From Azospirillum brasilense (GTDB taxonomy: Bacteria > Pseudomonadota > Alphaproteobacteria > Azospirillales > Azospirillaceae), in contig NZ_CP032348.1 in assembly GCF_005222205.1 (NCBI RefSeq), forward strand, positions 461,001 through 525,000: a DNA stretch of 64,000 bases, given 5' to 3'. How positions within the stretch are numbered: the stretch's first letter is position 1; the number at the start of each line of letters is the position of its first letter. Positions 1 to 64,000 of the stretch are shown here, one piece after another. Position numbers and translations under genes: made by a program. The notes beneath the pieces are model-generated. The model searched no databases and was not told where the DNA came from. It saw only the letters and a program-made list of their open reading frames with translations.

Positions 1-407
1 TGCTGACGCTCACCTTGGCGGCGTGGCCCTCGCAGGTCCGCTGGTGCCGGGCACTGGCCCTGTCGAACCGCACCGCCGAACATGTGCGGGCCGCCACCGC
101 CCTCGGCGCGGGGCCGCTGCACACCGTCCGCCGTCATCTCCTGCCGGCGCTCGCCGGGCCGGTGGCCATCCGGGCCGCCCTGTCCATCGGACCGCTCATG
201 GTGGCGGAGGCCACGCTGAGCGGTCTCGGCCTGGGCATCCAGGAGCCTTCGGTGTCGCTGGGCACCCTGATCCGCGACGGGCTGGCCGACCTGCGCGACG
301 CCCCCCACCTGATCGCCGCGACGACGGTCACCGTCGCCGCCATCGCGCTGGCCGTCAACCTGCTGGCCGAAGGCCTGCGCGAGAACCTTGATCCGCGGAA
401 GCGGTAG
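1..407 (+). CDS. ABC transporter permease, 3' end (DppC/OppC-like), partial
   Basis: The reading frame is open from the left edge and ends at a TAG at 405-407, so only the last ~134 residues are present. It carries the EAA-type cytoplasmic loop of binding-protein-dependent permeases (AATALGAGPLHTVRRHLLP), which contacts the ATPase. Two hydrophobic segments follow, around SIGPLMVAEATLSGLGLGI and TVTVAAIALAVNLLA. The C-terminal AEGLRENLDPR is typical of the second permease (DppC/OppC/NikC type) of peptide or nickel importers. Substrate cannot be told from this fragment; the rest of the transporter lies to the left of the window. Confidence 0.8.
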   Translation, partial: LTLTLAAWPSQVRWCRALALSNRTAEHVRAATALGAGPLHTVRRHLLPALAGPVAIRAALSIGPLMVAEATLSGLGLGIQEPSVSLGTLIRDGLADLRDAPHLIAATTVTVAAIALAVNLLAEGLRENLDPRKR

Positions 408-420
408 CGGAGGACACGCA

Positions 421-1500
421 TCACCCCTGTCCGGCGGCGCCGCGCTCGTACCAGCCGCGGGTCCCCTTCACGATGCGGACCACCGACAGCATCACCGGCA
501 CTTCGACCAGCACGCCGACCACGGTGGCCAGCGCGGCGCCGGACCCCAGCCCGAACAGGCTGATGGCGGCAGCCACCGCCAGCTCGAAGAAGTTAGACGC
601 CCCGATCAGCGCCGCCGGGGCGGCCACGCACCAGGCCACGCCGAACCGGCGTGACAGCCAGTAGGCCAGCCCCGCGTTGAGATAGACCTGGATCAGGATC
701 GGCACGGCCAGCAGCAGAATGACCAGCGGCTGCGCCAGGATCGCCTCCCCCTGAAAACCGAACAGCAGGACCAGCGTGGTCAGCAAGGCGAGAAGCGACA
801 GCGGCTGAAGCACGCCCAGCGTCCGCGTCAGCGCCCCCTCCCCGCCCGACGCCAGCAGGCCGCGCCGCCACAGCTGGGCCGCCGCCACGGGGATGACGAT
901 GTAGAGCAGCACCGACAGCAGCAGCGTGGCCCACGGCACGGTGATCGAGGCGACGCCGAGCAGCAGGCCGACCAGCGGCGCGAAGGCGAAGACCATGATG
1001 AGGTCGTTCAGCGCCACCTGGCTCAGCGTGTAGTGCGGCTCCCCCTCGCACAGGTTGGACCAGACGAAGACCATGGCCGTGCAGGGTGCGGCGGCCAGCA
1101 GGATCAGCCCGGCGATGTAGGAGGGAATCTGGTCCTGCGGCAGCAGCGGTGCGAACAGATGGCCGATGAAGAGGCTGCCCAGAAGCGCCATGGAGAAGGG
1201 CTTGACCGCCCAGTTGATGAACAGCGTCACGCCGACGCCGCGCCAATGCTCCTTCACCCGGCCCAGCGCGCCGAGGTCGATCTTCAGCAGCATCGGCACG
1301 ATCATCAGCCAGATCAGCACCGCCACCGGCAGATTGACCTGGGCCAGCTCCGCCGCCGCGATCGCCCGGAACAGACCCGGCGCCACGGAGCCGAGGGCGA
1401 TCCCCGCGACGATGCACAGGACCACCCAGACGCTGAGGTAGCGCTCGAACAGGCCCATCGCCGGACGGGGAGCCGGCTCCCGATGAACGTCAGCGGTCAT
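421..1500 (-). CDS. acr3: ACR3-family arsenite efflux permease
   Basis: A 359-residue polytopic membrane protein that exports arsenite, driven by the proton gradient. About ten hydrophobic segments are visible. The ACR3 signature around LAAAPCTAMVFVWSNLCEG contains the conserved thiolate Cys140 in a membrane helix. The start at 1500 is chosen because its ATG overlaps the arsC stop by four bases (ATGA), the usual translational coupling; the frame stays open further upstream but that reading only shadows arsC. Its job follows from its place behind arsC: arsenate is reduced, then expelled. Family assignment is firm. Confidence 0.93.
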   Translation of the reverse strand: MTADVHREPAPRPAMGLFERYLSVWVVLCIVAGIALGSVAPGLFRAIAAAELAQVNLPVAVLIWLMIVPMLLKIDLGALGRVKEHWRGVGVTLFINWAVKPFSMALLGSLFIGHLFAPLLPQDQIPSYIAGLILLAAAPCTAMVFVWSNLCEGEPHYTLSQVALNDLIMVFAFAPLVGLLLGVASITVPWATLLLSVLLYIVIPVAAAQLWRRGLLASGGEGALTRTLGVLQPLSLLALLTTLVLLFGFQGEAILAQPLVILLLAVPILIQVYLNAGLAYWLSRRFGVAWCVAAPAALIGASNFFELAVAAAISLFGLGSGAALATVVGVLVEVPVMLSVVRIVKGTRGWYERGAAGQG

Positions 1501-1949
1501 GCCGGGCCATCCTCCCGGCGGACCTGGCCGATGCGCTGTCCGGCGCCGTCCACCACCGCCTCGCCGTCCTCCTTGGCGAAGGCGCCGCGCTGCCGGTCGG
1601 GAAGGATGTCCAGGACCAATTCGGACGGGCGGCACAGCCGCACGCCGAGCGGCGTCACCACGATCGGCCGGTTGATGAGGATGGGATGGGCGATCATGGC
1701 GTCGAGAATCCGGTCGTCATCGAGCGCCGGGTCGTCGAGGCCAAGTTCCGCGTAGGGTGTGCCCTTCTCGCGCAGAACGGCGCGCACCGGCACGCCCATG
1801 CGTTGGATGAGATCGGCGAGGTCCTGGCGGCTCGGCGGCGTCTTCAGATACTCGACGACGACCGGCTCGACACCGCTGTTGCGGATCATGGCCAGCGTGT
1901 TGCGCGAGGTGCCGCAATCGGGGTTGTGGTAGATGGTGATGGCTGTCAT
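1497..1949 (-). CDS. arsC: Arsenate reductase, glutaredoxin-coupled ArsC family
   Basis: A 150-residue cytoplasmic enzyme reducing arsenate to arsenite with glutathione and glutaredoxin. The N-terminal ITIYHNPDCGTSRNTL holds the catalytic Cys12 and the family GTSRN motif. Other family signatures are the VEYLKTPPSRQDL stretch and the INRPIVVTPLGVRLCRP segment, which carries the arginine that binds the oxyanion. Length is close to plasmid R773 ArsC (141 residues). The start at 1949 puts the thioredoxin-fold first strand at the N-terminus. It is first in a two-gene operon with acr3 and is divergent from arsR. Confidence 0.93.
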   Translation of the reverse strand: MTAITIYHNPDCGTSRNTLAMIRNSGVEPVVVEYLKTPPSRQDLADLIQRMGVPVRAVLREKGTPYAELGLDDPALDDDRILDAMIAHPILINRPIVVTPLGVRLCRPSELVLDILPDRQRGAFAKEDGEAVVDGAGQRIGQVRREDGPA

Positions 1950-1986
1950 GGGGATGTCCGACAGGGCCGTTGGGACCCCCATATTT

Positions 1987-2006
1987 CCATATTTTTCAAA
2001 ATATGG
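1987..2006. promoter_or_regulatory. Palindromic ArsR operator candidate
   Basis: A 20-base inverted repeat with two perfect 9-base arms (CCATATTTT and AAAATATGG) sits in an AT-rich pocket between the divergent arsC and arsR genes. ArsR repressors bind such dyads over their own promoters and leave when As(III) binds. Seen: the dyad and its position. Inferred: that ArsR is the binder. Confidence 0.6.
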
Positions 2007-2074
2007 AATAGTAGATTTATGGGTGACCGGCGGCGCGCTTGCTGCCGGGGTGCCCGTCCGATAGGCTGCGCGCC

Positions 2075-2410
2075 ATGAACGTCAAGGATGTCATCGCCGG
2101 GCTGGGAGCGCTGGCGCAGGAACACCGGCTGGCCGCGTTCCGGGAACTGGTGCAGCAGGGGCCGGACGGGCTTCCGGCGGGCGTGCTGGCGGAACGGCTG
2201 GGCCTCGCCCCGGCGACCCTGTCGTTCCACCTCTCGCAATTGAGCAACGCCGGTCTCGTCGCGTCCCGCCGCCAGGGCCGGCTGATCATCTACAGCGTCG
2301 ATGTCGGGCGCTTCCAGGCGCTGCTCGGCTTCCTGACCGAGAATTGCTGCCAGGGGAACGCGGACCTCTGCCAGCCGCGTCCCGGCGGCTGCGCGCCCGA
2401 AGGCGACTGA
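2075..2410 (+). CDS. arsR: ArsR-family As(III)-responsive repressor
   Basis: A 111-residue winged-helix repressor. The recognition helix region is LAERLGLAPATLSFHLSQL, followed by the wing RRQGRLIIYSVD. The classic alpha-3 CVC site is absent; instead the C-terminus has adjacent Cys91-Cys92 plus Cys99 (and Cys106). This resembles the alternative arsenite site described in Acidithiobacillus ferrooxidans ArsR. The start at 2075 is the Met just before the first helix. It is divergent from arsC-acr3 and ends only 7 bases before the convergent GntR gene. Confidence 0.9.
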   Translation: MNVKDVIAGLGALAQEHRLAAFRELVQQGPDGLPAGVLAERLGLAPATLSFHLSQLSNAGLVASRRQGRLIIYSVDVGRFQALLGFLTENCCQGNADLCQPRPGGCAPEGD

Positions 2411-2417
2411 GGCGCGG

Positions 2418-3197
2418 TCAGCGACGCTGCAGCGACATGGTGTAGCGGAAACCGGCGCCCGGATGGGTGTTGACGGCGATCTCGACAAGACGCCCGTCGT
2501 CGGTGAAATAGCGCCGGGTGATGACGAGGATCGGCGACTGCGGCGGCACATGCAGGCGCGAGGCGACGTTCAGGCTGGCCGGGGCGGCCTCGATGTCCTG
2601 CATCACCTCGGCGATGCGGACGCCGTAGCGCTGCTCCAGCACCGTGTAGATGGCGTACTGCACCACCTCCAGGTTGCGCACCACGTCGGAGAAGGCGGCG
2701 TCGATGTAGACCTCGACGTAGGAGAAGGGCTCCGACGTCTCGCGGGTACGGCGCAGCGCGCTGACGCGGAACCACTGCGTGTCCGGGCGGCAGCCCAGCC
2801 GCCCGGCCAGCTCCTCCTCCACGATGATGCGGTCCACCGAGAGGATTTCCAGCCGGGTCGAGGTGGCGTACTGCACCAGCTCGTCCAGGGAGCTGATGGA
2901 ATTGACGAAACGCCCGTCGGCGCGGCGCGCCGCCAGGACCGAACCCGATCCCTGGCGGCGCAGGATGTAGCCCATCTCCTGAAGCCGGCGCAGCGCCTCG
3001 CGCACCGTGTGGCGGCTGACGGCGAAGCGGCTGCACAGCTCCTGCTCGGTCGGCAGGCGGTCGCCGACGGCGTAGGCTCCGGCGTCGATCTCCTCCAGCA
3101 GGCTGCGGACGATCTCCTGGTAGAGCGGGGTCTCCCCCCGCTCCGCCGCGCCGTCCGTGCCGCTGGTTTCCTTCAGGCTGTCCGCTTCTTCCGACAT
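2418..3197 (-). CDS. GntR-family regulator with UTRA ligand domain (paralogue 1)
   Basis: A 259-residue HutC-subfamily regulator. The N-terminal winged helix (about residues 25-95) contains GDRLPTEQELCSRFAVSR and the recognition helix HTVREALRRLQEMG. The C-terminal UTRA domain senses a small metabolite. The start at 3197 is preferred because GAGG lies 6 bases upstream; the Met four codons earlier has no ribosome site. It is the last gene behind dctM, 85 bases downstream, and is a close paralogue of the regulator at 6880-7644, with almost the same recognition helix. It probably controls the TRAP/amidase genes or the whole island. Confidence 0.88.
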   Translation of the reverse strand: MSEEADSLKETSGTDGAAERGETPLYQEIVRSLLEEIDAGAYAVGDRLPTEQELCSRFAVSRHTVREALRRLQEMGYILRRQGSGSVLAARRADGRFVNSISSLDELVQYATSTRLEILSVDRIIVEEELAGRLGCRPDTQWFRVSALRRTRETSEPFSYVEVYIDAAFSDVVRNLEVVQYAIYTVLEQRYGVRIAEVMQDIEAAPASLNVASRLHVPPQSPILVITRRYFTDDGRLVEIAVNTHPGAGFRYTMSLQRR

Positions 3198-3282
3198 CGC
3201 ATCCCTCATGATGCCGGAAGATGGACGAGGCGGGGCGCCGATGCAACCGGCGTACGAGGATGATCCGCGTGGGACCGTCCGC

Positions 3283-4554
3283 TTACGTCAGCAGGACCAG
3301 CGACAGGACCGGGAAAGCGTTGATGACGACCAGCGCGACCACCCGCATCCCATAGAAGGGCAGCACGCCCCGCACGATGGAATGGAGCGGCATCTTGGTG
3401 ATACGGCTCATCACGAACAGGTTCAGGCCGACCGGCGGCGTCAGGGTCGCCACCTCCACCAGCGCGGTCATGATCACGGCGAAGTGGATCGGGTTCACCC
3501 CCACCGCCTGCGCCATCGGGAACAGGATTGGCGCCAGCAGCACGATCATCGACACGCCGTCCAGGAACATGCCGATGACGAGCAGCAGCAGGTTGACCGC
3601 CAGCAGGAATTCGAAGGGGGAGACCTGCGCCTCCTTCAGCATCGCGGTCAGCTCGGCGGACAGGCCGAGGCGGGTCAGCACCGCGGTCAGCAGGCCGGAG
3701 CCGAGCAGCACGCCGTAGATCATCACGGTCTGGAGAACCGACTCCCGCGCCGTTTCCCACACCGCGGCGAGATTGGCGGTGCGGTAGACCAGCGTCACCA
3801 GCACCACCGCGTAGATGGCGGCCAGCGCCGACACCTCGGTCGGGGTGAACCAGCCCATGTAGATCGTGCCGATGATGAGCACCGGCATCATCAGCGCCCC
3901 GGCGGCACCCGGCAGGCGTTGGCCGAAGCCCTTCCAGTCCGGACGCTCGCCGACATGACCGTAGCCCTTGAGCCGGCTGACGATCAGCGTGGTGAGGCCA
4001 AGCAGGAACGCCTCGAACAGGCCGGGCACGATGCCGGCGATGAACAGGTCGGTGATCGGCAGGCCAACGATGGAGCCGATCAGGATGAAGGTCAGCGACG
4101 GCGGGATCATCAGCCCGAGCGTGCCGCAGACCGCCACCAGCGACGCGGCGAAGCGGGGCGGGTAGCCCTCGTTCGGCATCAGCTTCACCGCCGCCGGGCC
4201 GAGCGCCACGGCGCAGGCCACCGACGAGCCGTTGACCGCCGCGAAGAACACGCTGGACATGGCCAGAGCCAGGGCGATGCCGCCGCGGAAGTAGCGGATG
4301 ATCGTCCCGACCAGCTCCAGGATGACCAGCGCGAGGTTGCCGCGGGACATCAGGTTGCCGGCGAAGATGAAGAACGGGATGCAGACCAGCGCGTACTTGT
4401 CCACGGAATCCCAAGCCATCTGCGCGACCAGGACGACCGGGATGTTGAAGTTGAAGGTCAGCAGGCCGACCGCGATGACGCCCAGCGCCAGAGCGATGTG
4501 AACGCCCGCGGCCACGAAGAACAGCAGGCTGACGACGGCGACGATGGTGGTCAT
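3283..4554 (-). CDS. dctM: TRAP transporter large permease, DctM/SiaM family
   Basis: A 423-residue inner-membrane protein with about a dozen hydrophobic segments, the ion-coupled translocation subunit of a tripartite ATP-independent periplasmic (TRAP) transporter. Family features include the early FIFAGNLMSRGNLALVILEL segment, MSSVFFAAVNGSSVACAVALG, and the C-terminal ALVEVATLTPPVGLNLFVM stretch that closely follows the DctM consensus. The ribosome site GGAGG is 7 bases before the ATG. It follows dctQ by 29 bases. TRAP systems carry carboxylates, which fits the acid-degrading genes nearby. No dctP gene adjoins it. Confidence 0.94.
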   Translation of the reverse strand: MTTIVAVVSLLFFVAAGVHIALALGVIAVGLLTFNFNIPVVLVAQMAWDSVDKYALVCIPFFIFAGNLMSRGNLALVILELVGTIIRYFRGGIALALAMSSVFFAAVNGSSVACAVALGPAAVKLMPNEGYPPRFAASLVAVCGTLGLMIPPSLTFILIGSIVGLPITDLFIAGIVPGLFEAFLLGLTTLIVSRLKGYGHVGERPDWKGFGQRLPGAAGALMMPVLIIGTIYMGWFTPTEVSALAAIYAVVLVTLVYRTANLAAVWETARESVLQTVMIYGVLLGSGLLTAVLTRLGLSAELTAMLKEAQVSPFEFLLAVNLLLLVIGMFLDGVSMIVLLAPILFPMAQAVGVNPIHFAVIMTALVEVATLTPPVGLNLFVMSRITKMPLHSIVRGVLPFYGMRVVALVVINAFPVLSLVLLT

Positions 4555-4583
4555 GGTGTTTCCTCCGCTTTTTCAGCCGTCGT

Positions 4584-5195
4584 TCAGAGATTCTCGCCCT
4601 CGACGGGCGGATCGGGGTCGTGGCCGCGCAGCAGCAGGATGATGTTGCCGACAAAGGCGAAGCCGTAGAGCACCCCGCCCAGCGGCAGCACAAGCCGGAC
4701 CGTCCACAGCGGCAGGTCGAGATTGGACTCCGTGAACATGCCGATGGCCTGGAGATGCGCGACCTCCTGGAATCCGGCGATCACCAGAAGCACGCTGAAG
4801 GCCAGCCCGATCAGGCTGTTCAGCCAGGCGAAGGCCATCCGCACCCGGTGCGGCATCATGTTCAGCAGCAGGTCCATGCGGATGTAATGGCCGTGCCGCG
4901 TGCCGACGCCCAGCGACAGGAGCACGCTCCACACCACCAGGAAGCGGACCAGTTCCTCCGCCCACCAGTGGCTTTCCGACAGGAGGGAGCGGCTGGACGC
5001 CTCGTAGAACATGAAGCCGATGGCCGCCATCATCAGGATCGTGGCGACGTTCAGGAGGATGCGGTCCTCAATGAAGCTCCACCAGCCCGGCAGGCCGCGG
5101 CCCGGCGACGAGGCGGCTTCCGCCGCGGGCGACGTCGCCTGGGTGTGCGGGGCCGCGGAAGTCGCCGCGGACGTCAATGTATCGGTTCCCGGCAT
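4584..5195 (-). CDS. dctQ: TRAP transporter small permease, DctQ family
   Basis: A 203-residue small subunit with four hydrophobic helices after a polar, Ala/Ser-rich N-terminal tail of about 40 residues. The DctQ signature is seen in WWAEELVRFLVVWSVLLSLG and GTRHGHYIRMDLLLNMMP. The start at 5195 has AAGGGAG 8 bases upstream. It begins 14 bases after the amidase stop and precedes dctM, so amidase, dctQ and dctM look co-transcribed. The N-terminal tail is longer than usual for this family. Confidence 0.9.
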   Translation of the reverse strand: MPGTDTLTSAATSAAPHTQATSPAAEAASSPGRGLPGWWSFIEDRILLNVATILMMAAIGFMFYEASSRSLLSESHWWAEELVRFLVVWSVLLSLGVGTRHGHYIRMDLLLNMMPHRVRMAFAWLNSLIGLAFSVLLVIAGFQEVAHLQAIGMFTESNLDLPLWTVRLVLPLGGVLYGFAFVGNIILLLRGHDPDPPVEGENL

Positions 5196-5209
5196 GGGTG
5201 GAACTCCCT

Positions 5210-6598
5210 TCACGAGAAGACCTGAGTCTGGGGGACGCGGCTCAGCCAGCCGGTGGCGCGCTCGTAGGCGTCGGCGATGCGCAGCAGCGTGGCTTCCGAC
5301 CGCGGGCGGCCGATGAGCTGCAGGGCGATGGGCATGCCGTCCGGATCGAAGCCGGCGGGCGTGACGAGCGCCGGCAGGCCGAGGTAGGAGACCGGGCGAG
5401 TCAGCGCCGCCACCCCGGCGACCACCGCGGCCATCGCCGGCCCGGCCCCCACGTCGGTCTGGGCGGCGGTCGGAACGCGGCTGCGCAGGGCTGGGACGAA
5501 CAGCGCGTCGCAATGGGCGAAGGGGCCGTCGATCATCGCCCGGAGATGAAGCGCGCGAAGCTGCTTCGCCTGGAGGTAGGAGGCCGCCGGCACCATCAGC
5601 CCCTGCAGAAGCCGCGCGCGGACCTGCGGGCCGTAGTCCTGCGGGCGCTCGCGCAGCCAGGGCGCGTGGACGGCCGCCGCCTCCGGCGTGAAGACGAGGT
5701 TGGCGAGGTCGCCGTAGGGCGCGTGGTCGGGGATGTCCACGTCGACGACGCGGGCGCCGGCGCGCTCCAGCACCGCCCGCGCCCGCTCCAGCGCGGCGGC
5801 AACGGCAGGGTCCAGGCCGTCGTAGTAGAATTGACGCGGGATGCCCAGCCGCAACCCTTCGACTCCCTGGCCGATGCCGTCCACGGCGTCCGTCCGCCCG
5901 GTGATCACCGAGAACAGCGTCGCCGCGTCCTCCGCGCTGCGGGCCAGCGGGCCGACACAGTCCAGGCTTTCCGACAGCGGCATCACGCCGTCCATCGGCG
6001 TCGCCCCCTGCGTCGGCTTCAGCCCGACCACGCCGCACAGCGCCGCCGGAAGCCGCACCGACCCGCCGGTGTCCGAGCCCAGCGAGCCGAAGGCCAGCCG
6101 CCCCGCCACCGCCGCCCCGGAGCCGGAGGAGGAACCGCCGGTGATGCGGTCGGGGTCCCAGGGGTTGCGGCAGCGACCGAGATGGGCGTTGTGCCCGGTC
6201 GGCCCCATGGCGAATTCCGCCATGTGCAGCGTGCCGAGGGTCACCGCTCCCGCCGCGTCCAGCCGCTCCAGCACCGTGGCCGTCCGCTCCGGGTGGAAGC
6301 CGCCGCGGATCGTCGGGGAACCGCAGGTGCAGCGCTTGCCGGCGCGGTAGAACATGTCCTTGTGGGCCAGCGGCACGCCGTGCAGCGCCCCGCGCGGCCG
6401 TCCGGCGCGGGCCTCCGCATCTGCGGTGCGGGCGGCGGCCAGCGCCTCCTCCGGCTCGACCGACAGGAAGGCGTTGAGCGTCGGGTTCAGCCGGGCGATG
6501 CGGTCTAGGCAGGCGTCGGCCAGGGCCTCCGCCCGCAGCGCGCCGTCGCGGACCGCCCTTGCGGCCTCCGTCAGGGTCAGCGATGTGGGATCGGTCAT
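5210..6598 (-). CDS. Amidase signature-family hydrolase (AtzE/GatA-like)
   Basis: A 462-residue Ser-cisSer-Lys hydrolase. The catalytic lysine is in GVPLAHKDMFYRAGKRC, and the cis-Ser/Ser pair in GGSSSGSGAAVAGRLAFGSLG followed by TGGSVRLPAALCG. The C-terminal PALVTPAGFDPDGMPIALQL is characteristic. It cleaves an amide or imide bond; substrate unknown. The ATG overlaps the stop of the preceding small gene by four bases, an arrangement like atzG-atzE, whose product is a heterotetrameric amidase. The dctQM genes follow, so the pair may handle an imported amide. A second, distinct amidase lies at 42988-44328. Confidence 0.9.
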   Translation of the reverse strand: MTDPTSLTLTEAARAVRDGALRAEALADACLDRIARLNPTLNAFLSVEPEEALAAARTADAEARAGRPRGALHGVPLAHKDMFYRAGKRCTCGSPTIRGGFHPERTATVLERLDAAGAVTLGTLHMAEFAMGPTGHNAHLGRCRNPWDPDRITGGSSSGSGAAVAGRLAFGSLGSDTGGSVRLPAALCGVVGLKPTQGATPMDGVMPLSESLDCVGPLARSAEDAATLFSVITGRTDAVDGIGQGVEGLRLGIPRQFYYDGLDPAVAAALERARAVLERAGARVVDVDIPDHAPYGDLANLVFTPEAAAVHAPWLRERPQDYGPQVRARLLQGLMVPAASYLQAKQLRALHLRAMIDGPFAHCDALFVPALRSRVPTAAQTDVGAGPAMAAVVAGVAALTRPVSYLGLPALVTPAGFDPDGMPIALQLIGRPRSEATLLRIADAYERATGWLSRVPQTQVFS

Positions 6599-6804
6599 GC
6601 CCGCTCCCCGGCGATGAGCGCGGCATGGGCGCCCAGCGGCACGTCGAACAGCGGGCCGCCGGGATGCGCCGCCGCCAGGATGCCCGGCACGGCGGCCAGC
6701 AGGCGCCCGCACAGGGCGGCGTCGGTATCGTCCAGGGCCACCCCCTGAATCCTGGCCAGGGTCCGCGCGCAAGAGGCGGCGTCCCCGATGGAGTTCTCCG
6801 TCAT
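6595..6804 (-). CDS. Small AtzG-like (GatC-like) amidase partner
   Basis: A 69-residue Ala-rich helical protein just upstream of the amidase, with an ATGA overlap. The pattern GVALDDTDAALCGRLLAAVP, then a second helix and a short tail, resembles the two-helix AtzG/DUF4089 proteins that stabilise AtzE-type amidases, as GatC does for GatA. Sequence similarity is weak by eye; size, helix layout and overlap carry the call. Its start lies 75 bases after the regulator at 6880-7644, so it begins the amidase-TRAP sub-operon. Confidence 0.6.
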   Translation of the reverse strand: MTENSIGDAASCARTLARIQGVALDDTDAALCGRLLAAVPGILAAAHPGGPLFDVPLGAHAALIAGERA

Positions 6805-6879
6805 TCCTTCCCTCCCTTCCGGTGCTGTCCCGCGCGGCTCTTCCGGCCGTTCACCGCAGGCAGGGGCTTCGGTGCCCCG

Positions 6880-7644
6880 TTACCCGGATCGTTGCAGCGT
6901 CATTTCATAACGGTATCGTCCGGCCGCGTGGCTGCTGACCGCCACCTCCAGCGCGTTTCCTTCGGCGTCCAGATAATGGCGGATCACCACCAGGATCGGG
7001 GTGCCGACCTCCACCGACAGGCGGGACGCGAGATTGGCGTCGGCCGAGGTGGCCTCGATCGACTGCACGACCTCCTCGATGCGCAGGCCGTAGCGGCTTT
7101 CCAGCACCGCGTAGACGGCGACCGGAAAGGTGCCGATGGCCTGGGCCACGTCGTCGAAGGCGGCGGGCAGGAACACCTCGGTGTAGCAGAGCGGGGTCCG
7201 CTCCCCCGGCTGGCGGCGCAGCGCCACCACCCGGACCCAGGGCGTGTCCGGCTGCGAGCGCAGAAGCTCCGCCGTCCGCCCCTCCACCAGGATCTTCTCC
7301 ACCGCCAGCACCTCCAGCCGGGTGGAGGAGGCGTACTGCCCGATCTCCGCAAGGCTGGACAGCGTGTTGTGGAACCGCCCGTCGGGGCGGGCGGCGGTCA
7401 CCACCGACCCCGAGCCCTGACGGCGCGCGATCAGGCCGAGATCCTGGAGCCGGCGCAGCGCCTCCCGCACCGTGTAGCGGCTGGCGGAAAAGCGCAGGCA
7501 CAGCTCCTGCTCGGTCGGCAGCCGTTCGCCGACCCCGACCCGCCCGTCCGAGATGTCGGCGCGCAGCGCGTCCAGGATCTCCTGGAAGCGCGGCCCCTCC
7601 GCGGCGGACGGGCGGACGGAGGCCGGGCGAACGGCGGCTTTCAC
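6880..7644 (-). CDS. GntR-family regulator with UTRA ligand domain (paralogue 2)
   Basis: A 254-residue HutC-type regulator. The winged helix includes GERLPTEQELCLRFSASR followed by YTVREALRRLQDLG, and the UTRA domain ends in GRYRYEMTLQRSG. It is recognisably a duplicate of the regulator at 2418-3197, with matching motifs along the whole length. Translation starts at a GTG whose bases overlap the CoA-transferase stop (GTGA), so it is coupled to the CoA-degradation operon that it probably controls. Its near-identical recognition helix predicts that both paralogues read the same operator. Confidence 0.9.
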   Translation of the reverse strand: MKAAVRPASVRPSAAEGPRFQEILDALRADISDGRVGVGERLPTEQELCLRFSASRYTVREALRRLQDLGLIARRQGSGSVVTAARPDGRFHNTLSSLAEIGQYASSTRLEVLAVEKILVEGRTAELLRSQPDTPWVRVVALRRQPGERTPLCYTEVFLPAAFDDVAQAIGTFPVAVYAVLESRYGLRIEEVVQSIEATSADANLASRLSVEVGTPILVVIRHYLDAEGNALEVAVSSHAAGRYRYEMTLQRSG

Positions 7645-8846
7645 AGCGCCCCCTGCTCGCGCAGGGCGGCGATGCGCTCCGGCCCGATGCCGATGCGGCC
7701 CAGCACGTCCTCGGTGTCGGCGCCCAGCGCCGGGGCGGGGCGGGTGGGAAGGCGCTCGCCGCCGATGCGCACCGGTCCGGTCAGCATCCGCACCTTACCC
7801 GTTCCGTCTGGGGCCGACCCGTCCGGGTAGGAGAAGTCGGCCACCCGGTCGCTCTCGCTGACGAAGGGGTTCTCCAGCGATTGGGCAATGTCGAGGACCG
7901 GGGCGGCGGGAACGGCGCCGCCGAGGATCTCCACCCACTCCGCCGTGTCGCGCTGGCCGAGCACCTCGTCCAGCAGGACGGTGAGCAGCTCGCGGTTGGC
8001 CAGCCGGTCCTTGAAGCTGCGGAAGCGCGGGTCGTCCCCCCATTCCGGCTTGCCGATCTTGTCGCAGAAGACCGGCCAGAACTTTTCCTTGTTGCACATG
8101 ACGAACAGCCAGCCGTCGCGCGTCCGGTAGAGCTGCGACGGGGTCAGGGAGGGGTGCGCGGAGCGCGGCTCCCGCCCCTGGTTGTGGCCGCCGTTGAGGT
8201 ACCAGGTGGCGAGGTAGGTCATGTTGTGCAGCGCCGTGTCGAACAGGCTGACGTCCACGTCCGAACCCTTGCCGCTGGCCCGCGCCCCGACCACGCCGGA
8301 GACGAGGCCGAAGGCGGTCATCAGGCCGGTCATCATGTCGACCACCGACATGCCGAAGCGGGCGGGCGGCCCGTCCGGCTCGCCGGTCACCGACAGGTAG
8401 CCGGCCTCCGCCTGCATCAGATAGTCGTAGCCCGGCCAGGCCCGCCGCGGCCCCGTGCGCCCGTAGGCGGACAGGTGGGCGCAGACGATCTTGGGGTTGA
8501 CCGCCTTCAGATGCTCGTAGGTCAGGCCCAGCTTGTCCGGCAGGTCGCCGCGCAGGTTGTCCAGCACGGCGTCGGCGTGGCGCACCAGCTCGTGCAGCAC
8601 CGCCATGCCCTCGGGGTGCTTCAGGTTGAGGGTGATGCTGCGCTTGTTGCGGTTGAAGGACTGGTAGAAGTGGCTGTTGCCGGGGCCGAAGAAATGGGGG
8701 CCGACATGCCGGCCGACCTCGCCGCCTTCGGCGGGATTCTCGACCTTGATGACTTCGGCCCCGAGATCGGCCAGCAGCATGGTGCCGAACGGGCCGGCGC
8801 CGTATTGCTCCACGGCGATGACGGTGACGCCTTCGAGGGGTAGCAC
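7641..8846 (-). CDS. CaiB/BaiF (family III) CoA-transferase, probable itaconate CoA-transferase
   Basis: A 401-residue family III CoA-transferase. The nucleophilic aspartate is Asp170 in FGMSVVDMMTG, matching Asp169 of formyl-CoA transferase. The N-terminal VTVIAVEQYGAGPFGTMLLADLGAEVIKVE is the family opening, quoted here in part as AGPFGTMLLADLGAEVIKVE. The GTG start at 8846 has AGGGAG 7 bases upstream. Together with the MaoC hydratase and CitE lyase it fits the Ict step, which moves CoA from succinyl-CoA to itaconate. Transfer to mesaconate or citramalate is a real alternative. It is the fourth gene of the maoC operon, followed by gntR with an overlap. Confidence 0.85.
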   Translation of the reverse strand: MLPLEGVTVIAVEQYGAGPFGTMLLADLGAEVIKVENPAEGGEVGRHVGPHFFGPGNSHFYQSFNRNKRSITLNLKHPEGMAVLHELVRHADAVLDNLRGDLPDKLGLTYEHLKAVNPKIVCAHLSAYGRTGPRRAWPGYDYLMQAEAGYLSVTGEPDGPPARFGMSVVDMMTGLMTAFGLVSGVVGARASGKGSDVDVSLFDTALHNMTYLATWYLNGGHNQGREPRSAHPSLTPSQLYRTRDGWLFVMCNKEKFWPVFCDKIGKPEWGDDPRFRSFKDRLANRELLTVLLDEVLGQRDTAEWVEILGGAVPAAPVLDIAQSLENPFVSESDRVADFSYPDGSAPDGTGKVRMLTGPVRIGGERLPTRPAPALGADTEDVLGRIGIGPERIAALREQGAL

Positions 8847-8895
8847 GCGGTGTCTCCCTGATGGGGGTGTGCGGGGTGTGTGGGGAGTGGTTGCA

Positions 8896-8985
8896 CTTGC
8901 CCCCCTCCCGGCCTCCCCCCGCTGCGCACGGGGAGGAGAGAAGTCCCCTCCCCTGCGTCAGCGGGGGAGGGTTAGGGTGGGGGCC
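8896..8985. repeat. Intergenic GC-rich palindromic repeat, copy A
   Basis: About 90 bases between the CoA-transferase and acyl-CoA dehydrogenase genes are made of C-tracts and G-tracts that can fold on themselves. The block CCCCTCCCCTGCG, then GCGGGGGAGGGTTAGGG, is repeated almost exactly at 31847-31887. Both copies also start with CTTGCCCCCC. It looks like a REP/BIME-type element; no transposase is nearby. Confidence 0.7.
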
Positions 8986-9003
8986 CGTCGCGACCACCCA
9001 TCC

Positions 9004-10182
9004 TCACACCGGATTCTGCTCGATCAGCCGCTTGGCGATGATGATGCGCTGGATCTCGTTGGTGCCCTCGCCGATGCACAGCAGGGGGGCGTCGCGGTAG
9101 AGCCGCTCGACCACGAACTCCTTGGAGTAGCCGTAGCCGCCATGGATGCGCATGGCGTCCAGGGAGTTCTCCACCGCCGCTTCGGAGGCGAAGAGCTTGG
9201 CCATGCCGGCCTCGTAGTCGCAGCGCTCGCCGCGGTCGAGCGCCTTGGCCGCCTGCTGCACGAGAAGCCGCGCCGCGGAGACGCGGGTCGCCATGTCGGC
9301 CAGCTTCATCGCCACGGCCTGATGCTCGTGGATCGGCTTGCCGAAGGTCTTGCGCTGCTGGCTGTACTTCACGGATTCGTCCAGCGCCGCCTGGGCGACG
9401 CCGACGCCGCGCGCCGCCACGTTGACCCGGCCCAGCTCCAGGCCGGAGATGGCGCAGGCCATGCCGCGGCCCTCGACCCCGCCGATCAGCCGGTCGGCCG
9501 GGACGCGGTAGTCCTCGAAGACCAGCTCGGCGGAATCGATGCCCTTGTAGCCCAGCTTCTCCAGCTTGCGGCTGACCTTGAAGCCCGGCCCCTTCTCGGC
9601 CAGGAACATCGTCATGCCCTTGTGGCGGGGCTGTGCCGTCGGGTCGGTCTTGACCAGCAGGGCGAAGCAGCTTCCCTGGATGCCGTTGGTGATCCAGGTC
9701 TTCGAGCCGTTGATGACGTAATCGTCGCCGTCGCGCTTGGCCACCGTGCGGATGGCCTGCAGGTCGGTGCCGCAGTCCGGCTCCGTCAGAGCGAGGCCAC
9801 CGCGCAGCTCGCCGGTGGCGAAGCGCGGCAGGAAGGCGGCCTTCTGCTCCTCCGTCCCGGTCTTGGTGACGATGAAGGCCATGATGAGGTGCGAGTTGAT
9901 GATGCCGGACAGCGACATCCACACCGACGAGATGCGCTCGATCATCTTGGCGTAGGTGGAGGGGCGCAGACCGAGCCCGCCGTATTCCTCGGGGATCGTC
10001 GCCCCGAACAGGCCCAGCTCCTTCATCCGCTCGACGATCTCGTCGGGGTAGGCGTCGTCATGCTCCAGCTTCAGGGCGACCGGCCGGACATGGCGGTCGA
10101 GGAAGCGGTCCACGCTGTCGAGGATCAGGCGCTCCTGCTCGTCGCGTTCCGCGTCGGTCATGCTGGTGGTGGTGTCGCTCAT
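9004..10182 (-). CDS. Acyl-CoA dehydrogenase
   Basis: A 392-residue FAD flavoprotein of full family length. It shows the ALTEPDCGTDLQAIRT signature that contacts FAD and substrate, and the C-terminal IGEGTNEIQRIIIAKRLI with catalytic Glu372 in the usual late position. It oxidises a short or branched acyl-CoA at C2-C3 and passes electrons to ETF. Its place between the MmgE/PrpD and CoA-transferase genes matches the dehydrogenase carried in pseudomonad itaconate clusters, where its exact role is unclear. GGGAAA lies before the ATG. Confidence 0.93.
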   Translation of the reverse strand: MSDTTTSMTDAERDEQERLILDSVDRFLDRHVRPVALKLEHDDAYPDEIVERMKELGLFGATIPEEYGGLGLRPSTYAKMIERISSVWMSLSGIINSHLIMAFIVTKTGTEEQKAAFLPRFATGELRGGLALTEPDCGTDLQAIRTVAKRDGDDYVINGSKTWITNGIQGSCFALLVKTDPTAQPRHKGMTMFLAEKGPGFKVSRKLEKLGYKGIDSAELVFEDYRVPADRLIGGVEGRGMACAISGLELGRVNVAARGVGVAQAALDESVKYSQQRKTFGKPIHEHQAVAMKLADMATRVSAARLLVQQAAKALDRGERCDYEAGMAKLFASEAAVENSLDAMRIHGGYGYSKEFVVERLYRDAPLLCIGEGTNEIQRIIIAKRLIEQNPV

Positions 10183-10205
10183 GGCGTGTTTCCCGGAATG
10201 GATGG

Positions 10206-11612
10206 TCAGCGGACGGACGGCGACAGGACGGACAGCGAGTCCGCCGCGCGCGGGCTGGCGTCGAGGCCGAGGACGGCGTCGGCGATGCGCGCCGCGGCGG
10301 TCTCGTTCACGGTCATGGCGGCGTTGCCGCGGTACTTGTCCACGATCTCGGCGTTGGACAGCGGGCGGTCGGCGGCGCCGCGGTTGATGTGCTCGCGGTG
10401 GCGCAGCTCCCGCCCGTCGTCGAGCGTGATGACCAGCTCGCCCGAATAGGCCTTGGGGAAGGGCGAGTCCGGATCGTGGCGGTAGGACACCTTCGACGCG
10501 ATGTCGAGGATCGCCGCGTCGCCCAGCGCGTCATTCTCCAGCTCCGCCAGGGTCAGGCGCCCGCGCACCAGCGCTGCGGCGACCAGGAAGGGCACGCTGA
10601 ACTGCGCGTCGTAGGAGTTGGACGGCCGCTTCTTGTTGGCCTCCGGCTCGCAGACGGTCTTGACCACCTGCTCGGGCACCAGCGCCTCGATGCGGCGGAT
10701 GCGCGCGGTGTCGAGGCCGTCGCGGCGCAGCTCCAGGGCGGCGTCGACGCAGGCGTGGGTGAAGTGGCAGGCCGGGTAGGGCTTGATCGCCGTCGCCATC
10801 AGCTCCCACGTCTCGCCGAGGCCGGCGGTGGCGATGCCGAGTTCCGCGCGACCGGCCTCCTTGCCGAGATAGGCGTTGAACAGGCCGAAGCGGCCCTCGT
10901 AGGGGCGGGTGACGCCGGTGAAGCCCTCGCGGGCCAGCGCCGCCGCGGTGATGCCCGCCGCCGCCGCCCAGCCGGGATGCAGGCGCTTGTTCCAGGCGCC
11001 GTCCTCCAGGAACTCCAGGCTGCCGCTCGCCATCGACAGGGCGATGCCCTGGGCGGCGGCGAGCTGCGCGCGGGTCAGGCCGAGCAGCCGGCCGGCGGCC
11101 AGCGCGCAGCCGAACACGCCGATCATGCCCGTCGGGTGGAAGCCCACCTGGTGGAAGCCGCCGCGCGCCACCGCGCCGAGCCGGGCCGCCACCTCGACGC
11201 CCAGCACATAGGCGCTGACCACGGAACGGCCGTCCGCCCCGGTCATCGCCGCCGCCGACAGCACGGCGGGCATCACGCTGGCGGTCGGGTGGATGACGCC
11301 GCCGATGTGGGTGTCGTCGTAGTCGAGGCCGTGGCAGAGCAGCCCGTTGACCGTCGCCGCGTCGCGGGCGGGCAGCGCCGCGGGCATGCCGATCACCGGC
11401 ACCGGCCCCTCCCCCGCCAGCCCGCGCAGCGCGGTCAGCGTCTTGTGGGCGAAGTCGTAGCGCGTCGAGGCGAGCGCGATGCCCACGGCGTCCAGCATGT
11501 GGTGCGGCGCGCGGGTGCGGACCTCCGCCGGGATGGCGTCGTCGGGGGTGTCGGCGACGAAGGCCGCCAGCGTGGCGGCGATGGATTCCATGGTCGGATC
11601 GGTGGCGGGCAT
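10206..11612 (-). CDS. MmgE/PrpD family protein
   Basis: A 468-residue member of the family that holds 2-methylcitrate dehydratase (PrpD), cis-aconitate decarboxylase (which makes itaconate) and iminodisuccinate epimerase. The central LCHGLDYDDTHIGGVIHPTA carries the conserved active-site Asp/His cluster, and KPYPACHFTHACVDAALELR is the other family signature. GGAGG stands 4-5 bases before the ATG. The fold and context point to a branched C5-C7 di- or tricarboxylate, but the exact reaction cannot be decided by eye. It is cotranscribed with the acyl-CoA dehydrogenase (23-base gap). Confidence 0.9.
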   Translation of the reverse strand: MPATDPTMESIAATLAAFVADTPDDAIPAEVRTRAPHHMLDAVGIALASTRYDFAHKTLTALRGLAGEGPVPVIGMPAALPARDAATVNGLLCHGLDYDDTHIGGVIHPTASVMPAVLSAAAMTGADGRSVVSAYVLGVEVAARLGAVARGGFHQVGFHPTGMIGVFGCALAAGRLLGLTRAQLAAAQGIALSMASGSLEFLEDGAWNKRLHPGWAAAAGITAAALAREGFTGVTRPYEGRFGLFNAYLGKEAGRAELGIATAGLGETWELMATAIKPYPACHFTHACVDAALELRRDGLDTARIRRIEALVPEQVVKTVCEPEANKKRPSNSYDAQFSVPFLVAAALVRGRLTLAELENDALGDAAILDIASKVSYRHDPDSPFPKAYSGELVITLDDGRELRHREHINRGAADRPLSNAEIVDKYRGNAAMTVNETAAARIADAVLGLDASPRAADSLSVLSPSVR

Positions 11613-11659
11613 GGTTCCTCCCTCTTGTTCTTCTCGGGCTATCTGTTCGTCTGGGATTG

Positions 11660-11687
11660 TCCGGATCAGTCGCTCCGGATCAGTCGC
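11660..11687. repeat. Perfect 14-bp tandem duplication over the maoC stop
   Basis: TCCGGATCAGTCGC occurs twice in a row. The second copy contains the maoC stop codon and the first is its echo just downstream, so the gene end appears to have been duplicated by slippage. Confidence 0.85.
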
Positions 11688-12177
11688 CGATGCCGTGGCC
11701 CCGCTTGGGGACGAGGCTGGCCCGTTCGAAGGTCAGGAAGACCGTGCCGTCGGCCTTGTAGCCCTCGGTGTAGGTGGTCACGATGCCCTGGGTCGGGCGC
11801 TTCTTGGATTCGCGCACGTCCAGCACCTTGGAGCGCGCGTAGATCGTATCGCCGGGGAAGACCGGGGCGACCAACTTGATCTCCTTCCAGCCCAGGTTGG
11901 CGACCGACTTGTAGGAGACGTCGTCCACCGTCATGCCCAGAACCATGGCCAGCGTCAGCCCGCTGTTGACCAGCGGTTTGCCGAACTCCGACTTCTCGGC
12001 GAAGGCGTGGTCGCAGTGCATGGGGTGGCGGTTCATCGTCAGCAGGCTGAACTGGATGTTGTCCGCTTCGGTGATGGTCCGGCCGGGGCGGTGCTCGTAG
12101 ACATCGCCGACGGTGAAATCCTCAAGGTAGCGGCCAAGGTCGGCGACGATGGTCCGCGGTTCCTGAACATCGGGCAT
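11680..12177 (-). CDS. MaoC-like hot-dog hydratase, probable itaconyl-CoA hydratase
   Basis: A 165-residue single hot-dog-fold protein. The segment NRHPMHCDHAFAEKSEFGKP, then LVNSGLTLAMV, aligns with the hydratase-2 motif: Pro and the final His are kept, but the usual Asp and Asn are Asn and His. Start at 12177 gives a compact domain; an upstream Met at 12231 would add a basic tail lying over the operator region. Paired with a CaiB transferase and a CitE lyase it fits Ich, hydrating itaconyl-CoA to citramalyl-CoA. Mesaconyl-CoA hydration is the alternative. It is the first gene of the minus-strand operon. Confidence 0.85.
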   Translation of the reverse strand: MPDVQEPRTIVADLGRYLEDFTVGDVYEHRPGRTITEADNIQFSLLTMNRHPMHCDHAFAEKSEFGKPLVNSGLTLAMVLGMTVDDVSYKSVANLGWKEIKLVAPVFPGDTIYARSKVLDVRESKKRPTQGIVTTYTEGYKADGTVFLTFERASLVPKRGHGIGD

Positions 12178-12266
12178 GGGCGGGCGTCTCTTGTCTGCGG
12201 ATCGGAGGGGTGAGTGCGGGGCGCCGATCATTTCAAGGTGACATGTTCAGCGCGTGTGATAGCATG

Positions 12267-12278
12267 TTGTACGTACAA
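12267..12278. promoter_or_regulatory. GntR-type operator candidate between maoC and citE
   Basis: TTGTACGTACAA is a perfect 12-base palindrome in the 135-base gap between the divergent maoC and citE genes. GntR-family operators typically have GT and AC half-sites a few bases apart. It matches 11 of 12 bases with a site upstream of dctP at 14512-14523. Confidence 0.6.
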
Positions 12279-12312
12279 ATAACACGCCACCTCACCCTTG
12301 GAAAGCGTTTTC

Positions 12313-13209
12313 ATGCCCAACAACCCGCAAGCCCCAGCAACGGCGCCGGAATCGCCGGCCCGCCGCTCCTACCTGTTCGTTCCCGGTGCCCGTCCCGACC
12401 GTTTCGGCAAGGCCCTGGGGGCCGGCGCCGACGCGGTCATCATCGATCTGGAGGACGCGGTGGCCCCCGGCGACAAGGACAGCGCCCGCGCCGCCGTCTG
12501 CGCCTTCCTGCGGGAACACGACGGCGCGGGCGGGCCGGCGGTTTTCGTTCGAACCAATTCGCTGCGCAGCCGCACCGGCCTGCTCGACATCCTCGCCCTG
12601 ACGGATCTGCCGGACGGCGCGGCGCCGCGCTGGGCGGGAATCCTGCTGCCGAAGGTGGATGGGGCCGAGGATGTCCGGCTGGCTGCCGGACTTCTCGACG
12701 AGCGCAATCTCCCCGGCGCGCTCGGCGCGCTGATCGAGAGCGCCGACGGGCTGGAGAACGTTATGGCGATCGCCGCGGCCTCCCCCCGCCTGTCCTTCCT
12801 GATGTTCGGCGGGGCCGACCTGTCGGCGGAACTGCGCGTGCCGCTGTCCTGGGAGCCGCTGGTCCAGGCCCGCACCCGCATCGTGCACGCCGCTGCCCGA
12901 TTCGGGCTGGACGCGCTGGACATGCCGTGGATCGCGCTGGACGACGAGGAGGGCTACCGGCGGGAGCTGGCGCGCAGCGTCCTCCACGGCTTCACCGCGC
13001 GCTCAGCCATCCACCCCAAGCAGATCACCGCCATCCACGACGCCTACACCCCGTCGCCGGAGGCGGTTCTCCGCGCCGGACGGGTCCTGGCCGCCTTCGA
13101 GGCCGCGGGCGGCGGGGTCTGCGTGCTGGACGGCAAGCTGGTCGAACGCCCCCTGGTGCTGGGGTCCCATCGAATCCTGGCATTGGCCCGCCGCGCCGGA
13201 ATGCTGTAG
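12313..13209 (+). CDS. HpcH/HpaI-CitE family lyase, probable citramalyl-CoA lyase
   Basis: A 298-residue TIM-barrel lyase of the CitE type. Motifs are SYLFVPGARPDRFGKALGAG, the acidic metal-binding VIIDLEDAVAPGDKDSAR, VRTNSLRSRTG, and ESADGLENVMAIAAASPR followed by FGGADLSAEL. It splits a 3-hydroxy-acyl-CoA; with the transferase and MaoC neighbours the likely reaction is citramalyl-CoA to acetyl-CoA plus pyruvate. Malyl-CoA-type activity is possible. The ATG at 12313 has GGAAAG 7 bases upstream. It is divergent from maoC across a palindrome and leads into the MFS gene. Confidence 0.88.
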   Translation: MPNNPQAPATAPESPARRSYLFVPGARPDRFGKALGAGADAVIIDLEDAVAPGDKDSARAAVCAFLREHDGAGGPAVFVRTNSLRSRTGLLDILALTDLPDGAAPRWAGILLPKVDGAEDVRLAAGLLDERNLPGALGALIESADGLENVMAIAAASPRLSFLMFGGADLSAELRVPLSWEPLVQARTRIVHAAARFGLDALDMPWIALDDEEGYRRELARSVLHGFTARSAIHPKQITAIHDAYTPSPEAVLRAGRVLAAFEAAGGGVCVLDGKLVERPLVLGSHRILALARRAGML

Positions 13210-13278
13210 GCCAGGAATCGACCGTTCACGCGCGCCGCGCCACCGCCACTTGTCCGGACCCTACAAGACGCAAGGCCC

Positions 13279-14481
13279 ATGACCACGCAAGAAACCCCGC
13301 CCGCCCCCTTTCCCCTGCTGCTGGCGGAGGTGACCAGCGTTCAGACCGTCGCCACCCTGTCGGTCCTGACGCTGGCGACGGTCGCCCCGCTGGCCGCCGC
13401 CTCGCTGGGGGTCGGGTCGGAGGCGGTCGGCTACCAGATCAGCGTCATCTACAGCGCCGCCGCGCTGGTGTCCGCCTTCGCCGGTCTGGTGGTCCGCCGC
13501 TGGGGCGCCGGCACGGTGGGTGTCCTGGCGCTGGGGCTGGGGCTGGTGGGCTGCCTGGGCCTCGCCACCGGCTCCCTGTGGGTGGCGGCGCTGGCGTCGG
13601 TGCTGCTCGGCATCGGCTACGGGCTGGTGAACCCCTCCTCCTCCCACCTGCTGAACCGCTTCACCCCGCCGGCGCGGCGCAATCTGGTCTTCTCGCTGAA
13701 GCAGACCGGTGTGCCGCTGGCCGGCGTGCTGGCCGGGCTGACCCTGCCGGGAATCGGCGAGATCGCCGGCTGGCGCGGGGCGGCGCTGGCGGTGGCCGCC
13801 ATGTTCGCGCTGCTGCTGGTCCTCTTCGCGCCGGGCCGCCGGGTGTGGGACGACGACCGCAGCCCCGGCCTACCGATCCGCGGCAACCTGATGGAGGGGC
13901 CGCGGCTGGTCTGGCGGGTGCCGGCGCTGCGCGGCTTCGCCCTGATGGGCTTCTTCTTCTCGGCGATCCAGCTGTCGCTGATGGCCTTCACGGTGAACAT
14001 GCTGGTGCACGACCTGCACTGGTCCATCGTGTCGGCCGGGCTGGCCGTGTCGGTCATGCAGGCGGCGGGGGCGGCGGCGCGCATCGGCTGGGGGCTTCTG
14101 GCCGACCGGCTGCGCTCCGGCGTGGCGGTGCTGGGCGGCATCGGCGGGCTGTCCGCCGCCTCCGCCCTGGCCACCGCCGGGCTGGGGCCGAGCTGGCCGG
14201 TGCCCGCGGTGATCGGCGTGCTGACGGTGTTCGGCGTCGCCGCCATCGGCTGGAACGGCGTGTTCCTGGCGGAGGTGGCGCGGGTCGCCCCGAAGGGCAC
14301 GGCCAGCACGGCGACCGGCGGCGCGCTGATGTTCACCTTCTCCGGCGTGGTCGTCGGGCCGGCGCTGTTCGCCACCCTGTTCAACGCGGTCGGCAGCTAC
14401 GGCGAGACCTTCGCCCTGATGATGGCTTTCCCGCTGGCCGGGGCGGCGGCCGTCCTGTTCTGGTCGCGCCGCAAAACTTGA
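13279..14481 (+). CDS. MFS transporter
   Basis: A 400-residue major facilitator with about twelve hydrophobic segments. The family hints are the loop LNRFTPPARRNLVFSLKQTG in the N-half and ARIGWGLLADRLRSG, the A-like motif between helices 8 and 9. AAGG stands 4 bases before the ATG. It starts 69 bases after citE and probably shares its promoter, so import of the acid degraded by the island (or export of a product) is a fair guess. The substrate is not visible in the sequence. Confidence 0.88.
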   Translation: MTTQETPPAPFPLLLAEVTSVQTVATLSVLTLATVAPLAAASLGVGSEAVGYQISVIYSAAALVSAFAGLVVRRWGAGTVGVLALGLGLVGCLGLATGSLWVAALASVLLGIGYGLVNPSSSHLLNRFTPPARRNLVFSLKQTGVPLAGVLAGLTLPGIGEIAGWRGAALAVAAMFALLLVLFAPGRRVWDDDRSPGLPIRGNLMEGPRLVWRVPALRGFALMGFFFSAIQLSLMAFTVNMLVHDLHWSIVSAGLAVSVMQAAGAAARIGWGLLADRLRSGVAVLGGIGGLSAASALATAGLGPSWPVPAVIGVLTVFGVAAIGWNGVFLAEVARVAPKGTASTATGGALMFTFSGVVVGPALFATLFNAVGSYGETFALMMAFPLAGAAAVLFWSRRKT

Positions 14482-14511
14482 TGGCGAGGGTCATAGGCCC
14501 ATCGCGTAGAG

Positions 14512-14523
14512 TTGTCCGTACAA
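14512..14523. promoter_or_regulatory. GntR-type operator candidate upstream of dctP, site 1
   Basis: TTGTCCGTACAA differs by one base from the palindrome between maoC and citE (12267-12278), and both are followed by an AT-rich triplet run. It lies 89 bases before the dctP start. Confidence 0.55.
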
Positions 14524-14557
14524 TAATGTTGGCACTGCCCACTGTTTTCCCCTATGA

Positions 14558-14569
14558 TCGTTCGGACAA
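14558..14569. promoter_or_regulatory. GntR-type operator candidate upstream of dctP, site 2
   Basis: On the minus strand this reads TTGTCCGAACGA, matching site 1 at 10 of 12 positions. Centre spacing to site 1 is 46 bases, a distance that would let two dimers bracket a promoter. Weaker than site 1. Confidence 0.4.
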
Positions 14570-14611
14570 GCGGGCCAGAAGCGTCCGAACGCAGCAATGG
14601 GAGGGAAGCCA

Positions 14612-15643
14612 ATGTTCAATCCGTCACTCTTCAGGCCATTCTGGGCGAAGACGCTGCTGGTCGGCATGACCGTGGCCGGGCTGGCCGCCGGGACGTCGGG
14701 CCAGGCCCGCGCGCAGGCGGCGCCGGTCGAGATGGTGATGACGGACGAGATCGCGACGTCCCACTGGACCGCCAAGATGATGGACGAGTATGCGGCCCTC
14801 ATCGAAGAACGTTCGAAGGGCCGCATCAAGCCGAAGGTCTTCCACTCCGGCACGCTCTACAAGGACAAGGACGCCGTCGCCGCCCTCGGGTCGGGCGCCG
14901 TGCACATGGTCTGGCCGGTCAGCGTGCAGCTTGAGAGCATCGCCCCGCAGTACGGCGTGGTGAACCTGCCCTTCGCCGTCACCGATGCCGCGATGTCCAA
15001 GCCGGAAACCGCGCAGGAAGTGTCCAAGCTGCTGTCCGGGCTGGTGGCCGACAAGGGTATCCGCGTCATGGGGCTGATGCGCACCGCCGACCTGATCTTC
15101 CTGTTCAAGGACAAGGAGGTCGACTCCGTCGGCGACCTGAAGGGCAGCAAGATCCGCCTGACCGGCGGCCGCGTCCTGCAGCTTCTGATGCGCGACTTCG
15201 GGGCCAGCCCGGTGTCGATGCCCGCCTCCGAAATGGCGGCGGCGCTGATGCAGGGCGCCATCGACGGCATCTACACCTCCGCCGGCGGCTGGGAGATGGT
15301 CGGCACCAACGCCGCCAAGGTCGCCTCGCTGATACCGGGCATGAGCCTGCTCACCTACTCCGTCCTGGTCGACGACAAGTGGATGAAGGGCCTGCCCGAC
15401 GATCTGCGCCAGGTGGTGGAGACGACCACCAACGAGATCATCGCCAAGCAGTGGCAGCGCGCCATCGACGCCGACAAGAAGACCATGGATCAGATGATCG
15501 CCCAGGGCGGGCGGCTGGCCGTGGCTCCCGAGGCGGAGCAGGCGAAGTTCCGCGAGATCGCCAACAAGGTCAACCAGGACTACGTCCGGCGCTACCCTGA
15601 GGTCTGGAAGCAGTATCAGGCCATCGTCGGCGACAAGAGCTGA
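14612..15643 (+). CDS. dctP: TRAP transporter solute-binding protein, DctP family
   Basis: A 343-residue periplasmic binding protein. A signal peptide covers roughly residues 1-36, ending at GQARAQA. The DctP core includes MDEYAALIEERSKGRIKPKV, the GAVHMVWPVS strand and DLKGSKIRLTGGRVLQLLM, where Arg in the KIR motif normally salt-bridges a carboxylate ligand. The start at 14612 has GGGAGG upstream. It stands alone as a plus-strand gene, 10 kb from dctQM; sharing an operator with citE argues that it serves the same regulon and may be the missing binding subunit. Confidence 0.93.
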   Translation: MFNPSLFRPFWAKTLLVGMTVAGLAAGTSGQARAQAAPVEMVMTDEIATSHWTAKMMDEYAALIEERSKGRIKPKVFHSGTLYKDKDAVAALGSGAVHMVWPVSVQLESIAPQYGVVNLPFAVTDAAMSKPETAQEVSKLLSGLVADKGIRVMGLMRTADLIFLFKDKEVDSVGDLKGSKIRLTGGRVLQLLMRDFGASPVSMPASEMAAALMQGAIDGIYTSAGGWEMVGTNAAKVASLIPGMSLLTYSVLVDDKWMKGLPDDLRQVVETTTNEIIAKQWQRAIDADKKTMDQMIAQGGRLAVAPEAEQAKFREIANKVNQDYVRRYPEVWKQYQAIVGDKS

Positions 15644-15668
15644 GGCGATCCCCCTCGCTTCACCTCGC

Positions 15669-15715
15669 GGTGCGGGCGGCGTTCCGGAAGGGGCGCCACC
15701 CGCACCGATTTTTTT
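15669..15715 (+). terminator. Rho-independent terminator after dctP
   Basis: GGTGCGGG pairs with CCCGCACC, with an inner GGCG/CGCC extension after one unpaired position, and is followed by GA and a run of seven or more T. It lies 26 bases after the dctP stop and before the convergent SDR gene. Confidence 0.9.
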
Positions 15716-15725
15716 ATAAGGACCC

Positions 15726-16427
15726 TCAGACCGACCGCATGAGGCCGCCGTCCACCCGGATGTTCTGCCCGGTGATGTAGCCGGCCCCGTCGGAAGCGAG
15801 GAAGGCGACGGTCGCCGCGATCTCCTCGCTCTTGCCGTAGCGGGCCATCGGCACGCCCTGGCGCCGCTCCTCCGTCGCCGGCAGGCTGTCGATCCAGCCG
15901 GGCAGCACGTTGTTCATGCGCACATTGTCGGCGGCGTACTGGTCGGCGAACAGCTTGGTGAAGGAGGCCAGCCCGGCCCGCGCGACGGCGGAGGTCGGGA
16001 ACATCGGGCTCGGTTCGAAGGCCCAGGCGGTCGAGATGTTGATGATCGTCCCGCCCTTCTGCCCGACCATGACCGGGGTCACCAGCCGGACCGCCCGGAC
16101 GACGTTCAGGAAATAGACCTCGATCCCCTTGTGCCAGTCCTCGTCGGTCAGCTCCAGCAGGCCTTTTCGCGGGCCGTGGCCGGCGCTGTTCACCAGCGCG
16201 TCGATGCGGCCCCAGCGCTCCATCGTCCGGCTCACCAGACGCTCCAGATCCTCGGCGGACTGGTTCGAGCCGGTCACGCCGATGCCGCCCAGTTCCTCCG
16301 CCAGAGCCTCGCCCTTGCCGGAGGAGGACAGCACCGCGACCTTGAACCCGTCCGCCGCGAGGCGCCGCGCCGCCGCGGCCCCCATGCCGCTGCCGCCCGC
16401 GGTGATGATGGCAACCTTATCGCCCAT
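15726..16427 (-). CDS. SDR-family protein lacking the catalytic Tyr and Lys
   Basis: A 233-residue Rossmann protein. The nucleotide-binding TAGGSGMG (residues 9-16), NSAGHG and the C-terminal ITGQNIRVDGGLMRSV are standard for SDRs. The catalytic YxxxK is not: aligning from Ser132 (NIS), Tyr becomes Ser146 and Lys becomes Arg150 in TSAVARAGLASFTK. It may be an atypical reductase or a non-catalytic binding protein. It converges on dctP and has AGAGGG about 10 bases upstream. A 7-base-arm inverted repeat (GGAACGG/CCGTTCC, 16450-16468) lies in its leader. Confidence 0.85.
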   Translation of the reverse strand: MGDKVAIITAGGSGMGAAAARRLAADGFKVAVLSSSGKGEALAEELGGIGVTGSNQSAEDLERLVSRTMERWGRIDALVNSAGHGPRKGLLELTDEDWHKGIEVYFLNVVRAVRLVTPVMVGQKGGTIINISTAWAFEPSPMFPTSAVARAGLASFTKLFADQYAADNVRMNNVLPGWIDSLPATEERRQGVPMARYGKSEEIAATVAFLASDGAGYITGQNIRVDGGLMRSV

Positions 16428-16449
16428 GATTCGTCATCCCTCTCCTGCC

Positions 16450-16468
16450 GGAACGGTTCGTCCGTTCC
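16450..16468. promoter_or_regulatory. Inverted repeat upstream of the SDR gene
   Basis: GGAACGG and CCGTTCC are perfect 7-base arms around TTCGT, starting 23 bases ahead of the SDR ATG. It could be an operator or a leader hairpin; nothing distinguishes these. Confidence 0.35.
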
Positions 16469-16565
16469 TTCTCCCCTCCTGTATCGCACCGGATGCAGGA
16501 CGGGGCCAAGGGAAGCGTGCGCGCGCCTTCGGGCGCCAAAAGGACGGCGCCGGATTCAGGGTCGG

Positions 16566-16691
16566 TCAGCGGACGAAAAGGAAGGCCAGCGACGCGACCG
16601 GAGCCACGGTGACGAAGCCGACGGCGACAAAGCGCTCGACCGGGCTCCAGGACGCCCAATCCCGCTGAAGCGAGGACAAGAACGACTTCAT
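16566..16691 (-). CDS. 41-residue membrane peptide, unknown
   Basis: A short gene in the gap before the SDR gene. It begins MKSFLSSLQRDWASWSPVER and ends in a hydrophobic segment of about 20 residues, FVAVGFVTVAPVASLAFLFV, then Arg and stop. GAGGG lies 4-5 bases before the ATG, and an AT-rich, promoter-like stretch lies at about 16718-16742. One charged amphipathic N-terminal part followed by a single membrane helix is typical of small membrane proteins. I do not recognise a family; function unknown. Confidence 0.5.
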   Translation of the reverse strand: MKSFLSSLQRDWASWSPVERFVAVGFVTVAPVASLAFLFVR

Positions 16692-16898
16692 GATCCCTCA
16701 CGGACCGGCTGATGTTGCAATGCATATAAGATACGGTTTCCAGGGGCGTTCGTGCCAGAGGCGTGGCTTCCGTATCGCGAAATATCAGGGGGTGATGCAG
16801 CGCCGCCACAGGCCGGAAAGCGGCACTCCGAAAGGGTTTCGTCAAACCGGTGCTGCTCAGGGTTGCCCATCGGCCACAGGGTTCGATGGACGGGAGGA

Positions 16899-18029
16899 TC
16901 AGGACGGCGCGCCGCCGTTCCCGCCGAACAGGGCGAGGATGCGCGCCGCCGCCAACTCTGGCGGAATCGACGCGATGCAATGCGCCTCGGCCGCCGTGCA
17001 GCTTTCCGGCGGACAGGGCGCGAGCGCCGCCGCGGGCCGCAGCACCTGCGCCCGCGCGCACCAGGGACGGAAGCGCTCCGGCGCGTGGAAGTGGTTGGGG
17101 TCCCCGCCCTCCGGATGGCAGGAGAAGACGGCGACCGGCACGCCAACGGCGGCCCCGAGATGGGCCGGGGCGGAATCCATGGCGATCAGCCCCGCCGTCC
17201 GCTCGATCACCGCCGCCGCCAGCCGCAGGCCGGTCCGCCCGGTCAGGTCGGCCACCCGCCCCGGCAGAGCCGCGGCGATCCGCTCCGCCGCCGCCCACTC
17301 CAGCTCCGTGCCGAGAACCACCACCCGCGCGCCGAGCGCGATCGCCACCACGGCAACCACCGCCGCCAGCCGGTCCGGGGGGTATTCGCGGCGCGAGGCG
17401 GCGGCCCCCGGCGCCACGGCGATGAGCCGTTCCCCCGACGCATCGGTCAGCAAGCGGGCGGCCTCCGCCCGGTCCTCCGCGGTCAGGTGCAGTTCGACCC
17501 CGTCGCCGTCCGGCACACCGCCGGCGAAGCGCAGCAGGGCGAGGTTCTGCTCCACCTCGTGGCGGCCGGGCGGCGGCGTCAGCCGGTGGGTGTAGGCGCG
17601 GTCGAAACCGGCGTTGCCCGACGCCTTCCAGGGCGTGACCGCCTCGGAGAAACTGACAACGGCGCGGGCGCGGCTGTTCGCGGCGAGCGCCGTGGCGCCA
17701 TGCCGGTCGAAATCGTAGCGGGGCACCAGCGTCAGGTCGAAGCCGGCGCGGAAGGCCTCCGCGAAGGCCGCCGCACCACCCGGCGTGACGCCGCGCAGGT
17801 CGATCCCCCCGCCCGGCTTCGGATGGGGCGCCACCACCGCGTCGACATGCGGGCAGGTCTCGGCGAGGTCGGCCACGGCGGGGCGCACCGCCAGCACGAT
17901 GCGCGCCCGCGCCGCCGAGGCCCGCAGCCCGCGCAGGAAGGGCGTGGCGAGCACGAAGTCACCCACCTCGTCCAGCTTCACCACCAGGATGCGCCGGGCG
18001 GACGAAAGGTCGAAGACGGCGTCCGTCAT
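16899..18029 (-). CDS. Glycosyltransferase family 9 (heptosyltransferase-like)
   Basis: A 376-residue GT-B enzyme. It opens with RRILVVKLDEVGDFVLATPF, the usual GT9 start (a Lys and an Asp before GD). The C-domain has ERTAGLIAMDSAPAHLGAAV followed by GVPVAVFSCHPEG, where the family keeps the D-S-x-x-x-H donor site. It likely adds a sugar to a glycan or protein using a nucleotide-sugar donor. Its ATG overlaps the stop of the TPR-GT41 gene (ATGA), so the two act together. The C-terminal region has four Cys residues (about residues 320-355). Confidence 0.85.
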   Translation of the reverse strand: MTDAVFDLSSARRILVVKLDEVGDFVLATPFLRGLRASAARARIVLAVRPAVADLAETCPHVDAVVAPHPKPGGGIDLRGVTPGGAAAFAEAFRAGFDLTLVPRYDFDRHGATALAANSRARAVVSFSEAVTPWKASGNAGFDRAYTHRLTPPPGRHEVEQNLALLRFAGGVPDGDGVELHLTAEDRAEAARLLTDASGERLIAVAPGAAASRREYPPDRLAAVVAVVAIALGARVVVLGTELEWAAAERIAAALPGRVADLTGRTGLRLAAAVIERTAGLIAMDSAPAHLGAAVGVPVAVFSCHPEGGDPNHFHAPERFRPWCARAQVLRPAAALAPCPPESCTAAEAHCIASIPPELAAARILALFGGNGGAPS

Positions 18030-20665
18030 GCCGCGCTCATGTCGATGCGGGCAGGCGGCAGACCGGCGCACCAGCGCCGCCACGCCATGCGGTAACCGGC
18101 CTCGACCGCCCGGACATACCCCGCCTCGTCCATCAGCGGGGAGCGCGCCATCCGCTCGCGCAGGCCCGCGCGTTGCGCCTCCAGGAAGGCGCGGTCCGTG
18201 GCCAGCCGGACGGCGAGCGCCACGTAATCGTCCTCGCGCTCCACCACCAGCCCGCCCAGCCCGACGCTGCCGAGCATCGTGGCGCCCCAGCGCGAGATCA
18301 TCGCCTCCCCCGCGATGGACAGCACGGGTACCCCCATCCACAGCGCGTCGCAGGTCGTCGTCCCGCCGTTGGCGAAGACGGGGTCGAGCGCGCAATCGAG
18401 CAGCCGATAATCCTCATAGGGGTCCGGGGCGGTGCCGCGCAGCAGCAGCCGCGATTCCTCAACCCCATGGGCGGCGAAGGCGTCCAGCACCCGCCGCGCC
18501 ACACCGCCGCCGGACAGCCCCCGCCACTTCAGCATCAGCCGCGCCTCCGGCACCGCCGTCAGCACCCGCCCCCACAGCGCCAGCGTCGAGGCGTTCAGCT
18601 TCGTCAGGTTGTTGAAGGAGCCGAAGGTGAACACCCCCGCCGTCTCCACCGGCGGGCGGGCCGGCGGCGGCGCGGCGGACTCAGCCGGGCGGTAGCACAG
18701 CACGCTGCCCGGCAGGCGGATCAGCTTTTCCGTGTGCAGGGCGTCCGCGCCCGCCGCGGCGAAGCGGTGATCGGAAAACTGGTAGTCCATCGCCGTCAGC
18801 CCCGTCGTGTTCGGGTAGAGCGGCAGGCTGACCTGGACCGGCGCCGGGCGGCGGATGAACAGCGGCATACGGTTGCGCGACATATGCCCGCCGCAATCCA
18901 CCAGCACGTCGATGCCGTCCGCCCGGATCAGGCGCTCAAGCTCGCCGTCCGGCAGGGCCGCGACGGCGCGCCAGCGGTCGGCCAGCGCGGCGAAGCGGTC
19001 CGTCGCCGCGTCCTTCGGCAGGTCGGCGTAATAGCAGGTCACCTCCACCGCCGACCGGTCGTGGCCCTCGATCAGCGGCAGCAGGAAATGGTAGCCCGGC
19101 CCCGGGTAGCGCTGGAAATCCGGCGACAGGTAGCCGACGCGCAAGCGGCGCTCCGGATCGCGGTCCACCGCGGCGAAGCGCGGGGCGGCGGGCGGCACCG
19201 GCATCACCGCACGCTCGAACCCCTTATGCTCCTCGAACACCGCGCCGAGGTCGGCCTCTTCCGCGAAGCACAGGCAGAACAGCAGGTTGGAGCGCACCTC
19301 CGCGTCCTGCGGCGCGCGCTCCAGCGCGGCGCGCAGGGCGGCAACCGCCTCGCCATGGCGGCCGAGCGCCATCAGCGCGACGCCCAGGTTGGAACTGGCC
19401 AGCGCCTCCCGCTCCGCCGTGCGCAAGGCCAGCGCCCGCCCCAGCAGGACCAGCGCGTCGTCGAAGGCGCCCGCGTCGATGGCGTGGGTGCCGAGGTTGG
19501 TCCAGCCGGCGGCACCGTCGGGCTGCAGGGCCAGCGCGCGCCGGAACCACGCCCGCGCCTCCCCGGGGCGCTTGGCCCGGTGCTGGACGGCCCCGGCGTT
19601 GAGGGCGTGGCCCGCCTCCTCCGGGTCGGCGCGGACGGCGCGGCGGGCGGCGGTCCCGGCCGCCTCCATCGCACCCAGGGCGGACAGCGCCATGCCCAGC
19701 CCGGTCAGCGCCGGGGCGGACTCCGGCTCCAGCGCCAGGGCGCGCCGGTAGCAGCGCGGCGCCTCCGCGGGATGGCCGCGCTCCTGCCACAGATTGCCGA
19801 GCACGAGCAGGGAGTCGGGCGCCGGGGCCAGCACCGCCGCCCGCTCCAGCCACGCCGCCCCCTCGCGCCAGGGTCCCGCCGCGGCCAGCGCCGCGCCCAG
19901 GACCTTCGCGCCTTCGCCGTGGCCCGGCTCCAGCGCCATCAGCCGCCGCCCCGCCGCCACGGTGCCGGCCCTATCGCCCAGCGCGTGACACAGGCCCGTC
20001 ACCTGCTCCTGCGCCTGGACCAGCAGCGGCGCCAGGGCGGCGGCGCGGCGGAAGGCGGCGAGGGCGTCTTGCGGACGCCCGGCGTCGCGCAGCGCGGCCC
20101 CCTGGTTGTAGACCGCCAGCACGTCTCCGGGAGCGAGCGCCGACGCCCGCCCGTACCAGTCCGCCGCCGGGCCGGGCCGCCCCAGATCGTACAGCGCGTC
20201 GGCCAGCGCGTTCGCGGCTTCGCCATCCTGCGGCGCCAACGCCAGCAGGCGGCGGAAGGCCCGCGCCGCGACCTCCGCCCGCCCGAGCTTCGTGTGGGCC
20301 GCCGCCTCCCGCCGGTGATGGTCGGGGACCAGCGGGGCGAGGCGGGCGGCGTGGCCGTAGGCGTCCGCGGCCTCCGCCCAGCGCCCCGCCGCCTCCAGCA
20401 CGCGGCCGAGGTTGAGGCGGAAGACCGGCTGGCCGCCGTCCTTCGCCACGGCCTTGCGGATCAGCGCGATCGCGGATTCCGGATCGCCGGCCTGCGCCGT
20501 CAGCAGGCCCAGCAGATGCAGCGCGTCGCTCTGGTCCGGGACGTGGCGCAGCACCCGCTCGTAGAGGGGCCGCGCCTCCGCCAGCCGTCCGTTCTGGTGA
20601 TGGACGACGGCCTGCGCCAGCGTTTCCTGGAGCGTGGCAGTGGAAGGGTCGCGGCTGGCGCTCAT
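18026..20665 (-). CDS. TPR-domain GT41 glycosyltransferase (O-GlcNAc-transferase/SPINDLY-like)
   Basis: An 879-residue protein. Around a dozen tetratricopeptide repeats fill residues 10-450; a typical one is LHLLGLLTAQAGDPESAIAL. The rest is a GT41 catalytic region with RVGYLSPDFQRY, RRPAPVQVSLPLYPNTTGL and ALDPVFANGGTTTCDALWMG followed by VPVLSIAG. These are the diagnostic OGT/SPY blocks. It would transfer a sugar to Ser/Thr of protein partners held by the repeats; in bacteria such enzymes often modify flagellin or adhesins. The GT9 gene is coupled downstream. No signal peptide, so cytoplasmic. Confidence 0.9.
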   Translation of the reverse strand: MSASRDPSTATLQETLAQAVVHHQNGRLAEARPLYERVLRHVPDQSDALHLLGLLTAQAGDPESAIALIRKAVAKDGGQPVFRLNLGRVLEAAGRWAEAADAYGHAARLAPLVPDHHRREAAAHTKLGRAEVAARAFRRLLALAPQDGEAANALADALYDLGRPGPAADWYGRASALAPGDVLAVYNQGAALRDAGRPQDALAAFRRAAALAPLLVQAQEQVTGLCHALGDRAGTVAAGRRLMALEPGHGEGAKVLGAALAAAGPWREGAAWLERAAVLAPAPDSLLVLGNLWQERGHPAEAPRCYRRALALEPESAPALTGLGMALSALGAMEAAGTAARRAVRADPEEAGHALNAGAVQHRAKRPGEARAWFRRALALQPDGAAGWTNLGTHAIDAGAFDDALVLLGRALALRTAEREALASSNLGVALMALGRHGEAVAALRAALERAPQDAEVRSNLLFCLCFAEEADLGAVFEEHKGFERAVMPVPPAAPRFAAVDRDPERRLRVGYLSPDFQRYPGPGYHFLLPLIEGHDRSAVEVTCYYADLPKDAATDRFAALADRWRAVAALPDGELERLIRADGIDVLVDCGGHMSRNRMPLFIRRPAPVQVSLPLYPNTTGLTAMDYQFSDHRFAAAGADALHTEKLIRLPGSVLCYRPAESAAPPPARPPVETAGVFTFGSFNNLTKLNASTLALWGRVLTAVPEARLMLKWRGLSGGGVARRVLDAFAAHGVEESRLLLRGTAPDPYEDYRLLDCALDPVFANGGTTTCDALWMGVPVLSIAGEAMISRWGATMLGSVGLGGLVVEREDDYVALAVRLATDRAFLEAQRAGLRERMARSPLMDEAGYVRAVEAGYRMAWRRWCAGLPPARIDMSAA

Positions 20666-20899
20666 GACGGTCCGTTCGGCTGGCCCATGGACAGGGCGTC
20701 GGGGCGCGCAGTGTAGCGCGACCGCGGGACGGCGGGTACGAATGCCTTGATGCCGCCGGGATCAGCCGACCGTAAATTTTCGGTCCGGACCGCGCAGGAG
20801 ATCCCGGCAGCCCGCGTATCACCACCAGCAGGCTCCCCGGAGCCGGTCGGACGGCCCCGGACGCAGGCCAAAACCTAGGAAGGAGCAGAGGATGGCCGC
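20666..20899. other. Divergent intergenic region, GT41 and ECF sigma
   Basis: The 234-base gap must hold both promoters. A near-palindrome, ACCGTAAATTTTCGGT (20769-20784, two mismatches), lies in its only AT-rich part. AGGAAGGAGCAGAGG just before 20892 serves the sigma gene. A five-codon ATG reading frame (20892-20909, MAAWR then stop) overlaps the sigma GTG start in another frame. Confidence 0.4.
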
Positions 20900-21472
20900 G
20901 TGGCGGTGATCGACGAGGACGACGACGAAACGCTGATGGCCGAAACGGCCGCGGGAAGCCGGGCGGCCTTCGACCGGTTGACCCGCCGTCACCTGCGCCG
21001 GAGCCTCGCGCTCGCCCACCGGGTGGTCGGCAACGCGAGCGACGCGGAGGAGGTCGTGCAGGATGCCTTCCTGCAGATCTGGACCCACGCCGACCGCTGG
21101 CGCGGCGATGGGACCCGCTTTTCCACATGGCTCTACCGCATCGTCGTCAACCGCTCGATCGACTACCGCCGCCGCAGAAGCTTCCAGCCGCTGGACGACG
21201 CCGTGGAAATCGTCGACCCGGCCATCGGCGCCGATGGGCTGCTGGCGGAACGCCAGCTCGGCGCGGCGGTGGACGCGGCGATCGCCGCCTTGCCGGAACG
21301 GCAGCGGGCGGCGCTCAGCCTGTGCTACTACCAGGAGATGAGCTGCACGGAAGCGTCGGAGGTTCTGAACGTCTCGGTCTCGGCCATGGAAAGCCTGCTG
21401 GTCCGGGCGCGGCGGATGGTCCGCACCCGTCTCAACTCCCTGATCCGTCAGAAGGACGGCGACGAGAAATGA
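20900..21472 (+). CDS. ECF RNA polymerase sigma factor
   Basis: A 190-residue group 4 sigma factor. Region 2 includes LAHRVVGNASDAEEVVQDAF and RFSTWLYRIVVNRSIDYRRR. Region 4 is ALPERQRAALSLCYYQEMSC followed by the helix-turn-helix SVSAMESLLVRARRMVRTRL. A GTG at 20900 is the likely start, with AGGAAGGAGC and GAGG upstream. It leads a three-gene operon with ATGA overlaps at each join. The two membrane proteins behind it should hold it inactive until a periplasmic signal arrives, as in CnrYXH. Confidence 0.9.
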   Translation: MAVIDEDDDETLMAETAAGSRAAFDRLTRRHLRRSLALAHRVVGNASDAEEVVQDAFLQIWTHADRWRGDGTRFSTWLYRIVVNRSIDYRRRRSFQPLDDAVEIVDPAIGADGLLAERQLGAAVDAAIAALPERQRAALSLCYYQEMSCTEASEVLNVSVSAMESLLVRARRMVRTRLNSLIRQKDGDEK

Positions 21473-21897
21473 CACTCAAAGAGTTCAAGCGCTTCGCCGA
21501 CCTCTACGGCGGCGACATCGACCGCTGGCCCGCGACGGACGGCGTCGATGCCCTGATCCTTCTTGAAGAGTCCGCCGAGGCGCGCGCCATCCTGGCCGAC
21601 GCCGCCGCGTTGGACGCCCTGCTCGATCACGCCGCCCCGGCCGTGACCGAGGACAGCGTGCAGCGGGTGCTGAACGGCATCGCGGCAAGGCTGGACGCGC
21701 CGGTGGAAACGGCCCCTGCCCCCTGGACCCTGGCGGCGGCGCCCATGCGCTTCTGGCCGACCGCCGGATTCCTGGCGGTCATGGGGATGGCGGGCTTCCT
21801 GGCCACCGTCCAGGGCGTCCTGCCGGCGCAGAACGCCCTGGCGAACGGCTACGCGGAGGTCGTGGTGAACAGCAGCTATCTGGGGACGATCCGATGA
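21469..21897 (+). CDS. Membrane-anchored anti-sigma-like protein
   Basis: A 142-residue protein overlapping the sigma stop (ATGA). Its cytoplasmic half begins FKRFADLYGGDIDRWPATDG and is acidic and helical. One membrane segment (about residues 95-116, FWPTAGFLAVMGMAGFLATV) leads to a short outer tail. I infer an anti-sigma role from gene order and topology, because the sequence carries no classical zinc HxxxCxxC motif. The LYGGDIDRWP block is frequent in alphaproteobacterial proteins downstream of ECF genes. Confidence 0.7.
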   Translation: MTLKEFKRFADLYGGDIDRWPATDGVDALILLEESAEARAILADAAALDALLDHAAPAVTEDSVQRVLNGIAARLDAPVETAPAPWTLAAAPMRFWPTAGFLAVMGMAGFLATVQGVLPAQNALANGYAEVVVNSSYLGTIR

Positions 21898-22361
21898 GCC
21901 GTCCCATCGGCCGCCCCACCGCCCCGCGCCGTTGGCCCTGGTATCTGCTGATCGGCTCGCTCGGCATGAACATGCTGCTGGGCGGCATCCTGGCCGCGCA
22001 GGCGCTGCACCTCATGCCCCCACCGCCGCCTCCCGATCCCGGCCAAGGGCTCGAACGCTTCGTCGAGCGGGCCGAGCGGGAGCTGTCCCCCGCCGACGCG
22101 GCGGTCCTGCGGCGCGGCTACGAGGCGGAGCGCATGGCGGTCGAGCGCATGCATCAGAACATGGAGGCGATGCGCCGCCAGCTTCGCGACAGCATGAACG
22201 CTCCAACCTTTGATCCGGACGGACTGCGGCGCGCCCTCGATCAGGCCCACGCGACCGAGGCCGATCTGCGCGGCCGGCTGGACAGCCGCGTGATCGAGGT
22301 GCTCAGCCAACTGTCGCCCGAGGGGCGCCGCAAGCTGGTGGAGATGGGGCCGCCCCGTTAA
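21894..22361 (+). CDS. Periplasmic metal-sensor-like protein, CnrX/Metal_resist type
   Basis: A 155-residue protein with an N-terminal anchor (residues 16-40, about WPWYLLIGSLGMNMLLGGIL), a proline run of six, then a long helical region with periodic Arg, Glu and Met. The hairpin ERMAVERMHQNMEAMRRQLR and the late LSQLSPEGRRKLVEMG match periplasmic heavy-metal sensors such as CnrX or ZraP relatives. It overlaps the anti-sigma gene by ATGA. Likely senses metal or envelope stress and signals through the anti-sigma. Its stop codon lies in a tandem repeat shared with the convergent gene. Confidence 0.8.
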   Translation: MSRPIGRPTAPRRWPWYLLIGSLGMNMLLGGILAAQALHLMPPPPPPDPGQGLERFVERAERELSPADAAVLRRGYEAERMAVERMHQNMEAMRRQLRDSMNAPTFDPDGLRRALDQAHATEADLRGRLDSRVIEVLSQLSPEGRRKLVEMGPPR

Positions 22362-22387
22362 ACGGTCTGGCCCCGTTAAACGGTCTG
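22353..22387. repeat. 18-bp tandem duplication at a convergent gene end
   Basis: CCCCGTTAAACGGTCTG occurs twice, one base apart. The first copy supplies the TAA of the metal-sensor gene and the second, read on the other strand, the TAA of the ankyrin gene. The unit is itself nearly palindromic (CCGTTAAACGG). Confidence 0.85.
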
Positions 22388-22918
22388 TCCGCCGGGCGAC
22401 AGCCGGGCGGCGGCGTTGGCGGCGCCCATGGCGAGCGCCGCCTCGCGGGCGGTCAGGCCGCGGGCATCCCGCGCGTCGGGATCGGCGCCGCGGGCCAGCA
22501 GGAGGTCCACCATGGCGACGCGGTCGAACATGGCGGCGGTCATCAGCGCCGTCCGCCCGTCCGGCCCGCAGCCGTCCACGGCGGCCCCCTCCTCCAGCAG
22601 GACGCGCAGCACCGCCTCATCCCCCTTGAAGGCGGCGGCGGCCAGCGGAGTCTGCCCGCGGTCGTTCGCCAGCTCCGGATCGGCGCCGTGGCGCATCAGG
22701 TTGCGGGCCAGCTCGGCGTGGCCGTGGTAGCTCGCCAGCATCAGCAGGCTGTCGCCCTTGTCGTTGCGCAGATTGGCCGGCAGGCCCATCTCCAGCAGCT
22801 CCGTCAGTTCGGCGGTGCCGCCGGACCGCGCCCAGTGGAACAGCTTGCCGGCGAAGGCGATGGTGTCCTCGTCGAGTTCCCCGCGCGGCTCCCGTTGCGG
22901 CTCCCCCTGCGCTCCCAT
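22376..22918 (-). CDS. Ankyrin-repeat protein
   Basis: A 180-residue protein with four ankyrin repeats. Clear repeat starts are DKGDSLLMLASYHGHAELAR, DRGQTPLAAAAFKGDEAVLR and DGRTALMTAAMFDRVAMVDL, with the last repeat ending in ARGLTAREAALAMGAANAAA. No signal peptide, so cytoplasmic and probably a protein-binding scaffold. GGGGGA lies 8 bases before the ATG. It sits 29 bases after the LysR-type gene on the same strand and may be cotranscribed with it. Partner unknown. Confidence 0.88.
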   Translation of the reverse strand: MGAQGEPQREPRGELDEDTIAFAGKLFHWARSGGTAELTELLEMGLPANLRNDKGDSLLMLASYHGHAELARNLMRHGADPELANDRGQTPLAAAAFKGDEAVLRVLLEEGAAVDGCGPDGRTALMTAAMFDRVAMVDLLLARGADPDARDARGLTAREAALAMGAANAAARLSPGGQTV

Positions 22919-22947
22919 GGCGGCGGTCCCCCGGTCAAGGTTTCGGC

Positions 22948-23868
22948 TCAAACCGGGGAAACAGCCGACGCAGCACTTTGTTGCACCATCTCGTCGCGCG
23001 CCTCCTCCAGCAGCCAGCCGCGGAAGGCAGCGACGGCGGGGCGCTCCTGCATGCCCTCCGGGCAGACGAACCAGTAGCTGCCGGACGACGCCTCGATCTC
23101 CGGAAAGGGCAGGACGAGGCGCCCCGCCGCCATGTCCTCGGCACACAGCATGCGGTCGGCGACGGTGGCGCCCATCCCGGCGGCGGCGGCCTGCATCGCC
23201 GGGTCCATGGCGTCGAACACCGCGCCCTGGCGCAGCGCCTCGAAGAAGGGCAGCCCCGCCGCGGCCAGCCAGGTCCGCCAGTCCTGCCCCTCCGAACAGC
23301 CGTGCAGCAGGGGGATGGCGCCGAGGTCCATCGGTTCCCGCAACCGCTCCGCCAGGGCCGGCGGGCAGACGACGGTCAGGCGCTCCGGCAGCACCTCCAC
23401 GGCGGAGACGCCGGGCGGCACCTCCCGGCAATAGGGGATGGCGGCGTCGAACTCCTGCGGGTCGAACTCAAGCCCGCTGGTCCAGGCGACGGTCACCCGC
23501 ACCTGCACGTCGGGGTGGCGCGCCTGGAAGCGGACCAGCCGCGGCATCAGCCAGCGGATGCCGAAGGAGAAGGCCACCCGGATCCGCAGGTCGCGCCCCC
23601 GCGCCGCCAGCCGCGCCGCCGTCCCGGCGATGCGGTCGAAGGACTCCGACAGCACGGGCAGCAGGGCGCGTCCGTCGTCGGTCAGCTCGACCCGCCGGGT
23701 CAGCCGCCGGAACAGCGGCACGCCAAGCCACTCCTCCAGCCCCATGATCTGCCGGCTGACCGCCCCCTGCGTCACGCACAGCTCGTCCGCCGCCTTGGAG
23801 AAGCTCTCGTGGCGGGCCGCCGCCTCAAAGGCGCGCAGGGCGTGAAGGGGCGGCAGGGCACGCCGCAT
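22948..23868 (-). CDS. LysR-family regulator, GcvA-like
   Basis: A 306-residue regulator. The N-terminal HTH spans ALRAFEAAARHESFSKAADE, LCVTQGAVSRQIMGLEEWLG and VPLFRRLTRR, as in the GcvA group; the effector domain fills residues 90-300. Two starts compete. The Met at 23880 lies inside a 23-base palindrome, while the Met at 23868 has GGAG 6 bases upstream and leaves the palindrome in the leader, so 23868 is preferred. It is divergent from the DUF1127 gene, a common pairing, which it may control. Confidence 0.9.
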   Translation of the reverse strand: MRRALPPLHALRAFEAAARHESFSKAADELCVTQGAVSRQIMGLEEWLGVPLFRRLTRRVELTDDGRALLPVLSESFDRIAGTAARLAARGRDLRIRVAFSFGIRWLMPRLVRFQARHPDVQVRVTVAWTSGLEFDPQEFDAAIPYCREVPPGVSAVEVLPERLTVVCPPALAERLREPMDLGAIPLLHGCSEGQDWRTWLAAAGLPFFEALRQGAVFDAMDPAMQAAAAGMGATVADRMLCAEDMAAGRLVLPFPEIEASSGSYWFVCPEGMQERPAVAAFRGWLLEEARDEMVQQSAASAVSPV

Positions 23869-23878
23869 CGGATGCTCC

Positions 23879-23901
23879 ATGGATGAGTCTCGCTCATCCA
23901 T
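23879..23901. promoter_or_regulatory. LysR-box candidate (T-N11-A)
   Basis: ATGGATGAG and CTCATCCAT form perfect 9-base arms around TCTCG. The inner ATGAG-N5-CTCAT obeys the T-N11-A rule of LysR-type operators. It lies directly before the LysR gene and about 85 bases from the divergent DUF1127 gene. Confidence 0.55.
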
Positions 23902-23985
23902 CTTATGAGAAAGCATGGTTTGTCGTCCACGCACCGACGCGCGATTTTCCGGCTTCAAGGAATGACCGACCGGCGGGAGGGCCGC

Positions 23986-24198
23986 ATGACAAGCATGAGC
24001 GGAACGCACGACAAGCGGCGCGGCGGAGCGACCGCCGGTCCCACCGTCCTCTCCTGGCTCGCCCGCCTGAACGGTTGGCGGGAGCGGCGGGCGCTGCGCC
24101 GCGCCCTGGCCCGCATGGACGCGCATCTCTGGGCCGACCTCGGCTTCGACGAGGCGGCGGCGCGGGAGGAGATGGACAAACCGTTCTGGAAAGGGTGA
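23986..24198 (+). CDS. DUF1127 small protein
   Basis: A 70-residue basic protein. The C-terminal 45 residues carry the DUF1127 pattern: WRERRALRRALARMDAHLWA, then LGFDEAAAREEMDKPFW. DUF1127 proteins are arginine-rich and some bind RNA in phosphate and carbon control in alphaproteobacteria; the role here is unknown. The start at 23986 has GGGAGG 5 bases upstream; Met at 23962 has only a poorly placed AAGG. Divergent from the LysR gene. Confidence 0.85.
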   Translation: MTSMSGTHDKRRGGATAGPTVLSWLARLNGWRERRALRRALARMDAHLWADLGFDEAAAREEMDKPFWKG

Positions 24199-24211
24199 GC
24201 GGACCGGCGGC

Positions 24212-25123
24212 TCAAGGCGGTCGGTAGGCGCTGCCGTCCTCGGCGCGGGCGGGCGCCTCGACGTAGGTCCCGTGGTCCGGCACGGCGATCCGGTCGAAAT
24301 CGCGGGCAAGCTCATGGAGCGCGGTCCGCATGCCGTCTCCCCGCATGGCGGGACCGTGGCCGGTGACCACCAGTTCGGGCTCCAGCCCTGCCAGCAGCGC
24401 CACCGAGTCCCGCGCTTTCGCCCAGTCCGTCGTGTAATACATGGGCGGACCGTGCATCTCCGGGTCCTGGACGGCCACGGCGTAGGCGGATTCCTGGCGC
24501 GTCGTGATGAAGGCGTCGCCCGCGATGAGACTGCGGTCCGCCGCGCGCCAGAAGGAAACATGCCCCGGGCTGTGCCCCGGCGTCGCCAGCCAGCGCCAGC
24601 CCGGCATGCCCGGAACGCTGCCGTCCTCCGGCAGGCGGCGCAGCCGGCCGCCCACATTCACCGGCCCGCGGGGATAGAGCGGCGCCATCAGCGACATCAG
24701 GCCGCCGCCGACCGACGGATCGGGCGCAGGGTAGGATGCGCTGCCATCGAGATAGGGATGCTCCAAGGCGTGCGCGTAGACCGGCGCGTCCCAGCGCTCG
24801 GCCAGCTCCTCAAGGGCGCCGACATGGTCGAAATGCCCGTGGGTCATCACGATGCCCGCGGGTCGCGAGTCCGGCCCGAACCGCTCCTCCGCCGCCCTGG
24901 CGATGAGGGCCGCCGTACCCATGACGCCGGCGTCGATCAGCACCCACTGCCTGTCACTGGGCCGGTCGCCGGCCCCCGGCGCGCCGACGAAGACGACGTT
25001 GACGATGGCGAGCCGCCGGTAGGCCAGGTCGGGAGCGATCTCCCGCGTGCCGTCGTCGCGCGCCCGGTCCCGCTCCGGATCGTCGGCCCGCCCCGCGGAA
25101 TCGAGAGGGATCTGCCGCGCCAT
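24212..25123 (-). CDS. Metallo-beta-lactamase-fold hydrolase
   Basis: A 303-residue cytoplasmic protein. The zinc site appears as VMTHGHFDHVG (HxHxDH), with later ligands in TPGHSPGHVSFW and the Asp of LIAGDAFITT. Near the end PELVVTGHGPAMRGDGMR gives the last His. This is the glyoxalase II/lactonase/flavin-free hydrolase layout; the substrate is not evident. GGAGG lies 7 bases before the ATG at 25123. It is convergent with the DUF1127 gene. Confidence 0.87.
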   Translation of the reverse strand: MARQIPLDSAGRADDPERDRARDDGTREIAPDLAYRRLAIVNVVFVGAPGAGDRPSDRQWVLIDAGVMGTAALIARAAEERFGPDSRPAGIVMTHGHFDHVGALEELAERWDAPVYAHALEHPYLDGSASYPAPDPSVGGGLMSLMAPLYPRGPVNVGGRLRRLPEDGSVPGMPGWRWLATPGHSPGHVSFWRAADRSLIAGDAFITTRQESAYAVAVQDPEMHGPPMYYTTDWAKARDSVALLAGLEPELVVTGHGPAMRGDGMRTALHELARDFDRIAVPDHGTYVEAPARAEDGSAYRPP

Positions 25124-25225
25124 GCGCCGTCCTCCGTGCTGCGATGGGTGAGGGTCGGTTCCGCTCACCATTCGTAGGCAAACTGAAGGTGCCGGCGATG
25201 GTTCCCCAACGCAGGGTGGCGGCGG

Positions 25226-25621
25226 CTACTCCATCGGCTGGTCGAGCGGGCGGCCCAGCGCCCCACCCGCCGCAGCGCCCAGGGCGCAGCCCAGCGCCGC
25301 CGCCGGACCGGTCGCCGGCAGAGCGGCCCCGCCGGTCGCCGCCCCCGCCGCGACGGCGCCCGTCGCCCCCATCGCACCGCCGGCCAGACAGCCGAGCGTC
25401 AGCCCCGCCACCATGTGCCGGTTCTGGTACAGCAGGGCGCCGCCCAGGATGATCGCCCGCTCCGCCCCGTCGCGCAGCCCGTCCGTCCGGTCGGACAGCC
25501 AGCCGCGCCACTCCGCCCGCCCCTCCGATGTCGGCGATGCGGCGTCGGCAGCCGGGGCGGTTACAAACACCAGCGTGGCGAGACCCGCCGCGGCGAGGGT
25601 TCGGCCCATCCTGTGTCGCAT
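25226..25621 (-). CDS. Exported Gly/Ala-rich protein, unknown
   Basis: A 131-residue protein with a clear Sec signal peptide (cut near TAPAADAA, residue ~28). The mature part has a polar stretch, WRGWLSDRTDGLRDGAERAI, then long Gly/Ala-rich segments such as LTLGCLAGGAMGATGAVAAG that resemble glycine-zipper membrane domains. AAGGAG is perfectly placed 6 bases before the ATG. I do not recognise a named family. Likely an outer-envelope protein. Confidence 0.7.
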   Translation of the reverse strand: MRHRMGRTLAAAGLATLVFVTAPAADAASPTSEGRAEWRGWLSDRTDGLRDGAERAIILGGALLYQNRHMVAGLTLGCLAGGAMGATGAVAAGAATGGAALPATGPAAALGCALGAAAGGALGRPLDQPME

Positions 25622-25812
25622 GGGAAGCTCCTTTTTCCAGGCCGTGAGGATACGCCATCGCGGCCGGAACGCCGTCCCGAAAGGAGGGACGAGCGGCCAC
25701 CGACCGGGCTACCCCCTTCGCGTTGGGCCTGTAGTAGATACTTACTGCCAAGCCAACAATCAGTGTCGCTAACACTCACGCTGGAGCCACCAACCGGAAC
25801 GGAGCCAGCCCC

Positions 25813-26208
25813 ATGGCCAAGGCCATCCACATGATGATCCGGGTCCTCGACGAGGAGCGGGCGCGGGACTTCTACGCCCGCGCGTTCGGCCTGGAATGCG
25901 CCGACCGCTACGCCTTCGACGGCTTCACCCTGGTCTATCTGCGCAACGCCGAAAACGACTTCGAGATCGAACTGACCATCAACCACGGCCGCACCGAACC
26001 CTACGCCCACGGCGACGGCTACGGCCATCTGGCCGTCTGCGTCGACGACCTGGACGGGGAGCACCGGCGCTTCAGGGCGCTCGGCTACGGCCCCAACCCG
26101 ATCAAGGAGTTCTCGCGGGACGGCGCGCTGATGGCCCGCTTCTTTTTCGTCCAGGACCCCGACGGCTACAAGATCGAGGTCCTCCAGCGCCACGGCCGCT
26201 ACCGCTGA
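25813..26208 (+). CDS. VOC-superfamily protein, glyoxalase I-like
   Basis: A 131-residue protein made of two beta-alpha-beta-beta-beta modules. Likely metal ligands are His6 (KAIHMMIRVLD), a Glu in DFEIELTINHG, His in GYGHLAVCVDD and Glu in DGYKIEVLQRHG. The order and length match lactoylglutathione lyase, which turns the methylglyoxal-glutathione adduct into lactoylglutathione. It stands alone between a divergent exported protein and the GMC operon. Glyoxalase activity is likely but not proved by motifs alone. Confidence 0.82.
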   Translation: MAKAIHMMIRVLDEERARDFYARAFGLECADRYAFDGFTLVYLRNAENDFEIELTINHGRTEPYAHGDGYGHLAVCVDDLDGEHRRFRALGYGPNPIKEFSRDGALMARFFFVQDPDGYKIEVLQRHGRYR

Positions 26209-26264
26209 CACTAGGCGCGTGCGGCACTCAAAGCAAAAATCACAAATGGTCTTGGGAGGAAGCG

Positions 26265-26831
26265 ATGCGTTCTCCGACGAGCACAACAGCAAAACCCGCC
26301 CCCAATCACACCATGCACCGGCGCGCCTTCCTGGCGGCCTCGGCCACCGCCGCCGCGGCGACGGCCATCCTGGTGTCGGGCGGGGCAATCCTCTGCCCGC
26401 GCGAGGCCTGGGGGTATGAAACCAAGGCTCTGGCGCCCGACACCATGCGCTCGCTGATCCGGGTGTCGCGGGACATCTACCCGCACGACCGGCTGGCCGA
26501 CCGCTTCTACGCCGTCGCCATGAAGACCCAGGACGAGAAGGCGGCCGCCGACGCCGCGCTCAAGGAGCTGTACGAGTCCGGCATGGCGAAGCTCGACCGG
26601 CTGGCCAAGGCCAAGCACGACGCGCCCTACGTGGAGGTCGGCTGGGAGGCCGACCGCGTCCGGCTGCTGCACGAGATCGAGGCCGATCCCTTCTTCCAGA
26701 CGGTGCGCGGCGGGCTGGTCACCGGGATCTACAACAACCAGGAGGTCTGGCCGCTCTTCGGCTACGAGGGCGAGAGCGCGGCCAAGGGCGGCTACATCGA
26801 CCGCGGGTTCAACGACATCGAGTGGCTCTGA
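26265..26831 (+). CDS. GMC dehydrogenase small (gamma) subunit, Tat-exported
   Basis: A 188-residue gluconate 2-dehydrogenase subunit 3-family protein. A twin-arginine signal is visible (MHRRAFLAASATAAAATAIL), cut near AWG. The mature part has the family LIRVSRDIYPHDRLADRFY and GGYIDRGFNDIEWL. The small subunit carries the folded FAD subunit through the Tat system. GGGAGG is 4-5 bases before the ATG at 26265. The large subunit follows 28 bases later. Confidence 0.88.
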   Translation: MRSPTSTTAKPAPNHTMHRRAFLAASATAAAATAILVSGGAILCPREAWGYETKALAPDTMRSLIRVSRDIYPHDRLADRFYAVAMKTQDEKAAADAALKELYESGMAKLDRLAKAKHDAPYVEVGWEADRVRLLHEIEADPFFQTVRGGLVTGIYNNQEVWPLFGYEGESAAKGGYIDRGFNDIEWL

Positions 26832-26859
26832 CCACCGTCTCAGGAAGGATGTTTCAGCC

Positions 26860-28431
26860 ATGGCAGCGAAATTCGACCTGAACGACGACAGCGTCGTGGT
26901 GATCGTGGGGTCCGGGGCCGGCGGCGGCACGCTGGGCACCCAACTGGCGCTGAAGGGCATCAAGACGGTGATCCTGGAAGCCGGCGGACGCCACAACATG
27001 GAGGATTTCCAGAACGACGAATGGGCCAGCTTTGCCCAGATCTCCTGGCTCGACCCGCGCACCACCTCGGGAAGCTGGCGGGTGTCGCGCGACTTCCCCG
27101 GCCTGCCGGCCTGGATCGTCAAGGCGGTCGGTGGCTCCACCGTGCACTGGGCGGGGGCCGCGCTGCGCTTCCAGCCGCACGAGTTCAAGACGCGCACGAC
27201 CTACGGCGAGGTCGCCGGCGCCAACCTGCTGGACTGGCCGATCACGCTGGAGGAGCTGGAGCCCTGGTACGCCAAGGCGGAGGACCGCATGGGCGTCACC
27301 CGCACCAACGGCATCCCCGGCCTGCCCGGCAACAACAACTTCAAGGTCCTGAAGGCCGGCGCCGACAAGATGGGCTACAAGGAGTGCCACACCGGCAACA
27401 TGGCCATCAACTCGGAGCCCCGCGACGGGCGCGGCGGCTGCCAGCAGATCGGCTTCTGCTTCCAGGGCTGCAAGTCCGGGGCGAAATGGTCCACCCTGAT
27501 CGCCGAGATCCCCAAGGGCGAGGAGACCGGCAAGCTGGAGGTACGCGCCAACGCCCAGGTGCTGAAGATCGAGCATGACGCCAAGGGCAAGGTGACCGGC
27601 GTCGTCTACGCCGACAAGGACGGGGCGATCCAGCGCCAGAAGGCGCGCATCGTCGCGGTGGCCGGCAACTCCATCGAAAGCCCCCGGCTGCTGCTGAACT
27701 CCGCCTCCTCCATGTTCCCGGACGGGCTCGCCAACTCCTCCGGCCAGGTGGGGCGGAACTACATGCGGCACATGACCGGCTCGGTCTACGGCGTGTTCGA
27801 GAAGCCGGTGCGCATGTACCGCGGCACCACGATGGCCGGCATCATCCGCGACGAGGCGAAGAACAAGCCCGACCGCGGCTTCGTCGGCGGCTACGAGATC
27901 GAGACCCTGTCGCTCGGCCTGCCCTTCATGGCCGCCTTCCTCGACCCCGGCGCCTGGGGGCGGGAATTCACCTCGGCGCTCGACGGCTACGACCATATGG
28001 CCGGCATGTGGCTGGTCGGCGAGGACATGCCGCAGGAAAGCAACCGCATCACCCTGCACGCCGACAAAAAGGACAAGTACGGGATGCCCGTCCCCAACGT
28101 CCATTTCGACGACCACCCCAACGACGTCGCCATGCGTCAGCACGCCTACCGGCAGGGCATGGCGCTGTATGAATCGGTGGGGGCGACCCGCAGCTTCCCG
28201 ACGCCGCCCTACCCGTCCACCCACAATCTGGGCACCAACCGGATGAGCGAGAAGGCGCGCGACGGCGTGGTGAACAAGTGGGGCCAGACCCACGACGTGG
28301 CGAACCTGTTCGTCTCCGACGGCTCGCAGTTCACCACCGGCGGGGCCGAAAATCCCACCCTGACCATCGTCGCGCTGGCGCTGCGCCAAGCCGACTACAT
28401 CGCCGGCCAAATGGCCAAGAACGCGATCTGA
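26860..28431 (+). CDS. GMC oxidoreductase large subunit with a 3Fe-4S Cys motif
   Basis: A 523-residue FAD enzyme. The dinucleotide fold is VVIVGSGAGGGTLGTQLALK. The GMC C-terminal active site is TVHNLGT-like: YPSTHNLGTNRMSEKARDG, then GGAENPTLTIVALALRQADY. Cys194, Cys200 and Cys204 are spaced C-x5-C-x3-C, as in the [3Fe-4S] site of FAD glucose dehydrogenase. It oxidises a sugar or polyol in the periplasm, exported with the preceding Tat subunit. The multihaem cytochrome subunit that often follows is absent here. Confidence 0.9.
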   Translation: MAAKFDLNDDSVVVIVGSGAGGGTLGTQLALKGIKTVILEAGGRHNMEDFQNDEWASFAQISWLDPRTTSGSWRVSRDFPGLPAWIVKAVGGSTVHWAGAALRFQPHEFKTRTTYGEVAGANLLDWPITLEELEPWYAKAEDRMGVTRTNGIPGLPGNNNFKVLKAGADKMGYKECHTGNMAINSEPRDGRGGCQQIGFCFQGCKSGAKWSTLIAEIPKGEETGKLEVRANAQVLKIEHDAKGKVTGVVYADKDGAIQRQKARIVAVAGNSIESPRLLLNSASSMFPDGLANSSGQVGRNYMRHMTGSVYGVFEKPVRMYRGTTMAGIIRDEAKNKPDRGFVGGYEIETLSLGLPFMAAFLDPGAWGREFTSALDGYDHMAGMWLVGEDMPQESNRITLHADKKDKYGMPVPNVHFDDHPNDVAMRQHAYRQGMALYESVGATRSFPTPPYPSTHNLGTNRMSEKARDGVVNKWGQTHDVANLFVSDGSQFTTGGAENPTLTIVALALRQADYIAGQMAKNAI

Positions 28432-28471
28432 CCCTCTGCTGTCCCATTATTCGGGACGTTGCGCGGATTAC

Positions 28472-28510
28472 AGCCCCTCTCTTCCGGACGGAGGAGGGGG
28501 GCTCTCTTTT
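28472..28510 (+). terminator. Terminator after the GMC operon
   Basis: AGCCCCTC pairs with GAGG-GGGGCT with one bulge, followed by CTCTTTT. It lies 41 bases after the GMC stop and just before the convergent RHH gene end. A smaller hairpin (GTCCC/GGGAC, 28441-28457) precedes it. Confidence 0.6.
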
Positions 28511-28514
28511 GCGC

Positions 28515-28907
28515 TCAGGCCGTCTCGCGTTCTTTTTCCGGGGCGGTGAAGGAGGCTGGAATGCCCGCCGGAAGGACGGCGGCGGCCACCGCGGCAAAAT
28601 CGGTGCGCGCCTCCCGCTCCAGCTCTTCCACGCAGGGGCGGTGACCCTTCACTTCCTGGGCGTAGGTCAGGCAGGCGCAGCGCAGCAGGCCGGCGAAATT
28701 GCGCCGCTCCACCCCGCGGGCCAAGACTTCGTCGTGCAACTTTGACAAGAAGCGGCCCAGCGAGACGCCCTGCATCGCCGCGATTTCCTCCAACGCGTCC
28801 CAGAAGGCCGCTTCCAGACAGACGCTCGTCGAATGACCGCTGAGACGGACCCGCCGGGTTACCATGCGGAAGCGCTCCGGGTCCTGACCGGCAAAAATTC
28901 GGCACAT
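28515..28907 (-). CDS. Ribbon-helix-helix (RHH_4) protein
   Basis: A 130-residue protein. The RHH domain (about residues 15-60) is RRVRLSGHSTSVCLEAAFWD followed by ALEEIAAMQGVSLGRFLSKL, the RHH_4 layout seen in alphaproteobacterial DNA-binding proteins. The C-terminal 65 residues are less conserved, with a Cys pair in LLRCACLTYAQEV. The ATG at 28907 has GGAGGG upstream; an internal Met at 28865 with GGAG is an alternative start that would still keep the whole domain. Target genes unknown. Confidence 0.82.
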   Translation of the reverse strand: MCRIFAGQDPERFRMVTRRVRLSGHSTSVCLEAAFWDALEEIAAMQGVSLGRFLSKLHDEVLARGVERRNFAGLLRCACLTYAQEVKGHRPCVEELEREARTDFAAVAAAVLPAGIPASFTAPEKERETA

Positions 28908-29318
28908 CCCTCGTCTCCCTCCAAACTTCCCCGACTCCTTGAATGCACTATGACCGGAAAATCAGTAAAGCGCATTAATTTCCGAAAGACGGAACCCGCT
29001 GAGGTCGAGTGAAGAGAGGGAAACATCACCATATCCGCGCGCATCGACAGGCACCGGAGACGCGCGGTCTTCCCCGGATACCACCCCCGCCCGCTGAAAT
29101 ATGCGCTTACCTCAGCCAACCCCACGCAAAAGAACGAGCGTTGAAAAATCGGGGAACCGTTTCCGCAGCGCATTTCTGTCACGGAACCCACCCCTGCCGA
29201 CCACGTTGTTGGTTTCCGGTTTTCGACGCCACTCCGCTGCGCCGCAAAATTCCCTTGTATTCGTGGCGAATTCCCCGGCGGCAACCCGACGACACGTCAT
29301 TGTAGAGAGGATGGAAAC
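28908..29318. other. Intergenic region without a supportable gene
   Basis: A 411-base gap between the divergent RHH and glycosyltransferase-mutase genes. It is less GC-rich than its surroundings, notably around 28950-28990, and must contain both promoters. Short reading frames on both strands lack ribosome sites and plausible composition. GAGAGGATGGAAAC immediately before 29319 is the ribosome site of the next gene. Confidence 0.6.
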
Positions 29319-31787
29319 ATGAGTTGGGCCGGCCAACACCAGTTCCCAATCGGCAGAAACCGAAAAAGAACACGTCCGACCGCCGACTCGTCACACTCCG
29401 AGATCACCGTCCCACCCTCGCAAACCCTGATCTGCTTCTCGCACTTGCGCTGGAGCTTCGTTTATCAGCGCCCACAACATCTTATGTCGCGATTCGCGCG
29501 TGACAACCGCGTGCTGTTCGTCGAGGAGCCGATCCACAACGACACCCCCGAGCCCTGGCTGGACGTGCGCGAGGATGAGGGTGTCCATGTCCTGGTGCCC
29601 CGCCTGCCCGCCGGCCTGGACGGCGAGGCGGCCGTCACCGCCCAGCGCCAGCTTCTCGACCGCTATCTGGCCGAGGAGGGGGTGACCGATCCGATCCTCT
29701 GGTACTACACGCCGATGAGCCTCGGCCTGTCCGGCCACCTGCGCGGGGCGCTGGTGGTCTACGACTGCATGGACGAGCTGTCGGCCTTCCACGGCGCCCC
29801 GCCGGAACTGGTCGAGCGCGAGCGCCAGCTGATGGCGCGGGCCGACGTGGTGTTCACCGGCGGCGTCAGCCTCTACGAGGCCAAGCGCACCCTGCACCCC
29901 AACGCCCACGCCTTCCCCAGCAGCGTCGACGTCGCCCATTTCGCCGCCGCCCGCGGCATCGACGAGGACCCCGCCGATCAGGCGGCCATCCCGCACCCGC
30001 GGCTGGGCTTCTACGGCGTCATCGACGAGCGGCTGGACATCGCCCTGCTCGACGCCGCCGCCGCGGCGCGGCCCGACTGGCAGTTCGTCCTGGTCGGCCC
30101 GGTGGTGAAGATCGACCCGGCCGACCTGCCCCGCCGTCCGAACATCCACTATCTGGGCCCTAAGAGCTACGACGACCTGCCGCACTATCTGGCGGGCTGG
30201 GACGTCGCCCTGATGCCCTTCGCGCGCAACGAATCAACCCGCTTCATCAGCCCGACCAAGACGCCGGAATATCTCGCCGCCGGGCGCCCGGTCGTCTCCA
30301 CCTCGATCACCGACGTGGTGCGCGGCTACGGCGACAGCGGCGTCGTGCGCATCGCCGACGCGCCGGAGGATTTCGTTGCCGCCATCGCGGCCGCCCTGGC
30401 CGACGCCGCCGACCCGGAGCGTCTGCGCGCCACCGCCGACCACATCCTGCGCGACATGTCCTGGGACAAGACCCAGGGCCACATGAAGGCGCTGATGGAG
30501 CAGGCCCGCCAGCGCGGACGCGCCGCGCCGCCGGCCCATCGCCCGGCTCCCGCCATTCATCCGGCCAAGCACGTCAACGGGCGCGCCGCCGGTCGCCGTT
30601 CCGGCTTCGATTACCTGATCGTTGGGGCGGGTTTCGCCGGCAGCGTGCTGGCGGAACGTCTGGCGGCAGGGTTGAACAAGCGCGTGCTGCTGATCGACCG
30701 GCGTCCGCACATCGGCGGCAACGCCTACGACCACTACGACGACGCGGGCGTGCTGATCCATCGTTACGGCCCGCACATCTTCCACACCAACGCCAAGCCG
30801 GTCGCCGATTATCTGTCGCGCTTCACCAAGTGGCGTCCCTACGAGCACCGGGTGCTGGCGCGGGTGGACGAGCGGCTCGTCCCGATCCCGATCAACCGGA
30901 CGACGGTCAACCAGCTGTACGGGCTGGACCTCGACGAGGCCGGCGTGGCGGAGTTCCTCAAGAGCCGGGCGGAGCCGGTTGCCGACGTCCGCACCTCGGA
31001 GGACGTGGTGGTTGGCGCGGTCGGGCGGGAGCTCTACGAGAAGTTCTTCCGCGGCTACACCCGCAAGCAATGGGGCCTCGACCCGTCGCAGCTCGACAAG
31101 GCGGTCACCGCCCGCGTGCCGACGCGGACCAACGACGACGACCGCTATTTCGGCGACAGCTTCCAGGCGATGCCGCTGAACGGCTACACGCGGATGTTCG
31201 AGAGCATGCTCGACCACCCGAACATCAAGGTGATGCTGAACACCGATTTCGACGACGTGCGCGACGAGATCGCCTATGACCGCATCGTCTTCACCGGCCC
31301 GATCGACGAGTATTTCGGCCACCGCTTCGGCAAGCTGCCCTACCGTTCCCTGACCTTCCGGCACGAGACGGTCGACCGGGAGTGGTTCCAGCCCGTCGCC
31401 GTGGTGAACGAGCCGTCGGAGGGCGTGCCCTACACCCGCGTCACCGAGTACAAGCACCTGACCGGGCAAAGCCACCCGAAGACCAGCATCACCTACGAGT
31501 ATCCCTCCGCCCAGGGCGATCCCTACTACCCGATCCCCCGCCCGGAGAACCAGGAGCTGTTCCGCAAGTACCAGGCGCTGGCCGACGACACCCCGGACGT
31601 GATCTTCCTGGGCCGGCTCGGCACCTACCGCTACTACAACATGGACCAGGTGGTGGCGCAGGCGCTGGCGGTCTACGCCCGCCTGGAGAAGGAGGAGCAG
31701 CAGAGCCGCGGCCTTGCCGCCGCCGCGCGGGCCTTCGGCTCGCTGGGCGCGGAGCGGGACGTGCGGGTCGCGGGGATGGGGGATTAG
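29319..31787 (+). CDS. Glycosyltransferase / UDP-galactopyranose mutase fusion
   Basis: An 822-residue two-domain protein. Residues ~30-410 are a GT-B glycosyltransferase (ICFSHLRWSFVYQRPQHLMS at the start, then VFTGGVSLYEAKRTLHPNAH and FISPTKTPEYLAAGRPVVST). Residues ~430-800 are a UDP-galactopyranose mutase: FAD fold LIVGAGFAGSVLAERL, then RRPHIGGNAYDHY, GPHIFHTN and RGYTRKQWGLDP, with FLGRLGTYRYYNMDQVV near the C-terminus. The mutase makes UDP-galactofuranose, which the same chain may then transfer. A glycosidase-like gene and an ABC transporter follow. Confidence 0.9.
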   Translation: MSWAGQHQFPIGRNRKRTRPTADSSHSEITVPPSQTLICFSHLRWSFVYQRPQHLMSRFARDNRVLFVEEPIHNDTPEPWLDVREDEGVHVLVPRLPAGLDGEAAVTAQRQLLDRYLAEEGVTDPILWYYTPMSLGLSGHLRGALVVYDCMDELSAFHGAPPELVERERQLMARADVVFTGGVSLYEAKRTLHPNAHAFPSSVDVAHFAAARGIDEDPADQAAIPHPRLGFYGVIDERLDIALLDAAAAARPDWQFVLVGPVVKIDPADLPRRPNIHYLGPKSYDDLPHYLAGWDVALMPFARNESTRFISPTKTPEYLAAGRPVVSTSITDVVRGYGDSGVVRIADAPEDFVAAIAAALADAADPERLRATADHILRDMSWDKTQGHMKALMEQARQRGRAAPPAHRPAPAIHPAKHVNGRAAGRRSGFDYLIVGAGFAGSVLAERLAAGLNKRVLLIDRRPHIGGNAYDHYDDAGVLIHRYGPHIFHTNAKPVADYLSRFTKWRPYEHRVLARVDERLVPIPINRTTVNQLYGLDLDEAGVAEFLKSRAEPVADVRTSEDVVVGAVGRELYEKFFRGYTRKQWGLDPSQLDKAVTARVPTRTNDDDRYFGDSFQAMPLNGYTRMFESMLDHPNIKVMLNTDFDDVRDEIAYDRIVFTGPIDEYFGHRFGKLPYRSLTFRHETVDREWFQPVAVVNEPSEGVPYTRVTEYKHLTGQSHPKTSITYEYPSAQGDPYYPIPRPENQELFRKYQALADDTPDVIFLGRLGTYRYYNMDQVVAQALAVYARLEKEEQQSRGLAAAARAFGSLGAERDVRVAGMGD

Positions 31788-31803
31788 GCGGAGCGCGCGC
31801 ACC

Positions 31804-31892
31804 CTTGCCCCCCTTTTTCCCCCGCTGAGCGGGGGAGGGCGCTTTCTTATCCCCTCCCCTGCGAAGCGGGGGAGGGTTAGGGAGGGGGCAAG
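31804..31892. repeat. Intergenic GC-rich palindromic repeat, copy B
   Basis: An 89-base element ending in CTTGCCCCCC and GGGGGCAAG, which are inverted to each other. Inside are a hairpin (TTCCCCCGCTGAGCGGGGGA) and the block shared with copy A at 8896-8985. Lies between the mutase fusion and the glycosidase-like gene. Looks like a REP/BIME unit. Confidence 0.75.
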
Positions 31893-31934
31893 ACTCCGCA
31901 CACCCCGAACGCCCCAAAATCACAGAGCACCCCC

Positions 31935-33083
31935 ATGCACACCCCCACCTTGTTCGACAGCGTCTTCCTCGGCGGCTTCGAATGCTCGACGCACCGGCGG
32001 CATGACGGGCGCCGGTTGGACCTGATCGCGGCGACCGGCCACGACCGGCTGGCCGCCGAGGACTACCGGCGCATGGCCGCCCACGGCCTGCGCAGCGTGC
32101 GCGATGGCGTGCGCTGGCACCTGATCGAGACCACGCCGGGCCACTACGACTGGTCCAGCCTGCTGCCCATGGTCCGCGCGGCGCGGGAGTCCGGGGTCCA
32201 GGTGATCTGGGACCTCTGCCATTACGGCTGGCCGGACGACATCGACATCTGGCGGCCCGCCTTCGTGGAGCGCTTCGCCCGCTTCGCCGGGGCCGCCGCC
32301 GCCCTGCTCCGCGACGAAGGCGTGGAAGCGCCCGCCTACTGCCCGGTCAACGAGATCTCCTACTGGGCCTGGGCCGGCGGCGACATGAAGCGCTTCAACC
32401 CGATGGGCGAGCGCCGCGGGGCCGAACTCAAGCACCAACTCGTCCGCGCCAGCATCGCGGCCATCGACGCGATCCGCGCCGCCGACCCGCGCGCCCGCAT
32501 CGTCCAGGTCGATCCGGTCATCAACGTGCTGCCCCGCCCCGACCGCAAGGGCGACGCCGGGGCGGCGGAGGAGGCCCGGCTGGCCCAGTACGAGGCGTGG
32601 GACATGATCGGCGGCTACGCCTGGCCGGGGCTGGGCGGCAAGCCGGAGTATCTGGACGTGATCGGGGTCAACTACTACTCCGACAACCAGTGGTTCCTGA
32701 GGGGCGGCACCATCGGGCGCGACGACCCGCGCTACCGCCCCTTCGCCGACATCCTGGCGGAGGTCCACCAGCGCTACGGCCGCCCGGTCCTGGTGGCCGA
32801 GACCGGCGCCGAGGGCGACGCCCGCGTGCCCTGGCTCGACTATGTGGCGGAGCAGGTGGCCGCCGCCCTGCGCGCCGACGTGCCGGTGGAGGGCGTCTGC
32901 CTCTATCCGATCCTCGACTATCCCGGCTGGGCCAACGACCGCCACTGCGAGACCGGCCTCTACGGCCTGTGCGACGAGGATGGCGGGCGCTGCCTGCATC
33001 AGCCGCTGGCCGCCGCCCTGGAGCGCGCTCAGGCCCGCATCGGTGCGCTGCTCGGCCAGCCGCAGTATCAGGCGGCTCAATGA
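31935..33083 (+). CDS. GH-A-clan glycosidase-like protein
   Basis: A 382-residue (beta/alpha)8 protein. The order of conserved acids fits clan GH-A (GH1-like): an Asn-Glu pair in YCPVNEISYWAW as acid/base and a Glu in RPVLVAETGAEGD as nucleophile, with VIGVNYYSDNQW between. No signal peptide, so it acts in the cytoplasm or on a lipid-linked glycan. Its stop overlaps the ABC transporter start (ATGA), and the mutase fusion lies upstream, so a job in trimming or building a surface glycan is likely. True hydrolase activity is not certain. Confidence 0.8.
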   Translation: MHTPTLFDSVFLGGFECSTHRRHDGRRLDLIAATGHDRLAAEDYRRMAAHGLRSVRDGVRWHLIETTPGHYDWSSLLPMVRAARESGVQVIWDLCHYGWPDDIDIWRPAFVERFARFAGAAAALLRDEGVEAPAYCPVNEISYWAWAGGDMKRFNPMGERRGAELKHQLVRASIAAIDAIRAADPRARIVQVDPVINVLPRPDRKGDAGAAEEARLAQYEAWDMIGGYAWPGLGGKPEYLDVIGVNYYSDNQWFLRGGTIGRDDPRYRPFADILAEVHQRYGRPVLVAETGAEGDARVPWLDYVAEQVAAALRADVPVEGVCLYPILDYPGWANDRHCETGLYGLCDEDGGRCLHQPLAAALERAQARIGALLGQPQYQAAQ

Positions 33084-34846
33084 GCGGTTTCAACACGGAC
33101 ACCATCCCGGACCGTCCCGGCCGCTTCCTGCTGCGCTACATCCGGCGGCGGCCCTGGTCCTTCGGCGGGCTGTTCTCGGTGATCGTGGCGGCGGCGGGCT
33201 GCGCCGTCGCCGTGCAGTACGGGATGAAGCTGCTGATCGACGCCATGGCCTCCCCCGACCGGGCGGCGGCGGACGTCTGGACTCCGCTCGGCCTGTTCCT
33301 CGGCTTCATCGCGGCGGAGAACGTTCTGTGGCGGCTGGGCGGCTGGCTCGGCTGCCGGACGGTGCTGGCGACCGGCGTGGACATGCGGCTGGACCTGTTC
33401 CGCCACCTGACCGGCCACTCGATGCGCTACTTCTCGGAGCATCTGGCCGGCTCGCTGGGCAACCGCATCGCCGCCACCGAGAACGCCGCCACCACCATCT
33501 TCCGCACCCTGACCTGGAGCATCGTCCCGCCGGTCACCGACTTTCTGGGGGCGGTGCTGGTGCTGCTGACCATCCATTGGGGCATGGCGGCGGCGCTGGT
33601 GATGTTCGCCGTGGTGGTCGCCGTCGCCATCGTCGGGCTGGGGCTGCGCGGGCGGACGGTGCACCACGCCTTCGCCGAGCAGTCCGCCCGCACCAACGGC
33701 GAGCTGGTCGACGTGGTGTCGAACGTCTGGACGGTGAAGGCCTTCTCCGCCCGCGGGCGCGAACGCGAGCGCCTGCGGCAGGCCTTCACGGTGGAGGCCG
33801 GGGCGCACCGCCGAAGCTGGATGCATCTGGAGAACACCCGCGTCGTCCATGACATTTGCCTGTGGGTGATGGCCGGGTCGATGCTGCTGTGGGCGCTGCT
33901 GCTGTGGCGGGACGGCACGATCACCACCGGCGACGTGGTGATCGTCAGCGCGCTCACCTTCCGCATCCTGCACGGCTCCCGCGACCTCGCCTTCGCGCTG
34001 GTCACCGCCACCCAGCAGGTGAGCGCCATCGACGAGAGCCTGCGGGTGATCGCCCGCCCGCACGACGTGCTCGACCCGGTGCCGGCCGAACCCGCCAAGC
34101 CCGGTGGCGGCGCCATCGCCTTCGAGCGGGTCTCCTACCGCTATCCCGAAGGGCGCAAGGTGCTGGAGGACTTCAACCTGACCATCCCGGCCGGGCAGAA
34201 GGTCGGGCTGGTCGGGCCGTCGGGGGCCGGCAAGTCCACCATCATCAGCCTGATCCAGCGGCTGGACGACGTGCAGCGCGGCGACATCCTCATCGACGGC
34301 CAGCCGCTGACCGCACTCGCCCAGGACGACCTGCGGGCCAAGATCGCCGTGGTGCCCCAGGACATCGCGCTGTTCCACCGCCCGATCCTGGAGAACATCC
34401 GCTACGGCCGCCCCGACGCCAGCGACGAGGAGGTGTTCGAGGCCGCCCGCCACGCCTTCTGCGACGGCTTCATCCGGCAGCTGCCGGAGGGCTACGGCAC
34501 GCTGGTCGGCGAACGCGGCGTGCGGCTGTCGGGCGGGCAGCGGCAGCGGCTGGGCATCGCCCGCGCCTTCCTGAAGAACGCGCCGATCCTGATCCTCGAC
34601 GAGGCGACCTCCGCCCTCGACACCCAGTCGGAGCAGGAGATCCAGGCGGCGCTGGCCGATCTGGCCCAGGGCCGGACGGTCGTCGCGGTGGCCCACCGCC
34701 TGTCCACCGTGTCGGCCTTCGACCGCGTGCTGGTCCTGGTGGACGGCCGAATCGCCGAGGACGGCCATCCGACGGAGTTGCGGCGGCGCGGCGGCCTGTT
34801 CAACTCTCTCTGGCAACTCCAGGCGCAGGGTTTCGCGGCGGAGTAG
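33080..34846 (+). CDS. ABC exporter half-transporter (MsbA-type)
   Basis: A 588-residue protein with an N-terminal six-helix membrane domain (residues 1-320) and a nucleotide-binding domain. Walker A is VGPSGAGKSTI (near residue 378), the ABC signature LSGGQRQRLG (near 484), Walker B ILILDEATSALD and the switch His in VVAVAHRLSTV. A homodimer would flip a lipid or glycolipid outward. Translation is coupled to the glycosidase-like gene by ATGA. Context suggests a lipid-linked galactofuranose-containing glycan as cargo; that is inference. Confidence 0.9.
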   Translation: MSGFNTDTIPDRPGRFLLRYIRRRPWSFGGLFSVIVAAAGCAVAVQYGMKLLIDAMASPDRAAADVWTPLGLFLGFIAAENVLWRLGGWLGCRTVLATGVDMRLDLFRHLTGHSMRYFSEHLAGSLGNRIAATENAATTIFRTLTWSIVPPVTDFLGAVLVLLTIHWGMAAALVMFAVVVAVAIVGLGLRGRTVHHAFAEQSARTNGELVDVVSNVWTVKAFSARGRERERLRQAFTVEAGAHRRSWMHLENTRVVHDICLWVMAGSMLLWALLLWRDGTITTGDVVIVSALTFRILHGSRDLAFALVTATQQVSAIDESLRVIARPHDVLDPVPAEPAKPGGGAIAFERVSYRYPEGRKVLEDFNLTIPAGQKVGLVGPSGAGKSTIISLIQRLDDVQRGDILIDGQPLTALAQDDLRAKIAVVPQDIALFHRPILENIRYGRPDASDEEVFEAARHAFCDGFIRQLPEGYGTLVGERGVRLSGGQRQRLGIARAFLKNAPILILDEATSALDTQSEQEIQAALADLAQGRTVVAVAHRLSTVSAFDRVLVLVDGRIAEDGHPTELRRRGGLFNSLWQLQAQGFAAE

Positions 34847-34864
34847 TCCGCGCGCGTCCGGCGG

Positions 34865-34929
34865 CCTCCGCACCGTGGCGCGGAGGTCGCATCGGCCGGA
34901 ACGTTTAGGGAAGACCGCCCTTCGGCGGG
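34865..34929 (+). terminator. Two hairpins after the ABC gene, weak terminator
   Basis: CCTCCGC/GCGGAGG (34865-34886) and CCGCC/GGCGG with a CTTC loop (34915-34928), the latter followed by GCTATCTTT. Position fits termination of the glycan operon, but the T-tract is short. Confidence 0.4.
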
Positions 34930-35066
34930 CTATCTTTCCAGGCGTCGTGTGTTAAGACACCAGACGCAACCTCGCCTCGGCCAGAACGCTCGATGAAAGC
35001 CACGACCGACGATAGCATCCGCAAAATCCAAGCCACTATTCCGTGCAAAACCCGCGGGGCCGGTGC

Positions 35067-38036
35067 ATGACGGACCTGCCGGTGCTCGGGGGCGACCTGG
35101 ATTTCCTGTCCGGCGGAGGCGAGATGGGAGAGCGGATGCGCTCCCACGACTGGGCGTCCACGGCGCTCGGCCCGCCGGAGGGCTGGCCGCAGAGCCTGCG
35201 CACCATCGTCAGCGTCGTCCTGTCCTCCCGGCAGGCGATGTTCGTGGCCTGGGGGCCGGAGCTGTCCTTCCTCTACAACGACGGCTACGTGCCGATCTTC
35301 GGGGCCAAGCACCCGGAGGCGCTTGGCCGTCCCTTCGCCGAGGTGTGGTGGGACATCTGGCCGCAGATCAAGCCGCTGGTCGACCGCACGCTGTCCGGCG
35401 AGGCGTCCTGGTACGAGGATCTGCTGATCCCGATGGAGCGCCGGGGCTTCCGCGAAGACGCCTGGTTCACCTTCTCCTACACCCCGGTGCGCGGCGAGGA
35501 CGGGCGCATCCCGGGGATGTTCTGCGCCGCCATCGAGACGACCTCGCAGGTGCTCGCCGCCCGGCGCACCGACTTCCACCTGAAGCTGGAGACCCGGCTG
35601 CGCCAGCTTTCCAGCCCGTTCGCCGTGGCCGCGGCGGCGGAGGAGGCCCTGGGCCGTCACCTGGGGGTCAGCCGCGTCGGTTACGGCGTGGTCGACGAAA
35701 CCGCCCGCTTCTTCACGACGGAGCGGAACTGGACCGACGGCAGCGTCGACCATCAGGCCGGCACCCATGACCTGCTGAGCTTCGGACCGGAGCTTCTCGA
35801 CACGCTGCGCAGCGGCGGGACACTGACCATCAACGACGCCACTGCGGACCCGCGCTTCGCCGCGCCGGACCGGCAGGCCGCCTTCGCCGGGCTGAACATC
35901 GCCTCCGCCATCACCACCAGTCTGATCAAGAACGGGCGGATGGTCGCCGCCCTCTATGTCCACGACCGGAAGCCCCGGCACTGGCACCCGGGCGAGGTCC
36001 AGCTGGTGGAGGAGGTGGCGGAACGCACATGGTCGGCGCTGGAGCGCGCCCAGGCGGAAGAATCGCTGCACCGCGCCAGCGCCCGGCTGGCCGCGGAGGG
36101 GGAGCAGATGCGCGACCTCTTCCGGCAGTCGCCCAACTTCATGTGCGTGCTGCGCGGCCCGGACCATGTGTTCGAACTGGCCAACGATTCCTACCGGCGA
36201 CTGGTCGGCGACCGCCCCCTGATCGGCAAGCCGGTGCACGAGGCCATGCCGGAGGTCGCCGGGCAGGGCTTCTTCGAGTTGCTGGGCCGCGTGTACGACA
36301 GCGGGAAGCCCTTCGTCGGGCATGCCCTGCCGGTGCGCGTCGCCCGCCACCCCGGCGCCCCGGTCGAGGAACGCTTCATCACCTTCATCTACCAGCCGAT
36401 CAAGGACGCCCTCGGGCGGGTGACCGGGATCTTCTGCGAAGGCAGCGACGTCACCGAGGCCAAGCACGCCGAGGACGCGCTGCGCGACCTGAACGCCACG
36501 CTGGAGCAGCGCGTCGCCGAACGCACCGCCGACCGCGACCGCATGTGGCGCCTGTCCACCGACGTCATGCTGGTGGCGCGCTTCGACGGCACCATCCACG
36601 CCGTCAATCCGGCCTGGACCAGCCTGCTGGGCTGGACGGAAGAAGAGCTGGCGGCGCGCAGCTTCTTTGACTTCGTGCATCCGGACGATCTGGAGCGCAC
36701 GCGGGCCGAAGCGGCGCGGCTGGGCACCGGGCAAACCACGCACCGCTTCGAGAACCGCTACCGCCACAAGGACGGTCATTATCTCTGGCTGTCCTGGGTC
36801 GCCGTGCCGGACGACCGTTTCATCCACGCCGTGGGCCGCGACATCACCGCCCAGAAGGAAGCCGACGCCGCCCTGCGGCAGACCGAGGATCAGCTTCGCC
36901 AAGCCCAGAAGATGGAGGCGGTCGGCCAGTTGACCGGCGGCGTGGCGCACGACTTCAACAACCTCCTCCAGGCTCTGGAGGGATGCCTGTCGATGATCGG
37001 GCGCCGCACGGAGGAGCCGCAGGTCCACGCCCTGATCGACGCCGGGCAGCAGGCGGTGGGCCGCGGGGCCAAGCTTGTGCAGCAGCTCATGGCCTTCGCC
37101 CGGCGCGACAGCCTGCGCCCGGAATCCATCGGCGTGCGCGACCGGGTGCTCGCCATGTCGGCCCTGCTGGAGCGGGCGCTGCGCGCCGACATCGCCCTGG
37201 ACCTGCGCCTCGCCGACGATCTCTGGCCCGTCGAGGTGGACCCGACCCAGTTCGAGCTGGCGGTCATCAACCTCGCCGTCAACGCGCGCGACGCCATGCC
37301 GGCCGGCGGGCGGCTGACGGTGGAGGCGGTCAACGCCGTGTTCCCCCCCGGCGATCCGCGGGGGGTGGAGGGCGAGTTCCTGCGCCTGTCCGTGTCGGAC
37401 ACCGGCTGCGGCATGCCCGCCACGGTGGCCGCCCGCGCCTTCGAGCCGTTCTTCACGACCAAGGACCTCGGCAAGGGGACGGGTCTGGGGCTGGCCCAGG
37501 TCTACGGCCTCGCCCGGCAGGCCGGCGGCACCGCCTGGATCGACAGCGCGCCGGACCGCGGCACGACGGTGCATCTTCTGCTTCGCCGCTCCGCCGTGGC
37601 TCCGGCGGAGGAGCCCACCCTTCCCGCCGCCATCGTCCCGCCGCCGGGCGGCGGGCGGCGCCACGGCCGCATCCTGGTGGTCGAGGACGACCCCATCGTC
37701 GCCATGACCGTCAGCACGGCTCTGGAGGATGCCGGGTTCGCCGTGCTGTCCGCCGCCAACGCCGAGGAGGCGCTGCCCCACCTGACGGACGACGGAGTCG
37801 ACGTGCTGCTGAGCGACGTGGTGATGCCCGGCGGGATGAGCGGCATCGACCTCGCGCGCGAAGCCCGCGAGCGGCGGCCCGGCCTGCCGGTCATCCTGGC
37901 GACCGGCTACAGCGAGGACATCGCCCGCGCCACCGGCATCCCGGTGCTGGCGAAGCCCTACCGGATCGACGATCTGGTCGGGCGGATCGACGCGATCCTG
38001 ATGGGCGAAATCGAGGCATACAAGATCAGGGAATAG
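35067..38036 (+). CDS. Hybrid histidine kinase with PAS and GAF sensors
   Basis: A 989-residue soluble kinase. An N-terminal PAS-like domain ([20 protein letters not shown] opening) is followed by a GAF region (about 170-330), two more PAS domains (about 345-480 and 500-610), the phospho-acceptor [20 protein letters not shown] with His628, an HATPase with DTGCGMP and [13 protein letters not shown], and a C-terminal receiver with Asp917 in [11 protein letters not shown]. No membrane helix. The ATG at 35067 has a weak site; GTG at 35043 is an alternative start. Signal and partner unknown. Confidence 0.88.
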
Positions 38037-38040
38037 AAAA

Positions 38041-38068
38041 GGCGGAGCCCCCAGGGGGACTCCGCCTT
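38041..38068 (-). terminator. Terminator of the NCS2 permease gene
   Basis: GGCGGAG and CTCCGCC pair around an inner CCCC/GGGG stem. Read on the minus strand it is followed by TTTTCTATT, so it ends the permease transcript; it also lies 5 bases after the convergent kinase stop. Confidence 0.85.
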
Positions 38069-38089
38069 GGCCGGCCGCGATCCGGTTGT

Positions 38090-39400
38090 TCAGATGTGGT
38101 CGGAGGACAGGATGGCCTCGGCGTCGCCGCCGGTGCCGCGGCCCGGCAGGACCGCGTTCAGAACGACCCCCATCACCGCCGACAGCGCCATCGAGGAGAC
38201 GACGAAGCCGCCGTCGCCGAACTTCAGCGACGCCCCGCCGATGCCGATGACCAGGATGGTCGAGGAGATCAGCAGGTTGCGCTTGTTGCCCAGATCAACC
38301 TTGCCCTCGATCAGCGTGCGGATGCCCGAGGAGGCGATGACGCCGAACAGGGCGATGGACACGCCGCCCATCACCGCCGTGGGGATGCTCGACAGGAAGG
38401 CCGACAGCTTGCCCACGAAGCCCAGGATGATGGCGAGCGTCGCGGCCCCGCCGATCACCCACACGCTGAACACGCGGGTCACCGCCAGCACGCCGATGTT
38501 CTCGCCGTAGGTGGTCGCCGGGGGACCGCCCAGCGCGCCCGCCACCATGGTCGCCACGCCGTCGCCGAACACCGAGCGGTGCAGGCCGGGATCGGCGATG
38601 AAGTTGCGGCCGACGACGCGGCTCAGCACGATCTGCCCACCGATGTGCTCGGCGATGGTGACCAGCGCCACCGGCGCCACCAGCAGGATCATCGCCCAGG
38701 CCGACACGCCCTCCTTCATGCCGGAGAACAGCAGGTGGAAGTCGGGCATGCGCAGGAAGGGCGCGGCGGCGACCGGCCCGAAGTCCACCATGCCGAAGAC
38801 CACGCCCAGGACATAGCCGGTCAGGATGCCCAGCAGGATCGGCACCACCGTGAAGAAACCGCGCAGCACGATGGAGTAGAGGAAGATGCTGCCCAGCGTC
38901 GCCAGCGCCAGCAGGAAATGCGGCAGGCTGTACTCGCCGCCGCCCGCGGTGTTCTGCGCCATGCCCACCGCGACCGAGGCGAGGCCGAGGCCGATCACCA
39001 CGATCACCGGCCCGACGACGATGGGCGGCAGGATGGCCAGCAGCCAGCGCACGCCGAAGGCGCGGATCAGCAGGGCGACGGCAACATAGACGGCGCCCGC
39101 CGCGCAGGCCCCGACCAGCGCGCCGCCGGTGCCGCCGATCTGGGTGGCGGCGACGATCGGGCCGATGAAAGCGAAGGAGGAGCCCAGATAGGCAGGCAGC
39201 CGCCACTTGGTGAAGGCCAGATAGATCAGGGTGCCCAGGCCGCTGGTGACGAGCGCCACCGACGGGTCGAGGCCGGTGAGGATCGGCACCAGCACGTTGG
39301 CGCCGAACATGGCGAACAGGTGTTGGAGGCTGAGCAGGAGAAAGGTGGCCGGGGGCGGACGGTCGTGGACGTCCAGCACCCGGTCGCGCGGGGCTGTCAT
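38090..39400 (-). CDS. NCS2-family nucleobase permease (UraA-like)
   Basis: A 436-residue carrier with about fourteen hydrophobic segments. Family hallmarks are HLFAMFGANVLVPILTGLDP near the N-terminus, the TM8 Glu in TIAEHIGGQIVLSRVVGRNF, and the TM10 region GGPPATTYGENIGVLAVTRV that binds the base. These fit uracil rather than xanthine carriers, though substrate is best called a pyrimidine. The Met at 39400 gives a family-length start; an open extension to 39475 looks spurious. Standing alone with its own terminator. Confidence 0.92.
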   Translation of the reverse strand: MTAPRDRVLDVHDRPPPATFLLLSLQHLFAMFGANVLVPILTGLDPSVALVTSGLGTLIYLAFTKWRLPAYLGSSFAFIGPIVAATQIGGTGGALVGACAAGAVYVAVALLIRAFGVRWLLAILPPIVVGPVIVVIGLGLASVAVGMAQNTAGGGEYSLPHFLLALATLGSIFLYSIVLRGFFTVVPILLGILTGYVLGVVFGMVDFGPVAAAPFLRMPDFHLLFSGMKEGVSAWAMILLVAPVALVTIAEHIGGQIVLSRVVGRNFIADPGLHRSVFGDGVATMVAGALGGPPATTYGENIGVLAVTRVFSVWVIGGAATLAIILGFVGKLSAFLSSIPTAVMGGVSIALFGVIASSGIRTLIEGKVDLGNKRNLLISSTILVIGIGGASLKFGDGGFVVSSMALSAVMGVVLNAVLPGRGTGGDAEAILSSDHI

Positions 39401-39666
39401 GAACTGCGGTTCCCGTATCGGTGGTTGCGCGGCAAGGGTTACTCCGCGACGGCCTGCCCGGTCAAACGCCACCATGCGGTATTTTTCGGCACAAGGCGCC
39501 CGCAGGCCCCAACGGCGCCGTCATAGGCGTGAAATCATTCCTTCGTTGCCTCGCCATAGGCCATTCGTTAGTATGAAGTTTGATGAAAATTCCCGTTATC
39601 GGACATAAAACTGCGCTTTTGCACGCGGTGCGGGTTTGAACGCTTGATTCTTGAGTGGTTGGACGC

Positions 39667-40683
39667 ATGGCCGACGAACTGTTTGCACAACTTACAGACA
39701 CCCTTTCGTCGGCGAAGACGGTGGAGGAACTGACCCGGCCCCTGCTGTCGCTTCTGGAACTGGTGACGGAGCTGGAGGCCACCTACCTCACCAGGATCGA
39801 GCTGGAGCACGGCATCCAACGCATCCTCTTCTCCTGCAACACCAAGACCCTGACCATTCCCGAAGGGCTGGCCGTTCCGTGGGAGGGCACGCTGTGCAAG
39901 CGGGCGCTCGACGAGGGGAAGCTCTACACCGACGACGTGCCCGGCTGCTGGGGCGACTCCGAGGCGGCGGCGGCGCTGGGCATCCGCACCTATGTCAGCA
40001 CGCCCGTCCATCTCGACGACGGCAGCCTGTTCGGCACGCTCTGCGCCGCCAGTTCGGAGCGCAAGCCGCTGACCCCCAAGGGGGAGCAGGTGCTGCGCCT
40101 GTTCGCCTCGCTGATCGCCCTCCACATCCAGCGCGAACAGCTCCTGACGCAGTTCCGGGAGTTGAACGCGGCCCTGGAATCCTATTCCTACACCGACGCG
40201 CTGACCGGCCTGCCGAACCGGCGCGCCGTGGTCGCGGAACTGCACCGCCTGTTCGGCATGGCCGAACGGGCCGGCCAGAGCGTGCTGATCGGTTTCATCG
40301 ATCTGGACGGCTTCAAGGCCATCAACGACACCCACGGGCACGAGGCCGGCGACGAATTCCTGACCCAGGTGGGGCAGCGCATCGGCGCGGGTTTGCGGGC
40401 GGGGGACACGCTGGGCCGGCTGGGCGGCGACGAGTTCATCATCGTCGGCATGGGCGCCACGCCCGGCGCCGAGGGGGACGACGCCGCCGACGCTCTGCGC
40501 GATCGGGTAATGCCGCTGATCCGCGGCGCCTATCGCCTGGGCGGTTGCGCCTTTGACTATCCGGGGGCGAGCGTCGGGGTGGTCAGCGCCGACCCCGGCA
40601 CCACGACGCCCGACGACGCGCTGCGCGCCGCCGACGCCGCCATGTATGTGCAGAAGAAGATCCGGCGGGCCGCCCGGGCCTGA
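39667..40683 (+). CDS. GAF-GGDEF diguanylate cyclase
   Basis: A 338-residue soluble protein. Residues ~20-155 form a GAF sensor (GALCKRALDEG-like: EGTLCKRALDEGKLYTDDVP, and YVSTPVHLDDGSLFGTLCAA). The GGDEF domain has an intact active site at residues 253-257 and an RxxD inhibitory site (RAGD) five residues earlier. It should make cyclic-di-GMP, with product feedback, in response to a ligand on the GAF domain. The ATG at 39667 has no strong ribosome site. Not in an operon. Confidence 0.92.
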   Translation: MADELFAQLTDTLSSAKTVEELTRPLLSLLELVTELEATYLTRIELEHGIQRILFSCNTKTLTIPEGLAVPWEGTLCKRALDEGKLYTDDVPGCWGDSEAAAALGIRTYVSTPVHLDDGSLFGTLCAASSERKPLTPKGEQVLRLFASLIALHIQREQLLTQFRELNAALESYSYTDALTGLPNRRAVVAELHRLFGMAERAGQSVLIGFIDLDGFKAINDTHGHEAGDEFLTQVGQRIGAGLRAGDTLGRLGGDEFIIVGMGATPGAEGDDAADALRDRVMPLIRGAYRLGGCAFDYPGASVGVVSADPGTTTPDDALRAADAAMYVQKKIRRAARA

Positions 40684-40722
40684 GGCCGGAGCCGGGCGCC
40701 GCCCGCGGTGGTTGCCGGCGCC

Positions 40723-41202
40723 TTATGGGCCGCCGGCCACGCTCCACGGATCGGGGGCGGTCACCTCGTAGGGCTGGGCGATGCCGCCCATCGACAGCGC
40801 GTGGACCGAATTGCTGGTGAAGCCGCAGGCCTGTTCCGGATTCACGGCGGCGTTTGGACGGACGGCGTAGGGCCGCGGCGCGTCGGGCGACACCGAGGTG
40901 GCCTTGGTCCGAACGACCAGCCCGTGGCCCGCCGGAACGCTCTGCTCCACCCACACCCACAGGACGTCCGGGTTGTCGCGGAAGCGGGCCAGCAGGGTCG
41001 ACAGCGCCTCCGTGCAGGCGGCGTGGTCGAGCTGGTGGGCGCCGCGGTCGATGATCGCCGTGGCCGGTCCGGACGACGAGGCGTCCGCGGGGTTCCAGGT
41101 GAACGCCATGAGGCCGGACAGCGCGATGCCAGCGATGGAGGTTCCCCAGAGGACGCCGGAATCGAAACCGGAATCACCGTGACGGCTGGAATGATCGCGC
41201 AT
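40723..41202 (-). CDS. Single-pass membrane protein, unknown
   Basis: A 159-residue protein: a short basic N-terminus, one hydrophobic segment (about residues 15-33, GVLWGTSIAGIALSGLMAFT), then a periplasmic domain of ~120 residues with two Cys (AACTEAL and QACGFTS) that could form a disulfide. AGGGA lies 7 bases before the ATG at 41202. No family recognised. The stop lies 39 bases from the convergent cyclase gene. Confidence 0.65.
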   Translation of the reverse strand: MRDHSSRHGDSGFDSGVLWGTSIAGIALSGLMAFTWNPADASSSGPATAIIDRGAHQLDHAACTEALSTLLARFRDNPDVLWVWVEQSVPAGHGLVVRTKATSVSPDAPRPYAVRPNAAVNPEQACGFTSNSVHALSMGGIAQPYEVTAPDPWSVAGGP

Positions 41203-41755
41203 CGTGGTCCCTCTACAAAACACTCAACCGCTGCAACCGGCGTCCGCGTGTCCCCGTCTGTTTGACAGGAAGGCAGGCCCGTGACGTTGATCCAGGACAA
41301 GCACCTCACGGTCTCGCCCGGTTCGTTGTTTATTGTGCACCGCAACATCGGCCCGTCAACACCCACCGGAAGCATGGCAGGGCTGATTCCGCGCGCTTTC
41401 ACACCCGCGTGGCGATGGCCGCGGCAATTTGCCGCTCCTCCGTGCCGGAGCACCGTGGCGATCGGTGGATGCGCCGTCGGTCGGCAGGCCCCCAGACAAC
41501 GGGCCCGGCGGCGTCATGGTTCCCCGCCGCTGCCCGATTCGCCAACAAAGTCAGTTGGTTATATTTACGCACATTCAGGATTACGAACGAAGCCAGCCCT
41601 TCATTCCGACGCCCGCGGGGCCGGATTGCGGACACGCGGACGCCATTCCCTTTCACCCGCCCTGCCGCCGCGCGCTATGGTGCGCCCGGCGACCAGCGGA
41701 CCGGCAAGAGTCCGGGGCGCCCGCAAGAAGAACACGAGAACCGGAAGGGACGAGC
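41203..41755. other. Intergenic region without a supportable gene
   Basis: A 553-base gap between the divergent membrane protein and dehydrogenase genes. Reading frames inside it are rich in Arg/Pro/Ser and lack ribosome sites. An AT-rich island around 41548-41590 (GTTGGTTATATTTACGC) is the most promoter-like part. I see no RNA gene. Confidence 0.6.
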
Positions 41756-42823
41756 ATGAGTGACGAGACCCCCAGCCGCCGCGCCGCCGCGGCCTTCGCC
41801 CAGACGGCGGAAACCGGAACGCCGGTCGCCTTCGCCGATCTGGTGGCGCTGCTGGAGCGCATCTTCCGGCGCCACGGCACGTCGGAGCGGGTGGCGGCGA
41901 TCCTGGCGGAGAACTGCGCGTCCTGCGAGCGCGACGGCTCGACCAGCCACGGCGTGTTCCGCATCCCCGGCTATGTCGGCTCGCTGAAGAGCGGCTGGGT
42001 GGACGGGCGGGCCGAACCGACGGTGGAGGAGGCCGGTCCCGCCTTCCTGCGCGTCGACGCCGCCAACGGTTTCGCCCAGCCCGCCTTCCTGGCCGCACGC
42101 GACCGTTTCCTGGGGATGGTGCGCGACAACGGCGTCGCCGTGATGGCGATCCGCAACTCCCACCATTTCAGCGCCCTGTGGCCGGACGTCGAGCCCTTCG
42201 CGCGGGAGGGGCTGGTGGCGCTCTCCTTCGTCAACAGCTTCGCCTGCGTCGTGCCGCCGGGCGGCAAGGCCGCGGTCTACGGCACCAACCCGATGGCCTT
42301 CGCCACCCCGGTGGCCGGCGGCGACCCGATGGTGTTCGACCAGGCGGCCAGCTCCATGGCCAACGGCGACGTGCGCATCGCGGCGCGCGAGGGACACACC
42401 ATCCCCGCCGGCTCGGGCGTGGACCGCGACGGCAAGCCGACCACCGACCCCAAGGCCGTTCTCGACGGCGGCGCCCTGCTGCCCTTCGGCGGCCACAAGG
42501 GCGGCTCCATCGCCTTCATGATCGAGGTTCTGGCGGCGGCGCTGACCGGCGGCAAATACTCGCGCGAGGTCGACTGGTCGGCCCATCCCGGCGCCGAGAC
42601 GCCCTGCACCGGCCAGCTCTTCATCGTCATCGACCCGGAGCGCGGCGGGACCGGCGCCTTCGCCGACCGCGTCGCCGGCCTGATCGGGAACGTCAAGGAA
42701 GCGGGGCAGGACCGCATGCCGGGCGAGCGCCGCTACGCCCGCCGCGCCCGCACCCTGCGCGACGGCATCCCGCTGCCCCCCGCCCGGCTGGCCGAGCTGC
42801 GCGCCCTGGCCGGCGACGCCTGA
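41756..42823 (+). CDS. Ldh2/MDH2-type NAD(P)-dependent oxidoreductase
   Basis: A 355-residue member of the malate/L-lactate dehydrogenase type 2 family (also ureidoglycolate dehydrogenase and piperideine-2-carboxylate reductase). Motifs are CERDGSTSHGVFRIPGYV, IRNSHHFSALWPDVE with the catalytic His, NSFACVVPPGG and LPFGGHKGGSIAFMIEVLA. It reduces a 2-oxo acid or cyclic imine, or the reverse. GGAAGGGA lies before the ATG. Three hairpins and an amidase follow, suggesting a role in amide or amino-acid breakdown; substrate uncertain. Confidence 0.88.
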   Translation: MSDETPSRRAAAAFAQTAETGTPVAFADLVALLERIFRRHGTSERVAAILAENCASCERDGSTSHGVFRIPGYVGSLKSGWVDGRAEPTVEEAGPAFLRVDAANGFAQPAFLAARDRFLGMVRDNGVAVMAIRNSHHFSALWPDVEPFAREGLVALSFVNSFACVVPPGGKAAVYGTNPMAFATPVAGGDPMVFDQAASSMANGDVRIAAREGHTIPAGSGVDRDGKPTTDPKAVLDGGALLPFGGHKGGSIAFMIEVLAAALTGGKYSREVDWSAHPGAETPCTGQLFIVIDPERGGTGAFADRVAGLIGNVKEAGQDRMPGERRYARRARTLRDGIPLPPARLAELRALAGDA

Positions 42824-42824
42824 T

Positions 42825-42863
42825 ACCGAAGGCGATTGATGGCCTCCATCAAACGCCTTCGGT
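42825..42863. repeat. Hairpin 1 of 3 between dehydrogenase and amidase
   Basis: Arms ACCGAAGGCG/CGCCTTCGGT, then one mismatch, then TTGATGG/CCATCAA around a CCT loop: about 17 paired bases. It begins 2 bases after the dehydrogenase stop. No T-tract follows on either strand. Confidence 0.8.
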
Positions 42864-42875
42864 TCAAACCCGACA

Positions 42876-42896
42876 GCACATGGCGCAGCCATGTGC
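42876..42896. repeat. Hairpin 2 of 3
   Basis: GCACATGGC and GCCATGTGC are perfect 9-base arms with a GCA loop. Confidence 0.8.
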
Positions 42897-42902
42897 GAAA
42901 GG

Positions 42903-42951
42903 GTCATACGGCCGGCCGATCATGGAACCGTTCATGCGCCGGCCGTATGAC
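42903..42951. repeat. Hairpin 3 of 3
   Basis: Perfect 14-base arms GTCATACGGCCGGC and GCCGGCCGTATGAC around a 21-base loop that itself contains GAAC/GTTC. It ends 36 bases before the amidase ATG, so its folding could affect amidase translation. Confidence 0.8.
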
Positions 42952-42987
42952 GCCCCTTCCCTTCTTCAAACCCGGTCGGTTCCCGCC

Positions 42988-44328
42988 ATGACGACGCCCA
43001 CCATCGCCACCCTGTCCCGCCAACTCGACACTGGCGCCACCACCAGCCGCCAGCTCGTCGACTCCGCCCTCGCCGCCATCGCGGCCGGGGGCGAGGAGGC
43101 GCGCAAGACCTACACCGCCCTGCACGCCGAGCAAGCCCGCGCGGCGGCCGACGCCCAGGACCTGCTGCGCCGGGCCGGGCAGCACCCCTCCCCGTTGGCC
43201 GGCCTGCCGATCTCGGTCAAGGACCTGTTCGACGAGGCCGGGCACGTCACGCGGGCCGGGTCGCGGGCGCTGGACGGCGCCGCCCCGGCCAGCCGCGACG
43301 CCGACGCGGTGGCCCGGCTGCGCGCCGCCGGGGCGGTGGTGGTGGGCCGCACCAACATGACGGAGTTCGCCTTCTCCGGCGTCGGCATCAACCCGCATTA
43401 CGGCACGCCCGGCAACCCCGCCGATCCCGCGCGCATCCCCGGCGGCTCGTCGTCGGGCGCCGGGGTGTCGGTGGCGGCCGGCCATGTCCCGCTGGCGCTG
43501 GGCACCGACACCGGCGGCTCGATCCGCATCCCGGCGGCGCTCTGCGGCATCGTCGGCTTCAAGCCGACGCAGCGCCGGGTGTCGCTGCGCGGCGCCCTGC
43601 CGCTGTCCTGGTCGCTGGATTCCATCGGGCCGCTCGCCCGCACGGTGGAGTGCTGCGCCATCGCCGACGCCGTCCTGGCCGGCGAGGCGGAGTGGGTGCC
43701 GCCGCCGGTCGGGCTGGCCGGGCTGCGCTTCGCCGTGCCCCAGACGGTGGTCCTCGACGGCATGGAGGACGCGGTGGCCGGCGCCTTCGACGCCGCCTGC
43801 CGCCGCCTGTCCGAGGCCGGGGCGCGCATCGTCGAGATTCCCATGGCGGAGCTGGCGGAGATCGGCCCGGCCAACGCCAAGGGCGGGCTGCCCGCGGCGG
43901 AGGCCGCCCACTGGCACCGCGACCTGCTGGCCGAGAAGGGCGACCTCTACGACCCGCGCGTCCGCGTCCGCATCGAGCGCGGCCAGACCATGAGCGCCGC
44001 CGATTACATCGAGGTGGCGCAACGCCGCGCCGACCTGATCGCCCGCACCGACCGGATCACGGCGGACTACGACGCGCTGCTGATGCCGACCGTGCCGCTG
44101 CTGGCGCCGCGCATCGACGCCTTCGCGGAGGACGCTGAATTCTCGCGGCTGAACCTGCTGCTGCTGCGCAACTGCGCCCTGTTCAACTTCCTGGACCGCT
44201 GCGCCATCAGCCTGCCGATGCAGCGGGCCGGTGACCTGCCCAGCGGCCTGATGCTGGTGGGTGCTGCGGGGGCCGATCGCCGCCTGCTGTCCATCGCCGC
44301 CGCGGTGGAGCCGGTGGTGGGCGCCTGA
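42988..44328 (+). CDS. Amidase signature-family hydrolase
   Basis: A 446-residue amidase with an intact triad: Lys in GLPISVKDLFDEAGHVTRAG, cis-Ser and Ser in IPGGSSSGAGVSVAAG, and TDTGGSIRIPAALCG. Length is normal. The C-terminal SLPMQRAGDLPSGLMLVGAA replaces the more usual LPxGFDxxGLPxGLQLIG. It has no partner gene like the amidase at 5210-6598. Its substrate is unknown; the gamma-glutamyltransferase-family gene converges from the right. Confidence 0.9.
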   Translation: MTTPTIATLSRQLDTGATTSRQLVDSALAAIAAGGEEARKTYTALHAEQARAAADAQDLLRRAGQHPSPLAGLPISVKDLFDEAGHVTRAGSRALDGAAPASRDADAVARLRAAGAVVVGRTNMTEFAFSGVGINPHYGTPGNPADPARIPGGSSSGAGVSVAAGHVPLALGTDTGGSIRIPAALCGIVGFKPTQRRVSLRGALPLSWSLDSIGPLARTVECCAIADAVLAGEAEWVPPPVGLAGLRFAVPQTVVLDGMEDAVAGAFDAACRRLSEAGARIVEIPMAELAEIGPANAKGGLPAAEAAHWHRDLLAEKGDLYDPRVRVRIERGQTMSAADYIEVAQRRADLIARTDRITADYDALLMPTVPLLAPRIDAFAEDAEFSRLNLLLLRNCALFNFLDRCAISLPMQRAGDLPSGLMLVGAAGADRRLLSIAAAVEPVVGA

Positions 44329-44361
44329 CGCGAGGGGGGCGGCGCACCAAGCCCGCCCCCA

Positions 44362-45948
44362 TCAAAATCCCAGGGCGCAGCCGTCCTTGCGGTGGTCCGA
44401 GCCGGCGATCAGCAGGCCGGCCGCGTGGTCGATCCAGATCGCCTGACCGCCGCCCATCGGCTCGTCCCGGCGGACCACCGCGTGGCCGCGGCGCGCCAGT
44501 TCCGCCGCGGTGTCCTCCGCCACGGTGGGTTCGATTTCCAGCACGCCGTTGAAGGCGAAGCTGCGCGGCTGGTCGATTGCCGTCTGTACGTCCAGCCCGC
44601 GGTCGAGCACCGCCGACACGAAGGCGCCGTGCCCGGCCGCCTGATAATGGCCGCCCATCACCCCGAAGGGGCAGACCGCGCGCCCGTCCTTGCGGATCAG
44701 GCCGGGGATGATGGTGTGCAGCGGGCGGCGCCGCGGCGCCAGGGCGTTGGGGTGCCCCTCGGTCAGGCGGAAGGAGGTGCCGCGGCTGTGCAGGAGGACG
44801 CCGGTCGCCGGGTCGAGCTGCACGCTGCCGAAGCTGTGGAAGATCGAGTTGATGAAGGAGATGGCGTTGCCGTCGCGGTCGACGACGCTGAGGCAGACCG
44901 TGTCCTTGTGCTCCGCTTCCGTCCACAGCGTGGGGGCCTGGGCGCGGGCCGGGTCGATGCGGCGGCGCAGCGCCGCCGTAGCCTCCGCCGACAGCAGCGC
45001 CGCGGCGGCCTCCGGACCGCCCTCCCCCACCAGAACGTCCCGGTGATGGTAGGCGAGCTTGGTCGCCTCGGCCTGCAGATGGTGGCGGTCGGCGTCGCCG
45101 ACCGACGGCGACAGGTCGAAGCCGCCCAGCGCGTTCAGGATCATCAGCGCGGCGAGGCCCTGGCCGTTCGGCGGGCACTCGAGGATCTCGTAGCCGCGGT
45201 AGTCGGTGGCGATGGGCGTCACATACTCCGCCCCGTCCTGCGCCGCCGCGAAGTCGTCCAGCGTGTGCAGCCCGCCGCGGGCGCGCAGGAAGCCGACCAG
45301 CGACTCCGCCGTAGCCCCCGTGTAGAAGGCGGCCGCCCCGTGCGCCGCGATGTCCCGCAGCCGTTGGCCGAGCAGGGGCTGGGCGTGGCGCTCCCCGGCG
45401 CGCGGCGCGCGGCCTCCGGGCAGGAAGACGCCGCGGCAACCCTCGTCCGCCGCCAGCAGGGGGACCGCCGCCGCCCAGTCCTGGGCCACCCGCGGGGAGA
45501 CGCCGTAGCCCTCCTCGGCGTAGCGGATGGCGCGGCGGAAGACCCGGTCGAGCGGCAGCCGCCCGTGGTCGGCGTGGAGCCGCGTCCATGCGGCGACAGC
45601 GCCCGGCACGGTGACCGCGTGGGCGCCGTGGCGCGGGATCTCGCCGGTGACGCCCAGCCCGGCCAGACGCTCCACGCTCGCGGCGGCGGGGGCGCGTCCG
45701 CTGCCGTTCAGGGCGACCACCGGCCCGTTCGCCGGGGCGTAGAGGGCGAATCCGTCGCCGCCGATGCCGGTCATGTGCGGCTCGACCACGCATTGCACCG
45801 CGACGGCGGCGATGGCCGCGTCCACGGCGTTGCCGCCCGCCGCCAGGATCTCCAGCGCCGCCGCGCTCGCCAGCGGGTGCGAGGTGGCCACCGCGGCCTC
45901 CGTCGCCACCAGCGCCGACCGTCCGGGCCGGCAGAAGTCACGAATCAC
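44362..45948 (-). CDS. Gamma-glutamyltransferase family protein
   Basis: A 528-residue Ntn-hydrolase. The precursor is expected to cut itself before Thr350 in EHKDTVCLSVVDRDGNAISF, freeing the nucleophilic threonine. Other motifs are NAVDAAIAAVAVQCVVEPHM, TGIGGDGFALY and the C-terminal MGGHYQAAGHGAFVSAVLDR. No signal peptide is seen after the GTG start (GGAGGG upstream), so it may be a cytoplasmic acylase-like branch rather than periplasmic glutathione hydrolase. A small gene lies just upstream on the same strand (gap 30 bases). Confidence 0.88.
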   Translation of the reverse strand: MIRDFCRPGRSALVATEAAVATSHPLASAAALEILAAGGNAVDAAIAAVAVQCVVEPHMTGIGGDGFALYAPANGPVVALNGSGRAPAAASVERLAGLGVTGEIPRHGAHAVTVPGAVAAWTRLHADHGRLPLDRVFRRAIRYAEEGYGVSPRVAQDWAAAVPLLAADEGCRGVFLPGGRAPRAGERHAQPLLGQRLRDIAAHGAAAFYTGATAESLVGFLRARGGLHTLDDFAAAQDGAEYVTPIATDYRGYEILECPPNGQGLAALMILNALGGFDLSPSVGDADRHHLQAEATKLAYHHRDVLVGEGGPEAAAALLSAEATAALRRRIDPARAQAPTLWTEAEHKDTVCLSVVDRDGNAISFINSIFHSFGSVQLDPATGVLLHSRGTSFRLTEGHPNALAPRRRPLHTIIPGLIRKDGRAVCPFGVMGGHYQAAGHGAFVSAVLDRGLDVQTAIDQPRSFAFNGVLEIEPTVAEDTAAELARRGHAVVRRDEPMGGGQAIWIDHAAGLLIAGSDHRKDGCALGF

Positions 45949-45978
45949 GACGGGGCGCCCTCCGGGACGGGAAACGGG

Positions 45979-46236
45979 TCAGTGCGGGTCGCGGCGCAGG
46001 GGGATGACGCGGCGGTTCCGGGTCTCCGGCTCCTTCGCGGCGTGGATCTGCACCTTCTTGAGCTGGATGACGTACCGCTCGGCGCCGTTGACCATCACGG
46101 CGATGACGGTCGGCCCGTTCGCCCAGTCGCTGGGCACGAGGTGAAGTTCCTTGATGCGCGCGGTTCCGGCGGTCAGCTCCGCTAGGTCCAGAACCTCGTC
46201 CCCGGCGCGAAACCCCAGATATTCATCGACGATCAT
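45979..46236 (-). CDS. Small beta-rich protein, unknown
   Basis: An 85-residue protein upstream of the gamma-glutamyltransferase-family gene. It has alternating strand-like segments (FRAGDEVLDLAELT, TVIAVMVNGAERYVIQLKKV) and a very basic tail (RNRRVIPLRRDPH). The ribosome site is weak, but codon use follows the genome's GC3 bias and the frame is clean. No family recognised. It may be cotranscribed with its neighbour. Confidence 0.5.
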   Translation of the reverse strand: MIVDEYLGFRAGDEVLDLAELTAGTARIKELHLVPSDWANGPTVIAVMVNGAERYVIQLKKVQIHAAKEPETRNRRVIPLRRDPH

Positions 46237-46342
46237 GGCGTCCGGCGGCAGTGTCTTGGCGGCAGTGTCGCCAAGCCTATCAGCACCGCGGGCGGCGGGC
46301 CACCGTACAGGCCGCCGCCCGGCGCTTTTTCATAGGAAGCCT

Positions 46343-46410
46343 TACGAACGGCGCGTCATACGGCGACGCGCGTCAGGTGGCGATGCGCGTCATATGGCAA
46401 AACGAGTCAT
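46343..46410. repeat. Four degenerate 17-bp tandem repeats at the DUF1513 gene end
   Basis: Units at 46343, 46360, 46377 and 46394, each ending in a GTCA core (GCGCGTCAT, GCGCGTCAG, GCGCGTCAT, ACGAGTCAT). The unit nearest the gene encodes its last codons and includes part of the stop; the rest follow downstream. Confidence 0.75.
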
Positions 46411-47514
46411 GTGATTGTCCCAGCGGAAGTCGGCCAGCCGCAGTCCCTCGCCCGGCAGGTCCGGCGCCGCGCCGACCGTCCGGAGGTTGCCCAGCCCGCT
46501 GCTCGCCAGGAAGCCGTCGCCGTCCGGGGCGATGCCGCAGCCGTCGGGCAGCGCCGCCGACCCCAGCCACGCGCCGGTGGCGTCGTCCCACAGCCCGATG
46601 ATGCCGCCCTTGGGCGAGCTGGCCGCGACCTTGCCCTTGTCGGCCGCGACGCTGCCGATGTAGCCCTCGAAGCGGGACAGCTCGTCGCCCGGAGTCTCGA
46701 ACAGGCGGACCGCGCCGCCGCCCGGACGGTGCGTGCCGGTCAGCGGCTGGAGCATGCCGACGGGCCGCTCGTCCTGCGCGCCGAAGGCGATGCCGCCGTC
46801 GGCCAAGGCGGCGATGTGGCGGATGCCGAGGTTGGCGTGCTCCTCCGGCAGGCGGACCTGATCGAGCAGCTTTCCGCTCGCCACCTCGACGTAGGTGATG
46901 GAGGAGTCCATCTCGTCCAGGTTCAGCTTGGCCCGGCCGGTGTCCGGGTGGGTGATGACGCCGCCGTTGCCGACCGCCAGGACCGTCCCGTCCGCGATCA
47001 TCAGAAGCTCGTGCGGCCCCAGCCCGTGGGTCGGCATCGCGCCGACGCGGCGGTAGCCGTCCATCGCGTCGTAGACGCCGATCGACCCGGTCTCGCGCGG
47101 CACGTCGTCCTCCGCCACATAGAGCAGCCGCCCGTCCGCGGAGAAGGCGCCGTGGCCGGTGAAGCGGCGGTCCTCCGGCGCGCGGATCACCGGCCCCGGA
47201 CGCCCGTCAACCAAGGACAGCGGCATGAACCAGCGGCCCGGACGGCGGGCGAAGGCGACGGCCTCGGCCCGCGTCGGATGGGGGACGACGCCATGGGCGC
47301 GGCCCGGTGTCGGGGTGGTGAAGCGCACGCCACCCGCCCCGTCAAGCGCCGCCACGCCATACTCCGGCGATGCCGCCGCGGTGGCGTAGGCGTTGAGGAA
47401 CAGCGTGCCCCCCGCGGTCTCCGCCCGCGCCGGCCCCAGGAGGGCGCCGAGCAGTCCGCCGCCAAGCAGACCGCCACCAATCAGGAACAGAGTGCCCCGG
47501 CGGGTCGCGTCCAT
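46390..47514 (-). CDS. DUF1513 exported protein of the iron cluster
   Basis: A 374-residue protein with a Tat-like signal (MDATRRGTLFLIGGGLLGGG, cut near ARA) and a beta-propeller-like repeat structure: LFLNAYATAAASPEYGVAAL, FTGHGAFSADGRLLYVAEDD, THGLGPHELLMIADGTVLAV, GGVITHPDTGRAKLNLDEMD. This is the DUF1513 family, always found beside imelysins and di-haem oxidoreductases. It ends the five-gene cluster, 3 bases after the second imelysin. Function unknown; the periplasmic placing and partners suggest iron handling. Confidence 0.88.
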   Translation of the reverse strand: MDATRRGTLFLIGGGLLGGGLLGALLGPARAETAGGTLFLNAYATAAASPEYGVAALDGAGGVRFTTPTPGRAHGVVPHPTRAEAVAFARRPGRWFMPLSLVDGRPGPVIRAPEDRRFTGHGAFSADGRLLYVAEDDVPRETGSIGVYDAMDGYRRVGAMPTHGLGPHELLMIADGTVLAVGNGGVITHPDTGRAKLNLDEMDSSITYVEVASGKLLDQVRLPEEHANLGIRHIAALADGGIAFGAQDERPVGMLQPLTGTHRPGGGAVRLFETPGDELSRFEGYIGSVAADKGKVAASSPKGGIIGLWDDATGAWLGSAALPDGCGIAPDGDGFLASSGLGNLRTVGAAPDLPGEGLRLADFRWDNHMTRFAI

Positions 47515-47517
47515 CGC

Positions 47518-48630
47518 TCAGTCTCCATCCAGTTCGTTGAAGCCGATGCTGATGTCCAGCAGCGGCGCGACGGTGCCGGTCAGCAGGTTGCGGAGGTCCT
47601 TGGCCCGTTGCAGGGTCGCCTCCACGGTCTTGCGCCTGGCCGGATCGGCGACGGCGACGTTGATCGGCGCGGGGATCGCCTCGGCGGCGCGGATCGCGGC
47701 GGTGAAGCCCTCCTCCAGCGCGCGGCGGGCCTGGGCACCGGGGTCGCCGGCGGGCAGCAGCGCGGTCAGGCCGGGGCCGCCGCCCTCGCCCAGCAGCAGG
47801 GCGCGCAACGCCTCCAGGTTGATGCGGACATTGCGCGCCGACTGGCCGCTGCGCAGCGCCTCGGCCACCGCCGGCTTGGCCTCCCCGGCGTTGGGGCCGA
47901 GCGGCGCCAGCAGCTTCTGGTCGGCGACCACCTGCAGGGCGGTGAGCGACCCGGTGAACAGGACGTTGACCGCCGCCCCCGCGTCGGGGCCGAGCGCGGT
48001 CGGCTCCCCAGCGGACAGCGGCGCCTCCAGCGCCTTCCAGCCGTCGCGGACCTCACGGGTGATGGCGAGGACGTTCTGGGCCACCGCGGCGGCCAGCGCG
48101 CCGCGGAAGCGCCCGGCCTCGTCGCCCTGGAACGACGCGGCGGTGACTCCCTCGTCGAACAGCAGCCGTTCCAGCGCGGTCAGCCCCTGCACCGCGGCGC
48201 TCTGGCGGGCCAGCCCGCCCGGCTCCAGCAGCTTGGGGTCGCGGGTCTTCAGCATGGCGAGGATCTGACGCTGCACCACCCCGGCCCGCTCCGGCCAGAA
48301 GGCGATGCGGTCGGCGCGCAGCTCCGTCGACAGCGGCCCGGCGCGCAGATGCTGGACGCCGGCCCAGGCGTCGTAGACGGCGCGGTGGGCGGCGCGGCAG
48401 CCCTCCAGCCCGTCCGCCGTCGGCGCCGCGGCGAACTGGGCCAGCCGCTCCGCGTAGATGCCGGCGGCGGCGGCCAGCGCGTCGAAGCGCGGCAGGGCGT
48501 GGGTTCGGACCAGACCGCCCAGCACGGCGGCGTCTCCCGCCGGCTCCCGCGCCGCCAGGGCGAAGCGGCCCGGCAGGAGGATCGACAGGGCGGCGGCCGA
48601 CATCAGGCCAATCATGCGGCGGCGTTGCAT
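47518..48630 (-). CDS. Imelysin-family periplasmic protein, second copy
   Basis: A 370-residue imelysin-like protein. A Tat/Sec-type signal (MQRRRMIGLMSAAALSILLP) ends near ALAA. Conserved parts are YDAWAGVQHLRAGPL, RIAFWPER, and ALERLLFDEG, where the GxHxxE site of true imelysins is degenerate, as in the PA4372-like branch. The start at 48630 has AGG upstream; Met at 48651 is also possible. Sits between the di-haem oxidoreductase and DUF1513 genes. Likely binds or helps oxidise iron at the periplasmic side. Confidence 0.85.
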   Translation of the reverse strand: MQRRRMIGLMSAAALSILLPGRFALAAREPAGDAAVLGGLVRTHALPRFDALAAAAGIYAERLAQFAAAPTADGLEGCRAAHRAVYDAWAGVQHLRAGPLSTELRADRIAFWPERAGVVQRQILAMLKTRDPKLLEPGGLARQSAAVQGLTALERLLFDEGVTAASFQGDEAGRFRGALAAAVAQNVLAITREVRDGWKALEAPLSAGEPTALGPDAGAAVNVLFTGSLTALQVVADQKLLAPLGPNAGEAKPAVAEALRSGQSARNVRINLEALRALLLGEGGGPGLTALLPAGDPGAQARRALEEGFTAAIRAAEAIPAPINVAVADPARRKTVEATLQRAKDLRNLLTGTVAPLLDISIGFNELDGD

Positions 48631-48663
48631 CTCATCACCTATGCCATTCAAACCGTGTGGACT

Positions 48664-49935
48664 TTAGAGCCCCAGAACGAAACGCACCAACTTTTCCCGG
48701 TCGCCGCGCGGCAGGGCCATGAAGGCGCCGCGCGCCTTGTCCGCCTCGCCGCCGTGCCACAGGATGGCCTCGGTGACGCTGCGCGCCCGCCCGTCGTGGA
48801 GCAGGGCCAGTGTGCCGTCGGCATCGGCCAGCCGCTTCATTCCCCACAGCGGCGTCGTGCGCCAGTCGCGGCCCCGCGCCTCGCCCATCGCCACGCCGTC
48901 GGCCAGATCCTCGCCCAGGTCGTGGAGCAGCAGGTCGCTGTAGGGGAAGATCGTGCGGCGGGACAGCGCGGGATGCGCCGCGTCCTCCGCCGTGGTGAAG
49001 GAGGGGCGGTGGCAGGACGCGCAGCCGGTGGCGGCGAACAGCGCGCCGCCCGCCGTGTCGCGCGGCGCCTCCAGCCCGCCGTCCGGCGGCAGGGTGCGCA
49101 GATAGCCGTCGATCAGCCCGATCACCGTGGAGGGAATCTCCAGCCCCTCATACTGCGGGGAATTGCCGTGCGGGGCGTTCCGGCACTCGGTCTGCGCCGG
49201 GGTGCAGTCGCCCCAGGGCTCGGGATAGGCCGGGGTGGACATGCCGATGTCGAGGCTGAAGGCCTCCGAATTCTGGCGGTGCAGCGTCGGGTGGACGGCC
49301 TTCCAGCCAAAGCGGCCGAGCTGCCGCGTCCCCTCCGGCGCCACCCAGTTGGGACGCCCGGCGATGCCGTCGCCGTCGCGGTCCTCCGGATCGGCGCCGG
49401 CCAGGATGTCAGCCTCGGGAATGCGCTCCAGCAGGCCCATGCCGCGCACGGACGGGGCGATGCGGGCGGAGATCGCCGTCGCCTCGGCCAGCGGCCCGTA
49501 ATTGAGGTCGGTGACCGTCACCACCGGCCGGCGCAGCGTCGCCGTGTCGCCGTCGGGAAAGCGCACCGTCTCCTCGCGGTAGCTCAGGGACGGCTTGCCC
49601 TCGATGGCGAAGCCGAGCACCGCGTTGGTCTGGATCTGCCGCCCGTAGACCGGGTCGCCGCTGAGCTTCAGCGCGTAGCCGACGCCGCGGCCATCGGGTG
49701 AATCGGGATCGGGCGTCTCGGGATCGGGCGGGCGCCCCTGGCGGGCCGCCGGGTGGCAGGCGGCGCAGGAGCGGGCGTCGTAAAGCGGTCCCAGCCCGTC
49801 GTTGGCGTGCGTCACCGTCGGGGCGCTGACCCACATCCGCCGGAACAGCTTCTCGCCGATCCGGGCGTCGAGGTCGCCCGCCGCCGCCGGCAGGGCCGGC
49901 AGCAGGGCGAGCAGAAAGGCGAAACGGGCTTTCAT
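48664..49935 (-). CDS. Di-haem oxidoreductase (DHOR/DUF1111, cytochrome c type)
   Basis: A 423-residue exported protein with two CxxCH haem sites: SCAACHPAARQG near the N-terminus and GCASCHRPSFTT near residue 315. The rest shows the DHOR layout with YALKLSGDPVYGRQIQTNAV, SVRGMGLLERIPEADILAGA and TTPLWGMKRLADADG. Start at 49935 puts the signal peptide first (ARFAFLLALLPALPAAAG). Upstream in-frame Mets come from a 15-base tandem duplication and lack ribosome sites. It lies between two imelysins. Confidence 0.88.
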   Translation of the reverse strand: MKARFAFLLALLPALPAAAGDLDARIGEKLFRRMWVSAPTVTHANDGLGPLYDARSCAACHPAARQGRPPDPETPDPDSPDGRGVGYALKLSGDPVYGRQIQTNAVLGFAIEGKPSLSYREETVRFPDGDTATLRRPVVTVTDLNYGPLAEATAISARIAPSVRGMGLLERIPEADILAGADPEDRDGDGIAGRPNWVAPEGTRQLGRFGWKAVHPTLHRQNSEAFSLDIGMSTPAYPEPWGDCTPAQTECRNAPHGNSPQYEGLEIPSTVIGLIDGYLRTLPPDGGLEAPRDTAGGALFAATGCASCHRPSFTTAEDAAHPALSRRTIFPYSDLLLHDLGEDLADGVAMGEARGRDWRTTPLWGMKRLADADGTLALLHDGRARSVTEAILWHGGEADKARGAFMALPRGDREKLVRFVLGL

Positions 49936-49962
49936 CGGTCGGGCGGACATCGGTCGGGCGGA
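49933..49962. repeat. 15-bp tandem duplication over the DHOR start
   Basis: CATCGGTCGGGCGGA is repeated perfectly. On the coding strand each copy provides ATG-TCC-GCC-CGA-CCG or its echo, giving three in-frame candidate start codons (49935, 49950 and further up). Confidence 0.85.
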
Positions 49963-50117
49963 GCGCCCCATCTCACAAAGGCGAAAAAGACAGGGCTGCG
50001 GCCCCTCCCCCCGCGCGGGCGGTCGGCGGGGAGCGGACAACGCCGCCCCACGCGGGAAGGAAGGGCCGCGGCCCATGGTCCGGCGGCCAACCCGCCGCCG
50101 GATTGCTTGCCGGCGGC

Positions 50118-51398
50118 TTACTTGCCGACGGCCGACGGGTTGTCGAGGCTGTCCGAACCGGCCAGCTCGACCGAGACGCCCAGGGCGGCGACGACGCCTT
50201 CCAGGGCCTTCTTCTGGTCGACCAGACGGTCCACCGCGGTCGAAATGATCGCGTTGCCCTCGGTGTTGTCGGTGCCGATCATCTGGTCGTAGGCCATCTT
50301 GCCGCTGTCGGCGGTGTCCTTCATGACCTTCATCGCGGCGGTGGTGGCGGTCATCGCCTCCTTCACCTTGGCGTCGGCCTCCGGCGCGGTGGCGGCGACA
50401 TACTGCGACAGCGACGGGCCGGTCACGACCTTGCCGTCCACGCGGGTGTAGCGCCCGTTGTAGACGTTCACCATGCCGACCTGGTCGTAATAGTGCGAGT
50501 TGTGGGTGTTGTCGGAGAAGCAGTCATGCTCCTCCTCCGGGTCGTGCAGCATGAGGCCGAGCTTCATGCGCTCGCCGGCCAGCTCGCCGTAGCTGAGGCT
50601 GCCGAGGCCGGTCAGGATGCGGGCGACGCCCTCCGACTCCTTGGCCTTGGCGATGGAGGCGCGGGCCTTGCCCTTGGCGCCCCAGGCCTTGGCCATCTCC
50701 TCCAGATCCTCGACGAGCATCTGGGTGGCGACGGTCAGGAACTGGGCGCGGCGGTCGCAGTTGCCGTTGGTGCAGTCCTTGCCCTTGGCGTAGTCGGTCG
50801 CCTTGCGGGCGCCGGCGCCCGGACCCGTGCCGTTCAGGTCCTGGCCCCACAGCAGGAACTCGACGGCGTGGTAGCCGGTCGCCACGTTGGCCTCGACCTT
50901 GCCGGCCTCGTGCAGCGTGTCGGCCAGCAACTCCTTGGTGATCTTGCGGGCGTCGATGGTCTTGTCGCCGGCCTTGATCTTCGGGTTGGCGATCACGTTG
51001 GCCTTGGCGAAGGGGTTGCTGTCGCCGCCGGCGTAGCCGTCGTCCACATAGTCGATCAGGCCCTCGTCGAGCGGCCAGGCGTTGACCTTGCCTTCCCAGG
51101 CGTCGACGATCGGGTTGCCGAAGCGGAAGGCCTCGGTCTGCATGTAGGGGACGCGGGCGTTCAGCCACGCCGTGCGGGCGGCGGCCAGCGTCGCCTCCGA
51201 CGGGTTGGCCACCAGCGCGTCGATGGCCTTCTTCAGCGCCTTGGCGGTGCTGGCGGAGTCCTCGTAGCCGGCCTGGGCGATGTCGGCGTAGGTCTTCACC
51301 ATGTCCTTGTAGGCGGGCTTGGCCGTCTGGGCGTCGGCGGCGAGCGGCGCCAGCGCGATGAGAGCCGCGGCGGCAAGGCCGGAGGCGTGCTTGAACAT
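50118..51398 (-). CDS. Imelysin-family periplasmic protein, first copy (IrpA-like)
   Basis: A 426-residue protein with a Sec signal (MFKHASGLAAAALIALAPLA, cut near ADA). The imelysin GxHxxE site is intact in VATGYHAVEFLLWGQDLNGT. Further signatures are YMQTEAFRFGNPIVDAWEGK, the tyrosine/aspartate-rich WPLDEGLIDYVDDGYAGGD and the C-terminal HDCFSDNTHNSHYYDQVG. Members of this branch are iron-regulated surface or periplasmic proteins. GAGGAG lies 7 bases before the ATG, and a Fur-box-like sequence with a TTGACA element lies 50-90 bases upstream. Confidence 0.92.
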   Translation of the reverse strand: MFKHASGLAAAALIALAPLAADAQTAKPAYKDMVKTYADIAQAGYEDSASTAKALKKAIDALVANPSEATLAAARTAWLNARVPYMQTEAFRFGNPIVDAWEGKVNAWPLDEGLIDYVDDGYAGGDSNPFAKANVIANPKIKAGDKTIDARKITKELLADTLHEAGKVEANVATGYHAVEFLLWGQDLNGTGPGAGARKATDYAKGKDCTNGNCDRRAQFLTVATQMLVEDLEEMAKAWGAKGKARASIAKAKESEGVARILTGLGSLSYGELAGERMKLGLMLHDPEEEHDCFSDNTHNSHYYDQVGMVNVYNGRYTRVDGKVVTGPSLSQYVAATAPEADAKVKEAMTATTAAMKVMKDTADSGKMAYDQMIGTDNTEGNAIISTAVDRLVDQKKALEGVVAALGVSVELAGSDSLDNPSAVGK

Positions 51399-51446
51399 GA
51401 AGGTCTCCTCAAGCGTCGGTGATCGTTGGCGTCAGAGCCATGAAAG

Positions 51447-51461
51447 TGCGAAGCATTCTCA
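51447..51461. promoter_or_regulatory. Fur-box-like site upstream of the first imelysin
   Basis: TGCGAAGCATTCTCA matches the TGATAATNATTATCA core at 10 of 14 informative bases. A TTGACA hexamer (minus strand, 51486-51491) lies just upstream in transcription order. The match is only moderate. Confidence 0.4.
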
Positions 51462-51572
51462 ACATGCGCCGCTAATCACTCTTATTGTCAAGATGCAATC
51501 GCGATGCAGGGGGCAAGCAGCCGATTTTGCGGCGGAACGCGGGGCCATGGTGACGGCCCCGCCCGCCCATGC

Positions 51573-52727
51573 TCACTTCACCAGCGGTTCGTAGCGGGCG
51601 TCGGTCAGCGTCTTCATGAAGGCGACCAGCGCCTTGATTCGGCGGTCGTCGAGCGCCGGGCCCTCCTCCAACTCCTTGATGGAGATGGTGGCGGCGACCT
51701 CCGGATTGCCCCAGGGCTTGCCGGTCTCCGGGTTGATCTGGTCGGCCGGCTTGGTGCTGTTGTACTTGTTGTAGAAGCGGACGACGGTCTCCAGATCCTT
51801 GAAGACGCCGTTGTGCATGTAGGGGCCGGTCACCGCGACGTTGCGCAGGGTCGGCGTCTTGAATTTCCCTTCATGCGCCTTCTGGCCTTTCAGCGCCGGA
51901 TTCTCCGCCAGCCCGCGGTCGATGTGCGTCGCCGCCACCCCGTTGGCCGCCCGCAGCTCCGCGTTCACCGGAACGCCGATGTTGTGGTACTCGTAGTTGG
52001 TGAAGACCTCGTTCGTCGCCGCCGGCATCGCGTTCAGCTTGTGGCAGACGTTGCAGTTGGTGAACTGCTGCGAGAAGAACAGGGTCATCCCCAGCTCCTC
52101 CTCGCCGGTCATCTTGTATTCGCCGCGCAGATAGCGGTCGTACTTGGAATCGAAGGGCGAGAAGACGTCGGTCTTTTCGAAGGCGGCGATGCTGTCGGTC
52201 ATCGCGTCGTAGGCCCGCTCGGCGTCGTCCAGCACCCCCGCGCCATAGAGGGCGACGAAGCTCCGCGCGTAATCGGCGTTCTCCTTCAACCGCCCCTGCA
52301 CCTCCGCCTTGGAGGCCATGGCCATCTCCGCGGGGTTCAGCGGCGGCCCGCCGGCCTGCTCCTGAAGGGTGGCGGCCCGGCCGTCGTGGAACTGCCCGCC
52401 GAAGGGAACCCCGTTGGCCTTGAAGCCGAAGCGCGGCGCGAGGTGGGCGTAGGCGGCGGTCGGCGCGTTGCGGTCGCCCAGCGACTTGCCGTCGGCCCCC
52501 AGCGACGCAGCGCCGCGCGGGTCGGCGAAGCCGAATTCCGGGTTGTGGCAGGTCGCGCAGGACTGGCTGCGGGTGGAGGACAGGTTGTTGTCGAAGAACA
52601 GCGCCTTGCCCAGCTCGGCCTTCGCCTTCTGAATCTCCGCCGGATCGGCCGCCAGGCCGGAGCCACCGGCGATCAACAGAACGGACAGCGCCGCGGCCGG
52701 CGCGACATATTTGCCGAACAATGACAT
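51573..52727 (-). CDS. Cytochrome c peroxidase / MauG-type di-haem protein
   Basis: A 384-residue periplasmic protein with a Sec signal (residues 1-26, ending GSGLAA). Two haem motifs are SCATCHNPEFGFADP and NCNVCHKLNAMP. The cytochrome c peroxidase family sequence KFKTPTLRNVAVTGPYMHNG, with GVFKDLETVVRFYN, is intact. It either removes peroxide with cytochrome c electrons or does MauG-like oxidation. It is the first gene of the iron cluster on this strand, 174 bases before the imelysin; the Fur box at 52816 precedes it. Confidence 0.92.
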   Translation of the reverse strand: MSLFGKYVAPAAALSVLLIAGGSGLAADPAEIQKAKAELGKALFFDNNLSSTRSQSCATCHNPEFGFADPRGAASLGADGKSLGDRNAPTAAYAHLAPRFGFKANGVPFGGQFHDGRAATLQEQAGGPPLNPAEMAMASKAEVQGRLKENADYARSFVALYGAGVLDDAERAYDAMTDSIAAFEKTDVFSPFDSKYDRYLRGEYKMTGEEELGMTLFFSQQFTNCNVCHKLNAMPAATNEVFTNYEYHNIGVPVNAELRAANGVAATHIDRGLAENPALKGQKAHEGKFKTPTLRNVAVTGPYMHNGVFKDLETVVRFYNKYNSTKPADQINPETGKPWGNPEVAATISIKELEEGPALDDRRIKALVAFMKTLTDARYEPLVK

Positions 52728-52815
52728 CCTGACTCTCGCTCCTTGACGGCGGTGGCCCACGGCCGCACTCCATGGCGGGGCCTGCCGGTCAGTATCCATG
52801 CCCTTCGGCCTGGAT

Positions 52816-52834
52816 GATAGTTATTCTCATTATC
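52816..52834. promoter_or_regulatory. Fur box
   Basis: GATAGTTATTCTCATTATC matches the 19-base Fur consensus (GATAATGATAATCATTATC) at 15 positions. It lies 89 bases before the cytochrome c peroxidase-like gene, the first of the iron cluster. Confidence 0.75.
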
Positions 52835-53299
52835 ACGAACGTGCGACCTATTGCCACTGGTCGTAGGACCGGCGGGATTAACTCCCCGCCCCGTTCGTCC
52901 GCCCCTGCTCCCGGATGGACGATCCGGTGCGGGCGCTCTAGCCTGACGGAAAAGGGTACCCCGACCCGGCTACCGACTCTGCTTCGCCATCCGGAGGGCG
53001 CGCCGCCATTCCGGGGTGAGGCGGCACCACCGTCGGGACTCCAAATGCTCCGCACATCGCGAAGGGAGCGGCGACCGCCACACCGGCGCAATCCCGGCAT
53101 AATCCGATAATCACTTCAAATTCTAACAATTTCCTTCCAAAGCAATCCGTCCGTCATTCGCCTCCCCACATGGCGTTCTTCTCCCCGTTTCTTTGGCGCA
53201 ACGCCTTTGCGCATGGCGGTGGCCGCGCTTTGCCTGGAAGCGGTGCGGAAAGTTGCGTTTCGAATGGCAAAGACAACGCCGCAGGCCCGCCGGACTACC

Positions 53300-53311
53300 C
53301 CTATCGATAGG
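53300..53311. promoter_or_regulatory. Palindrome ahead of flp
   Basis: CCTATCGATAGG is a perfect 12-base palindrome, followed by an AT-rich run (GTTTATTAAAATA) that looks like promoter DNA. About 140 bases before the flp ATG; a regulator site is possible. Confidence 0.4.
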
Positions 53312-53448
53312 TTTATTAAAATACCGGGCTTCGCCATCCTTCAAATCACAGACGCCGTGCATTCCCTGAAAATCAGTAATCAAACCCCTCCGCTTCACCG
53401 CATTGAAGCGAAAGCCCTTCGCATCACAATTATCAACGGAGACAATCA

Positions 53449-53661
53449 ATGACCCTGTTCACCAACATCCGCGCCATCATTTCCCCGGTTCAGGCCGCGA
53501 CCAAGGATCGCAAGGGCATCACGGCCCTTGAATACGGTCTGGCGGCGGCGCTGGTCGCGCTGGTGATCATCGGCGGCGCCCGCACCTTCGGCACCAACGT
53601 CAGCACCCTGTTCACCGGCATCGGCACCACGGTCAGCGGCACCTCGACGACCATCCCGTAA
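53449..53661 (+). CDS. flp: Flp/Fap class IVb pilin
   Basis: A 70-residue prepilin. The cleavage motif is KGITALEYGLAAALVALVII: cut after Gly, with the mature pilin beginning ITALEYG, Glu5 and Tyr6 as in Flp pilins. The hydrophobic core helix packs the fibre and the Gly/Thr-rich tail is exposed. GGAG lies 7 bases before the ATG. It starts the Tad operon and is likely made in large excess, so the gap before cpaA may attenuate downstream expression. Confidence 0.95.
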   Translation: MTLFTNIRAIISPVQAATKDRKGITALEYGLAAALVALVIIGGARTFGTNVSTLFTGIGTTVSGTSTTIP

Positions 53662-53695
53662 GCGCCGCCCGCCCCCTCCCACGCAAAGTCCCGCC

Positions 53696-54268
53696 ATGGA
53701 TACGATCGCGCTCTTCGATCCCCTCTCCCTGGCGCTGCCCATGGCGGGGCTTGCGCTGGGCTGGGCGGCGGCGGACGACCTGTGCCGGCGCATCATCCCC
53801 GACACGGTGTCCGTCGTCCTCGCCACCCTCGGCCTCGCGCTTCCGCTGTGGCAGGGCGCCCCCTTTCCCTGGGTCAGCCTTGCCGCCGCCGCCACGCTGT
53901 TCCTGGGCCTGTGCGCCCTGCACGGGCGGGGCTGGCTGGGCGGCGGGGACGTGAAGCTGGCCTCGGCCATTCTGCTGCTGGTCGGGGTGGAGCGGGCCGC
54001 ATCCTTCGCGACCGCCACCGCGCTGGCCGGCGGGGTGCTCTCCCTCCTCTATCTCGCCGGATGGCTGGCCCTGCGCAAGGCGCGCCCGGCGCGCCGGCTG
54101 CTGCGCCGCTCCGGCGGCCGGTCCACGCCGGTCCGCCTCATGGCCCATGTCCTGGCGGCCGAGGCGCACCGCATCGCCACCCGCCATTCCGTGCCCTACG
54201 GCGTCGCCCTGGCCGCCGGCGGGCTGCTCACCCTCTCCAACCCCACCGGAGGAGCGGCATGGTTCTGA
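53696..54268 (+). CDS. cpaA: Prepilin peptidase CpaA/TadV
   Basis: A 190-residue integral membrane aspartyl protease that cuts the Flp leader. The two catalytic Asp are in AADDLCRRIIPD and GRGWLGGGDVKLASAILLLV (GxGD). About six hydrophobic segments follow the usual order. The N-terminal methylase domain of PilD is absent, as in TadV. It overlaps cpaB by 10 bases. The C-terminal 40 residues are basic and longer than in some relatives. Confidence 0.93.
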   Translation: MDTIALFDPLSLALPMAGLALGWAAADDLCRRIIPDTVSVVLATLGLALPLWQGAPFPWVSLAAAATLFLGLCALHGRGWLGGGDVKLASAILLLVGVERAASFATATALAGGVLSLLYLAGWLALRKARPARRLLRRSGGRSTPVRLMAHVLAAEAHRIATRHSVPYGVALAAGGLLTLSNPTGGAAWF

Positions 54269-55137
54269 GAGTGCTTTTCCTGTCCCTGCTGCTCGTCGGG
54301 CTGTCGCTGGTGGGCTACGTGTCCTTCTCGATGCTGCCGGCCCCGACCGCTGCCGTCGCGGTCCCGGCGCCCCAGGCGCCCATGGACTCCGTGCTGGTCG
54401 CCGCCCGCCCGATTTCCACCGGCATGCTGCTGCGCGCCGAGGACCTGCGCTGGGAGGCCTGGCCGCCGGGCCGTCTGGTGGACGGCTACATGGTGCGGGG
54501 CCGTGTGGCGGAAAGCGCCTACAGCGGCGCCGTCACCCGGCGGTCCTTCGCGGCAGGCGAGCCGATCATGGCCGGCCACATCGTCGCGCCGGGGGAGCGC
54601 GGATTCCTCGCCGCCGTCCTGTCGCCGGGCAGCCGCGCCGTCTCGGTGGCGGTGGACGCGGTCAGCGCGACCGGCGGGCTGATCTGGCCGGGCGACCGCG
54701 TGGACCTGATCCTGACCCAGAATTTCGAATCCCACGCGGGGCGCGACCTGCGCAGCCGGGCGGTCGGCGAGACCGTCCTGCAGAACCTGCGCGTCATCGC
54801 CATCGACCAGCAGCTCGGCGAGGCCGGCATGGTGAAGAGCGGGCCGGACGGCCGCGTTCCCCGCACCGTGACGCTGGAGGTCACCGCCCGCCAGAGCGAG
54901 ACGGTCACCGTCGCCGCCACCATGGGCAAGCTGTCGCTGGCGCTGCGCAGCCTGCTCGCCGACGAGACCGCCCTCGCCGCCGGGGAGACGGAGCCCGCCT
55001 CCGCCCCCACCTGGGCCGAGGACGTGTCGCCCGCCCTGCGCCAGCTTCCCGCACCCCACAGCGCGGAGGCGCCCGCCGCCCGCCGCCCGGCGCTGCTCAT
55101 CATCCGCGGCTCCAAGACGGAAACGCTTGAACGCTGA
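54259..55137 (+). CDS. cpaB: Flp pilus assembly protein CpaB/RcpC
   Basis: A 292-residue protein with an N-terminal anchor (LRVLFLSLLLVGLSLVGYVS) and a SAF domain: VLVAARPISTGMLLRAEDLR, then PGSRAVSVAVDAVSATGGLI and WPGDRVDLILTQN. It is the periplasmic link between the inner-membrane platform and the secretin. GGAG is upstream of the ATG at 54259. Confidence 0.93.
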   Translation: MVLRVLFLSLLLVGLSLVGYVSFSMLPAPTAAVAVPAPQAPMDSVLVAARPISTGMLLRAEDLRWEAWPPGRLVDGYMVRGRVAESAYSGAVTRRSFAAGEPIMAGHIVAPGERGFLAAVLSPGSRAVSVAVDAVSATGGLIWPGDRVDLILTQNFESHAGRDLRSRAVGETVLQNLRVIAIDQQLGEAGMVKSGPDGRVPRTVTLEVTARQSETVTVAATMGKLSLALRSLLADETALAAGETEPASAPTWAEDVSPALRQLPAPHSAEAPAARRPALLIIRGSKTETLER

Positions 55138-55168
55138 ACCGGCGCGCCGACCCAGGGGGGACGAATCC

Positions 55169-56647
55169 ATGACGATGACCATCACAACCACCAGGGGCCG
55201 GGCCGCAGCCACCAAAATCGCGGTCTTCAAGATCATGGGGGCGGCCCTCCTGGCCGGGCTGTTCGCGGCGCTGGCGGTATCGCCCGCCCAAGCCCAGCAA
55301 CCCCAGGCGCAGCAGCGCCCCCGCGAGATCACGCTGGAGGTCGGCGGCGGGCAGCCGGTCAACCTGCCGGCCCCGGCGGCCAGCGTCTTCACCTCCGCCC
55401 CGGAGATCGCCGACGTGCAGGCGTCCGGCCCGCAGGCCTTCTTCATCGTCGCCAAGACGCCGGGGCGGGCCAGCGTCTACGCCCTGTCGGCGGACAACAA
55501 GCCGCTCGCCTCCTTCAGCGTCGTCGTCACCATGCCGATCGGCGACCTGCGGTCGAAGCTGGTCGCCCAGGTGCCTAACGCCGCCATCGACGTGCAGAGC
55601 ACCGGCAACGGGATCTCGCTGACCGGCACCGTCTCCTCCCCCGCCACGGCGCGGCAGATGGTCGAGCTGGCCGAGCGCTACGTCGGGCAGGGGCAGACCG
55701 TCACCAACCGCCTGACCGTCGCCTCCCCGGCCCAAGTCAATCTGCGGGTCCGCGTCGCCGAGGTGTCGCGCCAGGTGACCAAGGAGCTGGGCGTCAATTT
55801 CGAGAGCATGTTCAACATCGGCTCCTTCGCCTTCGGGATCGCCACCGGGCGGCCCATCCTGGACGCCGCCGGCAACCTGATCCGCGCCATCCCCCCAACC
55901 AACTCCATTGGCGGCAGCTACCGCTCCAGCAATGGGCGGGTGGACATCAACACGGTGGTCGACGCACTGGCCGAGGACGGGCTGATCACCGTGCTGGCCG
56001 AGCCGAACCTGACCGCCCTGTCCGGCGAGACGGCCAGCTTCCTGGCCGGCGGCGAGTTCCCCATCCCGGTCGCCCAGTACGACCGCACCACCACCATCCA
56101 GTTCAAGAAGTACGGCGTCAGCCTGGACTTCACCCCGACCGTGCTGGGCGCCGGCCAGATCAGCATGCGCGTCCGCCCGGAGGTGAGCGAGCTGACCAAC
56201 AACGGCGCCGTCGTGGTCGACTCCATCCGCATCCCCGGCCTGTCGGTGCGCCGCGCCGAGACGACCATCGAGCTGGCCAGCGGGCAAAGCTTCGCCATCG
56301 CCGGCCTGCTCCAGAACAACACCTCGGCGACTCTGGACGCCGTGCCGGGGCTGGGCGACGTGCCGGTGCTGGGAGCGCTGTTCCACTCCAGCAAGTTCCG
56401 CCGCAACGAGACGGAGCTGGTCATCGTCGTGACTCCCTACCTCGTCCGCCCGGTGTCCGCCACCAACGCCCTGTCCGCCCCGACCGACGGCTTCGTCGCG
56501 GCGACCGACGTGGAGCGCATCTTCCTGAACCGCGCCCAGAGCCTCCAGCCCCCGGCGGGTGGCAGCAGCGGCTCCGGCGCCGCCCCGATGATGATCGGGC
56601 CGGGCGCCGCCCGCCTGCACGGCGACGCCGGCTTCAGCCTCCAATGA
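55169..56647 (+). CDS. cpaC: Flp pilus secretin CpaC/RcpA
   Basis: A 492-residue outer-membrane secretin. Signal peptide to about residue 42 (SPAQAQQP). The N-terminal pilus/BON-type domain has GQPVNLPAPAASVFTSAPEI and the secretin domain begins around VRVAEVSRQVTKELGVNFES. Conserved core: LAEPNLTALSGETASFLAGG, EFPIPVAQ and the C-terminal VPGLGDVPVLGALFHSSKF with TELVIVVTPYLVRPV. The ATG at 55169 has GGGGGGA 7 bases upstream; the earlier in-frame Met overlaps cpaB and is weaker. Confidence 0.95.
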   Translation: MTMTITTTRGRAAATKIAVFKIMGAALLAGLFAALAVSPAQAQQPQAQQRPREITLEVGGGQPVNLPAPAASVFTSAPEIADVQASGPQAFFIVAKTPGRASVYALSADNKPLASFSVVVTMPIGDLRSKLVAQVPNAAIDVQSTGNGISLTGTVSSPATARQMVELAERYVGQGQTVTNRLTVASPAQVNLRVRVAEVSRQVTKELGVNFESMFNIGSFAFGIATGRPILDAAGNLIRAIPPTNSIGGSYRSSNGRVDINTVVDALAEDGLITVLAEPNLTALSGETASFLAGGEFPIPVAQYDRTTTIQFKKYGVSLDFTPTVLGAGQISMRVRPEVSELTNNGAVVVDSIRIPGLSVRRAETTIELASGQSFAIAGLLQNNTSATLDAVPGLGDVPVLGALFHSSKFRRNETELVIVVTPYLVRPVSATNALSAPTDGFVAATDVERIFLNRAQSLQPPAGGSSGSGAAPMMIGPGAARLHGDAGFSLQ

Positions 56648-57351
56648 CCCCTTTCGCGGAGCACCGCGCCATGCCCAAAGCCATGCTGCCCAAAGCCATG
56701 CGAACGCCGACGCTGCTTCTGCCACTCCTCACGGCTCTGCTGGGCGGCTGCGCCGTACCGCAGACGCCCCCGCCGATGCCCACCGCCCGCACCCCCGCCG
56801 TCAAGGCGCTGAGCAACGCCGTCCCCTTCGCCATCGACCCGCGCAGCGGCGCCATCGCGGCGGAGGAGCGCGCCCGGGTGGTCCGCACGGTCGCCGGGCT
56901 GGGCCGCGACACCACCCCCCACGTGACGGTCACCGGCCCGCTGCTCGCCGCCCCGGCGCAGGCCGCAACCGTCTCCCTGCTGGGCGGGGCCGGCGTGCCG
57001 GCGGAGAACATCACCTTCGCCCCCGACCAGACCGGCGCCCCGGCGCTTCAGGTGACCAGCTACGTCGCCCTGGCTCCGGACTGCGCGGCGTGGAGCGACA
57101 TCTACAGCGGCTGGTACCAGAACACCCCGACCGCGGCGCTGGGCTGCAGCAACCAGCGCAACCTCGCCCTGATGCTGGCCGACCCGCGCGACCTGATCCA
57201 GGGCCGCGACACCGTTCCCGCCGACGGCCAGCGCATGGCCGGCGCCGTCCAGCGCTACCGCGCCGACAAGGTGAAGCCCTTCGTGAAGGGGAACACGTCC
57301 AGCGCCTTCCTGCTGGCCCCCGCCCTGAACGGAAGCCAGGAGGACCAATGA
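56644..57351 (+). CDS. cpaD: Flp pilus assembly lipoprotein CpaD
   Basis: A 235-residue CpaD-family protein. The lipobox is LLTALLGGCAVP (Cys about residue 37), so it is anchored at the outer membrane, where it helps place the secretin. The CpaD region YVALAPDCAAWSDIYSGWYQ, then LGCSNQRNLALMLADPRDLI and GRDTVPADGQR, is well kept. The ATG overlaps cpaC (ATGA). Close to the start GCCCAAAGCCATG is duplicated, giving three in-frame Mets. Confidence 0.92.
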   Translation: MTPFAEHRAMPKAMLPKAMRTPTLLLPLLTALLGGCAVPQTPPPMPTARTPAVKALSNAVPFAIDPRSGAIAAEERARVVRTVAGLGRDTTPHVTVTGPLLAAPAQAATVSLLGGAGVPAENITFAPDQTGAPALQVTSYVALAPDCAAWSDIYSGWYQNTPTAALGCSNQRNLALMLADPRDLIQGRDTVPADGQRMAGAVQRYRADKVKPFVKGNTSSAFLLAPALNGSQEDQ

Positions 57352-58559
57352 GCCTGCTCGCCACCCTGCTCGGCGAGGCGCCCTCGCCGGCCGACGCCGC
57401 CCGCGGCACCGGTCCCCGCCTGCTCGCCTACGTCGCCGACGCGGCCAGCGCCGCCCTGCTGACCCGCACCGCCCCGTCCTTGCTGCCCTGTGAGGTGCGG
57501 ACCGGCGACATCCGCAGCGCCGCCCGCGATCTGGCGCGCCAGCGCTCCCCCGACCTGCTGCTCGTCGACCTGTCCGGCATCGCCGAGCCGCTGGCCGCCA
57601 TGGAGGCGCTGGCCGGGGTCTGCGACCCGTCGGTGCGGGTGATCGCGGTCGGCGACAGCAACGACATCGGCCTCTACCGCGACCTGCGGCGGATCGGGGT
57701 CACCGACTATCTGTTCAAGCCGCTGTCCCGCGACCTGCTGGAGGGCGCGCTGCGCGCCGCCGGAGCCGGTGCCGCGGCGGACGAGGCGGCGGGCCGGCTG
57801 GGCAAGCTGGTGGCGGTGGTCGGCGCGCGGGGCGGCGTGGGCACGACGACGGTCGCGGTGCATCTCGGCTGCTGGCTGGCCGACGGGGCGCGCGGGCGCA
57901 CGGCGCTGGTCGACCTCGACCTGCAGAACGGCACCGTGGCGCTGGCCCTCAACCTGCGGCCCGAGCCGGCGCTGCGCGAGGCGGTGGAGGCGCCCGACCG
58001 GGTGGACGACGTGTTCATGGAGCGCGCCATGGTCGCCGCCTCCGACCGGCTGTCCGTCCTGGCGGCGGAGGAGCCGGTGGAGGATGTGATCGACATCGCG
58101 CCGACCGCCGCCCTGTCGGTGCTGAACCGTCTCCAGGCCCGCCACAACTACGTCGTCGTGGACGCCGGCCGCGCCCAGGGCGGAGCCGCCCGCGCCGCGC
58201 TGGAGGCGGCGTCCATCGCCGTTCTGGTCGGCGACGCCAGCGTCGCGGGCCTGCGCGACCTGGTGCGGCTGCGCGCCGCCATCGCGCGGCGGGCCGGCGG
58301 CGGCCGGCTCGTCACCGTCCTGAACCGGCGCGGCGCCCCCGGGGAGCTTCCCGCGGCGGACCTGATGCGCACGCTGGGCGAGCCGCCGGAACACGCCCTG
58401 CCCTACCGCCCGGTGCCGCTGGCCGTCGCCGCGGGCGTCGGCGAGCCGGCCTTCCGCCACTGCCGCCGCTTCCGCGAGGCGATGGAGCGGCTGGGCGCCG
58501 ACGTCGCCGGCCAGCCCGCCGCCCAGGACGGCCTGTTCCGCCGCTGGGTGCGGCGATGA
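57348..58559 (+). CDS. cpaE: CpaE/TadZ pilus localisation ATPase-like protein
   Basis: A 403-residue protein. An N-terminal atypical receiver-like domain (residues 20-140, LLLVDLSGIAEP, VTDYLFKPLSRDLLEGALRA) precedes a MinD/ParA-like domain with a deviant Walker A, VVGARGGVGTTTVAVHLGCW, lacking the lysines of KGGxGKT. This is usual for CpaE. It places the Tad machine at one pole. ATGA overlaps join it to cpaD and cpaF. Confidence 0.92.
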   Translation: MSLLATLLGEAPSPADAARGTGPRLLAYVADAASAALLTRTAPSLLPCEVRTGDIRSAARDLARQRSPDLLLVDLSGIAEPLAAMEALAGVCDPSVRVIAVGDSNDIGLYRDLRRIGVTDYLFKPLSRDLLEGALRAAGAGAAADEAAGRLGKLVAVVGARGGVGTTTVAVHLGCWLADGARGRTALVDLDLQNGTVALALNLRPEPALREAVEAPDRVDDVFMERAMVAASDRLSVLAAEEPVEDVIDIAPTAALSVLNRLQARHNYVVVDAGRAQGGAARAALEAASIAVLVGDASVAGLRDLVRLRAAIARRAGGGRLVTVLNRRGAPGELPAADLMRTLGEPPEHALPYRPVPLAVAAGVGEPAFRHCRRFREAMERLGADVAGQPAAQDGLFRRWVRR

Positions 58560-59944
58560 GCACGCTGTTCGGCCGCAAGGCGGCACCCCCCTCCCTGGCG
58601 GTCGCCAGCCCGCCGGTGGAGGAGCCGAAGCCCGCCCCGGCACCGGCGTCGCCCCCCGTTCCGCCGCCGCTCGCCGCGGTCCGCCCGGTCAACCGCTCGC
58701 TGAACGACATCCGGTCGCAGGTGCTGGCCCGCATCGACCCGGCGACCATCGCCGACATGCCGGCGGAGACGCTGCGCCCACTGGTCGAGCGGCTGATCGA
58801 CGACATCGCCACCACCAGCCGCAGCCAGTTGAACGGGCGCGAGCAGGCGACGCTGGCGACGGAGCTGGTCCACGACATGATCGGCCTCGGCCCATTGGAG
58901 CCGCTGCTGGCCGACGACGCGATCACCGACATCATGGTCAACGGCCCGTCGCGCACCTTCGCCGAGCAGCGCGGCAAGCTGGTGGAGATGCCGGTGCGCT
59001 TCCGCGACGCCGGGCATCTGCTGAACATCGCGCAGCGCATCGCCTCGGCGGTCGGGCGGCGGGTGGACGAGTCCAGCCCCATGGTGGACGCCCGTCTGGC
59101 CGACGGCAGCCGCGTCAACATCGTGGTGCCGCCGCTGGCGCTCGACGGCGCCTGCATCTCCATCCGCAAGTTCGCCCGCCGCACCATCGGCTTCCGCGAG
59201 CTGGTGGAGTTCCGCAGCCTGTCGGAGCCGATGGCCCGCGCGCTGGAGATCATCGGGCGTTGCCGGCTGAACGTCATCATCTCCGGCGGCACCGGCTCGG
59301 GCAAGACGACGCTGCTCAACGCCATGTCCCGCCCCATCGAGGCGACCGAGCGCGTCATCACCATCGAGGACGCGGCCGAACTCCAGCTCCAGCAGCCCCA
59401 CGTCGTCCGGCTGGAGACGCGCCCGCCCAACCTGGAGGGCCAGGGGCAGGTGACGCAGCGCGACCTCGTCCGCAACGCGCTGCGCATGCGCCCCGACCGC
59501 ATCATCATCGGCGAGGTGCGCGGGGCGGAAGCCTTCGACATGCTCCAGGCCATGAACACCGGCCATGACGGGTCGATGTCGACCATCCACGCCAACAACC
59601 CGCGCGACGCGCTGAGCCGCGTCGAGAACATGGTGCTGATGGCCGGCATGAACCTGCCCAGCCGCGCCATCCGCCAGCAAATCGCCGGGGCGGTCAACGT
59701 CATCGTCCAGGTCCAGCGCATGCGCGACGGCGTGCGCCGCATCACCCACGTCACCGAGCTGGTCGGCATGGAGGGCGACGTGATCCTGACCCAGGACCTC
59801 TTCACCTTCGAGTTCCGCGGCGAGAACCGCGACGGAATCCTGGAGGGGCGCTACGCCGCCACCGGCCTGCGCCCGCGCTTCGCCGAGCGGCTGGCCTATT
59901 TCGGGCAGGAGGCGGCCTGGAACGCCGCCACCACCGGCGTGTAG
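58556..59944 (+). CDS. cpaF: Secretion ATPase CpaF/TadA
   Basis: A 462-residue hexameric motor that powers pilus assembly. The N-terminal ~60 residues are Pro/Ala-rich. Walker A is SGGTGSGKTTLLNAM (about residues 242-256), the Asp box DRIIIGEVRGAEAFDMLQAM, and the His box GSMSTIHANNPRDALSRVEN. It overlaps cpaE by ATGA and leads tadB by 17 bases. Typical length and motifs, so fully functional by inspection. Confidence 0.96.
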   Translation: MSTLFGRKAAPPSLAVASPPVEEPKPAPAPASPPVPPPLAAVRPVNRSLNDIRSQVLARIDPATIADMPAETLRPLVERLIDDIATTSRSQLNGREQATLATELVHDMIGLGPLEPLLADDAITDIMVNGPSRTFAEQRGKLVEMPVRFRDAGHLLNIAQRIASAVGRRVDESSPMVDARLADGSRVNIVVPPLALDGACISIRKFARRTIGFRELVEFRSLSEPMARALEIIGRCRLNVIISGGTGSGKTTLLNAMSRPIEATERVITIEDAAELQLQQPHVVRLETRPPNLEGQGQVTQRDLVRNALRMRPDRIIIGEVRGAEAFDMLQAMNTGHDGSMSTIHANNPRDALSRVENMVLMAGMNLPSRAIRQQIAGAVNVIVQVQRMRDGVRRITHVTELVGMEGDVILTQDLFTFEFRGENRDGILEGRYAATGLRPRFAERLAYFGQEAAWNAATTGV

Positions 59945-59961
59945 CGCGGGAGGAACACGCG

Positions 59962-60927
59962 ATGGACCGCATCCAGGCCCTGCAGCTCGCCACCCTCCTC
60001 CTCGGCGTCGGAACGCTGCTGTTCGCCCTGTCCACCCTGCGCGCCTTCGGCCGCCGCACGGCGCTGCGCCGCCGGCTGGCCGCCCTGTCGGCCGAGGCGC
60101 AGGCGGTGGCGGAGGACGGCAGCCCCGACATCACCGGCGCCGGAACCCTGACCGTCGCCGACCGGGTGAAGCGGCGCATGTCGCGCTTCTACGCGCGGCG
60201 CCAGACGGTCTATCTGCCGCCGGGCATCCGGCTGTGGCGGGCGCTGCTGTACGCCGTGATCGCCGCCGCCCTGTGCTGGTGGCTGGGCGGCCCGGTGATG
60301 GGCGACGCGGGGGCCACGACCGCCGCCGCCGTGGCGCTGCTGGTCACCCCGCGCCTCGTCTTCGCCGCCAGCCGCCGCCGGACGCTGGAGGCGCTGATGA
60401 ACCAGCTTCCCGACGCGATCAGCCTCGTCGTCCGCGCCACCCGCGCCGGCATCCCGGTGTCGGAAAGCCTGCGCATGGTCGGCACCGAACTGTCCGAGCC
60501 GATCGCCCCGCTGTTCCGCCGCATCGTCGACGAGACGGCCATGGGCATCGACCTGGAAACCGTGCTGACGCGCGCCGCCGCCAACGTCCGCCTGCCGGAG
60601 TTCCGCTTCTTCGTCGTCACCCTGCTGCTGCAGCGGGAGACCGGCGGCAACCTGACCGAGCCGCTGGAGAATCTGGCCGACATGATCCGCCAGCGCCGCC
60701 GCGTGCAGATGCGCACCCGCGCCCTGACCTCGGAGGCGCGCAGCTCCGCCGCCGTTCTGGCCGCCCTGCCCTTCCTGGCCGGCGGCGGCATGGCGATGCT
60801 GAACCCCGATTACGCGATGCGGCTGATCGACGAGCCGAGCGGCCAGACGATGCTGCTGGTGGCGGGCGGGCTGCTGCTGGTCGGCGTCGGTTCCATGCAG
60901 CTCCTCATCCGGAGGACCCTGTCATGA
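59962..60927 (+). CDS. tadB: Tad inner-membrane platform protein TadB
   Basis: A 321-residue T2SS-F-domain protein with an N-terminal helix, two central helices and two C-terminal ones. The T2SS-F region is MNQLPDAISLVVRATRAGIP and FRFFVVTLLLQRETGGNLTE. It forms the base plate with TadC for CpaF. GGAGGAA precedes the ATG; tadC overlaps by ATGA. Confidence 0.94.
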   Translation: MDRIQALQLATLLLGVGTLLFALSTLRAFGRRTALRRRLAALSAEAQAVAEDGSPDITGAGTLTVADRVKRRMSRFYARRQTVYLPPGIRLWRALLYAVIAAALCWWLGGPVMGDAGATTAAAVALLVTPRLVFAASRRRTLEALMNQLPDAISLVVRATRAGIPVSESLRMVGTELSEPIAPLFRRIVDETAMGIDLETVLTRAAANVRLPEFRFFVVTLLLQRETGGNLTEPLENLADMIRQRRRVQMRTRALTSEARSSAAVLAALPFLAGGGMAMLNPDYAMRLIDEPSGQTMLLVAGGLLLVGVGSMQLLIRRTLS

Positions 60928-61922
60928 GCGGCGGCGTGATGGGCGGCCTGATCCCGCCGCCGGTCCTTCTCGGCTTCGGCGTGCTGATGATCCTTACCGG
61001 GGTAGCCGGGCTGCGCTCCTGCGTGCTGCGCGAGCGGCTGCTGGCCCGGCTGGAGCGGCTGCGCGCCGGAACCGCGCCGTCCGCTGAGCCGGAGGCGGAG
61101 CGCCGGAGCCTGCTGAGCCGGGTCGGCGCCTGGCTGGCCCGCACGCCGCTGGTCGGGTCCGCCGACCGGGAGCGGATGCGCCGGAGCCTGATCGCCGCCG
61201 GCTACAACCAGCCCGGCCATCTCTACTCGCTGCTCGGCATCAAGCTGCTGTGCATCGGCGCCGGGATGGCGCTGGTCCCGGCGGCGGCGGGCGACCTGCT
61301 GCCCGCGCTGATCGGCGCGCCGGGTGCGGCGGCGCAGGTGGTGGCCGGCGCCCTGCTCGGCTGGCGGCTGCCCGATCTGGCGCTGGGCCGGATGCGCGAC
61401 CGCCGGCTGGAGGAGGTGCGCAACGGCCTGCCCGACGCGCTCGACCTGCTGGTGATCTGCGGCGAGGCCGGCCTCGGCCTGGAAGCGGCGGTGGACCGCG
61501 TGGCCCGCGAGGTGGCGACCGCCTACCCGGCGCTGAGCGCCGAGCTGTCGGCCACCGCGGCGGAGATGCGCGTGCTGTCCGACCGTGGCGGCGCGCTCAA
61601 CAATCTGGCCGCCCGGCTGGACATGGAGGGCGTGCGCGGCATGGCGACGACGCTGATCCAGGCCATGCGCTACGGCACGCCGCTGGCCCAGGCGCTGCGC
61701 GTCCTGGCCGGGGAGATGCGCGCCCAGCGCCTCGCCCGGTTCGAGGAGAAGGCGGCCCGCCTGCCGGTGCTGCTGACCCTGCCGATGGTCGTCTTCATCC
61801 TGCCCTGCGTCTTCATCGTCGTCGGCGGCCCCGCCATGCTCGACGTCTCGCGCAGCTTCGACAGTGCCGGCACGAACCAACAGATCCACTCCAGCCAGAC
61901 CAACAAGGGAGGTCAGCCATGA
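60924..61922 (+). CDS. tadC: Tad inner-membrane platform protein TadC
   Basis: A 332-residue partner of TadB. The T2SS-F region shows VRNGLPDALDLLVICGEAGL, then MRYGTPLAQALRVLAGEMRA and QRLARFEEKAARLPVLLTLP, flanked by four to five hydrophobic helices. Its ATG overlaps tadB (ATGA) and its stop overlaps tadD. It lacks unusual features. Confidence 0.94.
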   Translation: MSGGVMGGLIPPPVLLGFGVLMILTGVAGLRSCVLRERLLARLERLRAGTAPSAEPEAERRSLLSRVGAWLARTPLVGSADRERMRRSLIAAGYNQPGHLYSLLGIKLLCIGAGMALVPAAAGDLLPALIGAPGAAAQVVAGALLGWRLPDLALGRMRDRRLEEVRNGLPDALDLLVICGEAGLGLEAAVDRVAREVATAYPALSAELSATAAEMRVLSDRGGALNNLAARLDMEGVRGMATTLIQAMRYGTPLAQALRVLAGEMRAQRLARFEEKAARLPVLLTLPMVVFILPCVFIVVGGPAMLDVSRSFDSAGTNQQIHSSQTNKGGQP

Positions 61923-62791
61923 TCGCCGCCCCGGACCCATCGCATCCGACATCCTCTCTCCCGGGGCGGGAGAGGGATTCGAGGCCAAGGAAGCGCCTCT
62001 CCGGTCTGGGCCGCGCCGCGGCGGCCGCCCTCCTGCTGCTGTCGGTCAGCGCCTGCGCCTCCGCGCCGGGCGGCGGGCCGGTGGGATCGAAGAGCGGCCC
62101 GACGGCCAACGCCACGCTGGACGACAAGGCGCGCGTGCAGCTCCGCCTCGCCCGCGCCGCGCAGGAGGCGGGCAACACCGGCTCCGCCGTGCGTTTCTAC
62201 CGCGCGGTGCTGGATCAGGCGCCCGGCCATGTCGGCGCCCTGCTCGGGCTGGGCGAGACCCTGTCGGAGAGCGGCTCCGCCGCCGACGCGGTGGTCGAGC
62301 TTCAGAAGGCCGCCGCCGCCGTGCCCGACAATGTGGAGGTGCAGACGGCGCTGGGCCGCGCGCTGATCCGCGCCAACCGCCCCGCCGACGCGCTGAACCG
62401 CTTCGACGCCCTGCTCCGCCGCAACGACGACGACCTGCGCGCCCGTCTGAACCGCGGCGTCGCCCTCGACCTCGCCGGGCGGCACGCGGAGGCCCAGGGC
62501 GAATACCGCCACATCCTGAAGACCGAGCCGAACAACGCAGCGGCCATGGCCAACCTCGGCCTGTCGCTGGCGCTGAACGGCAGCGCGGAGGGCGTGGCGA
62601 TCCTGGAGGGCCTCGTGCAGGGCGGGGTCGACTCCCCCCGCGTGCGTCAGAACCTCGCGCTGGCCTACGGGCTGAAGGGCGATCTGGAGGCGGCGGCCCG
62701 CATCGCCCGGCTCGACCTCGACGACGCCAACGTGCGCTCCAACCTGGCCTTCTACGAGACGGCGCGCCAGTTCGTCGCCTTCAAGCCGTGA
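61919..62791 (+). CDS. tadD: Tad TPR lipoprotein TadD
   Basis: A 290-residue protein with about five TPR units (RFYRAVLDQAPGHVGALLGL, LNRGVALDLAGRHAEAQGEY, IRANRPADALNRFDALLRRN). The lipobox ALLLLSVSACASAPGG puts Cys at about residue 46, so the ~28-residue N-terminal stretch is unusually long. It is encoded over an inverted repeat CTCTCCC/GGGAGAG (61956-61974), perhaps an inserted repeat fragment. It may dock the secretin. The ATG overlaps tadC. Confidence 0.9.
   Translation: MIAAPDPSHPTSSLPGRERDSRPRKRLSGLGRAAAAALLLLSVSACASAPGGGPVGSKSGPTANATLDDKARVQLRLARAAQEAGNTGSAVRFYRAVLDQAPGHVGALLGLGETLSESGSAADAVVELQKAAAAVPDNVEVQTALGRALIRANRPADALNRFDALLRRNDDDLRARLNRGVALDLAGRHAEAQGEYRHILKTEPNNAAAMANLGLSLALNGSAEGVAILEGLVQGGVDSPRVRQNLALAYGLKGDLEAAARIARLDLDDANVRSNLAFYETARQFVAFKP
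61956..61974. repeat. Inverted repeat inside the TadD N-terminus
   Basis: CTCTCCC and GGGAGAG flank GGGGC in a C/G-tract region like the intergenic repeats at 8896 and 31804. It encodes part of the residues before the lipoprotein signal. Confidence 0.5.
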
Positions 62792-62798
62792 GGCGGCC

Positions 62799-63365
62799 AT
62801 GCTTAGCCGCAAGCGCAGCTCCCTCCTCCGCCCCCTGCGTGACCGCCGCGGCCTGACCACACTGGAGCTGGCGATCGTCTCCCCCGCGCTGATCGCGGGA
62901 ATGATCGCCCTGGCCGAGGTGTCCTACTCGCTGACCGTGGACGGCCTGCTCAACCACGCCGCCCGCGCCGCCGCCCGCAGCGGCTTCACCGGGGAGCTGG
63001 CGAGCGGCTTCACCGACCGCCGCGCCCAGGTCTGCGACACGGTGCGCCGGCTGACCAGCCGGGTGCTCGACCAGAGCCGCCTGTCGGTGCGCAGCCACAG
63101 CTACGCCTCCTTCACCACGCTGGGGCAGGTCAACGGCGGGATTCCGCCCGCCACCACGCTGACCGACCTGAATTGCGGCTCAACCAATTGGGACGCCAGG
63201 CAGACCGGGGCGGCGCTGGGCGGCAGCGGGCAGGTCGTCGTCTACGCGCTGCGCTACACCCAGCCGGTGCTGACCGGGCTCGGCGCCACGATCCTCGGCC
63301 GGGCGGAGCTGGTCCACGAGGCCCGGCTGGCCGTGCGCAACGAACCCTTCATGGTGGGGCAGTGA
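62799..63365 (+). CDS. TadE-like pseudopilin
   Basis: A 188-residue protein with the type IVb-like start: basic N-terminus, RRGLTTLELAIVSPALIAGM with Glu five residues after the Gly cut, then a hydrophobic helix. The remaining part, with GSGQVVVYALRYTQPVLTGL, is periplasmic. TadE and TadF are minor pseudopilins cut by CpaA. GAGG lies 6 bases before the ATG. Confidence 0.88.
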   Translation: MLSRKRSSLLRPLRDRRGLTTLELAIVSPALIAGMIALAEVSYSLTVDGLLNHAARAAARSGFTGELASGFTDRRAQVCDTVRRLTSRVLDQSRLSVRSHSYASFTTLGQVNGGIPPATTLTDLNCGSTNWDARQTGAALGGSGQVVVYALRYTQPVLTGLGATILGRAELVHEARLAVRNEPFMVGQ

Positions 63366-63970
63366 CCGGCATGACGAACCATCATCCATTCCGCCGAAAC
63401 CCGCTGCGCGACCGCGGCGGCGTCGCGGCCCTGGAAATGGCGCTGCTGGCGCCGGTCCTTCTGCTGCTGGTCACCGCCACGGTGGACGTGGTGCGCTACG
63501 TCAGCATCAGCCTGACCTTGAATCGCACCGCCGCCAACGTCAGCGACATCGCCACCCAGTTCGACAAGCTGCGCGCCGGCATGACCGTGGTGAAGGGGAA
63601 CGAGGTCGGCGTGCTGTTCCTCGCCGCGACGGAGGTCGCCCAGCCGCTGGACCTGTTGGCCGGCGGGCAGGTGATCGTCAGCTCGGTCGCCAACATGGGC
63701 CAGGGGTCGCGGGTGATGTGGCAGCAGCAGGCCGGCACCGGCTCGGCCGCCAGCCACCTCGGCGCCGCGGGCGGGGCCGCCAAGCTGCCGCCCGGCTTCA
63801 CCCAGCAGCCCGGCGACAACGCCATCTTCACCGAGCTGTTCTACCGCTTCACCCCATACCTGCTGAGCGGACCGTGGCTCGGCAACGCCGGCACCTCGAC
63901 GACGCTCTACGCCAGCGCCGTCTACCAGCCCCGGCTCGGCACGCTCACCACGCTGGAGACCGGGCCATGA
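63362..63970 (+). CDS. TadE/TadF-like pseudopilin
   Basis: A 202-residue protein. GGVAALEMALLAPVLLLLVT is the prepilin-like N-terminal helix, with Glu in the usual place. The start is ambiguous: GTG at 63362 overlaps the previous stop (GTGA) as elsewhere in the operon, while ATG at 63371 is three codons later. The C-terminal half is rich in Gly, Ala and Thr and has no other domain. Confidence 0.82.
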   Translation: MTGMTNHHPFRRNPLRDRGGVAALEMALLAPVLLLLVTATVDVVRYVSISLTLNRTAANVSDIATQFDKLRAGMTVVKGNEVGVLFLAATEVAQPLDLLAGGQVIVSSVANMGQGSRVMWQQQAGTGSAASHLGAAGGAAKLPPGFTQQPGDNAIFTELFYRFTPYLLSGPWLGNAGTSTTLYASAVYQPRLGTLTTLETGP

Positions 63971-64000
63971 GGACAGCCTTCCTGCCCACCCCCGTCCGGC
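63967..64000 (+). CDS. Start of the next Tad-operon gene (partial)
   Basis: An ATG at 63967 overlaps the preceding stop (ATGA), and the frame MRTAFLPTPVR is open to the edge. Given gene order, a TadG-like protein is likely next, but only 11 codons are visible, so family cannot be judged. Confidence 0.55.
   Translation, partial: MRTAFLPTPVR

Follow-up and report, generated by a model that had tools for sequence, protein, structure and literature searches.

A candidate GntR-controlled cluster for 2-substituted succinate degradation in Azospirillum brasilense, parallel to the known itaconate/methylsuccinate cluster

The DNA analysed, called the window here, was a 64-kb stretch from Azospirillum brasilense. 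A preliminary description had placed a CaiB CoA-transferase, an acyl-CoA dehydrogenase (ACAD), an MmgE/PrpD protein, a MaoC hydratase and a CitE lyase together at 7641-13209, and all five families were confirmed, each scoring above its Pfam gathering threshold. The cluster extends past these limits: one flank carries two GntR regulators, DctM/DctQ and an amidase, and the other an MFS transporter and DctP. The features are as follows:

2418..3209, minus strand: GntR/UTRA regulator GntR2 (Pfam GntR and UTRA)
3283..4554, minus strand: TRAP large permease DctM (Pfam DctM)
4584..5186, minus strand: TRAP small permease DctQ (Pfam DctQ; start from the A. argentinense RefSeq length)
5210..6598, minus strand: amidase-signature enzyme, AtzE-like (Pfam Amidase; NCBIfam score below cut-off)
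6880..7644, minus strand: GntR/UTRA regulator GntR1 (Pfam)
7641..8846, minus strand: CaiB family III CoA-transferase (Pfam CoA_transf_3, 386 bits; RefSeq-type start near 8831)
9004..10182, minus strand: ACAD (Pfam)
10206..11612, minus strand: MmgE/PrpD protein, proposed 2-substituted-succinate epimerase (Pfam MmgE_PrpD N and C)
11680..12177, minus strand: MaoC hydratase, RipB/Ich-like (reading frame open to 12231; start by comparison with A. argentinense)
12267..12278, no strand: conserved palindrome TTGTACGTACAA, proposed operator between the divergent MaoC and CitE genes
12313..13209, plus strand: CitE-type CoA ester lyase (HpcH_HpaI), RipC/Ccl-like (reading frame open from 12298)
13279..14481, plus strand: MFS transporter (MFS annotation in A. 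argentinense)
14512..14523, no strand: palindrome TTGTCCGTACAA, second proposed operator copy, upstream of DctP
14597..15643, plus strand: TRAP substrate-binding protein DctP (NCBIfam TRAP_S1)

The MaoC reading frame (11680-12231) matched Pfam MaoC/mesaconyl-CoA hydratase and the CitE frame (12298-13209) matched HpcH_HpaI. The RefSeq starts in a near-identical A. argentinense cluster suggest that these genes occupy 11680-12177 and 12313-13209, which would leave a divergent promoter region of 135 nt between them. The GntR1 reading frame and the CaiB stop overlap by 4 nt. Promoter and terminator scans gave two promoter-like and five terminator-like sites, and the MFS protein had no NCBIfam match at 1e-5.

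This arrangement had been likened to the ict-ich-ccl region of Pseudomonas aeruginosa. In the ict, ich, ccl, mcd and msi cluster of P. aeruginosa and C. necator (PA0878-PA0886), the same five families are indeed found with a TRAP transporter, and the proposed order of reactions is identical. However, the genes are not the same. Compared to the named P. aeruginosa copy (L195), identity was 31% for MmgE/PrpD, 33% for CaiB (Ict), 32% for ACAD (methylsuccinyl-CoA dehydrogenase), 36% for CitE and 22% for DctP, and the hydratase gave no significant match. The known cluster carries a LysR regulator, whereas the window cluster carries GntR. Since the comparison shows non-orthology, the name ict-ich-ccl was rejected for the window cluster. 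Going by PMC9875883, the P. aeruginosa region is also a methylsuccinate cluster as much as an itaconate cluster. At least four of the five enzyme kinds come from lineages other than those of the known itaconate/methylsuccinate pathway.

The MmgE_PrpD N and C domains of the window protein scored 210 and 129 bits (Pfam cut-off 32.1), and fold comparison gave Z values up to 46.6. On a profile of seven canonical (type-B) proteins, the protein reached 200 bits, compared to 819-911 for the members; this profile differs from the one behind the published methylsuccinate isomerase assignment, which was its authors' own and had a cut-off of 550. Aligned with iminodisuccinate epimerase, whose two-base pair is His99/Tyr145, the window protein has His108, but His154 sits at the place of the catalytic Tyr. 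Because of this score and this residue, the protein is not, judged by its sequence, the characterised methylsuccinate isomerase (Msi). Within the Msi set of His102, Tyr148, Lys202 and Lys266, the His and both Lys are kept in the window's clade (type A) and the Tyr is not. The Tyr is missing in 102 of 102 type-A rows, which are not independent, as a few genomes appear twice (for example L106/L251, 100% alike) and some loci lack the other cluster genes; the His-Tyr pair is present in all seven type-B rows. All 102 type-A rows keep the six residues with a proposed role in binding and activating 1,4-dicarboxylates, and characterised MmgE/PrpD enzymes have 1,4-dicarboxylates as substrates.

It had also been suggested that the MmgE/PrpD protein might form itaconate as a cis-aconitate decarboxylase. 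By sequence, its closest solved relative was iminodisuccinate epimerase (2hp0, 145 bits), followed by a B. subtilis protein deposited as IRG1 (7bra, 141 bits), whose identity as a decarboxylase has been doubted (PMC12290011), and by the true cis-aconitate decarboxylases (120 bits). The fold comparison was nearly tied (Z of 46.6 for the epimerase and 45.3 for the decarboxylase), and the window protein shares the carboxylate-binding His/Asp/Lys set with both, so neither fold nor residue set separates the two activities. The canonical isomerase of ict-ich-ccl-type clusters showed no activity with cis-aconitate. Given the weaker sequence match, an itaconate-forming decarboxylase is unlikely.

The type-A clade is separate from the canonical one and occurs in Alpha-, Beta- and Gammaproteobacteria. 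A claim that the type-A and type-B MmgE arose independently was not upheld. An exclusive clade of types A and B was rejected with p-AU 0.0001, but under a constraint that also expels close kin of type A. The rejection was weaker with all those kin included (p-AU 0.031), in a test from which the solved chains were omitted along with four long-branch rows and one short row. The two wide MmgE trees are quick trees. A search of the genome for a close canonical isomerase found none among five matches, the best being the window gene itself (32%) and the others having 25-34% identity at lower scores.

The CaiB Asp170 noted in the preliminary description is present, and it is kept in 16 of 16 aligned relatives. 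On a four-member type-B profile, CaiB scored 258 bits compared to 656-801 for the members and is, thus, not an Ict orthologue. Its top NCBIfam match was succinate--glutarate CoA-transferase (234 bits, cut-off 750), and succinate--hydroxymethylglutarate CoA-transferase was its second-best solved group. CitE-like lyases can cleave HMG-CoA. Together, these points would fit a pathway for 3-methylglutarate, 3-hydroxy-3-methylglutarate or a glutarate-type acid, with CaiB as a transferase of the succinate-glutarate type and CitE as an HMG-CoA-type lyase. Such compounds have a 1,5 backbone, however, in contrast to the 1,4-dicarboxylates of characterised MmgE/PrpD enzymes, and 3-methylglutarate lacks a stereocentre on which an epimerase could act, which makes this explanation very improbable. 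ACAD scored 190 bits on its type-B profile (members 897-912) and is, thus, no orthologue of methylsuccinyl-C4-CoA dehydrogenase (Mcd); its best solved relative was FadE3 (4iv6, 467 bits). Its putative catalytic residue, Glu372, lies in a GEGTNEI motif, and this Glu is present in type A and in none of the three canonical (type-B) ACADs aligned.

For MaoC and CitE, the closest NCBIfam models were those of the Yersinia-type ripABC system. MaoC scored 190 bits on RipB_Ich (equivalog cut-off 340, next model 90) and CitE scored 229 bits on RipC_Ccl (equivalog cut-off 375, next model 147). Unlike ripABC, the window has a family III CoA-transferase, plus ACAD and MmgE; RipA belongs to another CoA-transferase family. 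No genome among 148 Pseudomonadaceae and 150 Burkholderiaceae passed the RipC cut-off, even though canonical-type clusters are among their matches. Therefore, missing the RipB and RipC cut-offs says little alone, and the models were abandoned as detectors of true clusters.

The preliminary description had proposed comparison with characterised Ict, Ich and Ccl proteins as a check. Besides the distant CaiB, the window MaoC (183 aa) had no significant match to three named Ich proteins (275-284 aa, MaoC_N type; E values of 0.25, 0.043 and 0.009 over short stretches). CitE, whose best solved relative is 3qll, was 36-37% identical to the named canonical Ccls and fell in another branch of a quick CitE tree made with no bootstrap. 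This branch also differs from that of the other type-A clusters, since outside Azospirillum every one of the 17 type-A lyases groups with the four canonical Ccl rows in a single supported clade. Four representatives of these lyases (L106, L109, L072 and L071) are 39-52% identical to three named canonical Ccls, where P. aeruginosa Ccl and the other two named Ccls share 43-46%. Altogether, the canonical branch holds 24 of the 36 lyases found in related loci. The idea that the Azospirillum CitE is clearly nearer RipC was dropped, as direct comparison gave only a modest edge (163 bits compared to 150 for L106 and 115 for P. aeruginosa) and just the difference in branch stands.

Conservation was followed in the 80 loci most similar to the window MmgE, a choice that leaves clusters without MmgE unseen. 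Among the Burkholderiaceae matches, 11 of 12 were taken and one at 45% identity was left out; rows that were too short, and in one case (L032) a row interrupted by a stop, were kept out of trees and tables. In the 36 well-covered loci among the 80 that are not Azospirillum near-copies, ACAD was present in 32, CaiB in 26, MaoC in 23, CitE in 20 and all four in 18. By these counts, the grouping of the genes exceeds chance. Across the best 80 loci, type-A MmgE was usually found with this ACAD (68) and often with GntR relatives (51), MaoC (54), type-A CaiB (52), CitE (36), amidase (22) and transporters, and in some relatives DctM lies next to the other genes; the shortfall comes partly from short contigs. 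That ACAD is the commonest partner in these MmgE-chosen loci makes desaturation look central, and itaconate does not need desaturation. Plain itaconate degradation by CaiB, MaoC and CitE, with ACAD and MmgE/PrpD as accessories, is essentially the earlier reading; it agrees with RipB_Ich and RipC_Ccl as best NCBIfam matches, and we consider it improbable. The pathway logic of CoA transfer, desaturation, hydration and cleavage stood, and a C5-type dicarboxylate is plausible as a substrate.

Several related loci mix the two types. L071 is a natural chimera in which type-A MmgE, ACAD and MaoC accompany a CaiB that is 42-51% identical to canonical Ict and 32% identical to the window CaiB, and that the CaiB tree places on the canonical branch. 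The CaiB proteins of L256 and L258 (same assembly) and L267 scored as this same canonical-branch type. Other loci differ in another way: a Baeyer-Villiger-type monooxygenase lies near MmgE in 8 of the best 80, and in these 8 MaoC and CitE were undetected and CaiB was found once, weakly (36%, L248).

These observations bear on the possibility that the same chemistry acts on a 2-substituted succinate with a non-methyl side chain. Such an acid would enter the cell as an amide or come from a ring compound, and the end products would be acetyl-CoA and the matching 2-oxoacid. The monooxygenase loci would fit this, as would an MmgE that lacks the isomerase Tyr and scores far below Msi. The recurrent amidase, whose reading frame directly follows a palindrome in L228, and the 22% identity of the TRAP binding protein to the canonical one would likewise suit a substrate that is not free methylsuccinate. 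On the other hand, canonical citramalyl-CoA-type lyases and, in few loci, canonical-branch CoA-transferases accompany the type-A enzymes. We regard another side chain as possible, though on the doubtful side.

The palindrome TTGTNCGNACAA is common to the window and relatives of the type-A clade. Within the 64 kb, it occurs in two places only, one in the MaoC-CitE gap and the other ahead of DctP (shuffled sequences gave a mean of 0.07 matches and at most 3). In 72 other related loci there were 21 sites, compared to a simulated mean of 1.6 and maximum of 4. It was not found in 11 canonical-type loci (three partial, about 0.18 Mb), as would be expected by chance, so its absence shows only that they do not share it. 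GntR probably binds these palindromes, which would make them candidate operators. Literature searches of open-licence papers found no paper on this cluster or on a GntR/TTGTNCGNACAA regulon.

Taken together, the cluster looks, from its sequences, like a parallel, separately assembled pathway for 2-substituted succinates, with methylsuccinate most likely and itaconate possible. We lean towards a GntR-controlled catabolic regulon whose substrate would be (R,S)-methylsuccinate in the first place, with itaconate and/or citramalate as possible extras, working like that of P. aeruginosa with largely other enzyme lineages. In the scheme that we infer, TRAP and MFS transporters would take up the acid, and the amidase may free it from an amide. 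MmgE/PrpD would epimerise the free 1,4-dicarboxylate at C2, and CaiB would place CoA on the distal carboxyl. ACAD would then desaturate it to a mesaconyl-C4-CoA-type enoyl-CoA, MaoC would hydrate this to a citramalyl-CoA-type 3-hydroxyacyl-CoA, and CitE would split the product into acetyl-CoA and a 2-oxoacid, which would be pyruvate if the side chain is methyl.

This methylsuccinate-type reading is suggested by the five families shared with the characterised cluster and by the recurrence of the set with transporters and GntR across three proteobacterial classes. The canonical-clade lyases in type-A clusters outside Azospirillum and the four loci with canonical-branch CaiB point the same way, as do the six kept MmgE residues, the epimerase as top solved sequence relative, the RipB_Ich and RipC_Ccl matches, the enriched palindrome and the genome's lack of a close canonical isomerase. 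Counted against it are the missed equivalog cut-offs, the loss of the epimerase Tyr in every type-A row, the separate branch of the Azospirillum CitE, the incomplete presence of CitE, MaoC and ACAD across the 80 loci, the monooxygenase loci, the recurrent amidase and the distant binding protein.

A bolder version of this proposal, which we hold tentatively and at less than even confidence, is that the type-A MmgE clade represents a novel enzyme that epimerises 2-substituted succinates, or acts on them through some other enolate chemistry, with His154 replacing the catalytic Tyr. It would be part of a GntR/TTGTNCGNACAA regulon in which a branched diacid, amide-linked or derived from a ring, is converted to acetyl-CoA plus a 2-oxoacid. 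This route would be convergent with the itaconate/methylsuccinate pathway, and its substrate might be one that is so far not known to be broken down like this. If true, the MmgE/PrpD family would gain a member that transfers protons with a different residue.

Two convergently evolved variants of itaconate breakdown have been reported (PMC12290011). If our reading is true, rhizosphere Azospirillum and other proteobacteria of soil and sea would have a third assembly. This would broaden the range of degraders and show that such clusters can be mis-assigned when annotation relies on family names alone. The conserved palindrome and the amidase provide concrete handles on the true substrate.

The CaiB, acyl-CoA dehydrogenase (ACAD), MmgE/PrpD, MaoC and CitE genes named in the preliminary description were all recovered with Pfam and NCBIfam at 7641-13209. 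They are flanked by two GntR/UTRA regulators, TRAP DctM, DctQ and DctP genes, an amidase and an MFS transporter. The host genome comprises 7.2 Mb in six contigs, and MmgE genes 98-99% identical to the window's are plasmid-borne in Azospirillum argentinense, A. brasilense and Azospirillum sp. TSH58. In the A. argentinense copy the genes follow the window's order; with its RefSeq starts, both MaoC and CitE become shorter and a divergent promoter region of 135 nt lies between them. The annotation of this copy also identifies arsenic resistance genes (ArsR, arsenate reductase, ACR3 efflux) at window 421-2410.

The cluster was compared with the ict-ich-ccl region of Pseudomonas aeruginosa, which encodes itaconate CoA-transferase (Ict), itaconyl-CoA hydratase (Ich) and citramalyl-CoA lyase (Ccl). 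Two studies report that gene deletions in engineered P. putida agree with the P. aeruginosa / C. necator pathway (PMC9875883) and that a linked TRAP transporter is required for itaconate uptake (PMC12599236). The anchor was a named P. aeruginosa record, L195 (LysR, MaoC_N, ACAD, VOC, MmgE, CaiB, CitE, DctPQM), whose gene order matches the published PA0878-0886, with named Variovorax and Mesorhizobium clusters added as a scale. L195 is a conjugative megaplasmid record, on which the whole canonical itaconate/methylsuccinate cluster is followed by acs; it is possibly a captured chromosomal stretch. The five P. aeruginosa enzymes are 42-81% identical to those of the two scale clusters. The window proteins showed 31% (MmgE), 33% (CaiB), 32% (ACAD), 36% (CitE) and 22% (DctP) identity to the P. 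aeruginosa ones, and MaoC had no significant match to the hydratase (E 0.25). Profiles of this canonical lineage (type B) scored the window MmgE at 200 bits versus 819-911 for seven canonical-type members, CaiB at 258 versus 656-801, ACAD at 190 versus 897-912 and CitE at 151 versus 513-556, in agreement with the pairwise identities that the window genes differ from the canonical ones. The Glu of the ACAD motif GEGTNEI is kept in rows of the window-like lineage (type A) and is not Glu in three type-B rows. Thus, the earlier likening to the ict-ich-ccl region holds for the families but not for the genes, and the window cluster is a functional look-alike of that cluster rather than a member.

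With the window ACAD as query (E 1e-100), matches were obtained in 4 of 148 Pseudomonadaceae and 12 of 150 Burkholderiaceae genomes. All 15 loci fetched (4 and 11, respectively) contained MaoC, MmgE, ACAD, CaiB, GntR and CitE, and the four Pseudomonadaceae loci also had the TRAP set. A nine-row MmgE alignment, run against contigs of named genomes, found at least 466 relatives, of which the best 80 were retained; these include Azospirillum, Skermanella, Roseovarius, Paracoccus, Stutzerimonas, Pseudomonas, Bordetella, Pandoraea and Aromatoleum. Near these 80 MmgE genes, where short contigs are frequent, we counted ACAD in 68, type-A CaiB in 52, type-B CaiB in 5, MaoC in 54 and CitE in 36 (24 in the Ccl branch and 12 in the other), as well as TRAP in 30, MFS in 47, GntR in 51 and amidase in 22; 34 had ACAD, CaiB, MaoC and CitE together. 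Within the 80, 36 loci were well covered once eight Azospirillum near-copies were excluded, with ACAD in 32, CaiB in 26, MaoC in 23, CitE in 20 and amidase in 14. All four enzymes were present in 18, so half are without at least one. Assemblies titled Phormidium willei (L208), Klebsiella pneumoniae MAG (L270) and Roseomonas genomospecies 6 (L203) carry type-A-clade MmgE (54-96% to the window) and are possibly mixed or misnamed. A Diaphorobacter plasmid (L075) has a 43% MmgE relative with an LLM flavin oxidoreductase, flavin reductase, AtuA, DUF4387 and a second MmgE/PrpD gene. No description of the type-A cluster was found in open-licence papers.

Two sites in the window point to shared regulation:
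12267-12278, perfect palindrome TTGTACGTACAA, between MaoC and CitE
14512-14523, TTGTCCGTACAA, upstream of DctP

These are the only matches with at most one mismatch within the 64 kb (shuffles: mean 0.07, max 3); relaxing the pattern brings in 14558, with one mismatch, and two further sites that are unrelated. The pattern TTGTNC[GA]NACAA occurred 21 times in 72 other related loci, compared to a mean of 1.6 and a maximum of 4 in ten Markov simulations. By our reading, 14 lie at or just before the MaoC start, two before CaiB, one before DctP, one elsewhere and three at that end of the cluster which the amidase leads, where the position was checked against an ORF start in L228 only. In 250-nt upstream regions, taken from match starts that are possibly inside the gene, sites were found for MaoC (19/52) and DctP (9/33), each including the eight near-copies, CitE (8/35, all near-copies), CaiB (2/57) and MmgE (1/80, these being the best 80 of at least 466), and none for ACAD (0/68), MFS (0/40), DctQ (0/30), DctM (0/29) or amidase (0/22). 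The palindrome is therefore a putative GntR operator that would join enzymes and transporter in one regulon.

We still think that the type-A chemistry is that of the canonical cluster because of the lyase clade, the CaiB mixing in a Pseudosulfitobacter locus (L071) and the MmgE residues. In the CitE tree, all 17 type-A lyases from outside Azospirillum group with the canonical citramalyl-CoA lyases in a single supported clade; four of them, compared directly, match the named canonical lyases at 39-52% identity, as closely as the P. aeruginosa lyase matches the other two (43-46%). L071 is type A in MmgE (58% to the window), ACAD (68%) and MaoC (67%), and its adjoining CaiB is closer to canonical Ict (42-51% identity) than to the window CaiB (32%). 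By score, a CaiB of this type is also present in L256 and L258 (one assembly) and in L267. Beside the chimeric cluster of L071, positions 13977-19383 hold a set like that for propionyl-CoA metabolism: an acyl-CoA mutase, a cobalamin-dependent protein, MeaB and a carboxyl transferase. The His, Asp, His, His, Lys, Lys set, proposed in papers on MmgE/PrpD enzymes for 1,4-dicarboxylates, is kept in 102/102 type-A MmgE rows, a few genomes being represented twice.

The window MmgE lacks the catalytic Tyr145 of iminodisuccinate epimerase and Tyr148 of methylsuccinate isomerase. Tyr145 aligns ungapped with His154 (numbered by hand on the printed chain). This position is His in 102/102 type-A rows, neither neighbour is Tyr in any of them, and 7/7 type-B rows have a His-Tyr pair; His154 may be a replacement second base. 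The predicted structure (pLDDT 91) has the family fold, and its Z scores against iminodisuccinate epimerase (46.6) and cis-aconitate decarboxylase (45.3) are too similar to choose between the two. No close canonical isomerase was found in the host genome.

Methylsuccinate is the most economical choice of substrate. Another explanation allowed by the data is a different or precursor-linked branched diacid, for which the amidase, the distinct DctP and the missing Tyr leave room, as do Baeyer-Villiger-type monooxygenases (our reading of sequence) in 8 of the best 80 of at least 466 loci. In these eight (L212, L214, L226, L227, L235, L239, L245, L248), a close MmgE relative lies near monooxygenases of two kinds; six carry window-type ACAD, and MaoC and CitE were not detected in any. 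Methyl-branched rings could, on chemical reasoning, yield methylsuccinate through 3-methyladipate; a search of open-licence papers for this route gave clinical metabolomics only. Seven loci (L225, L228, L231, L234, L246, L250, L274) have the cluster with a second DctP and an amidase, where one transporter is perhaps common to two ligands. The enzyme families are ordinary, but the cluster type is real and conserved.
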